In this document: positions 1 through 64,000 of the stretch, one piece after another | Numbering within the stretch: position 1 is the first letter of the stretch | Layout: each line of letters begins with the position of its first letter | Source of the DNA: Paramacrobiotus metropolitanus | Lineage: Eukaryota > Tardigrada > Eutardigrada > Parachela > Macrobiotidae | Direction: 5' to 3' | Assembly: GCF_019649055.1 (NCBI RefSeq) | Contig: NW_026570230.1 | Location: 992,001 to 1,056,000, forward strand | DNA: 64,000 nt | The notes under the pieces: generated by a model | The model's database searches: none | The model's input: the letters and a program-made list of their open reading frames with translations, nothing else | What the model was told of the DNA's origin: nothing | Program-made: the position numbers and the translations under genes

Positions 1-930
1 GTCGCCGGTTTTGGGTTTGGACGACGGCGACGGCTCACCGTCCACCTTCCGGGCCTGGTCTTTGTGCATCTGGCTGTCCTTCCGGGCCTTGTATTCTGCA
101 GCATGAAAACTGATAATGTCAATCGTCAATCAATGTACTGTTAAAGTATAATATAAGGTGTTGTCCGTAATTACGTACTTTCCGAAAACATTTCATTCGC
201 AAACCGACCGTGCAAGAGTTTATTATTAGCAATTCTGAACTAAACAGGTTCACAACTTGACAGACTATATTGCCAAATAAGTAAATGAAAATTTTCATCT
301 GAAGAAATTTCTTTGTTGATTAACATTAAACAGAATGGCAGACTATATTTTAAAATGACTTGTTATTTATCTGAAAAAAACTTTCTGTGTTGATTAACGT
401 TATTTTAGACATTGCCGTGTATTCTCAAAACACTGTCGCAAAATTATCTCACGTTGTTAGGAACTGGTATAGTTCTGATTTCCGTGCCATTGTACTACGA
501 AATCCGTTATCTCTGCACACTTGATGGGTACAAATTTACGAATACGAGAGAGAGTATTTACCATCATGAACGAAAACAAAAATCATGGACATGAAAAACT
601 GATATTTATTAAAAACGCAAAATACATAGTGAAATCATGCTGTACATAATAAAGTCTGAATAATATTTAATGTTACGATATCGTTTGTGGACTTAACTTA
701 CCCCTGTATTTGGCCTGAATTTTGGAGGCAGCCGCGTGCTTCTCCTGCTCATCGATTTCGTGTGCCATACCGGGGTGGAACATAAATGCCGGCTGTGCGA
801 CTATGGGTTCCTCTTCGGGTAGGACAATAATTTTGCCCACAATGTAATTTGAATGCGACACCCAAGAAAATAATTCCAGTCGAGCAATGGAGCCGCGCCG
901 AGTCGGCCAAAACAGATTGGCCAGTTCTGC
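1..930 (-). CDS. IQ-motif protein, two 3' exons, partial
   Basis: Two exons can be placed: 702-930 (acceptor TTGCAG, donor GGTAAG) and 95 down to the window edge (acceptor CTGCAG). They join in phase 1. The joined protein carries an IQ calmodulin-binding motif across the exon junction (KIQAKYRGEYKARK), followed by a charged tail rich in K, D, S and P. Before the motif is a stretch containing LFWPTRRGSIARLELFSWVS and VLPEEEPIVAQPAF. I do not recognise the family. The IQ motif suggests calmodulin or myosin-light-chain binding, as inference. No stop codon is seen before the edge, so the C-terminus lies outside. Upstream exons, if any, were not found in 931-2718. Confidence 0.55.
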
Positions 931-2718
931 CTGCAAATACAACATATCATACAATTTACAAAAATATCTTGGGCATATGCCTCCTGAAGTGGTACTGCAT
1001 AGTACACGAACGAGATTGAAAAAGATTTTTATAATGGTGACATTAATGTCATTATCGACGTTCCTGACCTGAGCATCCGTTTTTGAAAATTTTCAAACAA
1101 CGGCGAGTCCAAAAAAGTATCACAGAATGGCGTAGAATGTCCAGATCTCGTATGTACAAAACAATCCTCGAAAAAGCCGGTAATCAATCAGTAGTTATCC
1201 ACAATTTTGGGCTTAAAGAAGGGAGCAATAGTTTTTCAGCAAGAAGAATCCCAAAGTCGCCAGATTTGGTTATACAGAACGCTGCCGCATATCCGAGCCA
1301 CACACTACCACACCGTCGAACAAAAACCGCTCGGCTAACGTTACAGATGCAACATGTTCCTTTGGCGAAAATGTGTGTCCTCGGTGCAGTTCTCTTGCTA
1401 TCGTTGCACACTGTCGCAGCGTCTTCTCATTTCCGGCTGCCGAGATCTGCCGAATGACATACACGCCAGCGGTATAATATACACGATTTTACTGCAGAGT
1501 ACGGTAGTATGGAAGCTGCTGTTTTAAAAATATCTTTTCGATGGTTTTTTGCTCATGAGCAACGCCAGCAGTTTTCGCAGTGATGGCGCATGGGCTAATT
1601 GCCTACGTCAACTGCTTGGCACAGTTTAGCCCGCTGCCAGAGCTGCCCGGCATTTGCGTATCTGTATGTGACAGGGATTCATAGATTCATATTGCGAATG
1701 TTCAGCTGCCTGTTGAAATATGTATGTCTCATACAACATAAACGATCGGATTACTAACGTAATTTCACAAACGCCATGTTACTGGGTGACTTGGACAAAG
1801 CAAAAAACGCTGCCAGTCCTTATAAGCACGGAAAACATTTTCACATTTTTCGCACGTATGGAATGTGTATACTTAAAAAATTCTGTTAACGAATACCCAT
1901 TTGCAAGTACTTAGTTATCGGAAAAAGAAATCTGCCGATTCAGTTAAAACCTAGAAAATACTCCAAGCATAGACAAATTCGGCCAATTGTTTGCTATAAC
2001 AAAAAATTAAAATTTTTATGTTTGTTACATAGTTAACCGAAAAATCTGGTGTTTGACAGAAGGTCATACGGATGGTGCGAGCACTGGTAGGTTATTTTCC
2101 CATTTCCTCGTGGTAATGATTAATACCGGACTTCCGGTAACGTGTTGCATCACAAACATCTCATTACAAACCGCAGCAACCATCCGAGCATTCCCATCAT
2201 ATGACCGGCGACCGCATCAGTCGATTACTTGTTAATATAAATATGACTGTCGTAATAACGACTATAAACATCCATTGCCTTTTCGCGGTAGCCGACTAAT
2301 TGCCCATGCGCGCTGAGTGAACGATGTGGAACGACGGCATTCCCATCGTAAAGGTTTTCCTTGCCAAGACTGGCCCGCGCAGTGTCATCCAGTGCAATAA
2401 TTTTTTATTAATATTGCCGCGTACGAAGAGCCCGTGTTTATTTTCAAAATAAACGTAATTCGCCCCGATAAATAGGTGAGTTTATGCTAAAGCATGTAAA
2501 GGGAAATGCAAAAAGCACAACACACCACCCAGCTGCCAAAAGCCACAGATTCAAAAGAACTCAGATCTGTTATGCATTGATAAAAAATTAAAATAATACA
2601 AGAATATAATCCACAGCTAAAAATATGAAAACCATAATGAACCGCCAAGGGAACACCACAAGTCATACTCTATTTTTCAGAAAGCCAAAAAGCTGCTTGG
2701 TCCCATGCTGTCAGTGCA
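931..2718. other. spacer with no supported gene
   Basis: This stretch separates the IQ-motif exons from the 3' end of ced-6, both on the minus strand. It is AT-rich. An open frame at 1083-1457 on the plus strand has no recognisable domain or splice context. Upstream exons or the promoter of the IQ-motif gene may lie here, but I could not support any. Confidence 0.5.
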
Positions 2719-5700
2719 TCAGGCGTGACTAGTCGATCGGTTTTTGCTTAGCGGATCAAAAGCGTCCAAACTGAAATCATCCCGTCCCAGTGTCAACCCG
2801 CGACTGAACCCTTCCTGCAAAGAAAGCAAAACACAAATAAACTTACTGGCGCTTACACCACAAGGTGCCGACATTTTCACACGCAAGTAAAATGCAGCAT
2901 TCAAACGATTACAAAGTCGCAGACGTACCAAACAAAAAATAATCAAAGGCAAAACATAATAACCTAATGTTCGATGTGTGCCATAATATACCGAAAAAAT
3001 TATAAGGAACCACAGCGCGGTTAATATGCAATAATTAAGAAAGGAACGATTTTACTCTGCGCAAAGCAGCACTTCAAAATATTAAAGAAACAGAGATTCC
3101 GCACCTTCATTTCTGACATGCGTTTATCCATACGTCCAATGGCTTCGTCGTACAGTTTATCGGAACCGCCACTGGACGCGCTGTTGGTGGCAAACAGCTT
3201 TTGGAAGTCGCCAAACGGATCTTCTTCCGGTGAAATGGTCACCGCAAAGGGATCCAGTGTTATCAAATCACTCTTCCCATCACTATGACCGTTCGTGGCT
3301 TCAGTGCCGTTCAGGGGCCGCGGCGGTAGGGGAGGAGGAGGCGCTGCAAACAGAAATCACGTTTATATTTTTTTAAATAGGCACACTATTTCAAAGTTAA
3401 AATTTAAGCGAATATAGTGAATGTTTTGGATTTTTAGTTTCGTATGAATATGCGCAACCTCACGAAAGCGTATAAAATAATAAAATAATAATATTTGTTG
3501 AAAAACTGCTAAAAATCTTAAGTCTTACGCACAACAATTAAACTAAAAGTAAAAACCATAAAAATATTTTAAAAAATATAGTTTTCTTCGTAAACAAAGG
3601 GCGAATTTACTAGTATTTAAAAAATGCAACCGACTATTGTAAACGTTTCCACTAAAAAGCAAAAAAAAATGGTTATGTTATCGGCTATTAATCAGTTTAT
3701 TTTCCAGGCTAGACAGAAATTTTTTTAAATAGAACTCTGCAGATAATAAATGAGATCAATTTTTCGCAAGCGTTCTTTCACCTATTTCTACGCGATGCTG
3801 TTGTCTGACGGCCAACGTCGGGGCACTCGCATAGCTGGTATTCTGTCCGAATCCGCCGCGATTACATTGCGGATCGTTCGTTGAGTTTACGCCATTAGCC
3901 AGAAGAGAACCGCCGGTGCCGTTCATATAACCATTCACACTTGTTGAATGCACTAATGGCACTGTAGTTACTGTCGACTCGGATGCGTCGGAGAGCTTGA
4001 TAACGTCCACACCGTCTACCTGCAAGTAACAAAAACCGTTGTGGAACATTTTGTAGTTATTACAGAACTGATCCGGTGTCTGAATTCTCTGATTGACGCG
4101 CGTATGCAAGTAACACAACGAGCAAACAATCTAATTATGCGCATGCAAATTTGCTAAGTCCGCGCCGCATAAAGTACGATAATGTAATTTCTCGGTTTAT
4201 TGTACAAATACTGAAAGTTTACACCGTAATTTCAGAATTTTAAGAACTGCCATTATTGCTTATATGAGCCGAAAAAGCGTATTTCGAAGTAAATTAAAAT
4301 GGTTCCACAACGAACAAAACCTTATTAAAATTGCGTCAAATATCTGTTCAAATAAATAACAAATGCAACCGGTACGATGTCGATAGCCAAATCTTGAAAG
4401 AGCGGGAAAAAGAACGCGTGTATATGTATAACCCAATCCGATACTTATGCAATGGTCAGCAACCTGAATTGATGTTTATTCTACACCAAGCACTCGTCTT
4501 GAATTAACCCGCTTATATAATCTCAACAGCTTCTAGCAAGCACTTCAAATAGCTTCGCATTGTATCATCGCGTAGGCCGCCACCGGAAAAACAACGTGCA
4601 TAACAAGAGCGTAGTTTTGGTCATAAAAAACTGTAATATCGTATCTCAATTCTCAAGCAAGTAAAACAAAAAAATTTTTTCTTGCACAACCGTACGACGT
4701 ACTAAACATACAAACGTAAATTTGATAAATTTAACTGCGATAAAAGAAAAAGTTGAACAATCACAAAAATGCATGGTTTTGTTGAAAAAATTTCTAGAAA
4801 GCCCTGTCGTAAAATGTACTGGTTCGCAATTTAACGAAAATCAAACATTTAGTATTAACCTAAACTCAATAAGGAAGGGAAAACCACAAATTTCATAAAG
4901 GGGCTCTAATTACTGTACAAAATGTAAGCATGACCAATTATAAAATGACGGCTACTTACCATAATTGTATGTAGACCGGAAGGTTCCAGTTGAGCGATGC
5001 GCTGCTTGAGGTCCGCATTTTCACGTTCAAGTAGTCTGGCCTAAACACAGGAAATGACTAATGTGCCACAACCAGGACCGACAATACGGTTGCGTAGACT
5101 GTCAGTGTATATTTGTAACCTTGCACGTTGTGCATAATCCCTTGAGTGCCCATCAACTTACGCGTTTTTGTAAAATTAATATTTGTTTGCGCATTTCCAT
5201 TTCACGACCGGATGTCTCTAGGAAGCGTCGGTAAGCCAAGTCAAAGGCTTGTCCAATGGTCAATGTGATATTTTCCGCCTGAAAATTAGTCATCTTTGGT
5301 AAAACAACCAATCTAAGAATCCAGAATGCTCGCTGCGTCTTTAAATCGGTTGATCAAGAAGAACGATTTCAGGAAAATTTTTTCTAACAGTAACTTGGAT
5401 TCATTCAGCTGATTTTAAATTTACTGTATTCAGTCACTAACGTACCCCAGTATGCTGATAAGTAATAACTAAATAACTACTTATAAAGTTCGAGGCCAGT
5501 TACAATTTTGCATCACGAAAAATAACGATATGTCACATAATACGTTGTGTACAATATTTTTGTTGATCAGAAACGAGCCAATCGATCGTCCAATTCTATT
5601 TTAGCTGTCTCTTCTGTTTAACCTGTTTAGATACTGTACTTCGGTCTAAATCCTTAAGTTTTCATAAAAAATGGTCTCCGTTATAACCCACTGAATCTCG

Positions 5701-8372
5701 GTACCAGAATAATTGTGCATTCAGTTATACAGATAAACAATTTCGTGGTAAAATAAAGCCGTGAAGGTAAAATTTCGCAGCTTAAAAAACCCTTTCCCTT
5801 CTCAGGCAGAATTATTAAAATTTTCAGCATACATATAACAATTTAATGACAAACGGTATGAAAGAGAATGAGTAATCGCAACGATGTACTGTTTTGTTTC
5901 GCCACAGCATCTATTTGACCAAAGTATTACAGTTTCCCCCACCCGTCTAATTCAACCGGCCCGCCGGCGCTAAATAACGACAAGAGTTGGACCGGTAATA
6001 ATCGTTGGCAAACAGCCATTATTTGTGTTTTATGAGCTGTGTGTTTTGTTTTCTTTACAATAAACTCAGTTCGCCCTGTATGAAGTTATGAACTTACCAG
6101 TCTGTCACTAACGAAAACAAAACATCGGTGCTGAGTTTGCTCCGTGGATGGGTTCTCCTCCTTGGCGATGAAGCAAAAGAATCGCTTTTCCGCTTTATCA
6201 TCAGCGCAATATGATATCCGATACAGAGGGTACTGATATAATATTCTCTGCAATAGAAAAACAGAATACAAATTACCTATGCTGGATTGGCAGTCGAAGG
6301 GAAGATACTACAAAAAGTAATAATTCGATGCAACATAAAATACATAATACAAAATCGTTATCCGCAAAAAATTCTAAACAAAATTTTAAAAAATGCAAAT
6401 GCTAACTAGCAAAGCACAAAATGCTAATCTGGAAAGATTTGAAAAGTAAAAATCAAAAATTAATTATCCTAGATGCAAAGAAAGCAATACAAAAATTTGA
6501 GTCATATTATCCGAAAACTGATATAAAATTATAATGTATCTTCAGACTAAAAAATAAAAGCACTATACTCTAATTTACAGAAAACATTTATTCAATCAAC
6601 GTTTGCAGTCAAAAACTTTCACCGTACCGTAATATATGAAAATCGGCATCATTAATTTTCAGCGTCAACACACTACACAGTTTTTGATACGCAAAAAAAT
6701 CACAGCTGTACAAAAGCGATCAGAAATAATCCGCAAAGACGTGTCAAATCTTCTCAAACAACCGGAAGTGCGGGCGTACCACCGTGAGGCGCCACACCAT
6801 GACGACTGCTTCATGCCGACTGACCAGAACAAAAGTGATGAGCCAATTTTATTGATCTATTTTTTCGGTCATTTTGATTGTTCACCTTTGTTTTGGGCTC
6901 CTGTATGGCGACGCCGTCGATGGAAATGGTCAGCTCCATTTTGGGTATCTTGGATCCTTCTGACCGTTTCAAGTGTGAACTAAACTGCAAGCAAACGCAT
7001 AATAATTATACAACCAGCTCACAATGAGATTTATCATCCACATATTCGGCTATTCGGTTACAGAAAACAAAGCACCGGCAATGGCAACATGCGACGGCAA
7101 ACGCGGCAAATTAATCTTCTCGACCTCTGACTGGCATGCATGACAGGCAATATCACACCGGCCAACTGTTAAAAATTACTATTCAGTTATACCAGTTAAT
7201 GCCGGTCATTTTCTCCGACAATGATATTTTCATTCATATGGGCATCGCATTAATTCACCGTATAGTATTCATTCAGCCAGGTACAATAAGTGAAACATTC
7301 AAAGCCAAATCCTGCGATGGTTTATTTAGTTGGTTATCGTTTTACAGCTGTTTACATCAATGTTTTCATAACTTTAATTATTTTTTTACTTCATTATCGT
7401 GTAAGCGTGAAGAACGAGAGCAAAATTCCATTCAAAAACCTGAAGAGAATGTTCAACGATAAATAGCCAACTCACTCTCATTTTCTGAATTCCGGCTTTT
7501 ACTACTTCCAGTCCCTTGGCGGATTCCACTTCAGTGCACCCCAGGAACTGCAATACACATAAAGTTATTACATGTAAATAAAAGCCTTTTCAATTAACCA
7601 TAGATGCAATCGCTGAGCCGGCATTTGAGTTGTCAAATCCAAAACGTTAGCAAGAAGTGCACAGTCAAAGGAGTCACCGAGAAGTACGCAAATATGAACG
7701 CAATTTATTCGAACAACGTAAAGTTTCATAGCTTCAGGACAACAAAATTGTAATGATTCTCGTCTTTCGCTGCACAATCATTAATTTAACCAAAATCCGA
7801 CACGCCTTACTCCTATCAGCTCAATTTGATTAATGAATACTGTATGCAAAAATTAAAAGCGGTGGAACGCTGCCGGCATTTACTGTACAAGAATAAAATG
7901 TTTCCGAAAAACGAATGAATGACTCTTCTATAAAAAAATATAAGAACTGAAAAGGTATTATTGATACATAAACATAATACCCATACTCAAAACTGCAGGA
8001 ACTACAGTATAATTCACGGGAAATAAAAACTACATGAGAAATCCCTAACTTACCTTGACCAAATAAGCGACATGTGCGCCTTGCAATGCTCCTGGCGGAT
8101 GAATCCACGGACTTCCCGGCATATTTCCTAGCGAATATGGACAAAGGTCAGCCATGCGCGTCGTGTCAGCGACGCGACGCAATGTACAACGAGCAAAAAA
8201 TCACAGAAACATGTAATAATCAATCGATTAGGTCGTCCATACCGGATTTGTGCTGTTTGCTCGACCATCTGTTGAGTAGGGCATTACTCCGCATCATGGT
8301 ATCATCTGTAACAGCCACACCATCACCATCACTACTCTGTATCACATTTTCAAGCTCCACATTGGGCGCCAT
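2719..8372 (-). CDS. ced-6: engulfment adaptor CED-6/GULP1, PTB domain
   Basis: Ten exons, minus strand: 8243-8372 (ATG at 8372), 8054-8127, 7476-7547, 6886-6984, 6098-6247, 5162-5278, 4960-5040, 3782-4019, 3105-3343, 2719-2814 (TGA). All have GT/AG ends and consistent phases, giving about 431 residues; human GULP1 is about 300 and insect CED-6 longer. The PTB domain covers roughly residues 50-205 and includes [38 protein letters not shown] and [18 protein letters not shown], diagnostic of this family. A short leucine-zipper-like coil follows ([17 protein letters not shown]), then a proline-rich linker and the family-typical tail [22 protein letters not shown]. Family role: cytoplasmic adaptor binding NPxY tails of engulfment receptors (CED-1/Draper/LRP1) during clearance of dying cells. 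The first exon encodes a non-conserved N-terminus. Introns reach about 1 kb. Confidence 0.93.
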
Positions 8373-10498
8373 GATCCACCACAATCGCAAACGACGAAAA
8401 AACTTTAAACTGGAACGTTCAAGGAAAAATTCTCTAGTTCACATGCAACAAACGGATAGCGTATCCGTTCTCTCTGTGCGCAAGAAAACAGATAGCGTGT
8501 CTGTTTTCTCGCACACCAGTTGTGGCGGAAGAAACGAACTAGCGAACTACCAACTGATCGCGGTGTGGGCCAAAAGAAAAAGAAAAGCCTAATTATTAAA
8601 TCAGGCACTTGTGTGTTATGTGCCACAGCGGCCACTTTTCACTCGAACAGCAGCCGTCAAAGTGCCATTGGTTCAAGTTCTGTACGGATGCGGCACTCGA
8701 AAGATTATTCATCGATCAAGTACAGTACTCGTACCTCGCGGACCGGTAGGCTGTTTGATTAATGATTACCGTTTTCTTCTGGTGTTGTGATTTATCAGCG
8801 AGAAACCAAAACAATGATGGGTGGACAATTTCAATCCGATTCTCTGAGAATCAGACGAAAAACATTTTCCAGTAAGAATTCCCGAAGTTACTACAAAATA
8901 CACTAGGCGCAAGCACATTATAGGACAAACTAAATTTTTAGAACAAACGGTGATACCTACTCTCTACATTTTGGAAAAAGCTCAACCGATTTTCGTTAAC
9001 AAATTTTGAAAATTTCGTAACAAACACGTCTCACAAATTACACAACGGTAAAAATTTTATCACTTCAACCTTCAGCTTTTAAACGAACAATAAATATAAA
9101 ATTTTCAGGGCGAGTCAGCGATTCAAAATATTCATGCGGTTAATATTTTGATAGGGTTTAAAATCCAAATCTGTAATAATGCACTTGTTTTAACAGTAGT
9201 AAGTACTGGTAGCGTGCCGTAGCCATATGTTATTCGTAATAAAATTAGTAACTCAACGATGCACAGGTTTTGTAACAATGAGAAAGCTGACAAATAAGTA
9301 GAAAAGAAAAGCAGAAAGCGAAAATAAAATTTTATTAAACAATTTGCAGCACTTTTTACGGTCCTGCCTCTGCAGTTCAGTGATTTATCAGGAAGATTCC
9401 ACTTCAGCGACTTCAACAACTATCCTCGTAAGCGTAACCGTATTATGCATAAATCAGTGATAGATTAGAAGAAAACGTAACCGAGAACCAGTTTGACAAG
9501 GGCTTCCAAACAGGTGGTTGTCACTGAATATCGCCCAGTCTCAGTCTGGCTAAACAGCTCTACGACTGCTAAGCTGCTACGATTGCTTTCCTACCATGTT
9601 ATCGTGTTATTGTGATGTAACTCCGCCAGGGTAGGGAACTCGCAGATCTCCAAGCATTAAAAGAAAAATCTTCTTACCTGACATATGCGCTCGCGTGATG
9701 CCTATCCAAGAATAATCCATGGAATGCAATAATGCAATCCACCGAACCCTGATCTCCTGTCACTTCGTTATACTTCGAATCACGGGCAGATGAAGTATTC
9801 GTCACATCTTCAGAACATACAGACAATCCAAAGCAGAGATGCTATTTGGACATTTAAAACAGACGAGATCCTCCTAGCGTGGGACCTCTGACGATTTTAA
9901 AAGAGAATAACAAAGTCAGAGGAAAAGTATTTCTTCGATGGAACGGAATCTTTGAAAAGTCCGAGTTAGGAAAATTATTGAGAATTCTTGAAATTTTTGT
10001 TTGCGAGCAACAGACTATACCAACTATAGAGTATAGACTACGGGTAGCTAGACAGCATCAGAGTCGGAAGCACAACTCATAATCAACAAAGCTGCTAGCG
10101 TAGCGTGACGAAGCTGTCTACGTCGCTCTACGATTTAGCCGCCTCGCCGGATGCGTGCTGACCTGTGGGCTGCGACTGAACCAAGAAAAATTTTTTTATT
10201 CGTTCTGGCGTACCCTACCTAGTTGTGACTGTGAGCAAGTTTTATTAATTTGTGGGATTATGTGTTTGCTTTTCTGTTTATGAGATTGTAAATTGTTGTT
10301 TTGTTTCTTTTTGATTTTGATATTTACCGTTTATTGTGCAGCGTCTCGTTGCAGTTCGTATTTCGTGCCTCTGTTGATCTGTTGATAGCACGGACGTGAT
10401 ATCTCGCAGCAATTGCGTACAACTGTGTTTCCTTTATAACTGCAAACAATTACGTTAACTTCTTGGGTCAGAACTGAACTGTCAGGTGTACAAGCAAA
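8373..10498. other. divergent intergenic region, ced-6 / F-box gene
   Basis: This region lies between two divergently transcribed genes and should hold both promoters. I see no convincing TATA box. It includes a strong hairpin at 8475-8516 just upstream of the ced-6 start, and AT-rich sequence elsewhere. The last 300 bases before 10499 look like 5' UTR. No coding exon could be supported. Confidence 0.5.
8451..8516. repeat. two adjacent hairpins with loop GCG
   Basis: The first hairpin has stem AACGGATA (8451-8458), loop GCG and TATCCGTT (8462-8469). The second has inner stem GAAAACAGATA (8484-8494), loop GCG and TGTCTGTTTTC (8498-8508, one G-T pair), extended by TGTGCG and CGCACA outside. 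The two share the loop and the GATA..TNTC centre but differ in the stem, with compensating changes. They sit about 80-145 bases upstream of the ced-6 ATG. Confidence 0.75.
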
Positions 10499-12671
10499 AT
10501 GTTTACAAAAACATCTCAACTATGGAACGCCGTGGACGTGGTGGAGATTCCCGGAGTCGTACGCCGCGGCATTGTCGTGGACAAAAACGATTCGGGATTG
10601 CTGGTTGATTTCGGTGTAAAGAATGCCAGCCCTGAATTGGTCCCCTTCAGCGCAGCGTATCGGTGGTCGGAAAGGATGCTGGTTCCTCAGCCGTGGCGAA
10701 GATCGACAGCCACAAAGTTGGCGGAGGCAGAAGCGGAGAGTGCATGGGTGCTGGCCAAATTGTCGTCTGGTGAACCGTGGAGGTGGTACCATGGCAGATT
10801 GCTGTTAATCTCCACGAACGGATTTGTTGTTGCACAAGTACAGAGTGGCACCATGGTGGTGGATGTCTTTCCCTTCTCCCGCGTGCGGTTGTGTTGGCGT
10901 GATAAATATACGGTCGGGTACAATGATTTTCTTATAGAGAAATGTTCCGTTCCGATGGGTTCGTGCTGGATTCCGCTTTCCTTGCCCTCTGGAAAAAACG
11001 CTTTCCATTCACGCATCCCGTTACAGTTACCGGCAATTCTTTCCAGTTTTTGCAGCTTCGATATGATCGGAAGCATCGCGAAAACAGCATCGTAAGTACA
11101 CCGTATAATTTTAAGCGCACAAATCATTGTTAAATATATTTGTTAAATTAATTAGATACCATTAATCATTAAGTAATGAAACATTTGTTAGATTCTAATA
11201 TCTATATTATAATAATGACACTAGGGATAAAATACATGTATGTGATTCTATTACAGTATTACCTAATTTAATATTTGATGCTTTTAATTTGTGTAAACCT
11301 GCGCAGGTGAATTGTTATATGAGTGCTGGCTGATGTCGAATGAAAAGTAGTATGTACATTTAATATTTGTCAATTCTAATAAATTAAATAAATATTTTAA
11401 CTGGTTGTAATAAATCTTTGTTATTTGATCCTAAAAATTAGATATTTCTTTTACAGAAAAGGAATTTCTGTACAGGTATCCGCACTACGGTTGGGCGTTC
11501 CGGCTTCCGACCCATTAGCGGAGGATGAAATAATAGACTATGACTTTGGCTTTCAGCGAGCCGCTTGTAACAGGAACGTGCGTTTTCCAATGAGCGATCT
11601 AACTGTGGAAATCCTGACGGAGGTGTTCTCCTTGTTGCATGCAAAGCAGCAGGTTGCTGTACGTCGCACGTGCGCTCTTTGGAGTTCCCTCATCGCGTTA
11701 CCTCAGTGCTCCAGACTCGTCGTGATCAGTATATTGCGCTTTGTGAAGTTTGCCGAAAGCCCTTATGATCTCGCTGCCTGTATCTTTCACTCCCTCACAC
11801 CGGCAACAAAATATTGCGTTATAATGGGGCGTGCTGCGAACCGGCACAAAATCGACAGTGCCGTTAATATCCTGCTCGATATTGCCGACGTCAAGAATGT
11901 GAAATTGTCCACTCTGGTTTTCGCTCGCATGAAATACACATATGAAGATGCTAGCGGATACGGTGAGGCGATATTTGATCATAAGACGTTTGAGCTGAGA
12001 AAAGATTTGCAAAACTTGTGCGATCGGATAACCTTAAAAAAATTCGACATCCCGTGTCTGTTTGCGCGTCACGACGTGTGGTTGAATGGGCATAAAGTAT
12101 GTCATAATCTGAAAAATGTTTGGGGTGGTGTCCATGTCCAGCCTGGAGCGAATTTTGTGAACATTTTGGAAGAAGCTGCCGTTGATTTTAAGAGCGAAAA
12201 GCATCGGGTTCTTGTGGAGGATTTGGCTGAATGGGTTGGCAAAAGCTACAGGAAAAATGATAAGGGGAAGTTGGGCGTTTCACAGTATTTTCGCAGACAC
12301 CTAAAGCGCGTAAGTCTGAGGTTTACAATTTCGATACGTACGCTGAAATTAAAACTATTGATATTCGTACCTAGTGGTGCTGGAGAGTACTTTCCAGTGT
12401 CTGCCATTGAAAAATGTACGATAATTAGGTGCGCTTTTTTTAAAAGGTATTTCGAATGTGGCAGAAGGATGACGCTCGTTTTGGTGCGGCAACTTCGGGA
12501 ATCAAAATTCTGGCGGCGAACCTGGGCGACAAAGCCAATCTGTTAACCCTGCGCAATTGCACCATCACGGCGCTTCTATGTTTACAAAACAAATGGCAGC
12601 AGGAGAATGGCAGCAGCGAACGTGATAATGTGGAGATTGTTGATGAGCATGACTTTATGGTTGTTGATTAA
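10499..12671 (+). CDS. F-box protein with an unrecognised N-terminal domain
   Basis: Three exons: 10499-11091, 11457-12309, 12447-12671, with GT/AG introns (the first GTAAGT...TTTTACAG) and agreeing phases, about 556 residues. Near residues 245-290 is an F-box (LTVEILTEVFSLLHAKQQ, then VRRTCALWSSLI). F-boxes bind Skp1 in SCF ubiquitin ligases, so a substrate-adaptor role is inferred. The first 120 residues (WNAVDVVEIPGVVRRGIVVDK and a later WRWYHGRLLLIS) look like a compact beta-rich module that I do not recognise. No leucine-rich or WD repeats are evident after the F-box. The start is the first ATG after a stop-containing 5' region. The gene ends in an acidic tail (VDEHDFMVVD). Confidence 0.8.
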
Positions 12672-13577
12672 CAGAAGGCAGTTGTATACCGGCACTAAGC
12701 AGTAAGCAGTGGTTGGCGATGGTAAGCGATATCTGATATCTGCTTGATTTATTCAGCTGCTTGGAACAGGTTGTAAGGTTTTAATGGAATTTTGTATCGT
12801 TGTTGTATAAAAACTTTAATATTTTATCGGTGTCTTTATTGAAATGATCATTTTGTCAGCAGTTTCAGTACCTAATAACAGTTGAAAATGTCACTACGAT
12901 CCAGTGTTTCGTTTGCATTTTCGCTATGAGAACACATACGTAGGATGCTGTTTCAGTGTCAGATAAACAATCACGTACTAGTACTGTAATTTGTTTGGGG
13001 GATCTGCTTCTGGAGGGAAGCTCAAAATTTGCTTTCGATATTGACCGAGTATTATGTGGTAGGTGTTGCGATAACCCCAAACGGGCTACACTAATGAGAA
13101 GGCAAAAAAACTGTATGGATTTGTGGCCGTTGGTTGCGGCGGGTTTGGTAGGTGTTTCAATTGTTTCAACAATTAATTAGGTAGTGTTATCGTAAAGTCA
13201 CCGTAAAGCACAGTGCGGGTTTAATACTGACAATATTAAAATACAATACAATACGAGTACTGTACATACAGGAAACTTCTGTAAACACAAGTAAATAATT
13301 TGTACAATCAGTTGTTTGGTATCGTGAGCCGGTACGCGGGATGATCGAATTTTCGTTTAATCCAGCGAAAGCATTGTTTTCTTAATCATTCGGCTGATTA
13401 TGTTCACCCACTTCATTGCTTGTCTTATCTAGCATATGTCCTTGATTGCATTTGGCCTTGATTACACTTCGTCGTGATAATCCGTATAAAATTACCAAAT
13501 CATTCTGGTTCCTTGCAGTGTTCCTGCATTCCGTGGCCGGTATCCCTACGTTGAAATTTGAATTTATCTCATCCACC
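12672..13577. other. intergenic spacer, no gene seen
   Basis: AT-rich sequence between the F-box gene and the ceramidase gene, both on the plus strand. It should contain the F-box 3' UTR and the ceramidase promoter. A small open frame at 12956-13180 has no family features. Confidence 0.5.
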
Positions 13578-16500
13578 ATGAACTTCCTGTCACGTGCAGT
13601 TTTCGCTCTGGGAGCACTGGCCTGCGTAACGGACGCCTCCTACCTCATCGGTGTGGGCAAAGCGGACGTTACCGGTCCGGTAGCGGAAGTGGGCATGATG
13701 GGCTATGCCGATCTGGGCCAGAAGACCGCCGGTCTCCTGAATCGTCTCTACGCCCGCGCCTTCATTGTCTCCAACCCCGCCAACCCGGCGGAAACCGTTG
13801 TCTTCGTCAACTGCGATCTGCAGGCCGTCTTCCAGCAAGTGCACCTCGAGGTCATCAAGCAGGTCAAGGCCAAGTACGGCGGCGTCTACAACGAACAGAA
13901 CATCATCCTCCACGCCCAACACACCCACGCCGGACCGGGCGGATCGTCGGCCTATCTTCTGTACGATTTCACCATCCTGGGATTTATTGAGGACAACTTC
14001 CACGCCATCGTTAACGGGATCGTTAAGGCCATCGACAATGCGCATAATTCCCTGGCGCCTGGGAATGTCAAGATGGTGCAGGGCCAGGTGGCCAACTGCG
14101 GACGGAATCGATCACCGGAAGCGTATTTGAACAATCCCCAGGAGGAACGGGATCAGTATGCTGAGGATAAAGATTCCACGATGACGGTGCTGAAGTTCAG
14201 TGATAACGAGGGAAAACTGCGCGGTGTGCAGGTGGTGTACCCGGTGCACCCGACGAGTCTCAACAAAAGCAATGAACTGGTTAGCGGAGATAATAAAGGT
14301 AAGGTAAATGTGATGCCTTAAACCGTGATAGAAGTCTTTACTTTGTGTATGGGAAAATAAAATTTTGATTCTAAGTACTGTATTTCTTCAAATTATCAGG
14401 TATAACGAACTGTACAAAGTGCTTCTAACTTGATCCGCAGTTGCACTACATAGCCGTGTGCTTTAAAATGTTGCGTCGCATTCGTTGTTAAAAAGTTTAT
14501 TTTTAAGAACTTGATTATTTCTTTTATTTCTTTTAAAAAAGTTATCTTTAAAAACTTTCCGTACAAAACATAGCAGCCAGGACATTTTACAATCAGTACT
14601 ATATACGATCGATTATTTATTTCATTTTCTACCCATAGACTACGCTTCCGTTATGAAGCTGCCACCACGTTTAAACCAAGCGCAATGTGTATAGCACATT
14701 TTAAACTACTGCTAAGCGTAATGTGATAAATATTTACTAGTTCTAAGAACTAGTACTGTACCAGTATTCATAGCTTTTGCATTTTTGAATCATATGGAAT
14801 TACTAGCTGTACGTGAAATTCTTTACTTCATAATATTATGTTAAAATGAAATTTGTTATAGGTCATGCTGCGTGGTTGCTGGAACAGCGTCACAAAGGTG
14901 TCATTGCCGCCGTTGGCATTTCCAACGCCGGCGACATCAGTCCCAACATGATCGATAACGGTGACGGGACATTCCGTGGAGAAGGCCGCGACCAGATCGA
15001 AAGCACTGAAATCATCGGCACCCGTCAGGCCGACAGAGCCGACGAGCTGATCCGCTCCGCCGACGGCACTCTCCTTACCGGTACTCTCGTCGGGAAACTG
15101 GCCTGGGTCAACTTCGCCAGCGTCAACATCGCCAACACGCCAGGCGCCCGCACCTGTCCCGCCGTGGCTGGACAGAACTTCGCCGCCGGCACAGAAGACG
15201 GAGTGGGACTGGGTGTTTTCCAGGAGGGCGACACTGACGCCAACCCGCTGTTCGCCTTCGTCTCCAGCGCGATTAAACCCACACCCCAATGGGTGCGGGA
15301 CTGCCAGACCCGCGCCAAGGTGCCACTGCTCCCGACCGGCTTAATGGAGCCGCATCCCTGGACACCCGATGTGTTGGGCATGCAGATCCTGCGCATTGGA
15401 CAGTTGGCAATTGTCTCGGTGCCGTTCGAAGTCAGTACGATGGCCGGACGCAGAATTAGGAAGACGGTGCTGAGCAGGCTGGAAGGCAGCGGTGTGTCTC
15501 ATGTCGAGATTGCCGCTATCAGTAATGGATATTCACAATACCTGACCACGCGAGAGGAGTATGCTTTACAGGTACGTAATGCTCGCAAGGAGTAGGGCCA
15601 GCCGGCCAGGCATTTATATTAACGTAACGACAGTTCTAACTTCTCACTAACTAGAGACGATCATCACGTTTGGTAATTAGAAACCTGCAATACCTGCTTG
15701 CCTTCTTGAGCGACTTGTAGATGTATATGAAAACCTGTATATGTCAGTCTTTGACGTAAAAGCGTCGGTGACGTAAAAGCGTCGGTACGCGCTTTATATT
15801 CATTTGCGCTATTTTTCTTTAATCATATCACTGCTTATTAATGCCATACTAAATTCAGCCACAAGATCTATTAATATATAAAAGTAACATTTCATAAAAT
15901 TAATAATAATTGTTATCAAAGGCAATATAAAATAAGAGGGCATGACACTGTTCATGTTCCGATATCCGACGATTTCTGAAACTGTTTTACAGAATAATGT
16001 TAAGTTCCTAGCTTGTTGTTAATATGAAATTGCGTACCAGAATCACAAATACGAGAAAAACAGGAAAGTGGTTTTTTCTCGTATCTTCAATGATTATTAA
16101 CGATTACAAACAGTGTTATTTCATTGTGCTTTCGTTCGGCAGCATTATGAAGGAGCCTCAACCCTTTTCGGCCCGTACCAACTGGAAGCCGTCCAGCAAG
16201 AGCTGGCCCGCGTTGCTGATTCCATCGCCAACCCCGCTCACACACTGGACATTGGCGCTTCGCCATACTTCTTCAACATCGACGACCTCCTGAACTTCCA
16301 GACCGGTGTCCTGCTGGATGACAAACCCTTGCTGAAACCCTTCGGGGCTGTTCGCGAGGAAGCCAGGACCCAGTACAGCGTCGGCCAGACCGCCAGTGCC
16401 GCTTTCTACGGCGGTCACCCCAAGAACCAGTTCGCCCAGGTGGAATCGTTCTGCGACGTGGAGCAAATGCAGGCTGATGGAACGTTCAAGCGTGTCATGC

Positions 16501-16703
16501 GGGATGATCACTGGGATGTGCGATTCAAGTGGAGCCGAACGTCGATTGCCTACAGCAACAGCCAGTGTGAGTGGTACATCCGTGCGGGTGGCGAGTACAC
16601 GACGGGAGTGTACCGGTTCAAGCACTACGGATTCCACAAGAGCGGATGGACCGGCACGATTCGGGCGTATGAGGGACAATCTAACACGTTCCTTGTTGTC
16701 TGA
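13578..16703 (+). CDS. neutral ceramidase
   Basis: Three exons: 13578-14298, 14862-15571, 16143-16703, all GT/AG with matching phases, about 663 residues; animal neutral ceramidases are roughly 700-780. The enzyme hydrolyses ceramide to sphingosine and fatty acid, and family members are secreted or membrane-bound. The chosen ATG gives a signal peptide (MNFLSRAVFALGALACVTDA) directly before the family start SYLIGVGKADVTGP. Diagnostic pieces: HTHAGPGG (zinc site), NRSPEAYLNNPQEERDQY, HPTSLNKSNELVSGDNKG, and GDISPN carrying the nucleophilic serine, then YLTTREEYALQHYEGASTLFG. The C-terminal Ig-like domain is complete. Exons are much richer in G+C than the introns. Nothing looks broken, so this is expected to be an active enzyme. 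Confidence 0.95.
15752..15785. repeat. 17-bp perfect tandem duplication
   Basis: TGACGTAAAAGCGTCGG occurs twice head to tail inside the second ceramidase intron. Each unit also contains a short inverted pair GACG..CGTC. Confidence 0.85.
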
Positions 16704-17739
16704 TCACGTGTTTAGCTTTTCTAATAGTGCGGCACACAACGTTCTATGCTGTAAGGTCAACAGAATAAAGTGGTAAATATTATACATAAAATTTATTAAA
16801 CAGGAGACGTATAAATGCTACGAATTAAAAAGCCTGAGCTATACACATCAAATAGCAAATATATTTTGGTATTTAACTTCTGCACCAAGCACTGTTAATA
16901 CAAAATTATTTATTAGGGAAAAATTTACTCAGAGTACAAAAGTTTACAAATACATTGCAGAATTTCCATCTGCGTTTTTTTTAAAAATCCTTTAGAAATA
17001 TCTTTCTTTATACTTCTGTCTTTACATTCATACAATGTTTAGTGAATCTGACCGTCCAAAACGGCAAGCGATCGCTCGCAAGCTGAGCCGAGACTGAGGC
17101 TCGCGCAGGGCCGGCTTTACCGCGCGGTCCCCGCGCACAAGCATAGAAAGTGAGAACGAGACAAGCCAGTTTCCTCTCAGTTCCATGACCCATTCATTAA
17201 GAAGCTTCAGCCTTGATATAAAAATTCAAACGAATATACGAGTACTGGAATCTCGGCAACGGGTACCTGTCTGTGATTAAGAGCTTTGTTGTGCTGTTTA
17301 TATCACCAGCCAGCTTCGGAATAACGTCTCTGGAAATATTCAGCCTCTTTAGCACTGCAATGCCTATTCTGAGTAGCACGGAAATTTTTGTGTCCACCTG
17401 TGTGCGAACCGTAATAAAGTTCATCGGGTTGATATAGTTATTGTCGCTCCAGCCCGTAGGCTAGCAAAGGTTACCAACGTATTCCAAGCTATGTTTTAAA
17501 GTACTATTAACTGGAGTAGCCATCTACATTTCAGCGAGAATCACTAACATTTTAATCACCGTGCATATTTCGAAAGAGCACTTACGATGGCTAGTATGGG
17601 TACAAAAATTGCTGCAGCATAAGCAAAACAAAAGCTGCCAGTACAAAGGGATGACACTCGTTACTCGTGGATTACTTATCAATAATACCAAGGACTAGTT
17701 ATCAATAACATTTTCTTATGCGTAGCGCATCCGTGATAG
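16704..17739. other. convergent intergenic region, ceramidase / ACE-like
   Basis: The two genes converge here, so this holds their 3' UTRs. A G+C-rich patch near 17045-17165 stands out from the AT-rich surroundings, but no domain or splice context supports a gene. Confidence 0.5.
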
Positions 17740-20700
17740 CTATTTCCAGCCAATAAATTCCTTATTCTCCGCATTGATTTTTTGAAGATATTTGTGCAGT
17801 GGATCGAAATATTCCAAAAATGCCGCCGCATCCATTTTTGGCGAGCCAGTTACCCGCTCCATGGCTACGGGCCACGGTTGGGAAGCGCCCAGTGAGAGCA
17901 TGCCACTGTAACCCGCACAGTTACCTTGTCAGCCTGGTTTCATTTAAGAATTACGGTGTAACCTTTGCGAGTCGGTGCAGAAATCTTTACATTAAAAAAC
18001 AATAGCTACTTGCATACCTGAGCAATTTACCAGCGGCCTTAGACTCGTTAATGTCGCACTTTGACAACGGCCCGCTGTGTCCGGCTGCTTTGCACAAAGC
18101 TTTGTGGAATTGGAACTGTATCACAGAGCTTACGAAGTACTGCAACGCGGTAAAATCGATATTTTTTCAGATTTAGTGGTTTCAGTGGTTTTATATTCCT
18201 TTCAATTTTTTTTAAAGCGAAACTCTTTTCGCAATATTAAGAAATAAAAGCGCAAAAGCCATGTTTAAGAATAGCGTACCACATGTATTCAGTATCGGCA
18301 GTGACATGGTACTGTGCACCGGGATCGAAATCCAAGTCCGACCGCGGGACTGGAGGAACGATGCCCTGATACTCTTTCCTAATCAGTTGAAGTTTACAGC
18401 GGCAGAGTGTGCATGTATTTGGCGAGCGGATAAACCGGTAGCATAAACAAAGTTGAATTTATGCCTAACGGCAACCCTTACACATATTTCCACCATGCCC
18501 AGTTCAAACGGCTCTTGGAGATTTTCCCGGAAAACACGTCATAACGATATCTGTCCAGTAGGTACAAAAATGGGAGATTGGCGATTTTATCCAGACAAGT
18601 GATAAACTGGTTGTTAAGTTCGCTTTCTGCATATTCACCAGTCCTGCTTGGTTTCAGATATTCAGGTAAAATTTTGAGATTTCGCTTTTACCTTCATCTT
18701 CCGAATTGTTCTTTAGCAAACCCAGCCATGCTAAATGTTTAGGAGTTGCAACACTTAATGCTAAAGTATCACCCACTAGAAAGACAGCATATTTTTTCTT
18801 CGACACAAAACTAGTAGGTATTAACTACAAAAGTAGGTAGCTAGCGAAAGGTCAAATTTTACCTGCTTCGTGAAATCCAGGGTTTGCACCGTTACGGAAA
18901 TATACTGGAGTTTGGTTTTTGTACTGTTTGTAAAATTACGTATTGTTACAAGTTATGTAACTGACGGACCTTGTGTATCGTACACCTTGTGTATCGTGTA
19001 CGATACACAAGGTGCAAAATATACAGTACTTAACTTACGTGTTATATATGCAGAATACTGAATTAATACCTTACAGTGTTTGGATTACTTTTCTTGGATG
19101 TTACTTAATGCATACATGTTATAAAGCCACTAAATGCTTTGCTCTAAAGTTTGAACTACGTTGGGTTGTTGCTTATTTATTTGTTTAATTCTAAATTATT
19201 TTTCCACCTTTTATAAACGTCTCTAATGAATTATTGCCGTGGCGAAGCCGGACTGACCTGCAAGTAGTATTGGCTGTGTCCCATTTCGCTACAACGATGA
19301 TGCAGCAATGTTAATAATTAATATACGATGATGAAGCAATGATAATAATTATACTTACCGTGGTAAGCAATATTAAGCAGTAAAATTAGCATTAAATCAT
19401 TATTGGTATATTTCAGTACACGTAAATATGCAGATACATAGTAGGGTTAAAACTGCACAAGTGTAACCGGGAAGTGAAAATAGCAAGTAAAACACATCTA
19501 ACGATAAACCTACTCTGTACAACTTGTTACAGCGTGATATGCACTGCTTTTCTAAAATTAAACTAAATCAAATTTTGCTGTATGAATATCCATTTTTCTA
19601 TAAGGCAACAACGGTGCATACTTGAAAATTGAAGAAATGTCTGCCATGAAAGGACAGAAGTCTAAACAACTGTTGTTCTTACTGGTGGATTGTTATGAAG
19701 TGGGGCACATTAACTTGGGTGCACATCTTAATCCTGCAAGCACATACTTAGTTTAAACCAGTCTTGGCCTTTAAATATGGGTGTGACTATTTCACCCCTT
19801 TTTAAAAATTGAAGTTAACATCTCCGTAGGCTATTGTCACCACCTTTCACACCCCCTTTGACAATTGCCACTCCTCAACCAAGTTATCGGAGAACACAGA
19901 TGCCAAAAAATCACTGGCGAGCTTCTGTACGCGATGCGAGATGTGGAAGACCTTTCTCACAGACGTGTGAAATTACCGGAAAGGCTCAAAAGATGCCGGA
20001 GCCCAATAGAGTGGATGTGCTTGTGCTTGTTCGCAAAGAAGGACATATAAGCTTTATGCCTCCGCGCTTAATTCCAATTTGTGCGTGAACAGCTGTTCCA
20101 ACCTTACTAATACTTCTTCGGTTGCTGAACTGTTCTAATAATTCTTCGGTTGCTGAACTGTGGTCACTTCAATGACCATCGAAATACCAGGTTTTGCAAT
20201 GCTTTCTATGCCCGATTTTTCGGTATCGCTCAAAATTTTGTATCAAATTTCTGAGATTTTATCAAGATTTGCAGTTTCACTTCTGTAAAAATAGCACTAT
20301 GCTCATCCCTGTCAGTTTTGGCAAGAAATTTTTGAACGACCATAGATGTCCATTATTCAGCTACATATCTCCCAAACCATCACTCACTATGTAATAATAT
20401 AATTTTACAAAAGTGCGTAATACGTTCTGCTTAGCGAATTATATGAACTATCTGGTGTTCGAAGGCCACGGGTACAGCCAAGACATTCGCAAACCCCGAA
20501 AATGTCTATTTGGCCAGCTTTGGTCACTTGCTGCATGCCCCGGGCATAATGCATCTGATGGCCAATTTTTAATACCTACAACCTTTAGCTGCTATTTTTC
20601 CATCCGATTACGGCCGTTACCGGTTGGGAAAGGTACTTACCATGCGAAGCTTTTTACACCTCATGATTTAACCCGTTTCCGTCAAGCCTTGCCAGCTGAC

Positions 20701-22880
20701 AGGGTGACGGACTTAATCCGGCAACATTTAAAATGCGCGAATCATCGGTTTTATGCCATAATTTACGCCCCCTTTTGGCCGTTACCATCGCCTTTTAATT
20801 CCTGCTGCATAAACTGAAGGGTGATGGTAATACGTATCCAAAATGAGGCGTGGCAGGGAGTGACAACTGTCATGATCAAAAGGTTGCTCGTTCTAATTTC
20901 AAAGAACGGATGGCGGAAAGGGGGCAGCAGCCATTTTAAATATTTATATTCATATTATAATAACATTTCAATTTTTTTTGTATAAATACTTCCGCACGAA
21001 GAGCTAAAAATTAAATCGCTATGTTATTCAGATCAGTTAACCCAAATCTTGAAGTAAGATTTAGTAATGCGCTCATCGATTATGTACTTACCGTGTATCG
21101 TCCGGAGGACTTGTAAGAAGCTCCCAAGAAGAGGCCCCACACGAGACAACGCGACCATCATTCGGCTTGGTCAGCATGGATAGTTTCCGGAAACTTGCCG
21201 GCATTGGCTTCAAACCTAGCCCGGTTTGAAACTGCTCGGATAAGCGGTACATTTTCTCCACCGTTAACTTCTGGGCTCTCATTTCGTCGGTAACATCTAG
21301 CAATGGCTTCGATGGGAAGAGCTGCGTAAAGTTTAGCATGCCAGACCAAGATTGACTCATCAGGTCTCCTAGAGTTTTATTCTGTATTATAATTATTTTA
21401 TAGCACGTATTTCTTACTCAACCGGATGTGACCTATTACCTAGCAAGTGAGCCGGTACCGGGGCCGTTGCTGACAGCTTCTCGTTGAGAAAATGCTGGAT
21501 TAACTTGCGGCGCACATAAGTATACAGTTGCAAATACAACGGTCGGATTTGTTGCCATAAATTCTCTAAATCTTTAAGGAATACCGCATCTGCGTAGTTA
21601 AGACTGTCCACTATGTAATAAGACCGCCACAGTGCACCGGCGTCCCGATATCCTGTTAAAGTGGAAAACGATAGTCAACATGTTACTGCGATGGCAGAAG
21701 AGTATTCCGGAAACCAGAATGTAAAATTACTTGGTTCTCCTACCTGAAAGGTGCGCTGCTTTGTTTTTCAAGTCAATGTATATATCGTGTGTAATTATCC
21801 CGCAGCTGTTTCCCGCTAACGTCTCTCCAGGATTTCCATGAATACTTTCTTTTATCCGGGTCGTTCCAAGCGTTTACGACGTAGTAACTAACTGTATAGA
21901 TAAAGGACAAGCCCTACAGAGATGGAATATATATTCTGTTAAATGTCATAAAGCTTAACATAACATCATTTTAATATGGAAGTAAAGCTTACTGGCAGTG
22001 GCTTTTGTCGTTGTTACTTGTTAGCAACACAAAGAAAGCTGACTTACGTAAACATCTGTGTGATATTTCTTTAGACATCCCAACCTTGTAAACGTTAACA
22101 CCTCCAGGGTTTCCACAGTTTTGGAAGCATCATAACAAACAAATGCTGTATGAGTAAGAGCACGCATGTGGTTGACAATGGAGGTGAATTCTGTGAAGTC
22201 GGCCTCTTCCAGCGGCTGGCGGCCGGCCATTAACATTATGTACAACCGCTTTAGTTGGACATCCTTAAACTTTTCAACCTGGAAGTTCTGTGTCATCTTG
22301 GCCACGCTTTTGGTAAAGTTGGCAGATAATTGGGCTTGCTTGACCTGCAATATGCAAACAGAAGTCACATTTTTGACTCCGCATACTGTGTCGGATATGC
22401 GCATTCGAAGACCGATATCACGGGTTACCGTATTTGCTTCTTCTTTGCCGGTAATGTTAGTGTTGTAGTCCCATAGAGAAAGCCCAGTTGCATGGCGTAC
22501 CTTTGTTGCAACCGGATTGAATCTGTAATTAATGCGATACATGACCTTCCGTAATTTAAACTTTGACGTAAACGTTTTTGTTTGCACTCTTTTAAAATAA
22601 AAATGATAAACCAAGCGTAAATTATTTATTTTATATTACCGCTAACAAGGTTTCCATAATCCGCTTGACCTTTACGGGTTTGATATTCAGTAACTGCGGC
22701 TCGTTGAATAAAATGCCGGAATACGATATCGTACATTTAACAGCAACTCGTACCGGTTGTGGACCCACTCCCGGAAATAGTTTTCATCACCACCTTTGTT
22801 TTTATCAGGAATCCCGTTTTCCAAAAATTCACTGATATTCACGGGATAGAATTTGCCACTCGCAACAGTCGCAAAAACGA
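17740..22880 (-). CDS. angiotensin-converting enzyme-like peptidase (M2), possibly decaying
   Basis: Exons placed by M2-family conservation: 22429-22522 (YNTNIT), 22085-22344, 21744-21887, 21440-21652 ([15 protein letters not shown]), 21092-21368, 19683-19733, 19258-19288 (31-nt exon supplying [10 protein letters not shown]), 18863-18923 (GANPGFHEA), 18692-18775 ([15 protein letters not shown]), 18482-18626, 18280-18378, 18018-18139, 17740-17905 (TAG). A likely signal-peptide exon ([11 protein letters not shown]) lies near 22700-22880 with uncertain edges. The zinc motif HHEMGH and the distal zinc Glu (GFHEAVGD) are present. Several substrate and chloride ligands are changed. Two defects: the exon 21744-21887 needs a frame change at its TATATAC tract, and the 18280/18139 junction is off by one base. 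Dicarboxypeptidase family, normally secreted. Whether this copy is active is unclear. Confidence 0.8.
18968..19014. repeat. perfect inverted repeat plus direct copy, ACE-like intron
   Basis: CACCTTGTGTATCGT (18983-18997) is followed after two bases by its exact complement (19000-19014). A further direct copy of ACCTTGTGTATCGT starts at 18968. It lies in an intron on the minus strand. Confidence 0.85.
20114..20161. repeat. 28-bp tandem repeat, two copies
   Basis: TTCTTCGGTTGCTGAACTGT occurs at 20114 and again at 20142, in the 1.3-kb intron between the ACE-like exons at 21092 and 19733. The rest of that intron shows no supported gene. Confidence 0.8.
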
Positions 22881-24843
22881 GATAAACTAAAGAACAATAA
22901 GATCTTAGTACACACACGGTTTATCGCATATGGCTGAAAACATCATAGCTATTGTACATATGCTGTATGTAGTAGTCAGTATTTACAAACAAATATTCTG
23001 ATATTGAAAGCATTTTCCGTAACAAGTGTATTTGGAGAGAAAGATTGATAAGTAGCTATAAAAAAATATGTTTTTGGTCAATGACGTAAATCACCACAAC
23101 AACTTTTCAATAAAACTGCACCACGTTTAAAATTTCAATACACTGCACTGCGCCACTGGCGAATGCTCAGTCAAACATTTTCTTAAGGAGTTATTACCGA
23201 ACAATAAACACATTATCCTGTCAGGACCAGAAGGGCATTAAGGAATAAAGTAATAAACCATAGCCGTTTAACAAATTTTACGATTTACGTCATAAAATTT
23301 ATAGGATGTTCAGGAATGACAAAATATATTTTATGACCTCCAAACGCTGGCTGTATTTTGCATGCTTGACTGGTATTTTGCATGTTACATATATTCTTGC
23401 GACACATGAAATTGATTTTGTTACTGTACTTTTAGACTGTTAGTTGTGCTTTATATTGCGATGTGATGACCAGACTCACAAGATATGCGCCCCAGGATAT
23501 GTCTGCTCTTGTATAATCTAAACTACACGATGTATTAAAGAGCTGTCTAGCTAGTGTCTACATACGGGATGATCAGACCCATCATAATTCTAAATAAGCC
23601 TGCTTCTGTTTGTTTTGCTCTGAAGTGGTAATTTTGGAACCGTAGAATCATCATCTTTAACTTATCATGTTCTGGTGATTGTCATTGGTAACATCTCAAC
23701 CGGAAACAGATGTACCGCCATAACACTAAATAGAATTCTGGATACGTGTTATCGGTAAGTTCTCTGACTTGTTCTGACCTTTCCGATCCCTTTCCGGATC
23801 TGAAATCAGTAGACAGGCTCACGCTTCCCCACAACTCATGGCTCATGATTAAATTGATGCTGATGTTTCAGAATCCGCGCGATACGCAAAAATTGTGGTT
23901 TGTTAAGATCTAGGTAATTACCGACGAACCATTGAGCCTGTTTTGCCGTGGTACGGGTGTGTAACCCACTCTACTCGTGGCAGCTAATTAAAAGTTGCCA
24001 TTGCCGTATGTTTCCCTTTCTCTTACAAAATCGATGGTTGTTTTGCTAGGAAGGTTCGTGCTGCTGAGTACATTAAGTCGAACTTCGTATACGTACAAAA
24101 AAAACAAAAAAAGAAATGGTTTTGTGCGTAATTATTACTGCAGTTTACGGTTTAAAGTTTTGATACATATTTGCAGTAGTTTTAAAAATAATAATTCGGA
24201 AGAACGCTACCTGTTAATAGTAACAATGCACAGCCACGGGAAAATTTCCATTTCACTAATTATCTTTTCAATATAGTGAAGGGTACAACACAGGCTTGTT
24301 GTAATTATTATACCGGTAAGTACAATATTTACCGTGCAGCTAGCATGACGTCAAATATCAATTTAATCAGACACTGACCACTGTCCAGATGTCTCACACC
24401 TGATACAACAAAACCAAAGTACAACTTGTGGCGTCAGCGCCATACATCGATAATCAAAGGTACGTGTATGGAAAAAGCAGATTGGTTTGTAGGCTATTAG
24501 TTTGTACAAGCTCACTATAAACATGATGCATGTGACAGATAACTGCCGAGAACTGTGGCGCTTAACCGTCCGTTGTCGCAATCAGATACCGGTCACTGTA
24601 TACCATTCATGACCAATCCGGGTTCCAAAATATTATTTACAAGTACGAGTACATCAAATCATTCGATCGTGACTGTGCAAAACCGCTACGAGTAGCTTTT
24701 GCCTCGCAAAAAATCTTTGCGACAAAAAAAATTTTTAAAATTGTGGTTCACCGCTACAGATCTGAATACAATTACCTTGTCGAACACTGCTATTCCTACC
24801 TTAGGCTCCTAGTTGTTAGTTAAATCCAAGCAGATCAGTGACA
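22881..24843. other. divergent intergenic region, ACE-like / DGAT2-like
   Basis: AT-rich region between the 5' ends of the minus-strand ACE-like gene and the plus-strand acyltransferase. It should include both promoters. The ACE-like first exon with the ATG may also be here, but I could not place it. No other gene is visible. Confidence 0.45.
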
Positions 24844-27800
24844 ATGCGTGCATTCGGCATCCACTTCGTACCGTTATTCGTGCCGCTGGAGCGGCGTCTG
24901 CAAACCTTAGCGGCGGCCTTCCACGTGTGGACATTCTTCTTCATGGGAGTCACCAGCACCCTGCTGCTCTTCTTCCTCCTTTTCACCCCCTTCTGCTTCC
25001 TTCCCATCCTCTACGGGATCTGGTATTGGCTCGACTGGGACCAGAGCTCCCGGGGCGGGCGCGCCCCCAGCGCAAAATTTGACATCCAAACGGCTGGAAA
25101 GCGGCCTGTACACTTAACCCCCACAGGGCCTACTTATGACCATTTGCCCCAGTGCGGAGGCCTCCGAATGGAGGCCTCCTTTTATTCGGTCAAAGGTTAC
25201 AGAAAATGCCCCTCGGAAGGCCTCCACGGGCCATTTGGAGGTGTACGGTTGGGCCTCCCGGGTGCATATAAGGGCCTCTAGACGAGGGTGGTGACAGCCT
25301 ACTACAGCCCAGATTTTGCGTACGGGATAGCTCGCTCGCACTGTTTTTATTGAGATTCACCGTAATAAGGACAATATCATTGTGCTTGTGCCAACAGGAT
25401 TTCCATTTAGTTTGAAATTAAATAAAATTTATAAAGGCAACAAACACCACCACACTCCAGGACTAAACAAGAGGATAATTACCTTATTTAAATTTTCAAA
25501 GCTAAACCAGACATGTCGTTAATAAACAAGAGTTCATTTAATTAAAAATCGAGGCTAGAGTGTCCAATATCCACTCGGAAGATATATGTTTAATAAGCGG
25601 ATTCCGGCTCTGGATGGAGACAGACTTTATCAAACGGCCAAATGGAAATACAATAAATGCACTTGACACTCACTCCGTGCGCACCTGCAACCAAAAATTT
25701 TTCGAATAATTCCCGTGTGTTTAAAATTTTAAGAAGAAATAAAAACGAGATTACGTACAAGCGCTCGACTCAGTATTGGCACTACTACGCTGACAAAATG
25801 ACAAAAATAGCTTACCGCGGAAGGCCGCGTCGGTTTTGGGATCTCGACGGCGTAGCCGACGCTGGACACGCTGTGTAGGCAAGGGCCGCTAGGCCGCCAC
25901 ATGAAAGTCACTGCCTGTCGAGAAAAAATAACCGCTGCAATTTCAAATTTATTAAAATTTTTTTGAAAATAAATTATGATCCAAATACGTACTTAACCAA
26001 CATGATTGACATAAAAATCTATGTTTGCCAAAAACTATAGTAAATAAAATATTAAAACAACCAAATTGATAAATAAACAGATAATTACAGTAATTTCAAC
26101 TAATAATAAGCAGGCAGCAAATATCCTTCAAAGAACTAACAAATAATTAAAATGAATTAATTTTGTACCGGTGTATCTGCTGCTGAGCGAAACAATCTGG
26201 CCGCCGGGAAACCGGATCAGTATGCCCTGGTATTGTAATGTTGTGGCTCGGCGCCGACGGCACTGTCCGATGCGCTCTAATGTCCAACTGGTCCAGCGTC
26301 AACGAGGCCGTTACGTCGCGGGCGCGGTAGTCGTTGCTCACTTACAGACCCACCAGCGTCTCTCCGTCGCAGTGTCGCACTGCCAAATTAATAACAATTA
26401 GGAGAAATTTAACTAAATCGGGTTATTAATGATGGGTACCCAGAAAAATGGAAAAACTATTAATTCAACAACGTATTTGAACACTATACGCAACGTACAC
26501 GGTACACTGCATTTGAATTTTGATAAAAATCTATATTTTTATTAATTACAGTACGCTGTACCTGAGCGTCAGCGATCGATGGGCCTTGAACGCATGCGCC
26601 TCATTAGTGGTGAATGGTTTGAGCGTTGAAGTTCCCGTTGGCCTTGATTTTCCCAAGCATCACAGGGTACGCCTGCAAAATTAATCAGCAACAAAAAATA
26701 AAAATCAAAGGAAAAATCGGAAATATAGGAATTAAGTAAAATCAACGATGACAAACAACCAAACAATCCAACCGAATAATTTATAAACTGCACATGTGCT
26801 TATCATTCATCAACGAAAAGATTCTTTATTCAGTGAAATTGTGAAAATAAAGTCGTACCGTAAACACCGTTGCTGCAGCACTTGGGGACCCATGAAGATC
26901 TGCGACTGACAATGAGGAGTTTTTACTTTTTAGGGTGATCTCGAAATGAGCGCTGGCTAAGCCTGGCCTCCAGAGTCCAGAGTACAAGATTTAGGAATAT
27001 AGTTTCCAAGATTATAGGTTTCGAAGGAGTAAGGACACAAGACGCGAAAGTAGTGAGTAGTGACTGAGTACTGACTAGTCCATCGTCAGTTGCAGTAACC
27101 CACAGGCCATATGTGTTATTATTACTGTTATAACAAGGGATAAGTATCGCTGTATCATGCATGAGCGCAAACATATCAAACAAAGTGATTCAAGCACCAT
27201 CTGCCAACAAGCACAATAGTTAACTATTTGTGGTGTCTTGTAATTGTAATAACTGTTAAATTAGAATAAAAATCGTTTATGATTAATTTTCATCCACAAA
27301 AACAAGGTTCTTATTTGAGCAAACTTGACAAAGTGAAAAAGACAGACTGCAGCAGTGCAGCTCAGCTGCCGTTGCTGGCTATCTCTGCTGTTCACATGCC
27401 AACTGCAGCTCCGCCTCCAAACGCGGGAAAGGGTTATACTGCCGGGTCTGGCAGTGTGGATTTACTCCAATTCTCCAAAATTTAATCATGAAATTAATTT
27501 ACTTACTTAATTGTACGAGTCGTTCGTACAACGTACTCTTTCTCAGAGCGTTTTTTTTGTTACAGTAATTACAAAAAAATTCTTTTTGCATTATACAATA
27601 CTGTTAGAAAAAGGAGGAATAATAATAGTAAGTATAAAATTAGCGCTTGTATCCATGAACAATTGCTAATATCTGTAATAATTATTAATATTAATTGTTG
27701 CTAATTAAATTTGCCATTTATTTAATCATAGTTAATATTATTGATATTGTTTTTCGCATTCTTTATCAATATTTGTTTATTGTTACTTATTTCTCATTTT

Positions 27801-29728
27801 TCAATAATGCAAGCGCTAATAAAATTTAAATAATTATTAAATTGGTAGAAAACTGAAGAAAATACTATACAATATGCGTCATTGTCCAGTTAGTTTTATT
27901 AGGAACTTAGGACAATATTGGCGATGATTGCGCTAGTTGGTAAATTACAAAAATGTATTTATCTAACTAAAACCTAGCAATTATCGTGTGTGTGCAATTC
28001 TGCACTTAAGTTATTAGCTAGCATGATACAATGGCCCAGTAAAGTATGGAATATGGATCATGATTAAATCACACTTGGTTACAATAAACATGGATAATCC
28101 AGCCTTATATAGAAGGCAGTGCCGCAATAGGCACTATGTGGTTTGATAACAGGCCCTAATACCCAATCCGGGATTGCCATCTGGAAGGCACCAGGAACGC
28201 CGCCATGGCACCTTTGGGAGGCCCATAACCAACAGCCATTTTGCTGGCATCCGGCGGCGCCTTCCAGAGGCCTCAAAGTTGGGGGGCTCCCAGATGCCAT
28301 CTTTTTGCCTACTTTATGACCTCCTGAAGGCCATCTTGCACCTTGCCCTTTAGAGGTCAGAGGGTGGTCGTAAATTTTGCACTGGGCCTATCCCTGGATA
28401 CGCCGGCTGGCATTCTGGAAATACTACCGCGACTATTTCCCCGTGAAACTGATCAAAACCACGGAACTGGACCCCCGCTGCCGGTACATTATGGGCTGTC
28501 ATCCCCACGGGATCATGGGATGTGGATTCTGGAGCGCCCTGGCCACGGAGGCGAACGGCTGGGGAACGCTGTTCCCCGGGATCGATCTGCATTTGCTAGG
28601 GATGAAGGTGATTTTTCAGTTTCCACTGTACCGCGAGTACTGTATGGCTTTGGGGCTGTGCGATGTCAGCCGGGAGAGCATTGAGTACTGGATGAGAAAG
28701 GCGCCGGGAACTGCGGTGGGGATTGTGGTCGGAGGGGCGAAAGAGGCCCGCGAGGATGACTACCAAAATGTCAAACTCGTTCTGAAGAATCGAAAAGGTA
28801 CGTAGTTGTTTGCCCAAATACTGGATTTGGTCAAATTACGGCAATGTTTTATACTGCCAGCTTGCGTTTTGTCGTGGAGCTTCCAATATAGACAGCTCCA
28901 CGAATTATGCATTTGCTAAAGCAAATGCATAATTATGTATCTGTACAGTAGCTGTATTGTCGTTGTGGGGAATTCGCTAATAAATGTTGCGATTTGATGT
29001 TGCAGGTTTCGTTAAATTGGCTATTCAGACTGGGTGAGTTTGAGTCATTCGGTAAACTATGCACGCTTTAAATTATTTCGGTACATACTGGGGGTACACA
29101 ACATTCGCACCGAATTATAAAAAAGTTGTTCACTCCCTTCCATGATGATTTAACTAGAATAAATAATGAGTTCGTACACTGCAGGGCTCATCTTGTGCCC
29201 GTGTTTTCATTTGGGGAAAACGACGTGTACCGTCTGTATCACCCCGACGATGGATCCTGGATTGACCGGTTCCAACGCTTTGTGCACGCCAAAACTCGTT
29301 TAGCACCAGTGGTATTCTTTGGCCGTGGATTCTTCAACTACACCATGGGCTTCCTCCCCAAACGTCGTCCTATCACGGTTATCATCGGTGCACCCATTCC
29401 CACCGTGCAGAATCCGCAGCCGACAGAGGTAAAATTAATCCGAATTACAGTACGAGTACCGTATACCGTACTGTAATCGCACGTGTACGCCTTGTTTTTT
29501 CTTAGCGCATGCGGATACCGTGGTAGATACTAGATATCTGTAGTAGATGGTGACAGATACCAACCGCTATTACGAGTACAGATCTTAAGCATTATTTCAA
29601 TTTTTGCCATTTTGTAGGAAGAAATCGACCATGCCCACCGGCGCTACTTGGATGATCTACGCGATCTTTTCGATTCTCATAAAGCAAGTTGCGGCTATCC
29701 CAATGCCCAGCTGTCTTACATTGACTAA
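24844..29728 (+). CDS. DGAT2/MOGAT family acyltransferase
   Basis: Exons: 24844 to about 25071, about 28380-28797, 29006-29033 (28-nt exon), 29185-29428, 29618-29728 (TAA). The last four are joined by GT/AG introns with agreeing phases. Family landmarks: N-terminus FVPLFVPLERRLQTLA, a hydrophobic hairpin (VTSTLLLFFLLFTPFCFLPI), DWDQSSRGGR, YYRDYFPVKLIKTTELDP, the catalytic HPHG in MGCHPHGIMG, VVGGAKEA, SFGENDVY and the C-terminal FDSHKA. Enzymes of this family add an acyl chain to mono- or diacylglycerol in the ER membrane, making storage lipid. The first junction is abnormal: no GT donor or AG acceptor can join exons 1 and 2 in frame (TAA at 28371-28373), and both edges fall in an inverted repeat. 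DGAT2 versus MOGAT cannot be settled by eye. Confidence 0.88.
25066..28386. mobile_element. 3.3-kb segment with 15-bp terminal inverted repeats
   Basis: The left end is CCCAGCGCAAAATTT (25066-25080) and the right end, read on the minus strand, is CCCAGTGCAAAATTT (28386-28372), one mismatch in 15. Read from the third base the ends are CAGCG/CAGTG, which resembles the hAT-type CAGNG start. I see no 8-bp target duplication and no transposase frame. Both ends carry subterminal sequence rich in GGCCTCC (25137-25280 and 28170-28350), including GGAGGCCTCC twice at 25156-25179. The segment coincides with the first intron of the acyltransferase gene and contains tom40-like fragments. A non-autonomous DNA transposon that captured host sequence is inferred. 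Confidence 0.55.
25812..26672 (-). pseudogene. tom40-like pseudogene fragments
   Basis: Three separated minus-strand pieces match successive parts of TOM40, the mitochondrial outer-membrane import channel. Near 26607-26672, after TTGCAG, AYPVMLGKIKANGNFNAQ matches the segment ending in NAQ-x-IH, but a TAA follows IHH. Near 26165-26345, DYRARDVTASLTL matches DYRGSDFTA-x-VTL, and in another frame IRFPGGQIVSLSSRYTG matches the later RRPG..SLAGRYTG segment, so a frameshift lies between. Near 25815-25905, SVSSVGYAVEIPK matches the SFGYQLDLPK region. The pieces keep gene order and are G+C-rich islands in AT-rich sequence, consistent with old exons. The stop and frameshift argue against function. 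Confidence 0.55.
28798..29005. repeat. two hairpins in DGAT2-like intron
   Basis: AATTATGCATTTGC (28903-28916), loop TAAA, then the exact complement (28921-28934): a 14-bp perfect stem. Directly before it, GTGGAGC (28875-28881) pairs with GCTCCAC (28895-28901). Together they resemble a small foldback element inside the intron before the 28-nt exon. Confidence 0.75.
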
Positions 29729-30525
29729 TATAGTGTTTTGGCATGATATGACGGACATCCAACGGGCATCATTTTTCTCATAATTTTTCTCCGTGCACCT
29801 TACTGCGATGTCGGGACTGAGACTTATAAATTTTCTCCGCGGTCGTGGTAAAAACATGTGTTATTTGTACGTACTTTTGCGTTTGCAATGTAAATTTTTG
29901 TGAGTATTACAGTATTGACTCATTGGCTTAAATGCCCACTTTTAGACGGTAGCTGTAGCACCAACGACGTTAATCTTCAAGAATAATTCTCACTTTTTGT
30001 TTCACCTGTTTAATAAATTAATATAAATCAGTTACTATACAACGACGAAACTGGATGCACCAGCACCGCAAAAATTACTTTCATGTTTCAGTTAGCAGCA
30101 ATAAAAAAGCCCTTGCAATTGTATGGTACGTATATCACCAGATAATCACCAAGATCTGTCCAGCCAAAAACAAACAAAAAGCACTTGACCACCCTGCTCA
30201 TCAAGCTAAACATTAGTGATTCCAGGTTAGCCTGTCATTATTATACTAAACAAAAGCAAAAACCAACATAAGCGGAGGAAGAAGCTAAAAAACTGCATTC
30301 TAAGGCTGATCAAATGAAAACAAACCGCAAACCTTCTTCACAATTATTTCGGAGCCTTTCTCCATTTCACATAGACCGTAAGGCGTTTGAACTTTGAGCG
30401 CAAATAATTCATCCGCAGGACTACGTACTGGGATGTCCTCTTCCTCCTGCAAAATGCATGTTGTCCAGCAACGCCAACATTCAGGCTGTGATTCAGCCCA
30501 CTTCCGTGCCTTTTTCATTGCCGGT
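29729..30525. other. convergent intergenic region, no gene seen
   Basis: The 3' flanks of the acyltransferase (plus) and the USP9X-like gene (minus) meet here. An open frame at 30300-30518 on the minus strand lies just beyond the USP9X-like stop and is probably 3' UTR. Confidence 0.5.
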
Positions 30526-33500
30526 TTAAGCAGTAGCTTTGTTCGTTTCTTCTTTCTCGTCGTCTGGTGGACTACCAGCTTGATTATTTATCTTCAATAA
30601 GGCATCCTGCAAATACAATATGCAAAGAACAAAACTGACTCCCACTATACAGTACAGCCCGTAACCGTTAAGCAATTATTTATGAAGAAAACAATAATCT
30701 TATTTAGCAGTGAATTAGCACTTTACTTAAAGACAACACAATTTGAATACGGCCAGCATGGGGTTCGAATTTTTAGAGTGCTGCATTCTCCATATACGTA
30801 CCAGCATCCATAAAAGACGGTCAGTGCTACATTGCACACAAAAATGCGGTAAACTGCCCAATATTACTGGCGAAACAGCTTTACCTCTGGTAAGCTTTCT
30901 ATGATGTTCTCCAGCAAGTCCTTAGCGGAAGCTGTCCGCTCAAACATAAGCCCTTTCCAGGTTTCATCACTGCTAATAATCGGATTATTCAAGCTGTCGC
31001 AATACGTCGAGTAACCACTTTTGATTTCTTGTTGAAGCCATTCGCACATCATGGTTACAGTGAGTTTTATCTATACGTTGGAAACAGAAAAAATTTTAAA
31101 TAAGACAAAAATGCGATTTCCAAATCGCTCGAAAGCATACTTCGCCGTCTAAGGAAGTCCGCCATCCCGCTAAATCGGCAGCTTGCACGGATTCCTGTGG
31201 CGTGTATAGATGGGACAACAAGAAGCGCCATAAAGTTTTGAAGTACAAATAAGCTCGGCGAGGATACAAGCTGCGATGCCGCAACATGATTGATAGAAAT
31301 CCTTCGGAATGTTCTAGTTGAAAAATAGCAAACGAAATGTTAGAATTTCTATAGACAATCGTTTTGTATCAAAATGTGTACTAAAAATGAAATAAATATA
31401 CGAAATAAGTTTGCATCCGATTCAATCGTTTTACAAACATATTATGGTCCTGTCAGAGCCTATATATGCCAACTTCTATCAAAGACCGAAGAAAATACCA
31501 TAGGGCATAGAGCACAAAACATCTGCAGTAAATAGTCACTAAATACAGTATTATTACTTATACACATACTTCAGCTCCGTGGTTTTAACAAATGGCTAGT
31601 ATGCACGTGACGTGACATTCTGTACCGCATTTAAATAAAAATTCTTAATTTCTATAATAGTGTGCAACTGCTGTTGGTATATATGAAACTTACCCATATC
31701 TCGTGCCGTTAAAAATCTATCGACACGCATATTAATGAGCGAATCCTCCAAGCTGATAAATGAAAAACAAAAATCCAATAAGGTAGGCCAGTCTTGAGCC
31801 CTCTGGTCATCCAAAGCGGTCAACAAATTACATAGTATCCGGACGGTGAAGTTGGAATTCTCCCATGACAAAAACTAGATGAAACCCGAGTTATCCGATA
31901 AAAGTATTCGAAGCGTAGCGGAATGGCAGTCAGCATACTAACCTTAATCATTTGGCGCACTTCTTCCATAGCAAGACATTCTTCGACAAACTTTTTCAGA
32001 AAGCCGTCGGTCATATAAGTTTGCTGCACGAGTTCCGGGGAAGCTGTGATCGCATACTCACCATCCATACGGATCGCATATGGATTAGGCAGAGTCTGTA
32101 AATGCAGATACGACCGTAATGTTTTGAAGAAAGGAACCGCCGATTGTCCAGTGTACCTCTATCTTGTTGCCAGAAACGATAAATTTCGAAAAATCAACGG
32201 ATCGCACTAAATGAGCGATAGTTGTATACAGCTTGCTGTTTTCCCCATCGGTATTATTAATATACTTATTCGTTTCGCTGGCAAAGATTCGCAACATGAC
32301 AGGGGTACCCCGTTCTACTGCATTTTTAAAGCAGAGATTTAGTCTGGCCGTTGTGAAAGGAAATGCTGGTGCGGTTTTGGGCACTATAAATATGCGTCCT
32401 AAACGGCCAGACGGCGCTAACGGTTTTGGTTGTTTTTTAACGTTTAAATTTGAATCGTGTTACGTAGTATTACGCGAATGCCCTTTTTGTTATGTTGATG
32501 GCTTTTCTCCCAATAAAGCACACACAACACCAACCTACCTGTTCAGCCGACCCACTAGCTGCTAAATCATGAATCATCCCGAAATACTGATCCAGCTGTC
32601 GTGCATAATAGTCCGTTTCCTGCCATTCCAGCAGATTCATACAGCAAGAAAAGATAAGGTCACCCAAAGAAGTGAGCTCTTGTGAGAATTCATAGCCTAA
32701 AAACAAGAAAAACGGCACCAGTGCAATAGAAACATATCACGATAACAGCAAAAATCACAAGAAAGTTTCAAATCCAATCAAGTTGCAACCATTAGCAGTA
32801 ATACCTTGAAAGTAATGAAGTCTGCTTCACCAATGGGTGTGAACATCAGAACAATCAAACTTACCAGATATATAATTACATGTTTTGTTTAGAATATTAA
32901 GTTGACACTCACCGACATCACGAGCAACTTGTAACGTTGAAGGCGGACACGGACAATCTGCTCGACTGCAAAATATCAAATGTCCAAGCAAACGCTTCAT
33001 GGCACATCTGATGTCTTGGCTGGGACATCAGACGAAGTACTCAAAGATCCTATGTCGTGTTTTCAGCAAGATACGTTCAGTGAAGTGTTGTCGGCCAGCG
33101 AAAGTCACTTTAAGAATTCTCACGAAGCTGTCTGTCAGTTCGCTAACTTCACCGCGCACATCAAAATGCATACGGAACACCACATCAAACAAGATTTTCC
33201 CTGAAAACTGGATAACAGCTACGGCAAATTCGTCAATCTGTGCCGACTTAACACCCGGTTTCGCCGCTAGCTGCTCATCACGGATCGGATCCACAGGTGC
33301 ACTAACTAACTCTGCAGCATTCCGCAAGAATTTCTTGAAGAATTCGAAGTATTCCGGGACAAACTCAGCTCGATTGTAGAGAAAATTTAAGTTTTCCTTC
33401 AGTATTACCGTACGCTGATTTACTGGGATTAAGTGCAACACTCTGGAGCCTGTGACAAAGTTAAATTAATGTAACAAATTGAATACAAGACAGTAAAATG

Positions 33501-35252
33501 ATAAAATGCTGATCGTAGTCAGATAACCGGCACGCATATTTCTGGTTTATTTTACCTATCGAGGTAGAAATAGGAAAACCAGGATGATTGCTCTTCGTCG
33601 GCATACTTTGGCCACAATGCTCGTAGAATAAGATATAAGCACTCCTTGTTTTCAAAGTCGACGAATTTGGATGTCCACCTCCGAAACACTGCTTTTTCAA
33701 CTCCTTATCATCATCTAATGTGCTCTCAGTCACGCTCTCATCAGAGAAAAAATACCACTTCTGCCCGTTTCTGAAAGAGAACTAAGCAGTTCATCTAAAA
33801 ATCTGTAGACAATAGTATATGCTTGGAAGCTTTCTAAAAATATGAAATAAATAATCACGGGGTTCGGGAAAGTATTAACCACGGCCGAACTCGTTAGGCC
33901 GTCACCCACAACAAAAAACCGTTTGAACTGCAGATATGTACATACCGGTCCAAAATATATGAGTAGTATTGACCCCAAGTTGCAGTACCAGAATGGATAA
34001 CAATGCCAACAAGTCTGTAGTTAGTATCGATTATTTGCTGTTGTTTGTCGATTGGAGATTCCGCCAGATGTTTTTCAGTGGAGTATTCATCAGATTCGTC
34101 TCCAGGAATTTCCTCACCTTCGCGTTTGGCTAAACCGGCTGCTGTGTACGGCTCCATGTCAATCTCGCGTGGAAATTCGAAATAGTCATTAAGTTTAATT
34201 GGCTCTTCGCGCTCCCAGTCGTAATCGAATCGCCTCAAGTGGAAAGTCAGGACTGGCGGTAGTTTTTTTATGCAGAACCGCTTTTTTGCCACTACTTTGC
34301 GTTTACATTTTTCACATTCATAAGCATTGACGCCTTCCAAAAGATCTCCTTTTACGTATAGCTCTATGGCATCTTGCAGAGTATGGGAAATTCGGATGTC
34401 AACATACAACGAAGTAAATGGTAGTTCGCGAGAATAACGATGCGGACAATCTCGACAGATTCTCTGATCAGCAAAGATCCCACCAAAAATGCGACTCATG
34501 AATGGCGTCTTTTTTATTGACTTTAGTCCCTCGTCCACGCTGTCCACAACGCAGTTGTAGAAATGCATGGCATCATGCGGTTCTCTCAGGTTTATCGGCT
34601 CATTATCAAGCCGGAAATGTTTCCAGAATTCAGCTGGAGTGTAGAACTTATGCTTGCTATAAGCCAGATGTCTGAAGATCCCCTGCAAATGTTTGATCAA
34701 TCCAGTATTGTATTCCTGCGCAGCTGTTCCCCCTAATGAAGGACTCGATGTATCACATATTCTCTTTGTATCATCCGCACCATACAGAAAGGTCATGTCA
34801 TGGAATGTCAGCACGACATCGCGCAGACTAGGTATCATGAAGAGCTGCTGCAGCACACAGTTCATATAGCCGGTGGCTCCGGCATTTTTTAAGCCGACAA
34901 AACCATGCGGTGCAACCGGCGGACAGTAACTATGCTCCCAACCGATAATGGATGGAGCATCGGCGTAAAACAGTGCCAGTGTTTCGTCCAGGAGTCGAAC
35001 ATTAGTAGCCGAACCCATACACAGTTCGCTAATCAAATCAAATGCTCGAGTGACGCCTGGTGCGTGAGCTGCGTGGCACGTTTGACAACCTTGGTGTGAA
35101 TATTTCAAAAAAGCGAAAGGATCGGAACTGGCATTATCGAGAACGGAACAACCGAGCGCCCTTGTCCGACATCCTTGATCACCGATCGCGGCGGCTTCTG
35201 AACAGGCCTTGACCAGAACTCGTGCAATCGGGAATAAAAAATCATCCAGCCC
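30526..35252 (-). pseudogene. USP9X/fat-facets-like, catalytically dead, nonsense codon
   Basis: Eleven exons: 33946-35252, 33556-33770, 32913-33449, 32539-32696, 32157-32398, 31943-32095, 31694-31874, 31141-31313, 30885-31070, 30526-30606 and upstream 35461-35583. Domain order matches the C-terminal half of USP9X: UCH catalytic domain (GFVGLKNAGAT, HDAMHFYN, CPHRYSRELPFTSL, CEKCKRK, FEFPREIDMEPYT) then helical C-terminus. In the Cys box the nucleophile is Gly (GAT-G-YMN, codon GGC); in the His box GHYYS is GQYYS (CAA). A TGA at 33028-33030 interrupts EYFV-stop-CPS, where the family has EYLLECPS. The 32539/32398 junction is one base off unless an upstream donor is used. The roughly 1500 N-terminal residues of USP9X are missing. 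All other phases agree, so it is young decay, a transcribed pseudoenzyme, or sequence error. Confidence 0.75.
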
Positions 35253-35346
35253 CTAAATTATTTTGAATCATTTGCTGCAACGGTTTTTAATTTTAACACA
35301 CAACATGATACTCAGTTAATATACATTAACTGCGTCGAAGTAATGA

Positions 35347-35446
35347 ACTTATGGAACAATAACTATGGAACACCCGAAAATATGAAAAAAAAGCTTATGG
35401 AACTTAAAAAAACTTATGGAACACCCCAAAATATGAAAAAAAGCTT
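35347..35446. repeat. imperfect tandem duplication, about 50 bp
   Basis: Two copies of a unit containing TATGGAACACCC and AAAATATGAAAAAAA followed by AGCTT lie side by side in the intron between the minus-strand exons at 35461 and 35252. Confidence 0.7.
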
Positions 35447-35460
35447 TAACTGTCGCTTAC

Positions 35461-36095
35461 ATTATTAAGCTCTGGCGATGAATCGGGAGGCTCGATTGAT
35501 TCCACGTGGTGGCAGTGAGATTCCAGTAGAGTATTGCGCTGCTTAAGGGCAGTGTTTTTCCGTTCATCTGCAGGCTGTCCAGTCTAAACATAGGGAGATA
35601 TGAACTTCCCAGAATAATTTTTGTATTGCTAAAAATAATTATATTGATACGACAAGATGATACAAATAATTATTCGTAATCCGTTGCTCGTTGCATATCC
35701 GATTTTAAAGCATCGTCTTGCAGGAACGCAGTCACAGAACTAGGAGTGCCCGATCTCGCAATAATATCGAAAGCTGCAGAATTTTTTGTTGCTGCCAACT
35801 AGTGAAAACGAAGGCCGACAAGCAACAGCAGCGCATTATTATATATAAAACAATACTTACAGAAACATAGTGTCATATGGAATAAAATAGCCAAGAATGC
35901 GAGCATTACCTTGAGAAAATAAGGAACATGTGCGCTTTCCAACAATTCCGGTTGATAAATCCATTGTCTTTCTGCTCTTGACGGTGCATTTCCTGTCGAA
36001 AGTGGGTACTGTCTGGACTCCTGTGGCTGTCTATCTCCTGTCTGGTTTCCTGTCTGGAGCCTTTTTTGTCGGCATGTCGCTAGAAAGCTCCCCAT
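35461..36095 (-). pseudogene. partial ced-6 duplicate fused upstream of USP9X-like exons
   Basis: Exon 35910-35992 (or 35910-36095 using the in-frame ATG at 36095) encodes RQWIYQPELLESAHVPYFLK, the counterpart of ced-6 exon 2 ([19 protein letters not shown]), with the same acceptor phase and a matching donor. Exon 35461-35583 encodes ERKNTALKQRNTLLES, the counterpart of the ced-6 coil exon; bases also agree (shared AAGCAGCGCA and CTACTGGAA against CAACTGGAA), and the flanking intron bases (CTAAACA-AGG) are alike. The PTB core exons between them are absent. All these exons and the following USP9X-like exon start and end in phase 0, so one chimeric transcript could be read in frame. This looks like a truncated segmental duplicate of the gene 27 kb away. 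Confidence 0.65.
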
Positions 36096-39000
36096 TAAAG
36101 TAACTATTGTGCACCTTCGTAAACGCAGTCGTCTAGAGGAAAGAAATATTAGCAAATAACAGTCATTTAAAAAAACATGAAGAAGAGCGAGTTTGGCAAC
36201 GACTTGTAAACAATGCGTCATAAGGCGTCATTGAATATCTATATACTGTACATGTATATTGTACTGTATCGCATATCCGGCTGGCGGTGGAAATAGCTAA
36301 AGGCTGCTACGGTATGGACCTAACAACATACTACACTGATTGCTTTTCTCTGGCATGTAACTGTAAAGCTTAAGAACATCTTCCAAAGATACCTGGATTT
36401 CGGTCTGCAGTGTAATCTTCTGCAGAAAAAACAATAAAAATAGAAATGCCATACCCCTGCCATAAAAAATTTAATGTCACCGTTTCAAAACTGGTCCAGC
36501 GGCTTATTTGAATCACTATCTTGGGATTTCTCCCATTCAGGAAGGCTCGACTGGTAAACTACCGACAAGAACGGTCATTTTAACCTAAGCAAGATACAGG
36601 TTCTGTATGCTTCTACCGAAAATTGTTTAATGCAATCTGGAAACAGTACAGTACTCGGTACAGTTTCTGTTGGCTTCACCAACTGGCCGGTAATTAGTAA
36701 CCGGTACAAGAACACCATGAGCCAGTCTGGCACACCACGAATTCCTTCGGCATCGCCTGTCGCTCGACGTCCAACGGGGCAATGCAGTTTCGGGGTGGTC
36801 GGGACCATTAATGGAGTGGCGACGTGAAGCGAGATTTTGTTGTTATAACGGATAACTGTATTTGCTTCAGTCTGTACGCATAAATCCGTCATTTTGAAAC
36901 TGAATAAAAGTTTAGCAGTACGAAGTATCAGTAAATGGGTGCTGTCCAGCAAGAGGGTACTCGCATGTCTGTTTCCACCGCCACCTGCAACATCCAGTCC
37001 GCCCAGCCTGTTGACGCTTTGACCTTGCGCCTCTTCAGCACCGACGCAGTTTTCTATATCAGGAAAATTCAAATGATTCATATTAATAGGCATTGCATAT
37101 CTACCGGTTTGCTGCGAATCAAACGGGTTGTGAATTTACATATAACAAGCTCTTAAAATGTAAAACCACAAATTTAAAACAGCTTTGGAACGAAATCAAA
37201 CTTCTCCGAGAATTGTATTCGCTCCTTTTCGGCTCCAGTCTGCACGGTGTCAAGTGAACGCAATTAAATTGGTCAAAAAAACATCGCCAACGCTGGCCGT
37301 TATTCTTTGATCATGATGTAAGATATGTTAGTGGTAGTGCTGTTTTACGTAGGGCAGTCATTTTTATGAAAGTACATCTTCCTGTGGTAGTCTACTGTAG
37401 CTGAATTAAACAACACAAAAGTATTGCTTAGCTTCCGCCTGGTTGCTTTGGCGAATCAGTTCTTGTGAACTGAAGTTCTGCTCTTTGCAATCCATCCAAC
37501 TGTTCAATATATTCACTAAACACAAGCAGTCAAAATTATTACTGTAGTCTGTAGAAATAACAAAGCCTTCAGGCAGACGATATTTTACTGTACGGAGCGA
37601 TAACGAAATTGTAACGATTAAGTTATTCAATAAAAATATTATTTCCTGACGAACGCGAAAGTTTCTAAAAATTGCATCATCCTGTAGCGCAAATGCCGGT
37701 TACCAAAGACAGTGCTTACTCGTATATAGTTCTTTACCAACGATTAAAAAACGTTTTTTCATAGCTGATTTGCACGTACTGTCCGCCTTTGCATTCAGAT
37801 TTTTTGTTACAACAATAAAAATCCCGTAAGTAAGCAGTCGACTTGACAATTCTGATATTACCAGCACCTGCAGTTAGTATGTATGACCTTGTGCATTACG
37901 TCGGAATGTACAGTAATTCATAATTTGTAGATATCGCAACCTAGTTTTATGTTAATATAAAATAAAATTAATACATCTTGTTAGCATTCGTAAATGCCAA
38001 CTGCTTTAACTTCACCGATGTACCATATGCAATTGCGCTACATCCCTTCGTATACTTTTGGACTGTAACGTGGTGCAGCACGTTTACCATAAATACGCGT
38101 ATTACGCACAATAAAAATCGGCAAAAGTATCAGTAACCATGTTATCGGGCGCTTGGCAAACATGCCTCAAATCGGAACTAATCATAGCGGTTACGTCACG
38201 CGAAATGGATAAATGTCAACGATGTCGTAATTAGGCATCCTGCGAAACGCAGGACATGTAGTCAACGCGTGATGCGCGTTGTGGCTAGCATTAACGCTCT
38301 ACGCTGTCGGCTGATCTTGTTTATAAAAATAATCTCAACACTGTTTGTTAAATAAATGGCGTACGTACAAATACGTTCTTTACGATGGATTACTAATCGA
38401 GTCGCCATAACGTGAGGTTATCCCGAAGAGAAAACAGAATTAACCGAAGGGCGATGTTGTACCTGTGACATCCGCTACTTTTGCCGGCAGGAAGTTAAAT
38501 TGCTACCGCTCTCTAGAGGATTCGGTATACGTATGCCGTACTTACTGTCGTTGCTAGCTACCTTTTTTAGGCGGCATGCAAGCTTATTATCACATGCCCC
38601 GAAGGCGACGTTCTGAGAAAGTAAATAATTGTCAAGGGCGCCAAATAAAATAATCTTTACCTAACAAATATGTTCCGGGGGAAAATTGTCTGCAAACTTG
38701 TTGGATAATAAAAATGATGATTTGTGATTTGATTTAACACATTGGTTACGAAATGCACTGCCCGAAAATTGTTACAAAATGTGTTTATTAATTGCGCCAT
38801 GTTCTCAATCAATGTATGTAAAGTTAATTATAAATAAACAGCAAGTCACATCTGCAGAACTTAAGTTCAGTGTAACCTCTACAGTTTGCTAGGTTCCTAT
38901 ACGGAAAATTAGAAGGGTACTTTAGAATGAGAGATTGATATAGTTACACTCACCCGGTTTGGCCTAAATGTATTAGCTTTGTTATTAATCATAACTAAAG

Positions 39001-39555
39001 GATAATTCCCAGATTTCAAAAACTGCATTTAGCTTTTTCTAAAATCGTGCTTCTCTTGTCGCTAAACTCAAATGTTCTCATGGTTATATTAGCCTTACTG
39101 GTGTAACTGTATGACCGAGTGCGCGCTATGGCTTTAAACACTACTAAAACATTGATTTGAACCGATTTACCAATGCCTGTAGAAGTCAGCAATCGCAATC
39201 AGCTTGACCTTTAATACTTGGTACGACAATGGCACTACGAAAATGTTGTATGTCTGTACATATCACATGGGAGGCCTTTTGCATAAAAACAAGCGAGCGT
39301 AAGTCAGAAAAAAATTAATGGAATGTTCATCAGTTTGCAGCACAGTGACCTTTCCGGCTTCCTTGCAACCGAATTATTTCTCGAGGAAGGAATGGTGAAG
39401 TGCTGGAAGGCATGGCAGTCCGCGATTGTTATGTATACATGACAGTACATTGTCAGCTCATCGGTTTCCAGTAATTACTGTTGAGCATTAGCTGGATATC
39501 CAAGCAAATCGACATCGGCTTTTACGTAACCCGACGGTCCAATTAAATAACAACA
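36096..39555. other. spacer, no supported gene
   Basis: Mostly AT-rich. A 172-codon open frame on the minus strand at 36575-37093 has no recognisable domain and no clear splice context. A short frame at 37406-37630 is equally unsupported. The promoter of the chimeric gene should lie just after 36095. Confidence 0.45.
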
Positions 39556-40686
39556 TCAGTAGTTCCGTCCACGGCTGGCTCCGTAACCGGCCTTGTTGCA
39601 AAAATACTTTCCATGTCCAGCAAATCCACACTTCAAGCAGACATGACGCCGCTTCCTTATACACGGCGTCGTACAGTTGCCGCTGTTAAAGCGCAAACAC
39701 ACTTCCACCTCCCGCGGCTTTATAACCGGCTGCGGTGGTGGTGGTGGTGGCGCGGGTACGGGTGCGGGCGGCGGATCATAATAATCGTTAGCCGGCTGCG
39801 ACGGTGGCGCCACCGAACGCCGATCAGTGCCCGGTCCCATACAGCGCACGTACGACTCTTCATGGCGCACCGCCCAGATCGTCGGTTCATCCGGATGGGA
39901 GGTGGCATAACGGCGGAAATAATGATCATAATCCAGCCACTGCTCCAACCGGTAGCCTTTCGCCGGATCGGCGTATAGCCCAATTAAATCCAAATATTTC
40001 AGCATCGGGATGACCATATCCGGGCGGTTGTACGTCCGGTAGGCCATAAAGACTGAATACGCGCGGGCCCATAAGGCAAAGGAGCCGATCGGCTCGCGCC
40101 GACTGTTACTGAAGCCTTTATTGGGATCCGTGCGGCTGCGTGCCGTATTCATCGGCAAGAGGTCAGCCATATCAATATGTACGGTATGATCCAGGAGGCG
40201 TTCTTTTAGCTGTGTGGATCCGACGCGTGGTAAATTATTCCCGAAATCCGTTGGCTTACTGGGCGAAGGTGACGCCTTCCGCTTACGATCCGATCCTGCC
40301 GGACTGGGTTTACGGGGCGGCGGGGAGGGCTTCTTGGTGACCCGAGGAGACGACGGCCGCGGCGACGGTGGACGCTTTCCGTTAATGCGGCGCCGGTTGT
40401 CCACCTTCTCATCCTCCCCACTAGATGAATAATAGCTGGAGGAGCGGGAGCGGGAAGAACGGGAACTCTCCGAGCACTCTCCGTCACTGCTCTCCGAATG
40501 CTCCGATCCCGAGGCGTCGGAGTGGGCACTTTCCGGATTCGATGCAAAGAGATTATCATCCACACATCCGTCTAATTTTCCATCGGCGGTATACTGCAGA
40601 TCCGACAAGGGCGACGGCGGCAGGTGCGGTTCGTCGTCGGTTTTAGGGATGACCTTTATCAGGTTGGGATTATCGACGGCAGCCAT
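39556..40686 (-). CDS. intronless zinc-knuckle protein, retroelement gag-like
   Basis: A single uninterrupted frame of 376 residues from ATG to TGA. Residues 1-150 are disordered, with a serine-rich acidic stretch (SSRSSRSRSSSYYSSSGED) and a proline/lysine-rich basic stretch. Residues about 195-285 form a helical domain (SFALWARAYSVFMAYRTYNR, then MLKYLDLIGLYADP). After a proline run comes CLRFNSGNC-TTP-C-x5-H, then a CCHC knuckle (CLKCGFAGHGKYFC). The helical block plus the cysteine pattern recalls the first ORF of DIRS/tyrosine-recombinase retroelements; that family link is inference from memory. No reverse transcriptase or recombinase is adjacent, so it may be a domesticated or orphan copy. 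G+C content is well above the flanks. Confidence 0.75.
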   Translation of the reverse strand: MAAVDNPNLIKVIPKTDDEPHLPPSPLSDLQYTADGKLDGCVDDNLFASNPESAHSDASGSEHSESSDGECSESSRSSRSRSSSYYSSSGEDEKVDNRRRINGKRPPSPRPSSPRVTKKPSPPPRKPSPAGSDRKRKASPSPSKPTDFGNNLPRVGSTQLKERLLDHTVHIDMADLLPMNTARSRTDPNKGFSNSRREPIGSFALWARAYSVFMAYRTYNRPDMVIPMLKYLDLIGLYADPAKGYRLEQWLDYDHYFRRYATSHPDEPTIWAVRHEESYVRCMGPGTDRRSVAPPSQPANDYYDPPPAPVPAPPPPPPQPVIKPREVEVCLRFNSGNCTTPCIRKRRHVCLKCGFAGHGKYFCNKAGYGASRGRNY

Positions 40687-42703
40687 GAGGGGACAATACT
40701 CATAAACGGGATTGGAAAATAAACAAACTCAAATGAATCCCGAATTGTTTATGATAATTTCCATTGTTTTATTCGATAAAAACATACTATGTGAAACGCT
40801 ATCGGAAAGATTGTCCGTTTTGCGGATTGTGTTACACAAAAGCCGGTGTAACCACTTCCGCAATATGTAATGTAATAATTGGTTAACCCGTCTGCACTAT
40901 TTCCTAATAACGGCGGTGAGGAGAGAAAATTTTTTTCTGTAAATTGCTCCTAGCGTTCGCGCATGGTGTGGATGCCCATATTGGTGTGTTATCCAACTGT
41001 ACATGTACATGACATTGTGCGCTAATGCAATAAGAGTCAGGGTGACTTTGCCGGTCCAATTCCGAGAAACACAGAAAATTTACCAAGGCTGGCACGCGTG
41101 CGACTCAATTTCCGCAAGCGAAAAACTATCACTTGTACATTACGTTTTCGGGAAAAACGAACACTGACGAATAAACAATTGTGAGCATCGGCATACAATA
41201 CTGTGTTTGCAAATTACACTTCGTAATAACAGCTTTGGCTGTCTGCATTTTTCGTTGACCTTGAATGTAAATATCGGATCGAGCACTTATATACACGGTA
41301 CTGCATGCGTTCCTTCATTTCACGGTATTATAAAAATTTGTGCAAAGAATTGCCACTTTTTCCCCTTTGCCCATTATTTGACATTATTGCATTAACTTTA
41401 TTCTGTATTCCTGTATTTGGATGCCAGTTTGTGTCAATAGGCCATTGTTGTCACGATCGAATCGCCAAAATATTTCTAGATAACAGTATTCATGTGGATG
41501 AATCACGAGATCATAATTAACGATTCTAGACAAACGTGTTCTGTGTTTGGTGTACTGGAGCGGAGGTGACTTTTCAGCCAAACCTCAAATTCCCTTAAGT
41601 AATTAAATCCTAGGGCATTGCCAGTACAGTATATCATTCCACCATGGGCGTGGAAAACATAAAATGTGAGCTTTTAACTTTAAAACTTGATTTTAACCTA
41701 AACAAAATGGTATAAAAGCATAGGCTAAACGTTGCCGCCTCAGGTATAGGATGTGTCAGTCACAAGGGCGACAAAGCGCGCGCGCAAATGCCGGTATTAC
41801 TGCCATATCTTTTAGCCGCAACTACAGAAAACAGGAAAAGTGTATCGCGCGAGGCTCATTAACCTTTCCGCTGTACAAATATGTTTTGGGCCGGGGATTT
41901 TGATAGATAGAGTGCCATATGTCAACAGTGATCCCATTTCCGGTGAGGAGGTATCCCGACGCAGGCTACCGCCATGTGTGTGCGTCGATGGCGCAGACTT
42001 TTCGTGCAGTTGTCCAGATGTTTTATCGTCCCATATAGCCAACTGCTTAATTTGATTCGTGCTGTATACGACAACGCACATCGGACCCATGCATTGCGTA
42101 AATTGCAAGTTGATGTATGCGTTGCATATAAAGTGTGGGTCAATAAAAAGCAATTGTCACGGATTTTATACGGTTTTACTTTATGCATCCGTCGTATATT
42201 TTTTGCGTAATCAGTTCTCAGAACCGAATTATCTTGTAAATGCCGGTACACATTAACGGCAACACATCAATCTGTTTTTGCATCGATTGACCTTTCGGAT
42301 GCCTTTATTTCCTTGGGGATGGTGACATTGTACAGTGCAGCAGCATGGTCAGACGGTGTAGGTAGTAAACAAACGGCATTTAAATTCACTTCCGTAAACA
42401 TTACCGACACTTCACATTTTTCGGAGGCACGGTGTTTACAAAATTCAGAAAATCAAGCAAATTGTATTTCGTTTAATCAAACGAAACTGAGTAACCAGTA
42501 AAGCAACAAAAATTGGTGTGGCATAAGGAATATAAATAATTTAAACCAAAGATGCAAACGAACGTGCGACTACGGCTGTAAGCACTACGTACAACAGTAC
42601 GAAGTTGTTGTCGGGTCTTGCTTCTGGCAGCACAGAATGACAGAATGGTAAGATTGTATGTGGATCGTACAGCTGTTTCACCGAATCAGACAGCAGGCCA
42701 GTT
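40687..42703. other. spacer, no supported gene
   Basis: AT-rich sequence between two minus-strand genes. Short frames near 41840-42250 occur on both strands without domains. Confidence 0.45.
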
Positions 42704-43738
42704 TTACGCCCCTCGGAAGCGGAAATTCATTGGGCCTCGTTTTTCTTCCATCATCATATCTGTTAGAAAATCGGAAATCTTGAAACCTTTTATCAGTGAA
42801 ATTCTTCCAGTAATTAGTACAACTTGCATGCGATTTAAGTATTACTTGCTACTGATTTTGCAATTTTTATCCTGCCGCCCAGAATTATTCAGAATATTTT
42901 ACAATATCCGCAAGACTCAGAGTTATTAAATGCCGCAAATTATATACTGTATGCTGAATAACATTACTGGGTATACTTTACAGATGTTGTTTTTAAAAAG
43001 ACGCTTTGCGCTCTTTATACTGATTTGGCAGATAATTTACTTTTACTGCATTCATATAATATACAATCCTCTGATTTTTGTAATTTATTATTTACTACAT
43101 GGGATTTTATCCTCTTCGCTACTTTACTCTATGACGTACGCACCATCATATTGGTTATTGTAGTAAGAATCCCACTCGTCTTTCTTGCCGCGCATCCCGA
43201 AGAATCCACTGGAAGGCGCCCGTTTTGCTCCACGGAAGCGGAACGAGTAGGGACTGCGTTTTGGTCGGGATGATTCCGGTGCGGCATGATCAGCCACAAT
43301 CTGTACACTCGTAGCCGGCTATTAAACAAGAAAAAAAAGTCCAATAAATTCGGCGTTATTTTAATTTCATCCAGCCAGACATGACTGATTTCGCACGCAT
43401 GCAGCATATGTGCACAGTGCCACACTCACCTCCTCGGCGTTGCGTTTAGCGCCACGGAAGCGGAAATTTAGCGGGCCTCGTTTGTCGCGCTCATCATAAT
43501 TATACAATTCATTCACCAGTGCTTCCTAGATGCGCGACAACATATAAACCAGTTAAATGATCATTTCCCTAGAAAGGAATAATCCACTGGCTGCTGAATT
43601 CTAGCGCCTTACCCGTTCGGCATCCCGTAGTGCCGCTTCCACCGCTTCCCAGGAGACAGGCCGGTCCACATTGGCTTCCACGATTATGCTGATGCACAGT
43701 ACAACGCCCATGTACAAAGCGCCTCGAAGCAGTTCCAT
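42704..43738 (-). CDS. neuropeptide precursor: tachykinin-related peptide plus three FRFRGA peptides
   Basis: Four exons: 43613-43738, 43430-43525, 43144-43318, 42704-42759 (TAA). All introns are GT/AG and phases agree; product 150 residues. A signal peptide opens it (GALYMGVVLCISIIVEA). Dibasic sites release GPLNFRFRGA (KR both sides), SPYSFRFRGA (KR both sides), APSSGFFGMRGKK, and a C-terminal GPMNFRFRGA that ends at the stop codon. APSSGFFGMR followed by GKK matches the invertebrate tachykinin-related signature FxGxR-amide and would be amidated. The three FRFRGA peptides would end in free alanine, since the last copy stops right after GA and the others are cut after GA by KR. Expected to be secreted from neurons and act on a G-protein-coupled receptor. 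Confidence 0.88.
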
Positions 43739-46700
43739 TCTTTTTTTTATGTGGTGTAATATATGGACGTGTCACAAATCACACGACCCTGTGAAAAGAA
43801 GCGGGTGTTAATTGTATTTTGTCTGGGTAATTAAACGCCGGCGGCCATAATGTGCCGATGCACATGGTGCTTAATCGGATTTGATTTTTGACATAATTAT
43901 TTCGACGTAGCAGTGTCCTGCTTAACTAAAACTAGTGACGTCTCAGCAATTACACCGACTAATCACGTACATCCAGAATATGATCTGATTAAGTCGTCTT
44001 TCGGTTAATTTTGATAGTTTCCGCATTGTTTTTCAACAAATAGTTGCTACTTCAAGTATACAAGAAATTTCTAAAAAGGTCAATGTCAGCAAAACTACGC
44101 TAAAGAAGACGGGCTGTTACTTTAACGATGGAAGAAAGTGATCCGTTTACCTAGTGAGCTAGGAAAATATGAATTAATCTGTTATTGATTATGAAATGCT
44201 CATGGATGCCGCGACAGTCTCCCTATAAATACCATACATTAGCCTGGAAATCCAGTGTGCATTAGTCGATCCTTTGACATAAATGGCAGAGCCTAATTAT
44301 TTTTGTCGTTTCAGAAAACGGGGCGCGACATTTCTCCGTAAACATGCCCGCTTGCTATTGTAATGAAGGGCATAATTCCCAAAAGTTTAACGACATGGAA
44401 CACGAGATATGCACGTATGAAATAACTCACGGAGAACGAGGAGAAAGAAAGCCCATTACCTAAGCTTTGTTCATTTTGCACAACGCCCTAAAGGCTAAAG
44501 GCTTGTCTTGCCTATGGAAGAAAAATGGGAGAACATGCGGCGCCGGAATTACGACCCAGCGGCATGCTATCCGGGTTGCTACGACGCAGTTTTGGCTGTT
44601 GACCTTTTGTTAAGCAGTCGGGGTTTGTGCAAAAAAATCTTGAGGAGCTTTCTAAGGTTTCCCTACTGTTTATCACCGGTGTTTCGCCAAAACATGCGCA
44701 GTATGCGGATACCATGTATCCTGAAATTGAATTGTTTGTAGATATACTGGTATTAAAGGGGATTAAAGAATTAGCGTGTATATCTGTACACTGTAATTTT
44801 CGTGGAAATTTTGCATACGTATTATCTGCGTGCTCTGGCTACGTGTAATGGGTGGTACTTAGTGGAAAACATCACAGTTGGATTGAAAACTGGCATGACC
44901 ACAGGAATAGCACATGATCTGATGAAATGCCACAAACATTCGACAAGTACAGATATTAGCATTAACGTACAATAAATTAAACAGTTCGATCACACATCAC
45001 CGGCGCTCGATGAAAGACTATCGCTGCACCTTTGCCACATGCGAACGTAATCCACTCAACACATTTTACCAATATTTCGAGGTTTTTTCTAGTTTCACCT
45101 GTATATTTAACTAGGGAACTATTCCTGTTGATCCTGTAAAACCGGACATCGATAGCCCTTGCTGAAAGCTAAGTACAGTTTTTACAGTTCCCGCCTCAAA
45201 CAGGTGAAAATACATAGTTCAGCAAAAGCATTTCAGGTGAAATCTAATCCGCTTCCTATAACAATGCTACTAAGTGCAGCTCATCCTTTGAATACAAAAT
45301 TTAGCTTATATTAGTACGTAGTTATACCAAATTTTAATATAAATATAAAGGTCACACGTACCCAAAGGCGATGCTGGAAGTCCGTGCGTGGCAAGCGGAG
45401 ACTCAGAACTATGGTGAGAAATCTTCCCTCCAGATGTCACAGTGCTAACTGTAATGCAACAGGAATCTAACACAAAGAAATATTGCCCATATATCTGTGA
45501 TATGCGTACAACCCGGTGCCGGAAAGGGGAAGAGATTAATCCAGTGACGGCATCTGGACGTCGTGACTGGGTCTTATATGTCGCTAACACTTGATGGCTG
45601 GCAGATGTAGTCATAATATCGTTTCCTACAGTATCAACCGCTACACAATACACGCGGCCATATATCGCTCTTCCTGTGTACCGGCTTCCCCCCTAGAAAA
45701 CGTACAGGCTGATGACGCCAGCATGATCCGTGTACACTTTAATGCATCAGTGGCCCGTGCGTATCCTATTCAACAAGTCCGTGCAATTGGCTTCGGGTTT
45801 TATGACAGGGATCATATCCTCCATATATCCCCAATATTCGGTCCAGGCTATAAGATTTTTTATCCGCTTGGGCGTGACTGCAGATGTTCTTACCGGAAAA
45901 GCTGGGAGAGCTCTCTTTTACGCGCGAACGCGGCACTTTCTTTGTTTGTTTGAGTACCATATTATCCAGTTAAATATGCGTCACTAAGCACAATGCAAGT
46001 ACGTTAGTGCAAAGTGACAGTTTCATTTTATCTTTAATCTTTGTTAGCAACGACATAAAGCCTCACCGGTGTCACTTTCGTCATTAATATTTTCAAAATA
46101 CGCAGTTGTAACTGGGACGGAAATATCAAAATTTACAATTTGGGAAAGGTTAAGCATTACTGGAGCACGCAGTCCGTGCTGAAATTGTAATCCATTCAGT
46201 ATTTAAACTTATCTTTAAAACAGCCGAATGAGTTTAAAAGAAATAAAAAGTAAAATCTGTTTCAGCCTTTTGTGTCCATTTGGTGTTTGCGTTGATGACG
46301 TTTTTCCAGCAAATAACATTAAAGTTATTTTTGTGTCAAATTTGTCTGAAACTGAAATAAACAGCGTTTGCAGGATTACTTATGGATCTACATTTTAATC
46401 ATTAAAGCTACCCAAGGTCTACAAGTGTGACGAATGACGAGCAGGATGCCGTCAGAGATGTTGAAAATTCTAGTGATTTGATTTTTGCGCAAGTGCCCTT
46501 TGCGAGTAGGTACTTGTTATCCAGCCACTTAATCATTTCGCTGTCTACCCTATTAAACAATCAAGTTGTTTATACTAAGTCTGGATTGGATGGCCAGGCC
46601 TCAGTGACATCGTATTTTCCCAGCATCCACGCGAAAAAAACAGCTTTGCTTATGAATGCGTATCTATGACTCTATACACACCATCAGTGCACTATCCTTT

Positions 46701-49700
46701 TGCCGGTGCAGATTAGGATAATTACATTGACCACTTTTACGCTCCGTTAACGTAGTGCAGTGGAGTATCCCAGTTCGGTCCCGGGTGCGTATTTACCACT
46801 ACTTAAGACCAGGCATATGACGTTGACAACGTTAATAGATGTGTGTACAAATGCAAAACACGAGTGTGCCAATGTATTGTGAAGTGTATGCGATTCATAA
46901 TTAAGTTTTTCTTTTCCCAGTGTACGCCGTTTTTCCAGACGGGTAATGGAACAAGTATGGATAATGTTGTTCCGTATCATTTTATTACCCACTATTGAAC
47001 AACATGATACGCCCACTGGGAGCAGTTGGGCCTGATTGCCAGTGATAGCGCAGCGGTAATAAAACTTACAGTTGTTAACTTCGCGTTATATCTATATATG
47101 CGATATATGCATGTACGTGTATTGCATGTGCGTGACGCATGATAATAAATATTTTTGCGTATTCTCCACGATTGAGCATTTGGTGTTATGGATTGTACAA
47201 ATCCATTTCCACGGGATATGGGTTGTAATGCGATCGGTCAATAAATAACCTTTTTCTAGATCAAATATGTATGCCGACCATTATCTTGCAACCGCTGGAA
47301 AAGAATTTACGCATTATTATAGTTTACCCTGGCCTATAAAGATTTAATGTTGAAAATGGTTATTACGATATTATAAATTCAGCATTGAAATATATATATT
47401 CCGCTTTTGCTTGTTTTAGACCTACTTTTTTGCCAATGTGGTATGCATTTGCGCTTTCGCTCAGTAATAAAGCCAAGTACATAAAATAAAACCGGAAAGA
47501 AAACAAGAATCTTCCTTTTCCCGAAATGGCCCAGCAGTTTCAGCCTTTCAACACGAACGACAGCTTTTTCATAGGGCCGACCCGGAAACAACTGCTATAT
47601 ATGGCCATTTCCTTTGACAGTTTTTTCCAAATTAACTGCCGATTGTGCTGCCCAGTGGAGCAGAGCATCGTCTTTTCCGGTGTGTTTATACAGTGCCGCA
47701 CTCCTCTAAACAACAAGTGGCGCTTTTGTTTCGCATTATGCTACTTAAGCACGTCTCATTGTCAGCACGTTTGATGGCAAACAAAACTGTGACCATAGTT
47801 TCCGAAGCTGTTCCAGTAAATTATGAGAAAAACTGTCATATGGGGATATTTCGGGATAACCCGTAAAGAGCATAATGTGACGGTATCTTTCGTTATCGCA
47901 TGCATATCGGCACAACGTTTATTTGTGCCGACATGCGTGCAATAAAGAAAAATATCGTAGTTAATCGGAATAATCGAATTCTGTCTAGTTTTGCGCGAGA
48001 AAATACATTCACACAGATGTGTCAACGGCATCATTATGATTTTTCAATAATTATTGTATACGCCATTGTCCGACAGTTTAAATTCTCGTATGTACGTATG
48101 TTTGAATACTCGTGATTTAGAAAAGTGGCAATCCAAATTAGCAACATGCAGTAAATGAGAAAATACGAGCAAAATTTGTGGGCTAATTTATTTATTAAGT
48201 TTTTATATGAACACTGCATTAATTGGTAAATTAAAATTTTGACTTTTGATGAATACACAGTAATTAGGTATTATTGTGCATAATATATTCTTGAGCATTG
48301 TTAGTTCGTATTACCACTCTAAAATTGCTTTATTAGTACAAAAAATAAGAGTTTGCTGTACAAAAGGGAAAGTTTGCTGTACAAAACAGCGGTGAGCGGT
48401 AGCGTTATCGTAACGTAAACCACGATTCTCTGTTATTTAAATTCTAACAAATACTGGTAACAATTTAATTGACAGACGTACAGCTAATAATTGTTGTGTT
48501 CGCATTCATATTGAAAAGCAACTTGCAGACAAACACGCCTGTAGATACATGTGAACGTGGGCGTAGATTTGTTCAAAAAAGGCGGCGATCGCCTTCCTTT
48601 TTACTACGTCATGCCGCAACGCACGTCTTACATAATCAGAACGTCTTGTCGTTTAAAAATACGGTTCTTGTCTGTCAACAAGACATTTGATGTGATTGTT
48701 CTCCTGGGACTATGTGACCGATTTCCAAATCAACTAGCCAAGAAATCAGAAGCGACGACAAGTTCTGCTTTGGGCTTTAGGTTCACAAAACGCAAAAAGC
48801 GAAGTACATGTTACTACGCCCCAAAAATTCTACTGATAATAACCGATGCACATTATGCGTACGGTTATTATAGCATTTGGTAAAATAAATGCAAATGTAT
48901 GCACTGAAGCATAAGTTTTTGTTGTGCTCGTAGTCTAACGAATCGATGCATGCTTATGTACGTTTGCCCAGCACGAAATGATGAACATAAATTAAAAGTG
49001 TTTTCATAACCAAAAGAGTGCCCTTTTCGAAACAGCTCGAGTCGCTTTCGTTGGCTGATTGCTCAGTCGATTGCTGGCGTCGGATTCCCACGAGACTGAC
49101 TTCCGGTGCGAGGATATTCGGATGCAGCTGATAATCACTGCGCTTTCTTACGTGATATTGTTCCACTTAAATAGCATTCCTCTGTACCCAAACAAGCCCG
49201 CCAAACTTTGCCTGCATTTCTAAACTGAACACAAACGAAGACTTGGATTTTCTTTTCGTGTTTATTAATATTGCGTGTGCCATACGCGTCTTGACAGATT
49301 ATAACACTAAGATTTAACAAATTATATAAATATTGTGAGAGTGTGTCATGTTGTGCATATTGGATGCCATAATGGATGGCGCTCGCGCATAATAAAGAGC
49401 AAATCGTTTGTTTAGGTACTAATATGCAACGATTCGTTTATTCTGTTTTCGAATTTGTTTTCTCGCAATCAATACTATATAGCTAGTGGATATAGTTAAA
49501 CTATAAGCCTTTATTACTAAACGGAATAGAATACATTCAGTAGTTATGTTATGTATTAGTATCTTTCGAAGCCGAATTTCGATCTTGTGCTTCATGCTGC
49601 GCTAAGCAGTTATGCAGACATACAGTACCAGCGACCCTAAATTTGCACATAATCTGTGCAATTTTGCGTTTTCGCAGATCGTATACTCACTGCCAGGCGC

Positions 49701-50644
49701 ATGTAAAAAAATTAATTGTGATTACTTCACACCAGATGGACAGTAAAATACATTGAGGATTTGCAAGTTAGCATAATATGCCATTTATGTACTTATTTCG
49801 TTATGGACTTCGCATTAAAAAGAATTCTTGCAAAGAACTCAATTACAATTCCTTAATTATAACTCGTTAAGAATCCACATCAAACTTTATTAATCACAAC
49901 GCTGCGTGCCGGTAAAGCTAATGGGATTTTTTCAGCAAGCTTTCTTAAAACATTTTCCAGCAAGATGCCTTAAAATTGCTATTAACTATCTATTAAAATT
50001 TCTACGTACCTATTTAAAGTTAAAATAAGATGTCGTAGATTTGCAGATAGTGACCAACAGCAATCCTGCAGTATGCTGTCATAATTACTACTGTACGTGT
50101 ATTGTATACTGTACGTTGTAATGTGCACATGTACAGTAAAACTATACACGCTGATTATCTAAGCTCACCAATATACCGTGCTTAATGTTGTTTGTCCATC
50201 GGGTTTTGCGTGACAACGGGGAAGACTGTGTGGATTTACATATTTGTCAAGAGCTCCTCGTTGACCCATTTATCCCAAGTTAACAAATTATCATATTCTT
50301 TCATGCGGCACTTTCTTACAAGCGCCATCGATGATCGATCCGCCGCCAAAAGAATCCCATGTACCGATGTCTGCGATAACAATGATACATCTTTCAAGGC
50401 TTTACATAAAGTTAACGCAACCGGAAAATACGCACCATAACATGCACCGCCATTCATCCACTTAAAAGCCACATACCCGTGCGTAGCGTCCTTGTTAACC
50501 GCAAAGTCAGCTGTCGTTAACGTCTTGCAGAAAAATCTTGAGAAATTCAGGATGGTATATCAGTCCAGATTTGGATATGTTTCGCCCCGATACCCCCTTA
50601 ACTGATGATCACCGCCAAAACAAGCAAATCTAGTTTGTTATACC
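43739..50644. other. long AT-rich spacer with a few exon-like patches
   Basis: No gene could be identified. Three patches look more exon-like than the rest, all on the minus strand: 45352-45453 (acceptor TTACAG, STVTSGGKISHHSSESPL, donor GTACGT), 49000-49145 (acceptor GCGCAG, DYQLHPNILAPEVSLVGIRR) and 50236-50540 (next entry). They may be exons of unknown genes or remnants. Confidence 0.4.
50236..50540 (-). other. unidentified exon-like open frame
   Basis: A frame of about 100 codons reads HGYVAFKWMNGGACYGAYFP and later KEYDNLLTWDKWVNEELL. The order of aromatic and charged residues looks protein-like and the patch is G+C-richer than its surroundings. No ATG with good context and no splice partner were found. 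It lies immediately upstream of, and opposite to, the Caspr-like gene. Confidence 0.35.
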
Positions 50645-53600
50645 ATGTTTGTTCCTTGGCCCTTTCCAGAGGACAGGTTATTGTTTTACTTTTGGATGTT
50701 CGCTCTCGTTCTTAAAAACGTCAGTGCAAGTTGTAATGGGTTGTCGTATTCTGCTGAAAACGCACAAGATTCGGCTGAATACACCTTCCGCCAAAAACGC
50801 CAGTCTGGTAAACGAAATTATGTATATTCATATATTTTATTAATTTATAGGTTATGGATTTTGTTCCATTGTGTGCTGTATATTTTGCTCACAGAACATG
50901 CTTCTGTGTCTGATTTCTGGTTTATCTCGACTTCGGATTTAACAGTTATTTTACAACTATTGTGCTAAAGTAGCGCTTGCTAAAGTATTGCTAAAGTACG
51001 TATTATTACATGGTTGGCTATTGCCTCTAGAAGTGGTTTTTGTTCCCAGACGAAAAACGCGTTGTGCTACCAATGCGAGGACAAAACTTTTCTTGTGATC
51101 TACCATTATTGCGCTATGCCAAGCTGACAGCGAGTTCATCGTCCGGTCCTGCATTTCGCTCAGCGGACAGCGCCCGTTTTACCGGTACAGTACGACCAAA
51201 TTTTTTGGTGATGCTGAGGACGTTCTATTTTCGCCTAAATTATCTGCAAAATCCTTTTTCGTTATCGGATGAGAAACTGCGGGTTGCAACTTGAACGGAG
51301 CACTATGTTTACAGAAGGCGGAGCTCAGAATGCGTGGAGCCCGACAGTGTCCGACTTTAACCAGTACCTTCTGATTGACCTGCTGGATATCAAGCGGATA
51401 TGGGCAGTGGCCACAATGGGGCGCGCCAAAACGCAGGAGTACGTCGTCAACTACACCCTGGATTACGGCCAAACAGCCGATAATCTCGTTCCATTTACAG
51501 ATCAGTTTAATGCACCCAAGGTAAATCTTTTGCTGAGGCTTCATAGATCTAGAATTTTTTGTTGCGGCAGCTGTCGATTAATTTTTTAGGTATTGCACCA
51601 CTAACAAACGTGAGTGTAATGTGTTGACTGTAAATGCTGCTTACGATTTATAGGTACAGAGTATAAAATAATAGCACTGAGTCTTGGCGCAAAAATTGAC
51701 AAGAAATTCACCGGTTTCGTACGCTGGATATAAAATATATATCTATATTACAGGATAACGATTTAGTGAGTACCAGCAGAGCACGTGCTTTATTATCTAC
51801 TCTATTTTATGTAGCTCGCACACAAAACCATAAGTTACTATATCACTGCGTCAAGTTACCGTACGTATTAACCCGTACTATAAATTTATAAGAATTTTGT
51901 AAATACATTCTATACAGTGACACTGCGGGGCACTTACGGAAAACAGTCGAGCTTTTCAGCACGTGTACACTGCATTGTATGCATGTACTGCACAATGCAC
52001 ATACAAGTTAAACATGATCCGCTGAAAAAGATAACTGCTATATTTTGTTTCATTTTAAGTAGGTTTTCCATGGGAATAAAGACAGCGTGACAGTTCAACG
52101 GAATGATCTGGAATACCCACTAGTAGCGAGATTTATCCGCATTAATCCGCGTCAGTGGAGTCACAGCATTAGCATACGAATGGAACTGTACGGCTGTGAT
52201 CATGGTTAGTACGGAAAATGTACAGCAGTGCAGGAAGTTGTAGGCAAAATAACATAATTAAAACTGATAGTATGTAACTGTAGCCCGAGGAATTCTTAAT
52301 TAATTTGGTGACACGAAGACAGCATAAAGATTTTAGTTAAAAACTTTATGCCATCTGGGACATCGCTAAATTAATTCAAATTTACGTTTCACTTAATAAA
52401 ACCGGTAACTGCAAATTTTTCACAACGTTGAAAAATTTTCAAGTCCAAACTGGAAACCGTGTGTTAAATACTTCTCGTATGTTTTAGCATGCTATTCACC
52501 GTATTGCCGGGATAATTAACGTTAATATTATGTACCTTGTACTGCAGTTAAACAATTCAAAACGCAAAACGTTTCTGTTACGCAGACAGCGACATGGCCC
52601 ATTTCGATGGAAGCGGCTATATCCGCATCGACTTAGCCTTTAATCCCATCGCAGCCGTGGAAGACAGCCTGCATTTCCGCTTTAAGACCGTTCAACCCGA
52701 CGGACTACTGGTGTTCTCCGAGGGTTCCCAGGGCGACATTCTCCTGTTGCAGCTCGTACGCTCCCGACTGTATTTAACAATGGGATTGGGCGGTGGCTAC
52801 CGCGACACACTGCCAGGAGGCAGTGCCTTGGATGACGGGTTGTGGCATACGGTGCGGGTCATTCGCGATGAAAAACACCTGAAGTTTATTGTCGACAACA
52901 TCTTACAAACGCAGATATTGTCGGGTGGTTATTATAAACTAAATCTGGAAAACCAGGTATGTACAACTGAGTTTACGCCAAATCAAAAAGCATAGACTAA
53001 TTGACCGATGAGGATTATGATTGATAATAATGCTGAATATTACTGAATAGATATTTATCGGCGGTATGGACAACTTGCGGAAATATGGCGTGCAGGTAAG
53101 GCCTGTAGTCTAATGAATTGAAATTCGTGTGATTATAATTAGACAACATGGTTTATGACGTTTTTTCGAGTTTCCAGGCCAGAACAAATTTCTACGGTTG
53201 TATGGAAAATTTACGATTCAACAATACCAACATTTTCTGGCAGCTGCAACATATCCGTCCGCCGGGTTTCGAACGCGTTCGTGGCATCGGTTTCTTCTGT
53301 CCGGTAAATGTGCAAATGGCCCTTTATAAAATAATTATATAAAAATCAAAACTACTGTATTGTGCTGTAATATAATATAAAGATTGCAGTTCTGCGGCCC
53401 CTGTATGCTCAAAAGCTGCTTCCAATTTTTAGGAAATTGTGTCGATGCCGATGACCTTCACTAGCTCACAGTCGTACCTGATAGTGGCAGCACAAACGTC
53501 TTCAAGCATCAACATTTCCTTCCAGTTTCGAACATTTGATAACAACGGATTGTTCCTCTTTCGGGAATTCGAAAATGGATTTATTAAGGTACGTACTACG

Positions 53601-54828
53601 TAGTATATCTACAGTGTCTGCACATTACACATCCGCTCTTTTCTGATCATTTGTTTGTAATCGAATATTTTTCCAAGTTTACTTTAAGCATGAAGTTACC
53701 GTGCATAAGATTACAAATTACAGCTTTTCCTTGATCGACACCGCTTAAAACTGCGCATAAAAACTCCGGAAATTCCTTTGGATACGATCGAGGCGTTTGC
53801 TGGTACAATTCATAAATTTACTCTGTACTGAATGGATTCTATCCTAATGGTAAAATATAGTAAAAGCATAAAAGTAACTGTATTTCAGGAGTAACGGTCA
53901 ATGATGGAATGTGGCATTCGTATTCTGTATCAGCGCGTCTCAATCAAATTATACAGACACTGGACCAAATGGTAGCCACCACCAAGCGATTACTATCCTT
54001 CACCGCTAAACCGGAATATGTCTTCGGTACTTCGGTAGCATATTTAAAACCGCGTGGACGATTAGTCGAAAGGCATTTCTTTGCGATTTTTTTAACTATG
54101 AATTTGAACTATCGTTGTAAAGGCTACCGCAGAGCGGAAGACGAGCTGGGCATCCGCGGGTGCCTGCGCAAACTGGTTGTTGACGGGATGAACCTGGATA
54201 TCACCGCAATGGCTAGCCGAATATCTGCATCTTATGTTTCTCAAGTTCTGTTCAACGAATGTCCAATGAGAGATCGGTAAGTTATCAGTTTATGTGCGCT
54301 GTAATAGTTACTTCCGAATTTCAAATCCGATGAAGTGAGATCGTAAACTCTAGATCTACAATTACAATTTGCGTGAGGAGGTATCAGCTTATCCGCGTAA
54401 TTTGCGTCATAAGTAACCGAAGTAGAAGGTTTATGGAGAACAGCGGCTGCGAAGTCAGGTATCATCACTTACTCGTATAATCCGCTAGTTCAATTACGAA
54501 TAATATCAGATGCAATAGAATAATCCTCTGCAAAACTTTGTTGTCCCTTTCTTGGCAAGCAAAATTATGTGAGCAACTGTTGTTTTTTGTTTATGGCAAA
54601 AATGGGAGAAAACAGAAATAAACAACAGTAGTCTTTGTCAAAGCAGTTTTCAGCTGGTGTATCAGCAGTACTCATCTTGTGTATTCATCTTGTATTTTAC
54701 ACAGATGTATTCCAAACCCTTGCCATCACAAAGGGATCTGCCGACAGTCTTGGGAAGAATTCACCTGCGACTGTTCCAGAACTGGCTATGGTGGCGCCGT
54801 GTGCCGTAGCTCTTCCCATCCTATGACC
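50645..54828 (+). CDS. neurexin-IV/Caspr-like protein, N-terminal part
   Basis: Exons: 50645-50807 (signal sequence, FYFWMFALVLKNVSA), 51315-51520, 52063-52204, 52586-52956, 53051-53095 (45 nt), 53178-53303, 53433-53588, 53724-53802, 53889-54276, 54705-54828. All GT/AG, all phases agree. Domain order: discoidin/F5-8C (AWSPTVSDFNQYLLIDL to RMELYGCD), laminin G 1 (AHFDGSGYIRIDLAF, LDDGLWHTVRV, YGCMENLRFN), laminin G 2 (FQFRTFDNNGLFLFREFENG, VNDGMWHSYSV, IRGCLRKLVVDG), EGF (CIPNPCHHKGICRQSWEEF). This is the start of the neurexin-IV/contactin-associated architecture, a transmembrane adhesion protein of septate or paranodal junctions. The fibrinogen-like region, later laminin G domains, membrane segment and tail are not seen; the last donor GTGAGT opens an intron running into the GC-rich block, so the gene is partial here. 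Confidence 0.92.
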
Positions 54829-55080
54829 GTGAGTAGTACGTGTACTGCAGCTGAAGTAGAAAAATTCATGTTAAGGAATAGTAATTATGAAGATTGCGAT
54901 ATCTTTTTGGTAATCGTGCAGTATAATTACCTGTATTAGTATGCTTAGAATAATATGTAACAGACAAGCACGAGGAGATCACGAGTGATGCTTTATTGTA
55001 CAAATAAAGGGGGAACAATGCTGCGTAATAGCAGGAAAGCAAGAACAATAGCAGTGATGGCTAAATCTAGCAAGTGTGTG
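54829..55080. other. start of Caspr-like intron
   Basis: AT-rich intron sequence following the last visible exon, up to an abrupt rise in G+C near 55081. Confidence 0.5.
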
Positions 55081-55690
55081 CTAAAGTCGGTTCTTGAGCG
55101 TCTTCAAGGCGTGTAAAGAAGCAACTGGCGGCAAGCACGTGCTGTGTGCCATCAGCTGTGTGATGATGCGCAGACTGGACTCTATCCAACGCGAGCGTAT
55201 GAACGCTGAGTCATACTGCGAAAGAGGAACGAGAGAGCAAGTGTGGCTCAGTGTATGCGCTGCGTATATCCGCTTCAGCGGATGAGTGCAGTGCAGCAGC
55301 ACACGTACGTACAGTGAGAGAGGTGGTAACGGCAAGCAATGGTGCAAGTACGTCCTGTGTGGACCGTACGCACCAGGCGCAGTCGTACGCCTCTGACATG
55401 CCTCTGGGCGGGAATCCGAGCTCCCGCGAAGGATGCTCCGACTCGGTACCGCACCAGTACCGCACAACTCTCCGGTTGGACCCAATGTGGGGTCGCCGGT
55501 ACGCGTCCTCTGGCAGTGGGAGTCCGGTGTCTGGTCGACCGTCCCTTCTTCACTTCCGAACCCATGAGTGGAAGCCACTCACGGCCGAGAAATCCGGAAG
55601 CCGCTCGGGCGTTTCGTTGGACCGGTGATGCTTCTGTTGGCTGGCTTCTTGCGTCTGTTGGCAGCGGAGAACAATGTAAAAAAAAAATGT
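55081..55690. repeat. GC-rich 600-bp block, LTR-like candidate
   Basis: Composition changes sharply at both ends; after it comes a run of A (from 55679) and AT-rich sequence to about 55830. Open frames exist on both strands without domain features, as expected for high G+C. Near its right end GTTGGCAGCGGAGAAC resembles a primer-binding-site context of LTR elements, and the block shares short words (TCGGTTCT, CTTCTGTTGG) with the region right of 55830. A second copy would be needed to call a terminal repeat. Confidence 0.35.
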
Positions 55691-56104
55691 AATGAAAGTT
55701 TTATGCAGCGCGAAAGAAAGTAAATAAAGTTTAATCACAATTCCAGTGAGCAAAAGGGGTTACAAAACAGATCTGTCAAAGAGATCGAACTAGAAAAATA
55801 CAATTCCGTTTGTTAGGAGAAATGCTAAAAAAATGCAAAAATCTGTCCGGGGGTCCTATTCCGACTAGGATGACGTCCACGGGGCGATTGAGTCTCCACG
55901 GGGTCTCCTGTCCACTTTCATCCGGTAAAGTTGGGTCCGGGGCATCGGTTCCCGGGTTACCCGTCGTAACCGGTTACATTCTCCGAGGTCGGGTAAGCAC
56001 GGTTAAACACTTACTTCCGACTCGTATCCGTCCGTTCGGGATGGAGAGGCACTGTTGCAGATGCAAATGCCGAGGCATCCTCTCTAAATGGGGAATAGGA
56101 CCAA

Positions 56105-59100
56105 GGTCGGTGTGACCAAGGTCGGCCTACCGATAAGTCGATCGGCGGCTAAAGGGAATTCGGCTATGTTCAGAATTCTTAAAGTTCAGATCGGAAAAAG
56201 CTGTATGTAAGTCATGCGGCCTTTGTGGTCGTCATGTACAGCAGTTCCGTTCGAAAAGTGGTCAGTTACAACCGTTTAATCTGCTACCACGAGCCTGGTT
56301 TGGAGTAATCCGAGTCGAACTGGCTCGAAGGTCCGATCGGAAATCGTGGGTTTGTTCGATGGAAGTGTCCGGTCGACTTCCATCCGGTGTATTCCGTTGT
56401 TATCCGACCTTCTGTCGAGGTCGGTCATCCTATCCGTCGGTGGTCGACTAGGGTTAACCTGCAATAACATGCCCATGTGGGGCTAAACAAGTGCCTTCAG
56501 GTCGAATTCATCCACCGCAAACTGTGATCAATCGTCTTCGGTCATGCTGACTGGGTTTCCGACCTCCGACTTGTGGTCGGTTATGGTCGGCTTCGGAAAG
56601 TCGGATGAACTGTGTGCTCATCCGTCCGAAGGCTAGGTTTTTCCGCCAGGAGGTCGGTTCTCGACTTCCAAATGACGTTACCGACTTGTTGTCGGTCACT
56701 TCCGACCTTCATTTGAGGTCGGCTAATTTCCGACTTCTTCGAGTCGGATGAACTGTGTGTTCATCCGTCGAAAAAGCAAAGTTCTTGGGCTAGGAGGTCG
56801 ATTTTCTATTTCCGATGGATTTTCCGACCTGTTGTCGTGTACTTCCGACCTCCCTCTGGTGACTTCCGACTTCCGTTCGAGGTCGGTTATCCATGTCGGA
56901 GTTCCAAGGTCGGCTGATTTCCGACTTAAAAGTTCTGTGCCTACGGTTACAGTTGGCCGGGTCTCCGTTGTTCGGACATCCGTCGGTCAGTATTGACTGG
57001 CAGAAGGATGTTCGGCAGCACAACTCCGTTCCTTCTGTGGCTTCTGACATGAACTCTGGGTCGGATCCGAGCTACTGTTGGCTTGTTTATCCGAATGACT
57101 TGCCTCTGGGCCGCCAAGTCCTGCGAAGTAAGAGTTTCCTTGGCATCTGTTGGCCGAGTGACTGGCGCTTCGTCATGCGACTGTGCTCGCCTACAACACT
57201 AGGGGTCTTTGTGGCCCCGGTTGCCGAGCCAGGCTCTTTGGTTTAAACTTCATGCACATGCAAGTCCCTGAGGTCGTCAGATTCGATTCTTCCGTTTTGT
57301 TTTGTCGCGAACCTGAGACGCCTAGCCACTTCTGTTGGGGGGTAGACAACTCACGTCCACGGGGAGATTTTCTTTGCCGCTGACGAAGGCCGACTGGCCA
57401 GTACTGTTGCGGGCAGGTGGTCATCGTCATCGGGGGTTCGTTAAAGGGGTGCCGGCCGAGTGTTCTAACTCGGTCTGCCTAAGGTGTTCCATTGAAGACA
57501 TGGGGAAGCAGGTCGCGGCGGAGTCGTTGGAGTGGCGGCCAAATCACCGTCGCTGTTCCTCTTCAGGTAATGGCAGCACGTTCGAGACGCGCGTAGTCGT
57601 GGTCACCGGTGAATCGGCTGGTTTACCCGATATCGTCCGGGGGAGACTGCGGTTGGACTCCGGGTACAGGTTCCTAGTTGAGTTCCTGTAGATCTGGGTT
57701 CAAACGGAGAATCCGGTCAAGTTGCCACGTAACCGTTAGCTTCCGTTCATTCTTCATGGGCGACTTCTGTTGGCCGTTATGGTCGACCTGTGTGGTCGGC
57801 CATAATGTCGATTTCTCGTTAGTCGGCTACCGTATACTTAGTCGATCTGTGTGATCGGCTAAGGTAGCAAGTCGTAGTTCGGCGATCATGCATCGTTGCG
57901 ATTCCGACTTCAACTCTCTGAACAATCTGTTCCGAGTTTTCCAAAACCGATCTTTGTGATCGGCTTGCACAACCGACCTTTGTGGTCGGCTAGTGCCGCG
58001 ATATCTGTTATATCTCCAAGTTATGAGTGAAGTACGAAGTCGACCTTTGTGGTCAGCTCCGAGTCTTCCTGCACTGTTGGCAGCTCGGCCGAGGGATATC
58101 CGCTATTTACACTGGTGAAGGCTGCTCGGCTACCCGGTTCCGAAGTTGGCCACGGGTGCTCGGCAAACATGGCGGTGAACACGCAGCGACGTATTCAGCG
58201 CCACGTTAGCGTAATCCTCTCGGTCTATGCTCCGGAGTCGGTTGGCCGGAGTAATCTTCATAGCCGGTCGTGGTTAATGGTGTGATCTGTACCATGTAAC
58301 TATCGGTCGGCTCCATGTAACGCGGATTGGGGCTTCTGTTGGCTCCGATGGTCGCAGAACGTGGTTGTCGATCTGCTATGTTAGCAGATGTGGTTCACGA
58401 TCTGTTCATGCCATGCTGGGGAACTGAGGTCGGTTTGCTCAGTTCTGTCCAGGGGATTCCTCGGGAGACGTACCGGAACGGTGGAAAAACCGGTTTGTCA
58501 GGTCTAACCATCCATGTCCGGGTCAAAACCGAAGAATCCGGCTGACTTGTGTAGTCAGCATTCTGGCAAAGTCATCGTTGACTTCCGCTGTATACATGGT
58601 TTGGTCGGTTTCTGGGGAGAGAAAACTGAAGAAAAATGTCCATTCCGGGGTCGTTTCTCGACGGTGCCATTTGTCCGTTAGACTGGTTCTCAGTCAGGTC
58701 GGTTCTCGACCGTGCCGTTTCTCGGCGTTAAGTCCCCTCGGTTTGTTCCGGTGGGGGATCGAGTTCCAATGTGGGAACTCGATCTTAACTGAGTGGGACT
58801 TCGACGGGTTTGTCGCCGCCGAAGTAATCATCTTCATCTTCATCATCCGGGCCAGGTCGATTATGTGGCCGGATGGTCGGATCCTTGGGTTTACAAGTCG
58901 CCGGGCCACTCCGTTGAGACATCTCGTCGGTCTCATCCGTTTCTTGGCCGGGGCGATCCGCTCTGCCTTTCCTCGATTCCCTGGCCGCCTGTTTGCGGAG
59001 CCGCAGCGCATATGGTCGTGCGCCGGGTGCTATGTCATCTGACATCCAAGGTTCGTAGGGCGATGAATTGAATCCGCTGGGCAAAGTCTTCTTCTGTCGG

Positions 59101-61750
59101 TACCAGCTAATGAATCTGGTCGCGTCGTCGCTGGGATCTATGTGATCCTCACAAAAGGCATACTTTGTCGCATACCGTTCATGTGTCATAACCGTAAGTC
59201 CAATTCCCGTTTCTCCGGATCCAGTCCGTTTTCCTGGTGGAGGTCTGGTCGGCTCTTTTCCGACTTGCCGAATGACTGCACGTTGCTCTTCGATTCTGTC
59301 TCGAAGATCAACAGGACCAATCCTGTGTCGGAGGTCGTGTCCCGCTAGGTTTTTACTCGGTCGGCGTTGCTGCTGTTGAGCCGCCGGTTGAGTCCGATTT
59401 CCGTGGGTTCCGTGTTGGGGAATCTGCTGGGAAACAGTTGGACGAGCCTGTGTGACTACTGGCGTTGCCCTATGTGGGATTGCCATCAACTGTTCCTGAG
59501 TCGCCGGAGTGAGGGTAACCGACTGTTGGGTTCCGTCTGGCATGTTCATCATCATCGTTACCGATGCACTCGTCAATGGTCGGTGTGGGTCTCCGACGAA
59601 GACGTCGCGCACGTCGTGGATCAGCTGTTCGCTATCCGAGCGACCCTGTGTGGGTGCCGGTAACCGAATTTTTATTTCTGGTTCATAATCGGTCGGTGGG
59701 GGATGGACCTTCATCGAGGCAATTCGTTTGTCGACCTCTCTGATCTTCCTCTGGTCCTCCAATTGACGGTTTGCGTCTTGCAGTTGGCGGTACTCCCACA
59801 GTCTATCCGTTAAGACTGGTGGTCGGGTTCCTTCCCATCTCGGGTCGCGGGTTCGTTGCCGCTGGAGTGTAGCCAGGTTATCCTGTTCATGCGACTCTAG
59901 TTGGTCGACAAGGTATTCTCTGCCGGCCAGGTACCGATATGCGCTCAAGTTACCAGCGACAACATTAATGTAAAGTGCCGCCGCCTGAGCGCGGTGTTGT
60001 GGTCCCGTGCCGGTAACTCGTTCGTTCGTGAAGGATACGATGCATTGCGCGCAGGGCAATCTGTTGTTGTCCCTCGTCGCGTTATCCCTGCACTGTTGGC
60101 AGTCCACCGTGTAAGCTTCCGTTCGAGTCTGTCAAAACAAAGGTAAGCCAACCGTTTCTCGGTTGCGTCCTATGATTTACACCCTATAATTACTACGGTC
60201 GGGCCAGGTCGGTTCTCGAGCTGGTCCAAGACGCCTTTGTGGTCGTCTAATGAGGTAAGTCGACTTCTGTTGGTCGGTGACGCCTATGTGGTGTCACTGG
60301 AGGAAGGTCGGTTATGCCTCTCCTCCAACGCGTTCTGCGTTTCCTCATTCCCGTGTCGGTGCTTCTGTTGACTCCGGCCGACTTGCTTGGTGCGAGTCAG
60401 CCAACTCGATCGGTTGTGCGGAGGTGGATCGTTCCTTCGGTAAGTGTCCGTGCCGGTGAGTTGATGGGTTTAAGGCGATGAACCGTTGGCCGCCCTGGAC
60501 TTGATCGGTGTTTGTGGCAAATCTTTGTTGATAGAGTGCCTTCGATAAGACGAATTCCAGTTCGTCTTCCAGGGAATACTTCTTGCGTCCGGCAGTTACG
60601 TCCGGTTTAGGCTTGTATTTGGGGTCGACCAACTGCGGTTCTGCTGCTGTCCACTCGAACTCGAACCGTGCTGTAAGTTGGTGGAGTATTTCTCCACGGG
60701 TAAGTCCGTCGGGATGCCAGGACATTTCCATACACGCTTCAATGGCGTGTGTCCATCCTTCGTATGTTGAAGGGGCCGGGTCCTTTTTAGCCGGTGGGAA
60801 CTCGTAGTACATCCGCTTTGTGCTGGTGTACGTACGTATTATCTTTCCGGCATGGTATCCCAGGTCGCAGTAATGTCGCACGTTATTCTGGCTAAGTTGT
60901 CGCCAGTCGCCCTTCTCGTCTACCTTCCAATGTTGGAGGAGTTTGAAGGCGATTCTTGGTGTGGCAAATTTCGGTCCACGGTTAGCCAAGGCCTTCAGGG
61001 CGGCGAATGTGTACATCCATCCCGCATCGTATTCCGATACACTCGGCTTCGGTTTTGAAGCCGATTTAATTCCCGTATACTTGACCCTAACGTTGGTCAA
61101 CGGAGGGATGTCGTCCGGCAACACTTCCATGGTGTCTTCGTTCCATTCGGAGAGAAGTGGCCGCTCGTCAGTATCAGGGGTTATCGGTATCCGTTTACCG
61201 TACTGACGAGGGATATACACTCCACCATCGTCTTCATTTCCTTTGGATTCTTCAGCTTTGTCGCTGCCGTCCTTCTCCTCCGGTTGTCTATCCGGTATCT
61301 CCGGTTCGCCCTGCTGTTGAGGTGCCGAGCTCGACGGTGGTGGAGGTTTACCATCCCCGTCGTCGTCATCATCGTCGTCGTCCTTCGGCGATCCATTTCC
61401 AGGTGTTTGGAAATCGTCGTCGTCATCGTCATCTTCGGTTTCCTCCTCGGATGACGAGATCGGTTCCGATGACTTCGGTTCCTTTTTCTTGGCCGGCTTA
61501 GTCGACTTCGTCTTGGCCGACTTCGACTTTCCTTTCTGTTGGGTTAAGTCTTCCGGCTCCGGTGAAATTTCCATAGGCGAAGACGGCGGGAGTGACTGTA
61601 CGTCCCTCGGAATGAACCGTCCTTTCGCGCTTCGAGTCGGTTTTGCCGTACTTGCTCGTCCCCCTGGAGCTGCTGCCGTGCCGACATATGTTGTCGGTTC
61701 ATGGGGTGCTCGAGGTCGGGGTAAGACTTGGACTCGTCTTTGTGACGACT
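56105..61750. repeat. dispersed hairpin family with loop TTTGT/TGTGT/TATGT
   Basis: Stem/loop/stem examples: 57777-57805 (12-bp stem, TGTGT), 57837-57863 (11 bp, TGTGT), 57947-57963 (CCGATC, TTTGT), 57973-57989 (CCGACC, TTTGT), 58038-58058 (TTTGT), 58541-58559 (GCTGACT, TGTGT), 58757-58784 (11 bp, loop AATGTG), 59643-59655 (ACCC, TGTGT), 60229-60248 (TTTGT), 60276-60298 (9 bp, TATGT), 61681-61697 (CCGACA, TATGT), 61735-61747 (CGTC, TTTGT). Weaker members: 56105-56117, 56566-56580, 56681-56695. Stem bases differ while pairing is kept, including G-T pairs, and the five-base loop is nearly constant. Confidence 0.75.
58785..60128 (-). CDS. unknown protein with paired CxxC motifs, GC-rich block
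   Basis: Open from 60128 to the stop at 58785-58787, about 447 codons. There is no ATG near the start; an acceptor-like TTTTGACAG precedes 60128, so it may be a downstream exon. Near the N-terminus two CxxC pairs (CQQC, 12 residues, CAQC) could hold zinc. Then follow a charged helical part (LWEYRQLQDANRQLEDQRK), a glutamine/proline-rich linker, and an acidic C-terminus (DDEDEDDYFGGDKPVEV). I do not recognise the family. The perfect hairpin at 58757-58784 abuts its stop codon. Confidence 0.5.
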   Translation of the reverse strand, partial: TRTEAYTVDCQQCRDNATRDNNRLPCAQCIVSFTNERVTGTGPQHRAQAAALYINVVAGNLSAYRYLAGREYLVDQLESHEQDNLATLQRQRTRDPRWEGTRPPVLTDRLWEYRQLQDANRQLEDQRKIREVDKRIASMKVHPPPTDYEPEIKIRLPAPTQGRSDSEQLIHDVRDVFVGDPHRPLTSASVTMMMNMPDGTQQSVTLTPATQEQLMAIPHRATPVVTQARPTVSQQIPQHGTHGNRTQPAAQQQQRRPSKNLAGHDLRHRIGPVDLRDRIEEQRAVIRQVGKEPTRPPPGKRTGSGETGIGLTVMTHERYATKYAFCEDHIDPSDDATRFISWYRQKKTLPSGFNSSPYEPWMSDDIAPGARPYALRLRKQAARESRKGRADRPGQETDETDEMSQRSGPATCKPKDPTIRPHNRPGPDDEDEDDYFGGDKPVEVPLS

Positions 61751-63737
61751 GTCCAGCCGTACGAGCTATATGCAGCAAGGCGGCTGCATCCTCCGACGGT
61801 TGTTCGTTGGAGTCACTATATTCTTCGATAGGTTCCGTGCCGGCCGGAGGCTTGTCCGTGTTGACGTAAGACATCCGGAGGTTAAACTCACGCCGATGTT
61901 GTTCCGGTATGAAGTTAGGCACAGTGTACCGTACTGGTACGTCGCGTTCCGCGTTGGTCGTCTGAAGGGTGTGTTGTTCGACCAAGGACGTAATCCGGTC
62001 GCTTATCCTATCCGTGATGATTTCGTCGATGTTCCCCTTCTTGTCCATGTACATCACGTTATATACACGGGCAATTTGGACCAACGTTGATCCACGGGGA
62101 TTCCTACTGTATCCGATGCACCGTGCAATTCTAGTCGGTGTATCGTCCGCATTCCTGGCGGCTGCACTTTTAAGTGCTTTGATGAGGTCCGGTGGAAGCA
62201 GTTCGGCCGTCCGTCCCCATTGTCGGTGAACGGCTACTGCTAATCCGAAATCCAAAGTCCAGGCGACGATCTGCATCATGAGTTGATGCGTCAACCATTT
62301 TCCGGTTTCGCCTCCGACTTGGATGTTATTGGACAGGTCTCGGACCAAGGACTGGTAAATGTCCACGCCGTTTTTCCTGGCGTTTTCGATGCTCCTTACA
62401 ACTTCGACGTGTACTCGGACGGTACGGATTAATGTATCGACCGGGTCATCCGGCTGTTCGTCCGGAAGGCGCTCGCGCTCGTCATCTGGGGCTGGCCACT
62501 GTGATTCGTCCGTGTCCGCTCCATGGTCGAACATTTCCTTCAGGTCGCCTTTAAATCCTTCGTAAGGGTCACCTTCTCCGTGGTCGGAGATTGAGTCCTT
62601 TTCCTCGATGTCCGAGATCTGATCGGATTCCACATCGGATTGTTGCTTGGATGTGGAGGGCTGGGGTTGTTCGACCGGAGTCGGCGGTTTTGGTGGGTTC
62701 CGTAGCCGACCTCCTGAAGTCTTAGCCGGCTTTGTGCCGGTCCGCTCCATGACTTCTTTGAATTTTCGCTCAACCGCATCCTTGTCGTGCGGTTGTTGAG
62801 CTTTCTCCTTTTGCTCGGTCCTTTGTGGGCCGGCATCCGAAATATCCAAGTCATCGGATGACTTGTGCCGCTTGGCCGGATTAGGCTTCGGCGTCTTTAC
62901 CGTAGAGTCCGACTTCGGTTTGGTCGTCTCTTTGGCCTCCGACTTTACTGGTTTCTTCTGAGTTTCCGTCGGTTGCGGCTTAGCGGGTTGTTTCGCTGCT
63001 TCCTTCTTGGCCTTCCGATTATCCTTGTGGGATTTCGCGGAATTGGCCGAGTTGATGACCCGTGTGTCCAGATCATCGTTGATCTGGACGGAAGGTTGTC
63101 TGGTTGGAGGAGGGACTTTCATCTTGACGGATTGCTGTGCCGTCTTCTTGGTCGACTTGGGTTCCGAAGCGCTGACCTTGTGTGGAGTCGGCGTAGCCGC
63201 TTGTAGGGCTTTAGGTCGACTCTTTTCCGCTCGGTAATGTTCTCCCATACGTTTCATAACGTCGGCCATCTTCTCGGTAAGCCGGTCGTGGTCACGCCGA
63301 GCTTCTGTGGTGTTTCCGAGTATGCTGGCACGTCGGATTCTCAATGAGTGCCAGAGTTCCCTATCCTCCGGGTATGCCATGTCGATGCAGGCATCCTGTT
63401 CCGACCTTGTCAAGTCCTTCACATGTTGTAAGGCTGGGTCGTCATGGAATTCGCGCGATGAGTCCTGAGGTGGTTTCTCCTTAGCCGTACTCCGTTTGGT
63501 CGGTATGTTTACCGATTCCTTTGCCGACTCGTTCGTTCGAGACTCGTCAATTGTTAGACGTGGGCCGGAGTGTACCGAGGTCGGTTCGTCCCTTTGTGGT
63601 GACGTTTCGACCGTTGTTTCGACTCGCGCTTCCGAAGGGGATGTGTGTCCATCGCGTCTTCGGTTTTCTTCGGTTTCGTCGGGGTATTCCGAGGTGTAAA
63701 CCTGAGTGGTTTTTCCATTGTCGGTTGACTCGGCAGC
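60345..63737 (-). CDS. large low-complexity protein of unknown family
   Basis: A frame open for about 1,130 codons without an early ATG; the first Met is in DMAYPED near the start of the conserved-looking part. Two ordered segments stand out: a helical stretch around the middle (VHVEVVRSIENARKNGVDIY, then WLTHQLMMQIVAWTLDFGLA) and a C-terminal block (WMYTFAALKALANRGPKFAT, then GWTHAIEACMEMSWHPDGLT) that could be winged-helix-like. Between them are lysine/proline-rich linkers and acidic runs of eight aspartates, nuclear-protein style. The frame overlaps the upstream frame by about 180 bases. A 210-base gap with two hairpins separates it from the next frame. I cannot name the family. Confidence 0.5.
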   Translation of the reverse strand, partial: AAESTDNGKTTQVYTSEYPDETEENRRRDGHTSPSEARVETTVETSPQRDEPTSVHSGPRLTIDESRTNESAKESVNIPTKRSTAKEKPPQDSSREFHDDPALQHVKDLTRSEQDACIDMAYPEDRELWHSLRIRRASILGNTTEARRDHDRLTEKMADVMKRMGEHYRAEKSRPKALQAATPTPHKVSASEPKSTKKTAQQSVKMKVPPPTRQPSVQINDDLDTRVINSANSAKSHKDNRKAKKEAAKQPAKPQPTETQKKPVKSEAKETTKPKSDSTVKTPKPNPAKRHKSSDDLDISDAGPQRTEQKEKAQQPHDKDAVERKFKEVMERTGTKPAKTSGGRLRNPPKPPTPVEQPQPSTSKQQSDVESDQISDIEEKDSISDHGEGDPYEGFKGDLKEMFDHGADTDESQWPAPDDERERLPDEQPDDPVDTLIRTVRVHVEVVRSIENARKNGVDIYQSLVRDLSNNIQVGGETGKWLTHQLMMQIVAWTLDFGLAVAVHRQWGRTAELLPPDLIKALKSAAARNADDTPTRIARCIGYSRNPRGSTLVQIARVYNVMYMDKKGNIDEIITDRISDRITSLVEQHTLQTTNAERDVPVRYTVPNFIPEQHRREFNLRMSYVNTDKPPAGTEPIEEYSDSNEQPSEDAAALLHIARTAGQSSQRRVQVLPRPRAPHEPTTYVGTAAAPGGRASTAKPTRSAKGRFIPRDVQSLPPSSPMEISPEPEDLTQQKGKSKSAKTKSTKPAKKKEPKSSEPISSSEEETEDDDDDDDFQTPGNGSPKDDDDDDDDGDGKPPPPSSSAPQQQGEPEIPDRQPEEKDGSDKAEESKGNEDDGGVYIPRQYGKRIPITPDTDERPLLSEWNEDTMEVLPDDIPPLTNVRVKYTGIKSASKPKPSVSEYDAGWMYTFAALKALANRGPKFATPRIAFKLLQHWKVDEKGDWRQLSQNNVRHYCDLGYHAGKIIRTYTSTKRMYYEFPPAKKDPAPSTYEGWTHAIEACMEMSWHPDGLTRGEILHQLTARFEFEWTAAEPQLVDPKYKPKPDVTAGRKKYSLEDELEFVLSKALYQQRFATNTDQVQGGQRFIALNPSTHRHGHLPKERSTSAQPIELADSHQASRPESTEAPTRE

Positions 63738-64000
63738 TTAGTCGGCTGGGATGCTGATCGGGTCGGCGAAATTTGTTTTACCGGCGATCTGCCTCGTTTC
63801 GGCGTGGATCCCTTCGGTGGTGTCGCTGCCTTCCGTTGAATGGAGTCATCGGAGTCAACGTCGTCCGCATTCTCCTCATCTTCACTACTATCCGACATTG
63901 TTATCGGAATCTTCTCGGTTACCTCTTCTCCGGGCCGAGGTTGAATCTCCAGTGTGTAGGCGCCCGGGTTGATGCTAGGATTACGGAGACGTTGGATCGT
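63557..64000 (-). CDS. unknown acidic/basic protein, partial, open at window edge
   Basis: The frame is open from 64000 to a TAA at 63554-63556. An ATG at 63898 begins MSDSSEDEENADDVDSDDS, but the frame upstream (INPGAYTLEIQPRPGEE) is also open, so the real start may be outside. The rest is basic with SP/TP sites (TPPKGSTPKRGRSPVK). It overlaps the next frame (to 63737), which lies in the -1 register relative to it and continues the same composition, so the two may be one product joined by frameshift, splice or sequence error. Confidence 0.45.

Follow-up and report, generated by a model that had tools for sequence, protein, structure and literature searches.

What does a tachykinin-type gene signal when most of the peptides that it would release are not tachykinins? 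This question is raised by a gene of the eutardigrade Paramacrobiotus metropolitanus, found in a stretch of 64,000 nucleotides of contig NW_026570230.1 (hereafter, the window), whose predicted product carries a single tachykinin-related peptide (TRP) together with three decapeptides ending in FRFRGA. A preliminary description of the locus took the FRFRGA copies for TRP repeats that had diverged into a separate, non-amidated family. Tachykinin (TK) precursors have been described in the tardigrades Hypsibius dujardini and Ramazzottius varieornatus (Koziol 2018, via PMC6880623); according to the account in that review, tardigrades have two TK-like precursors (one of TK type and one of natalisin type) and one TK-like receptor (PMC6880623). 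By examining the structure of the gene, the conservation of its repeats and their likeness to known peptide families, assisted by searches of the genome for related precursors and receptors, we ask where the FRFRGA units may have come from and what they may do.

Structure of the precursor gene

Encoded on the minus strand, the gene runs from a start codon at 43738 to a TAA stop codon at 42706-42704, and a splice model built from the sequence alone joins four exons in frame into a precursor of 150 residues. Its introns, of 87, 111 and 384 bases, have GT-AG boundaries in all three cases; the lengths of the first two are divisible by three, yet both contain in-frame stops. Exon 1 (43613..43738) carries the start codon, a putative signal peptide (hydrophobic, residues ~1-22, cut after VEA, as judged by eye) and the beginning of a spacer, which continues into exon 2 (43430..43525). 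There follow FRFRGA copy 1, GPLNFRFRGA (43448..43477), with KR on both sides, and the start of a second spacer. Exon 3 (43144..43318) completes this spacer and encodes copy 2, SPYSFRFRGA (43226..43255), again between KR sites, the second of which also precedes the TRP, APSSGFFGMR with its Gly amide donor (43187..43219); after KK comes an acidic, Tyr-rich spacer. The end of the acidic spacer is in exon 4 (42704..42759), where KR precedes copy 3, GPMNFRFRGA (42707..42736), and the stop codon comes directly after it.

A TRP is recognized by the ending FX1GX2R, a Gly amide donor and a dibasic site, all of which are present in APSSGFFGMR-G-KK (43219-43181), and the precursor as a whole has the signal peptide (by eye) and the bracketing dibasic sites of a TRP precursor. 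Pfam left the precursor, searched in a provisional joined version, unrecognized (best E 0.65). The clean four-exon gene with signal peptide and KR/KK sites that had been proposed for this locus is thus upheld, as are the four peptides read from it, all of which occur in the joined reading, and the presence of one copy of an FXGXR peptide with Gly and dibasic site. Judged by these features, the locus is a real TK-type neuropeptide precursor of a eutardigrade.

Two other ends of the precursor were considered. Without the third splice, exon 3 reads on to a stop at 43124, so a form lacking copy 3 is possible. As for the stop after copy 3, the bases that follow the copy match a splice donor at 4 of 9 consensus positions, compared with 7, 8 and 7 for the donors of the model, while the donor of the second precursor described below matches at 6; among GT sites on the minus strand of the window, 72.7% reach four consensus positions and 3.4% reach seven. 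Since the donor there is poor, this stop is most likely the true end of the precursor.

Uniqueness and conservation of the FRFRGA unit

The genome searched comprises 169,799,020 bases in 533 contigs. An exact DNA pattern for FRFRGA-Lys-Arg had two matches in these 169.8 Mb, both in the precursor gene (copy 3 has a stop where Lys would be, and hence falls outside the pattern), and none in the reversed control. With one mismatch allowed there were nine matches, of which two were again in the precursor gene and none was copy 3, against four in the reversed control; four of the other seven were viewed in context and lay in no precursor-like frame, by eye. FRFRGA, FRFRG, NFRFRG, FRFRamide and SFRFRG are all absent from the full-text literature searched, which excludes supplements and most subscription papers, in agreement with the earlier remark that no FRFRGA family had been described. 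The units apparently represent an undescribed, non-amidated peptide set on a precursor of known kind. It had been proposed that they form a separate non-amidated family: the lack of an amidation signal holds for all three, whereas the word family is premature, because they are known from one gene in one genome. A scan of viral contigs with the precursor returned no relative, as expected for an animal gene.

A blind direct-repeat search of the gene recovered one three-copy family, of 38 bases each, exactly at the FRFRGA copies, and two further families, both two-copy, of 18 and 14 bases. Across their ten codons the three copies have at least 17 nucleotide differences, while residues 2 and 5-10 of the decapeptides are invariant. 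The six codons of FRFRGA itself have undergone five nucleotide changes, all five silent: in copies 1 to 3 the final Arg codon is CGT, CGT and CGA, the Gly codon GGC, GGA and GGG, and the Ala codon GCT, GCA and GCG, different in each copy with the residue unchanged. In a random-substitution test run at three transition weights, with 20,000 trials at each (star tree, majority ancestor, independent random change), the share of trials with seven or more invariant codons was 0 to 0.015%, and the share with an invariant run of at least six codons and at least five changes was 0 to 0.01%. An estimate for the core only (0.0013-0.0021) is biased, because the core was chosen for its invariance. As five exclusively silent changes are rare under random substitution, the FRFRGA core, including the final Ala that would block amidation, appears to have been kept by selection. 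On a star tree with random change, the repeated unit thus bears the mark of purifying selection within the precursor, a conservation seen between the copies of one gene in one genome. The claim that the free C-terminal Ala is the true end of the peptides gains strength, since Ala is retained over three different codons and copy 3 stops exactly there.

A second TK-type precursor

Further TRPs were sought with two genome patterns for FXGXR-Gly-Lys-Lys/Arg, which leave Gly-Arg endings outside. They had 23 and 15 matches (16 and 9 in the reversed controls), one of which is the precursor gene itself. When 16 of the other 37 were viewed in context, a single credible precursor emerged, at C14:1202170-1203317 (L006:871-2018) on the plus strand; the remaining 21 comprise four with a stop, ten whose Arg position is taken by a Ser codon, and seven nearly identical to a match already viewed. 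The C14 gene has two exons, separated by an intron of 836 bases, and reads from a signal-peptide-like start through KR-APPAGFWGAR-G-KR-SVPDFYDYGF to a stop, with one copy of FWGAR. It is natalisin-like (the predicted peptide is APPAGFWGARamide) and carries no FRFRGA units. Because 16 of the 37 matches were viewed in context and Gly-Arg endings lie outside the pattern, further TK-type genes may exist in this genome. In the same search, near-identical 24-base matches encoding FSGSRGKK were seen on eight contigs (for example, C5:1887461-1887484); they probably belong to a dispersed repeat and not to a peptide gene.

A TK-type gene accompanied by a natalisin-like one corresponds to the two-precursor pattern summarized for tardigrades (PMC6880623), and the matching second precursor supports the assignment of the FRFRGA-bearing gene to the TK1 type. 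The natalisin-like gene would extend the pattern of Hypsibius and Ramazzottius to the Macrobiotidae, which bears on the timing of the split between natalisin and tachykinin signalling.

Candidate receptors

A fragment of an insect receptor served as probe for TK receptors; it had 38 matches in the genome, two of which were compared with solved structures. The second-best match (L015:1480-1730, plus strand; C23:502652-502858) is an exon fragment of a class A receptor spanning TM6-TM7, and its four best structural matches are all neurokinin receptors (NK3, NK2, NK1 and NK1; best E 1.7e-14). Other families come close behind: the prolactin-releasing-peptide receptor ranks fifth and NPY2 thirteenth. 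The fragment is thus a candidate tachykinin receptor exon, and counts in favour of the TK-type reading of the precursor gene. For the best probe match (L014) the closest solved structure is NPY2, with the substance-P receptor fourth, and its likely upstream exon (L020) does not resemble a TK receptor, by eye. Class A receptors are numerous in the genome (at least 147 matches scored among 1939 candidates, these being pieces and not a count of genes), so a separate receptor for FRFRGA is possible.

Surroundings of the gene

Elsewhere in the window, a neutral ceramidase is represented by three exon-like frames (13446-16703, plus strand; PF04734, PF17048), and there are exons of a diacylglycerol acyltransferase-like protein (28374-28805, plus strand; PF03982), of a ubiquitin carboxyl-terminal hydrolase (33894-35252, minus strand; PF00443) and of a protein with Laminin G domains (52552-54280, plus strand; PF02210, the second exon scoring under the curated cut-off). 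An open frame of 381 residues (11401-12546, plus strand) shows weak similarity to F-box families, short of their curated cut-offs. One of 1130 residues (60345-63737, minus strand) is rich in charged residues by eye and matches no Pfam family at E 0.001, and a second frame of charged type, of 448 residues, is found at 58785-60131 on the same strand. Scans of the window with Rfam, at gathering cut-offs, and for tRNAs returned nothing. At the level of the genome, a fragment of a CAHS desiccation protein had 18 matches (for example, at C30:31767-32129), the best of them 74% identical to the query at E 3.1e-48, CAHS proteins being described in the source consulted as specific to eutardigrades (PMC13389832). 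A tardigrade telomere repeat had no match in the genome, which would count against a tardigrade if that repeat is general, but the CAHS matches outweigh this; a fatty-acid-binding gene carried no signal as to species.

Origin and role of the FRFRGA units

The FRFRGA units do not have the C-terminus of any of three families with which they might be associated. They have neither a Gly beside the dibasic site nor the F-x-G-x-R spacing of the TRP ending FX1GX2Ramide; compared with the natalisin ending FXXXRamide, they lack an amide signal, and the position four residues ahead of their last Arg holds Asn or Ser instead of Phe; and FMRFamide-like and sNPF-like peptides are defined by RF-Gly followed by a basic residue, where the units have RF-Arg-Gly-Ala. 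It could nevertheless be argued that they began as paracopies of the TRP, diverged within the precursor, and still act as weak agonists or antagonists at the tachykinin receptor. They are similar to the TRP in length, sit like it between KR sites and share with it a Pro at position 2, a Phe and Arg-Gly, and copy 2 directly adjoins the TRP in exon 3. When the units were aligned globally to the two TRP-type peptides of the genome, with 5000 shuffles for each of the six comparisons, 6.4% of shuffles scored at least as well as the best alignment; for the other five, however, the proportion was 20 to 32%, so that the similarity is not clearly above that of shuffled peptides. The missing amide signal and FXGXR spacing also speak against such a descent, as does the fact that the three-copy repeat family of the gene excludes the TRP. 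Moreover, the tardigrade TK precursors described in the review yield one TK-type peptide each (PMC6880623), so an array of TRPs from which to diverge need not have existed, and on that layout descent from TRPs would be unnecessary. We regard this origin as unlikely. Of the preliminary interpretation as a whole, the TRP, the non-amidated units and the Ala end are retained, and the derivation of the units from TRP repeats finds no clear support.

The units might also be conserved spacers, serving sorting, folding or cleavage efficiency instead of acting as messengers. Many bioactive arthropod neuropeptides are amidated, and the absence of an amide from FRFRGA agrees with a role of this kind. Yet every unit has a dibasic site or a stop at each end, no second three-copy family was found in the gene, and the invariance is concentrated in the six C-terminal residues, a pattern common among receptor ligands; a spacer role seems to us rather improbable. 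If, instead, Ala were trimmed after release, the exposed Gly would allow GPLNFRFRamide and its kin to form, with calculated [M+H]+ of 1005.574, 1058.553 and 1023.531. Arg-Gly right before Ala does resemble an amidation signal with one residue added, and the codons of Gly and Ala both change silently only. Amidation requires a C-terminal Gly, however, and we know of no neuropeptide pathway in which Ala is trimmed for this purpose. A pattern for FRFRG followed by a dibasic pair, covering part of the Lys/Arg codon pairs, had five matches in the genome and none in the control. Four of the five carry Ser codons; the fifth does encode FRFRG-Arg-Arg, but its reading frame has, by eye, no precursor features. 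We give trimming of Ala very little credence.

Discussion

We lean, if only slightly, towards reading the locus as a eutardigrade precursor of TK1 type that yields one amidated TRP and three free-acid FRFRGA co-transmitters, with receptor binding as the likely reason for the conservation of the core. A prohormone convertase would cut the precursor at its KR and KK sites and a carboxypeptidase would trim the basic residues from the cut peptides; the Gly of the TRP would then be converted into an amide, as is usual for neuropeptides processed in this way, and the resulting APSSGFFGMRamide (calculated [M+H]+ 1055.509) would signal through a receptor of tachykinin type. The same cuts would free GPLNFRFRGA, SPYSFRFRGA and GPMNFRFRGA as acids, with calculated [M+H]+ of 1134.617, 1187.596 and 1152.573, three for each TRP, copy 3 presumably obtaining the same C-terminal end through the stop codon. 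The acids would be stored and released together with the TRP as co-transmitters, and binding to a receptor would best explain their strict conservation. Such a receptor is likelier to be their own than the TK receptor, because the units have neither the FXGXR spacing nor an amide. A bolder proposal, which we hold to be possible but doubtful, is that FRFRGA peptides constitute a genuine, unrecognized family of non-amidated tardigrade neuropeptides, co-released with tachykinin and acting through a receptor of their own; such a family could have escaped notice, since amidated ends and known motifs are what searches for precursors rely on.

If the co-transmitter reading is right, one precursor gives rise to an amidated tachykinin and three free-acid peptides, and the neurons that express it would emit two signals whose proportions are fixed. 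Searches based on amidated ends could then miss tardigrade peptides, and FRFRGA would offer a sequence tag leading toward an orphan receptor. In the peptidomics of Hypsibius, C-terminal amidation was treated as a fixed modification (PMC11879619), a setting under which the acids would go undetected.

Among known systems, orcokinin and proctolin are arthropod neuropeptides with a free C-terminal acid; they share this end with the predicted FRFRGA peptides and are not known to resemble them in sequence. The natalisins (FXXXRamide), the sister family of tachykinins in Panarthropoda, also have a C-terminal Arg with a Phe upstream, but FRFRGA lacks an amide signal and differs in the spacing of its Phe, and a separate gene encodes the natalisin-like peptide found in this genome. 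The tardigrade counterparts are the TK precursors of Hypsibius and Ramazzottius, compared here by description: they likewise carry one FXGXRamide-type peptide and occur alongside another precursor, which bears a natalisin-like peptide, and FRFRGA units are not mentioned in the account that the review gives of them (PMC6880623). Arthropod TRP precursors, such as Drosophila DTK, resemble the tardigrade gene in having FXGXRamide on a multi-peptide precursor, but in arthropods it is usually the TRP that is repeated (PMC6880623), whereas here the repeat is a non-TRP without amidation signal. In the spider mite, TK1/TK2 occur with an unrelated peptide X, which, unlike FRFRGA, is amidated; as presented in the review, this case indicates that a TK precursor can also house peptides unrelated to TKs (PMC6880623).
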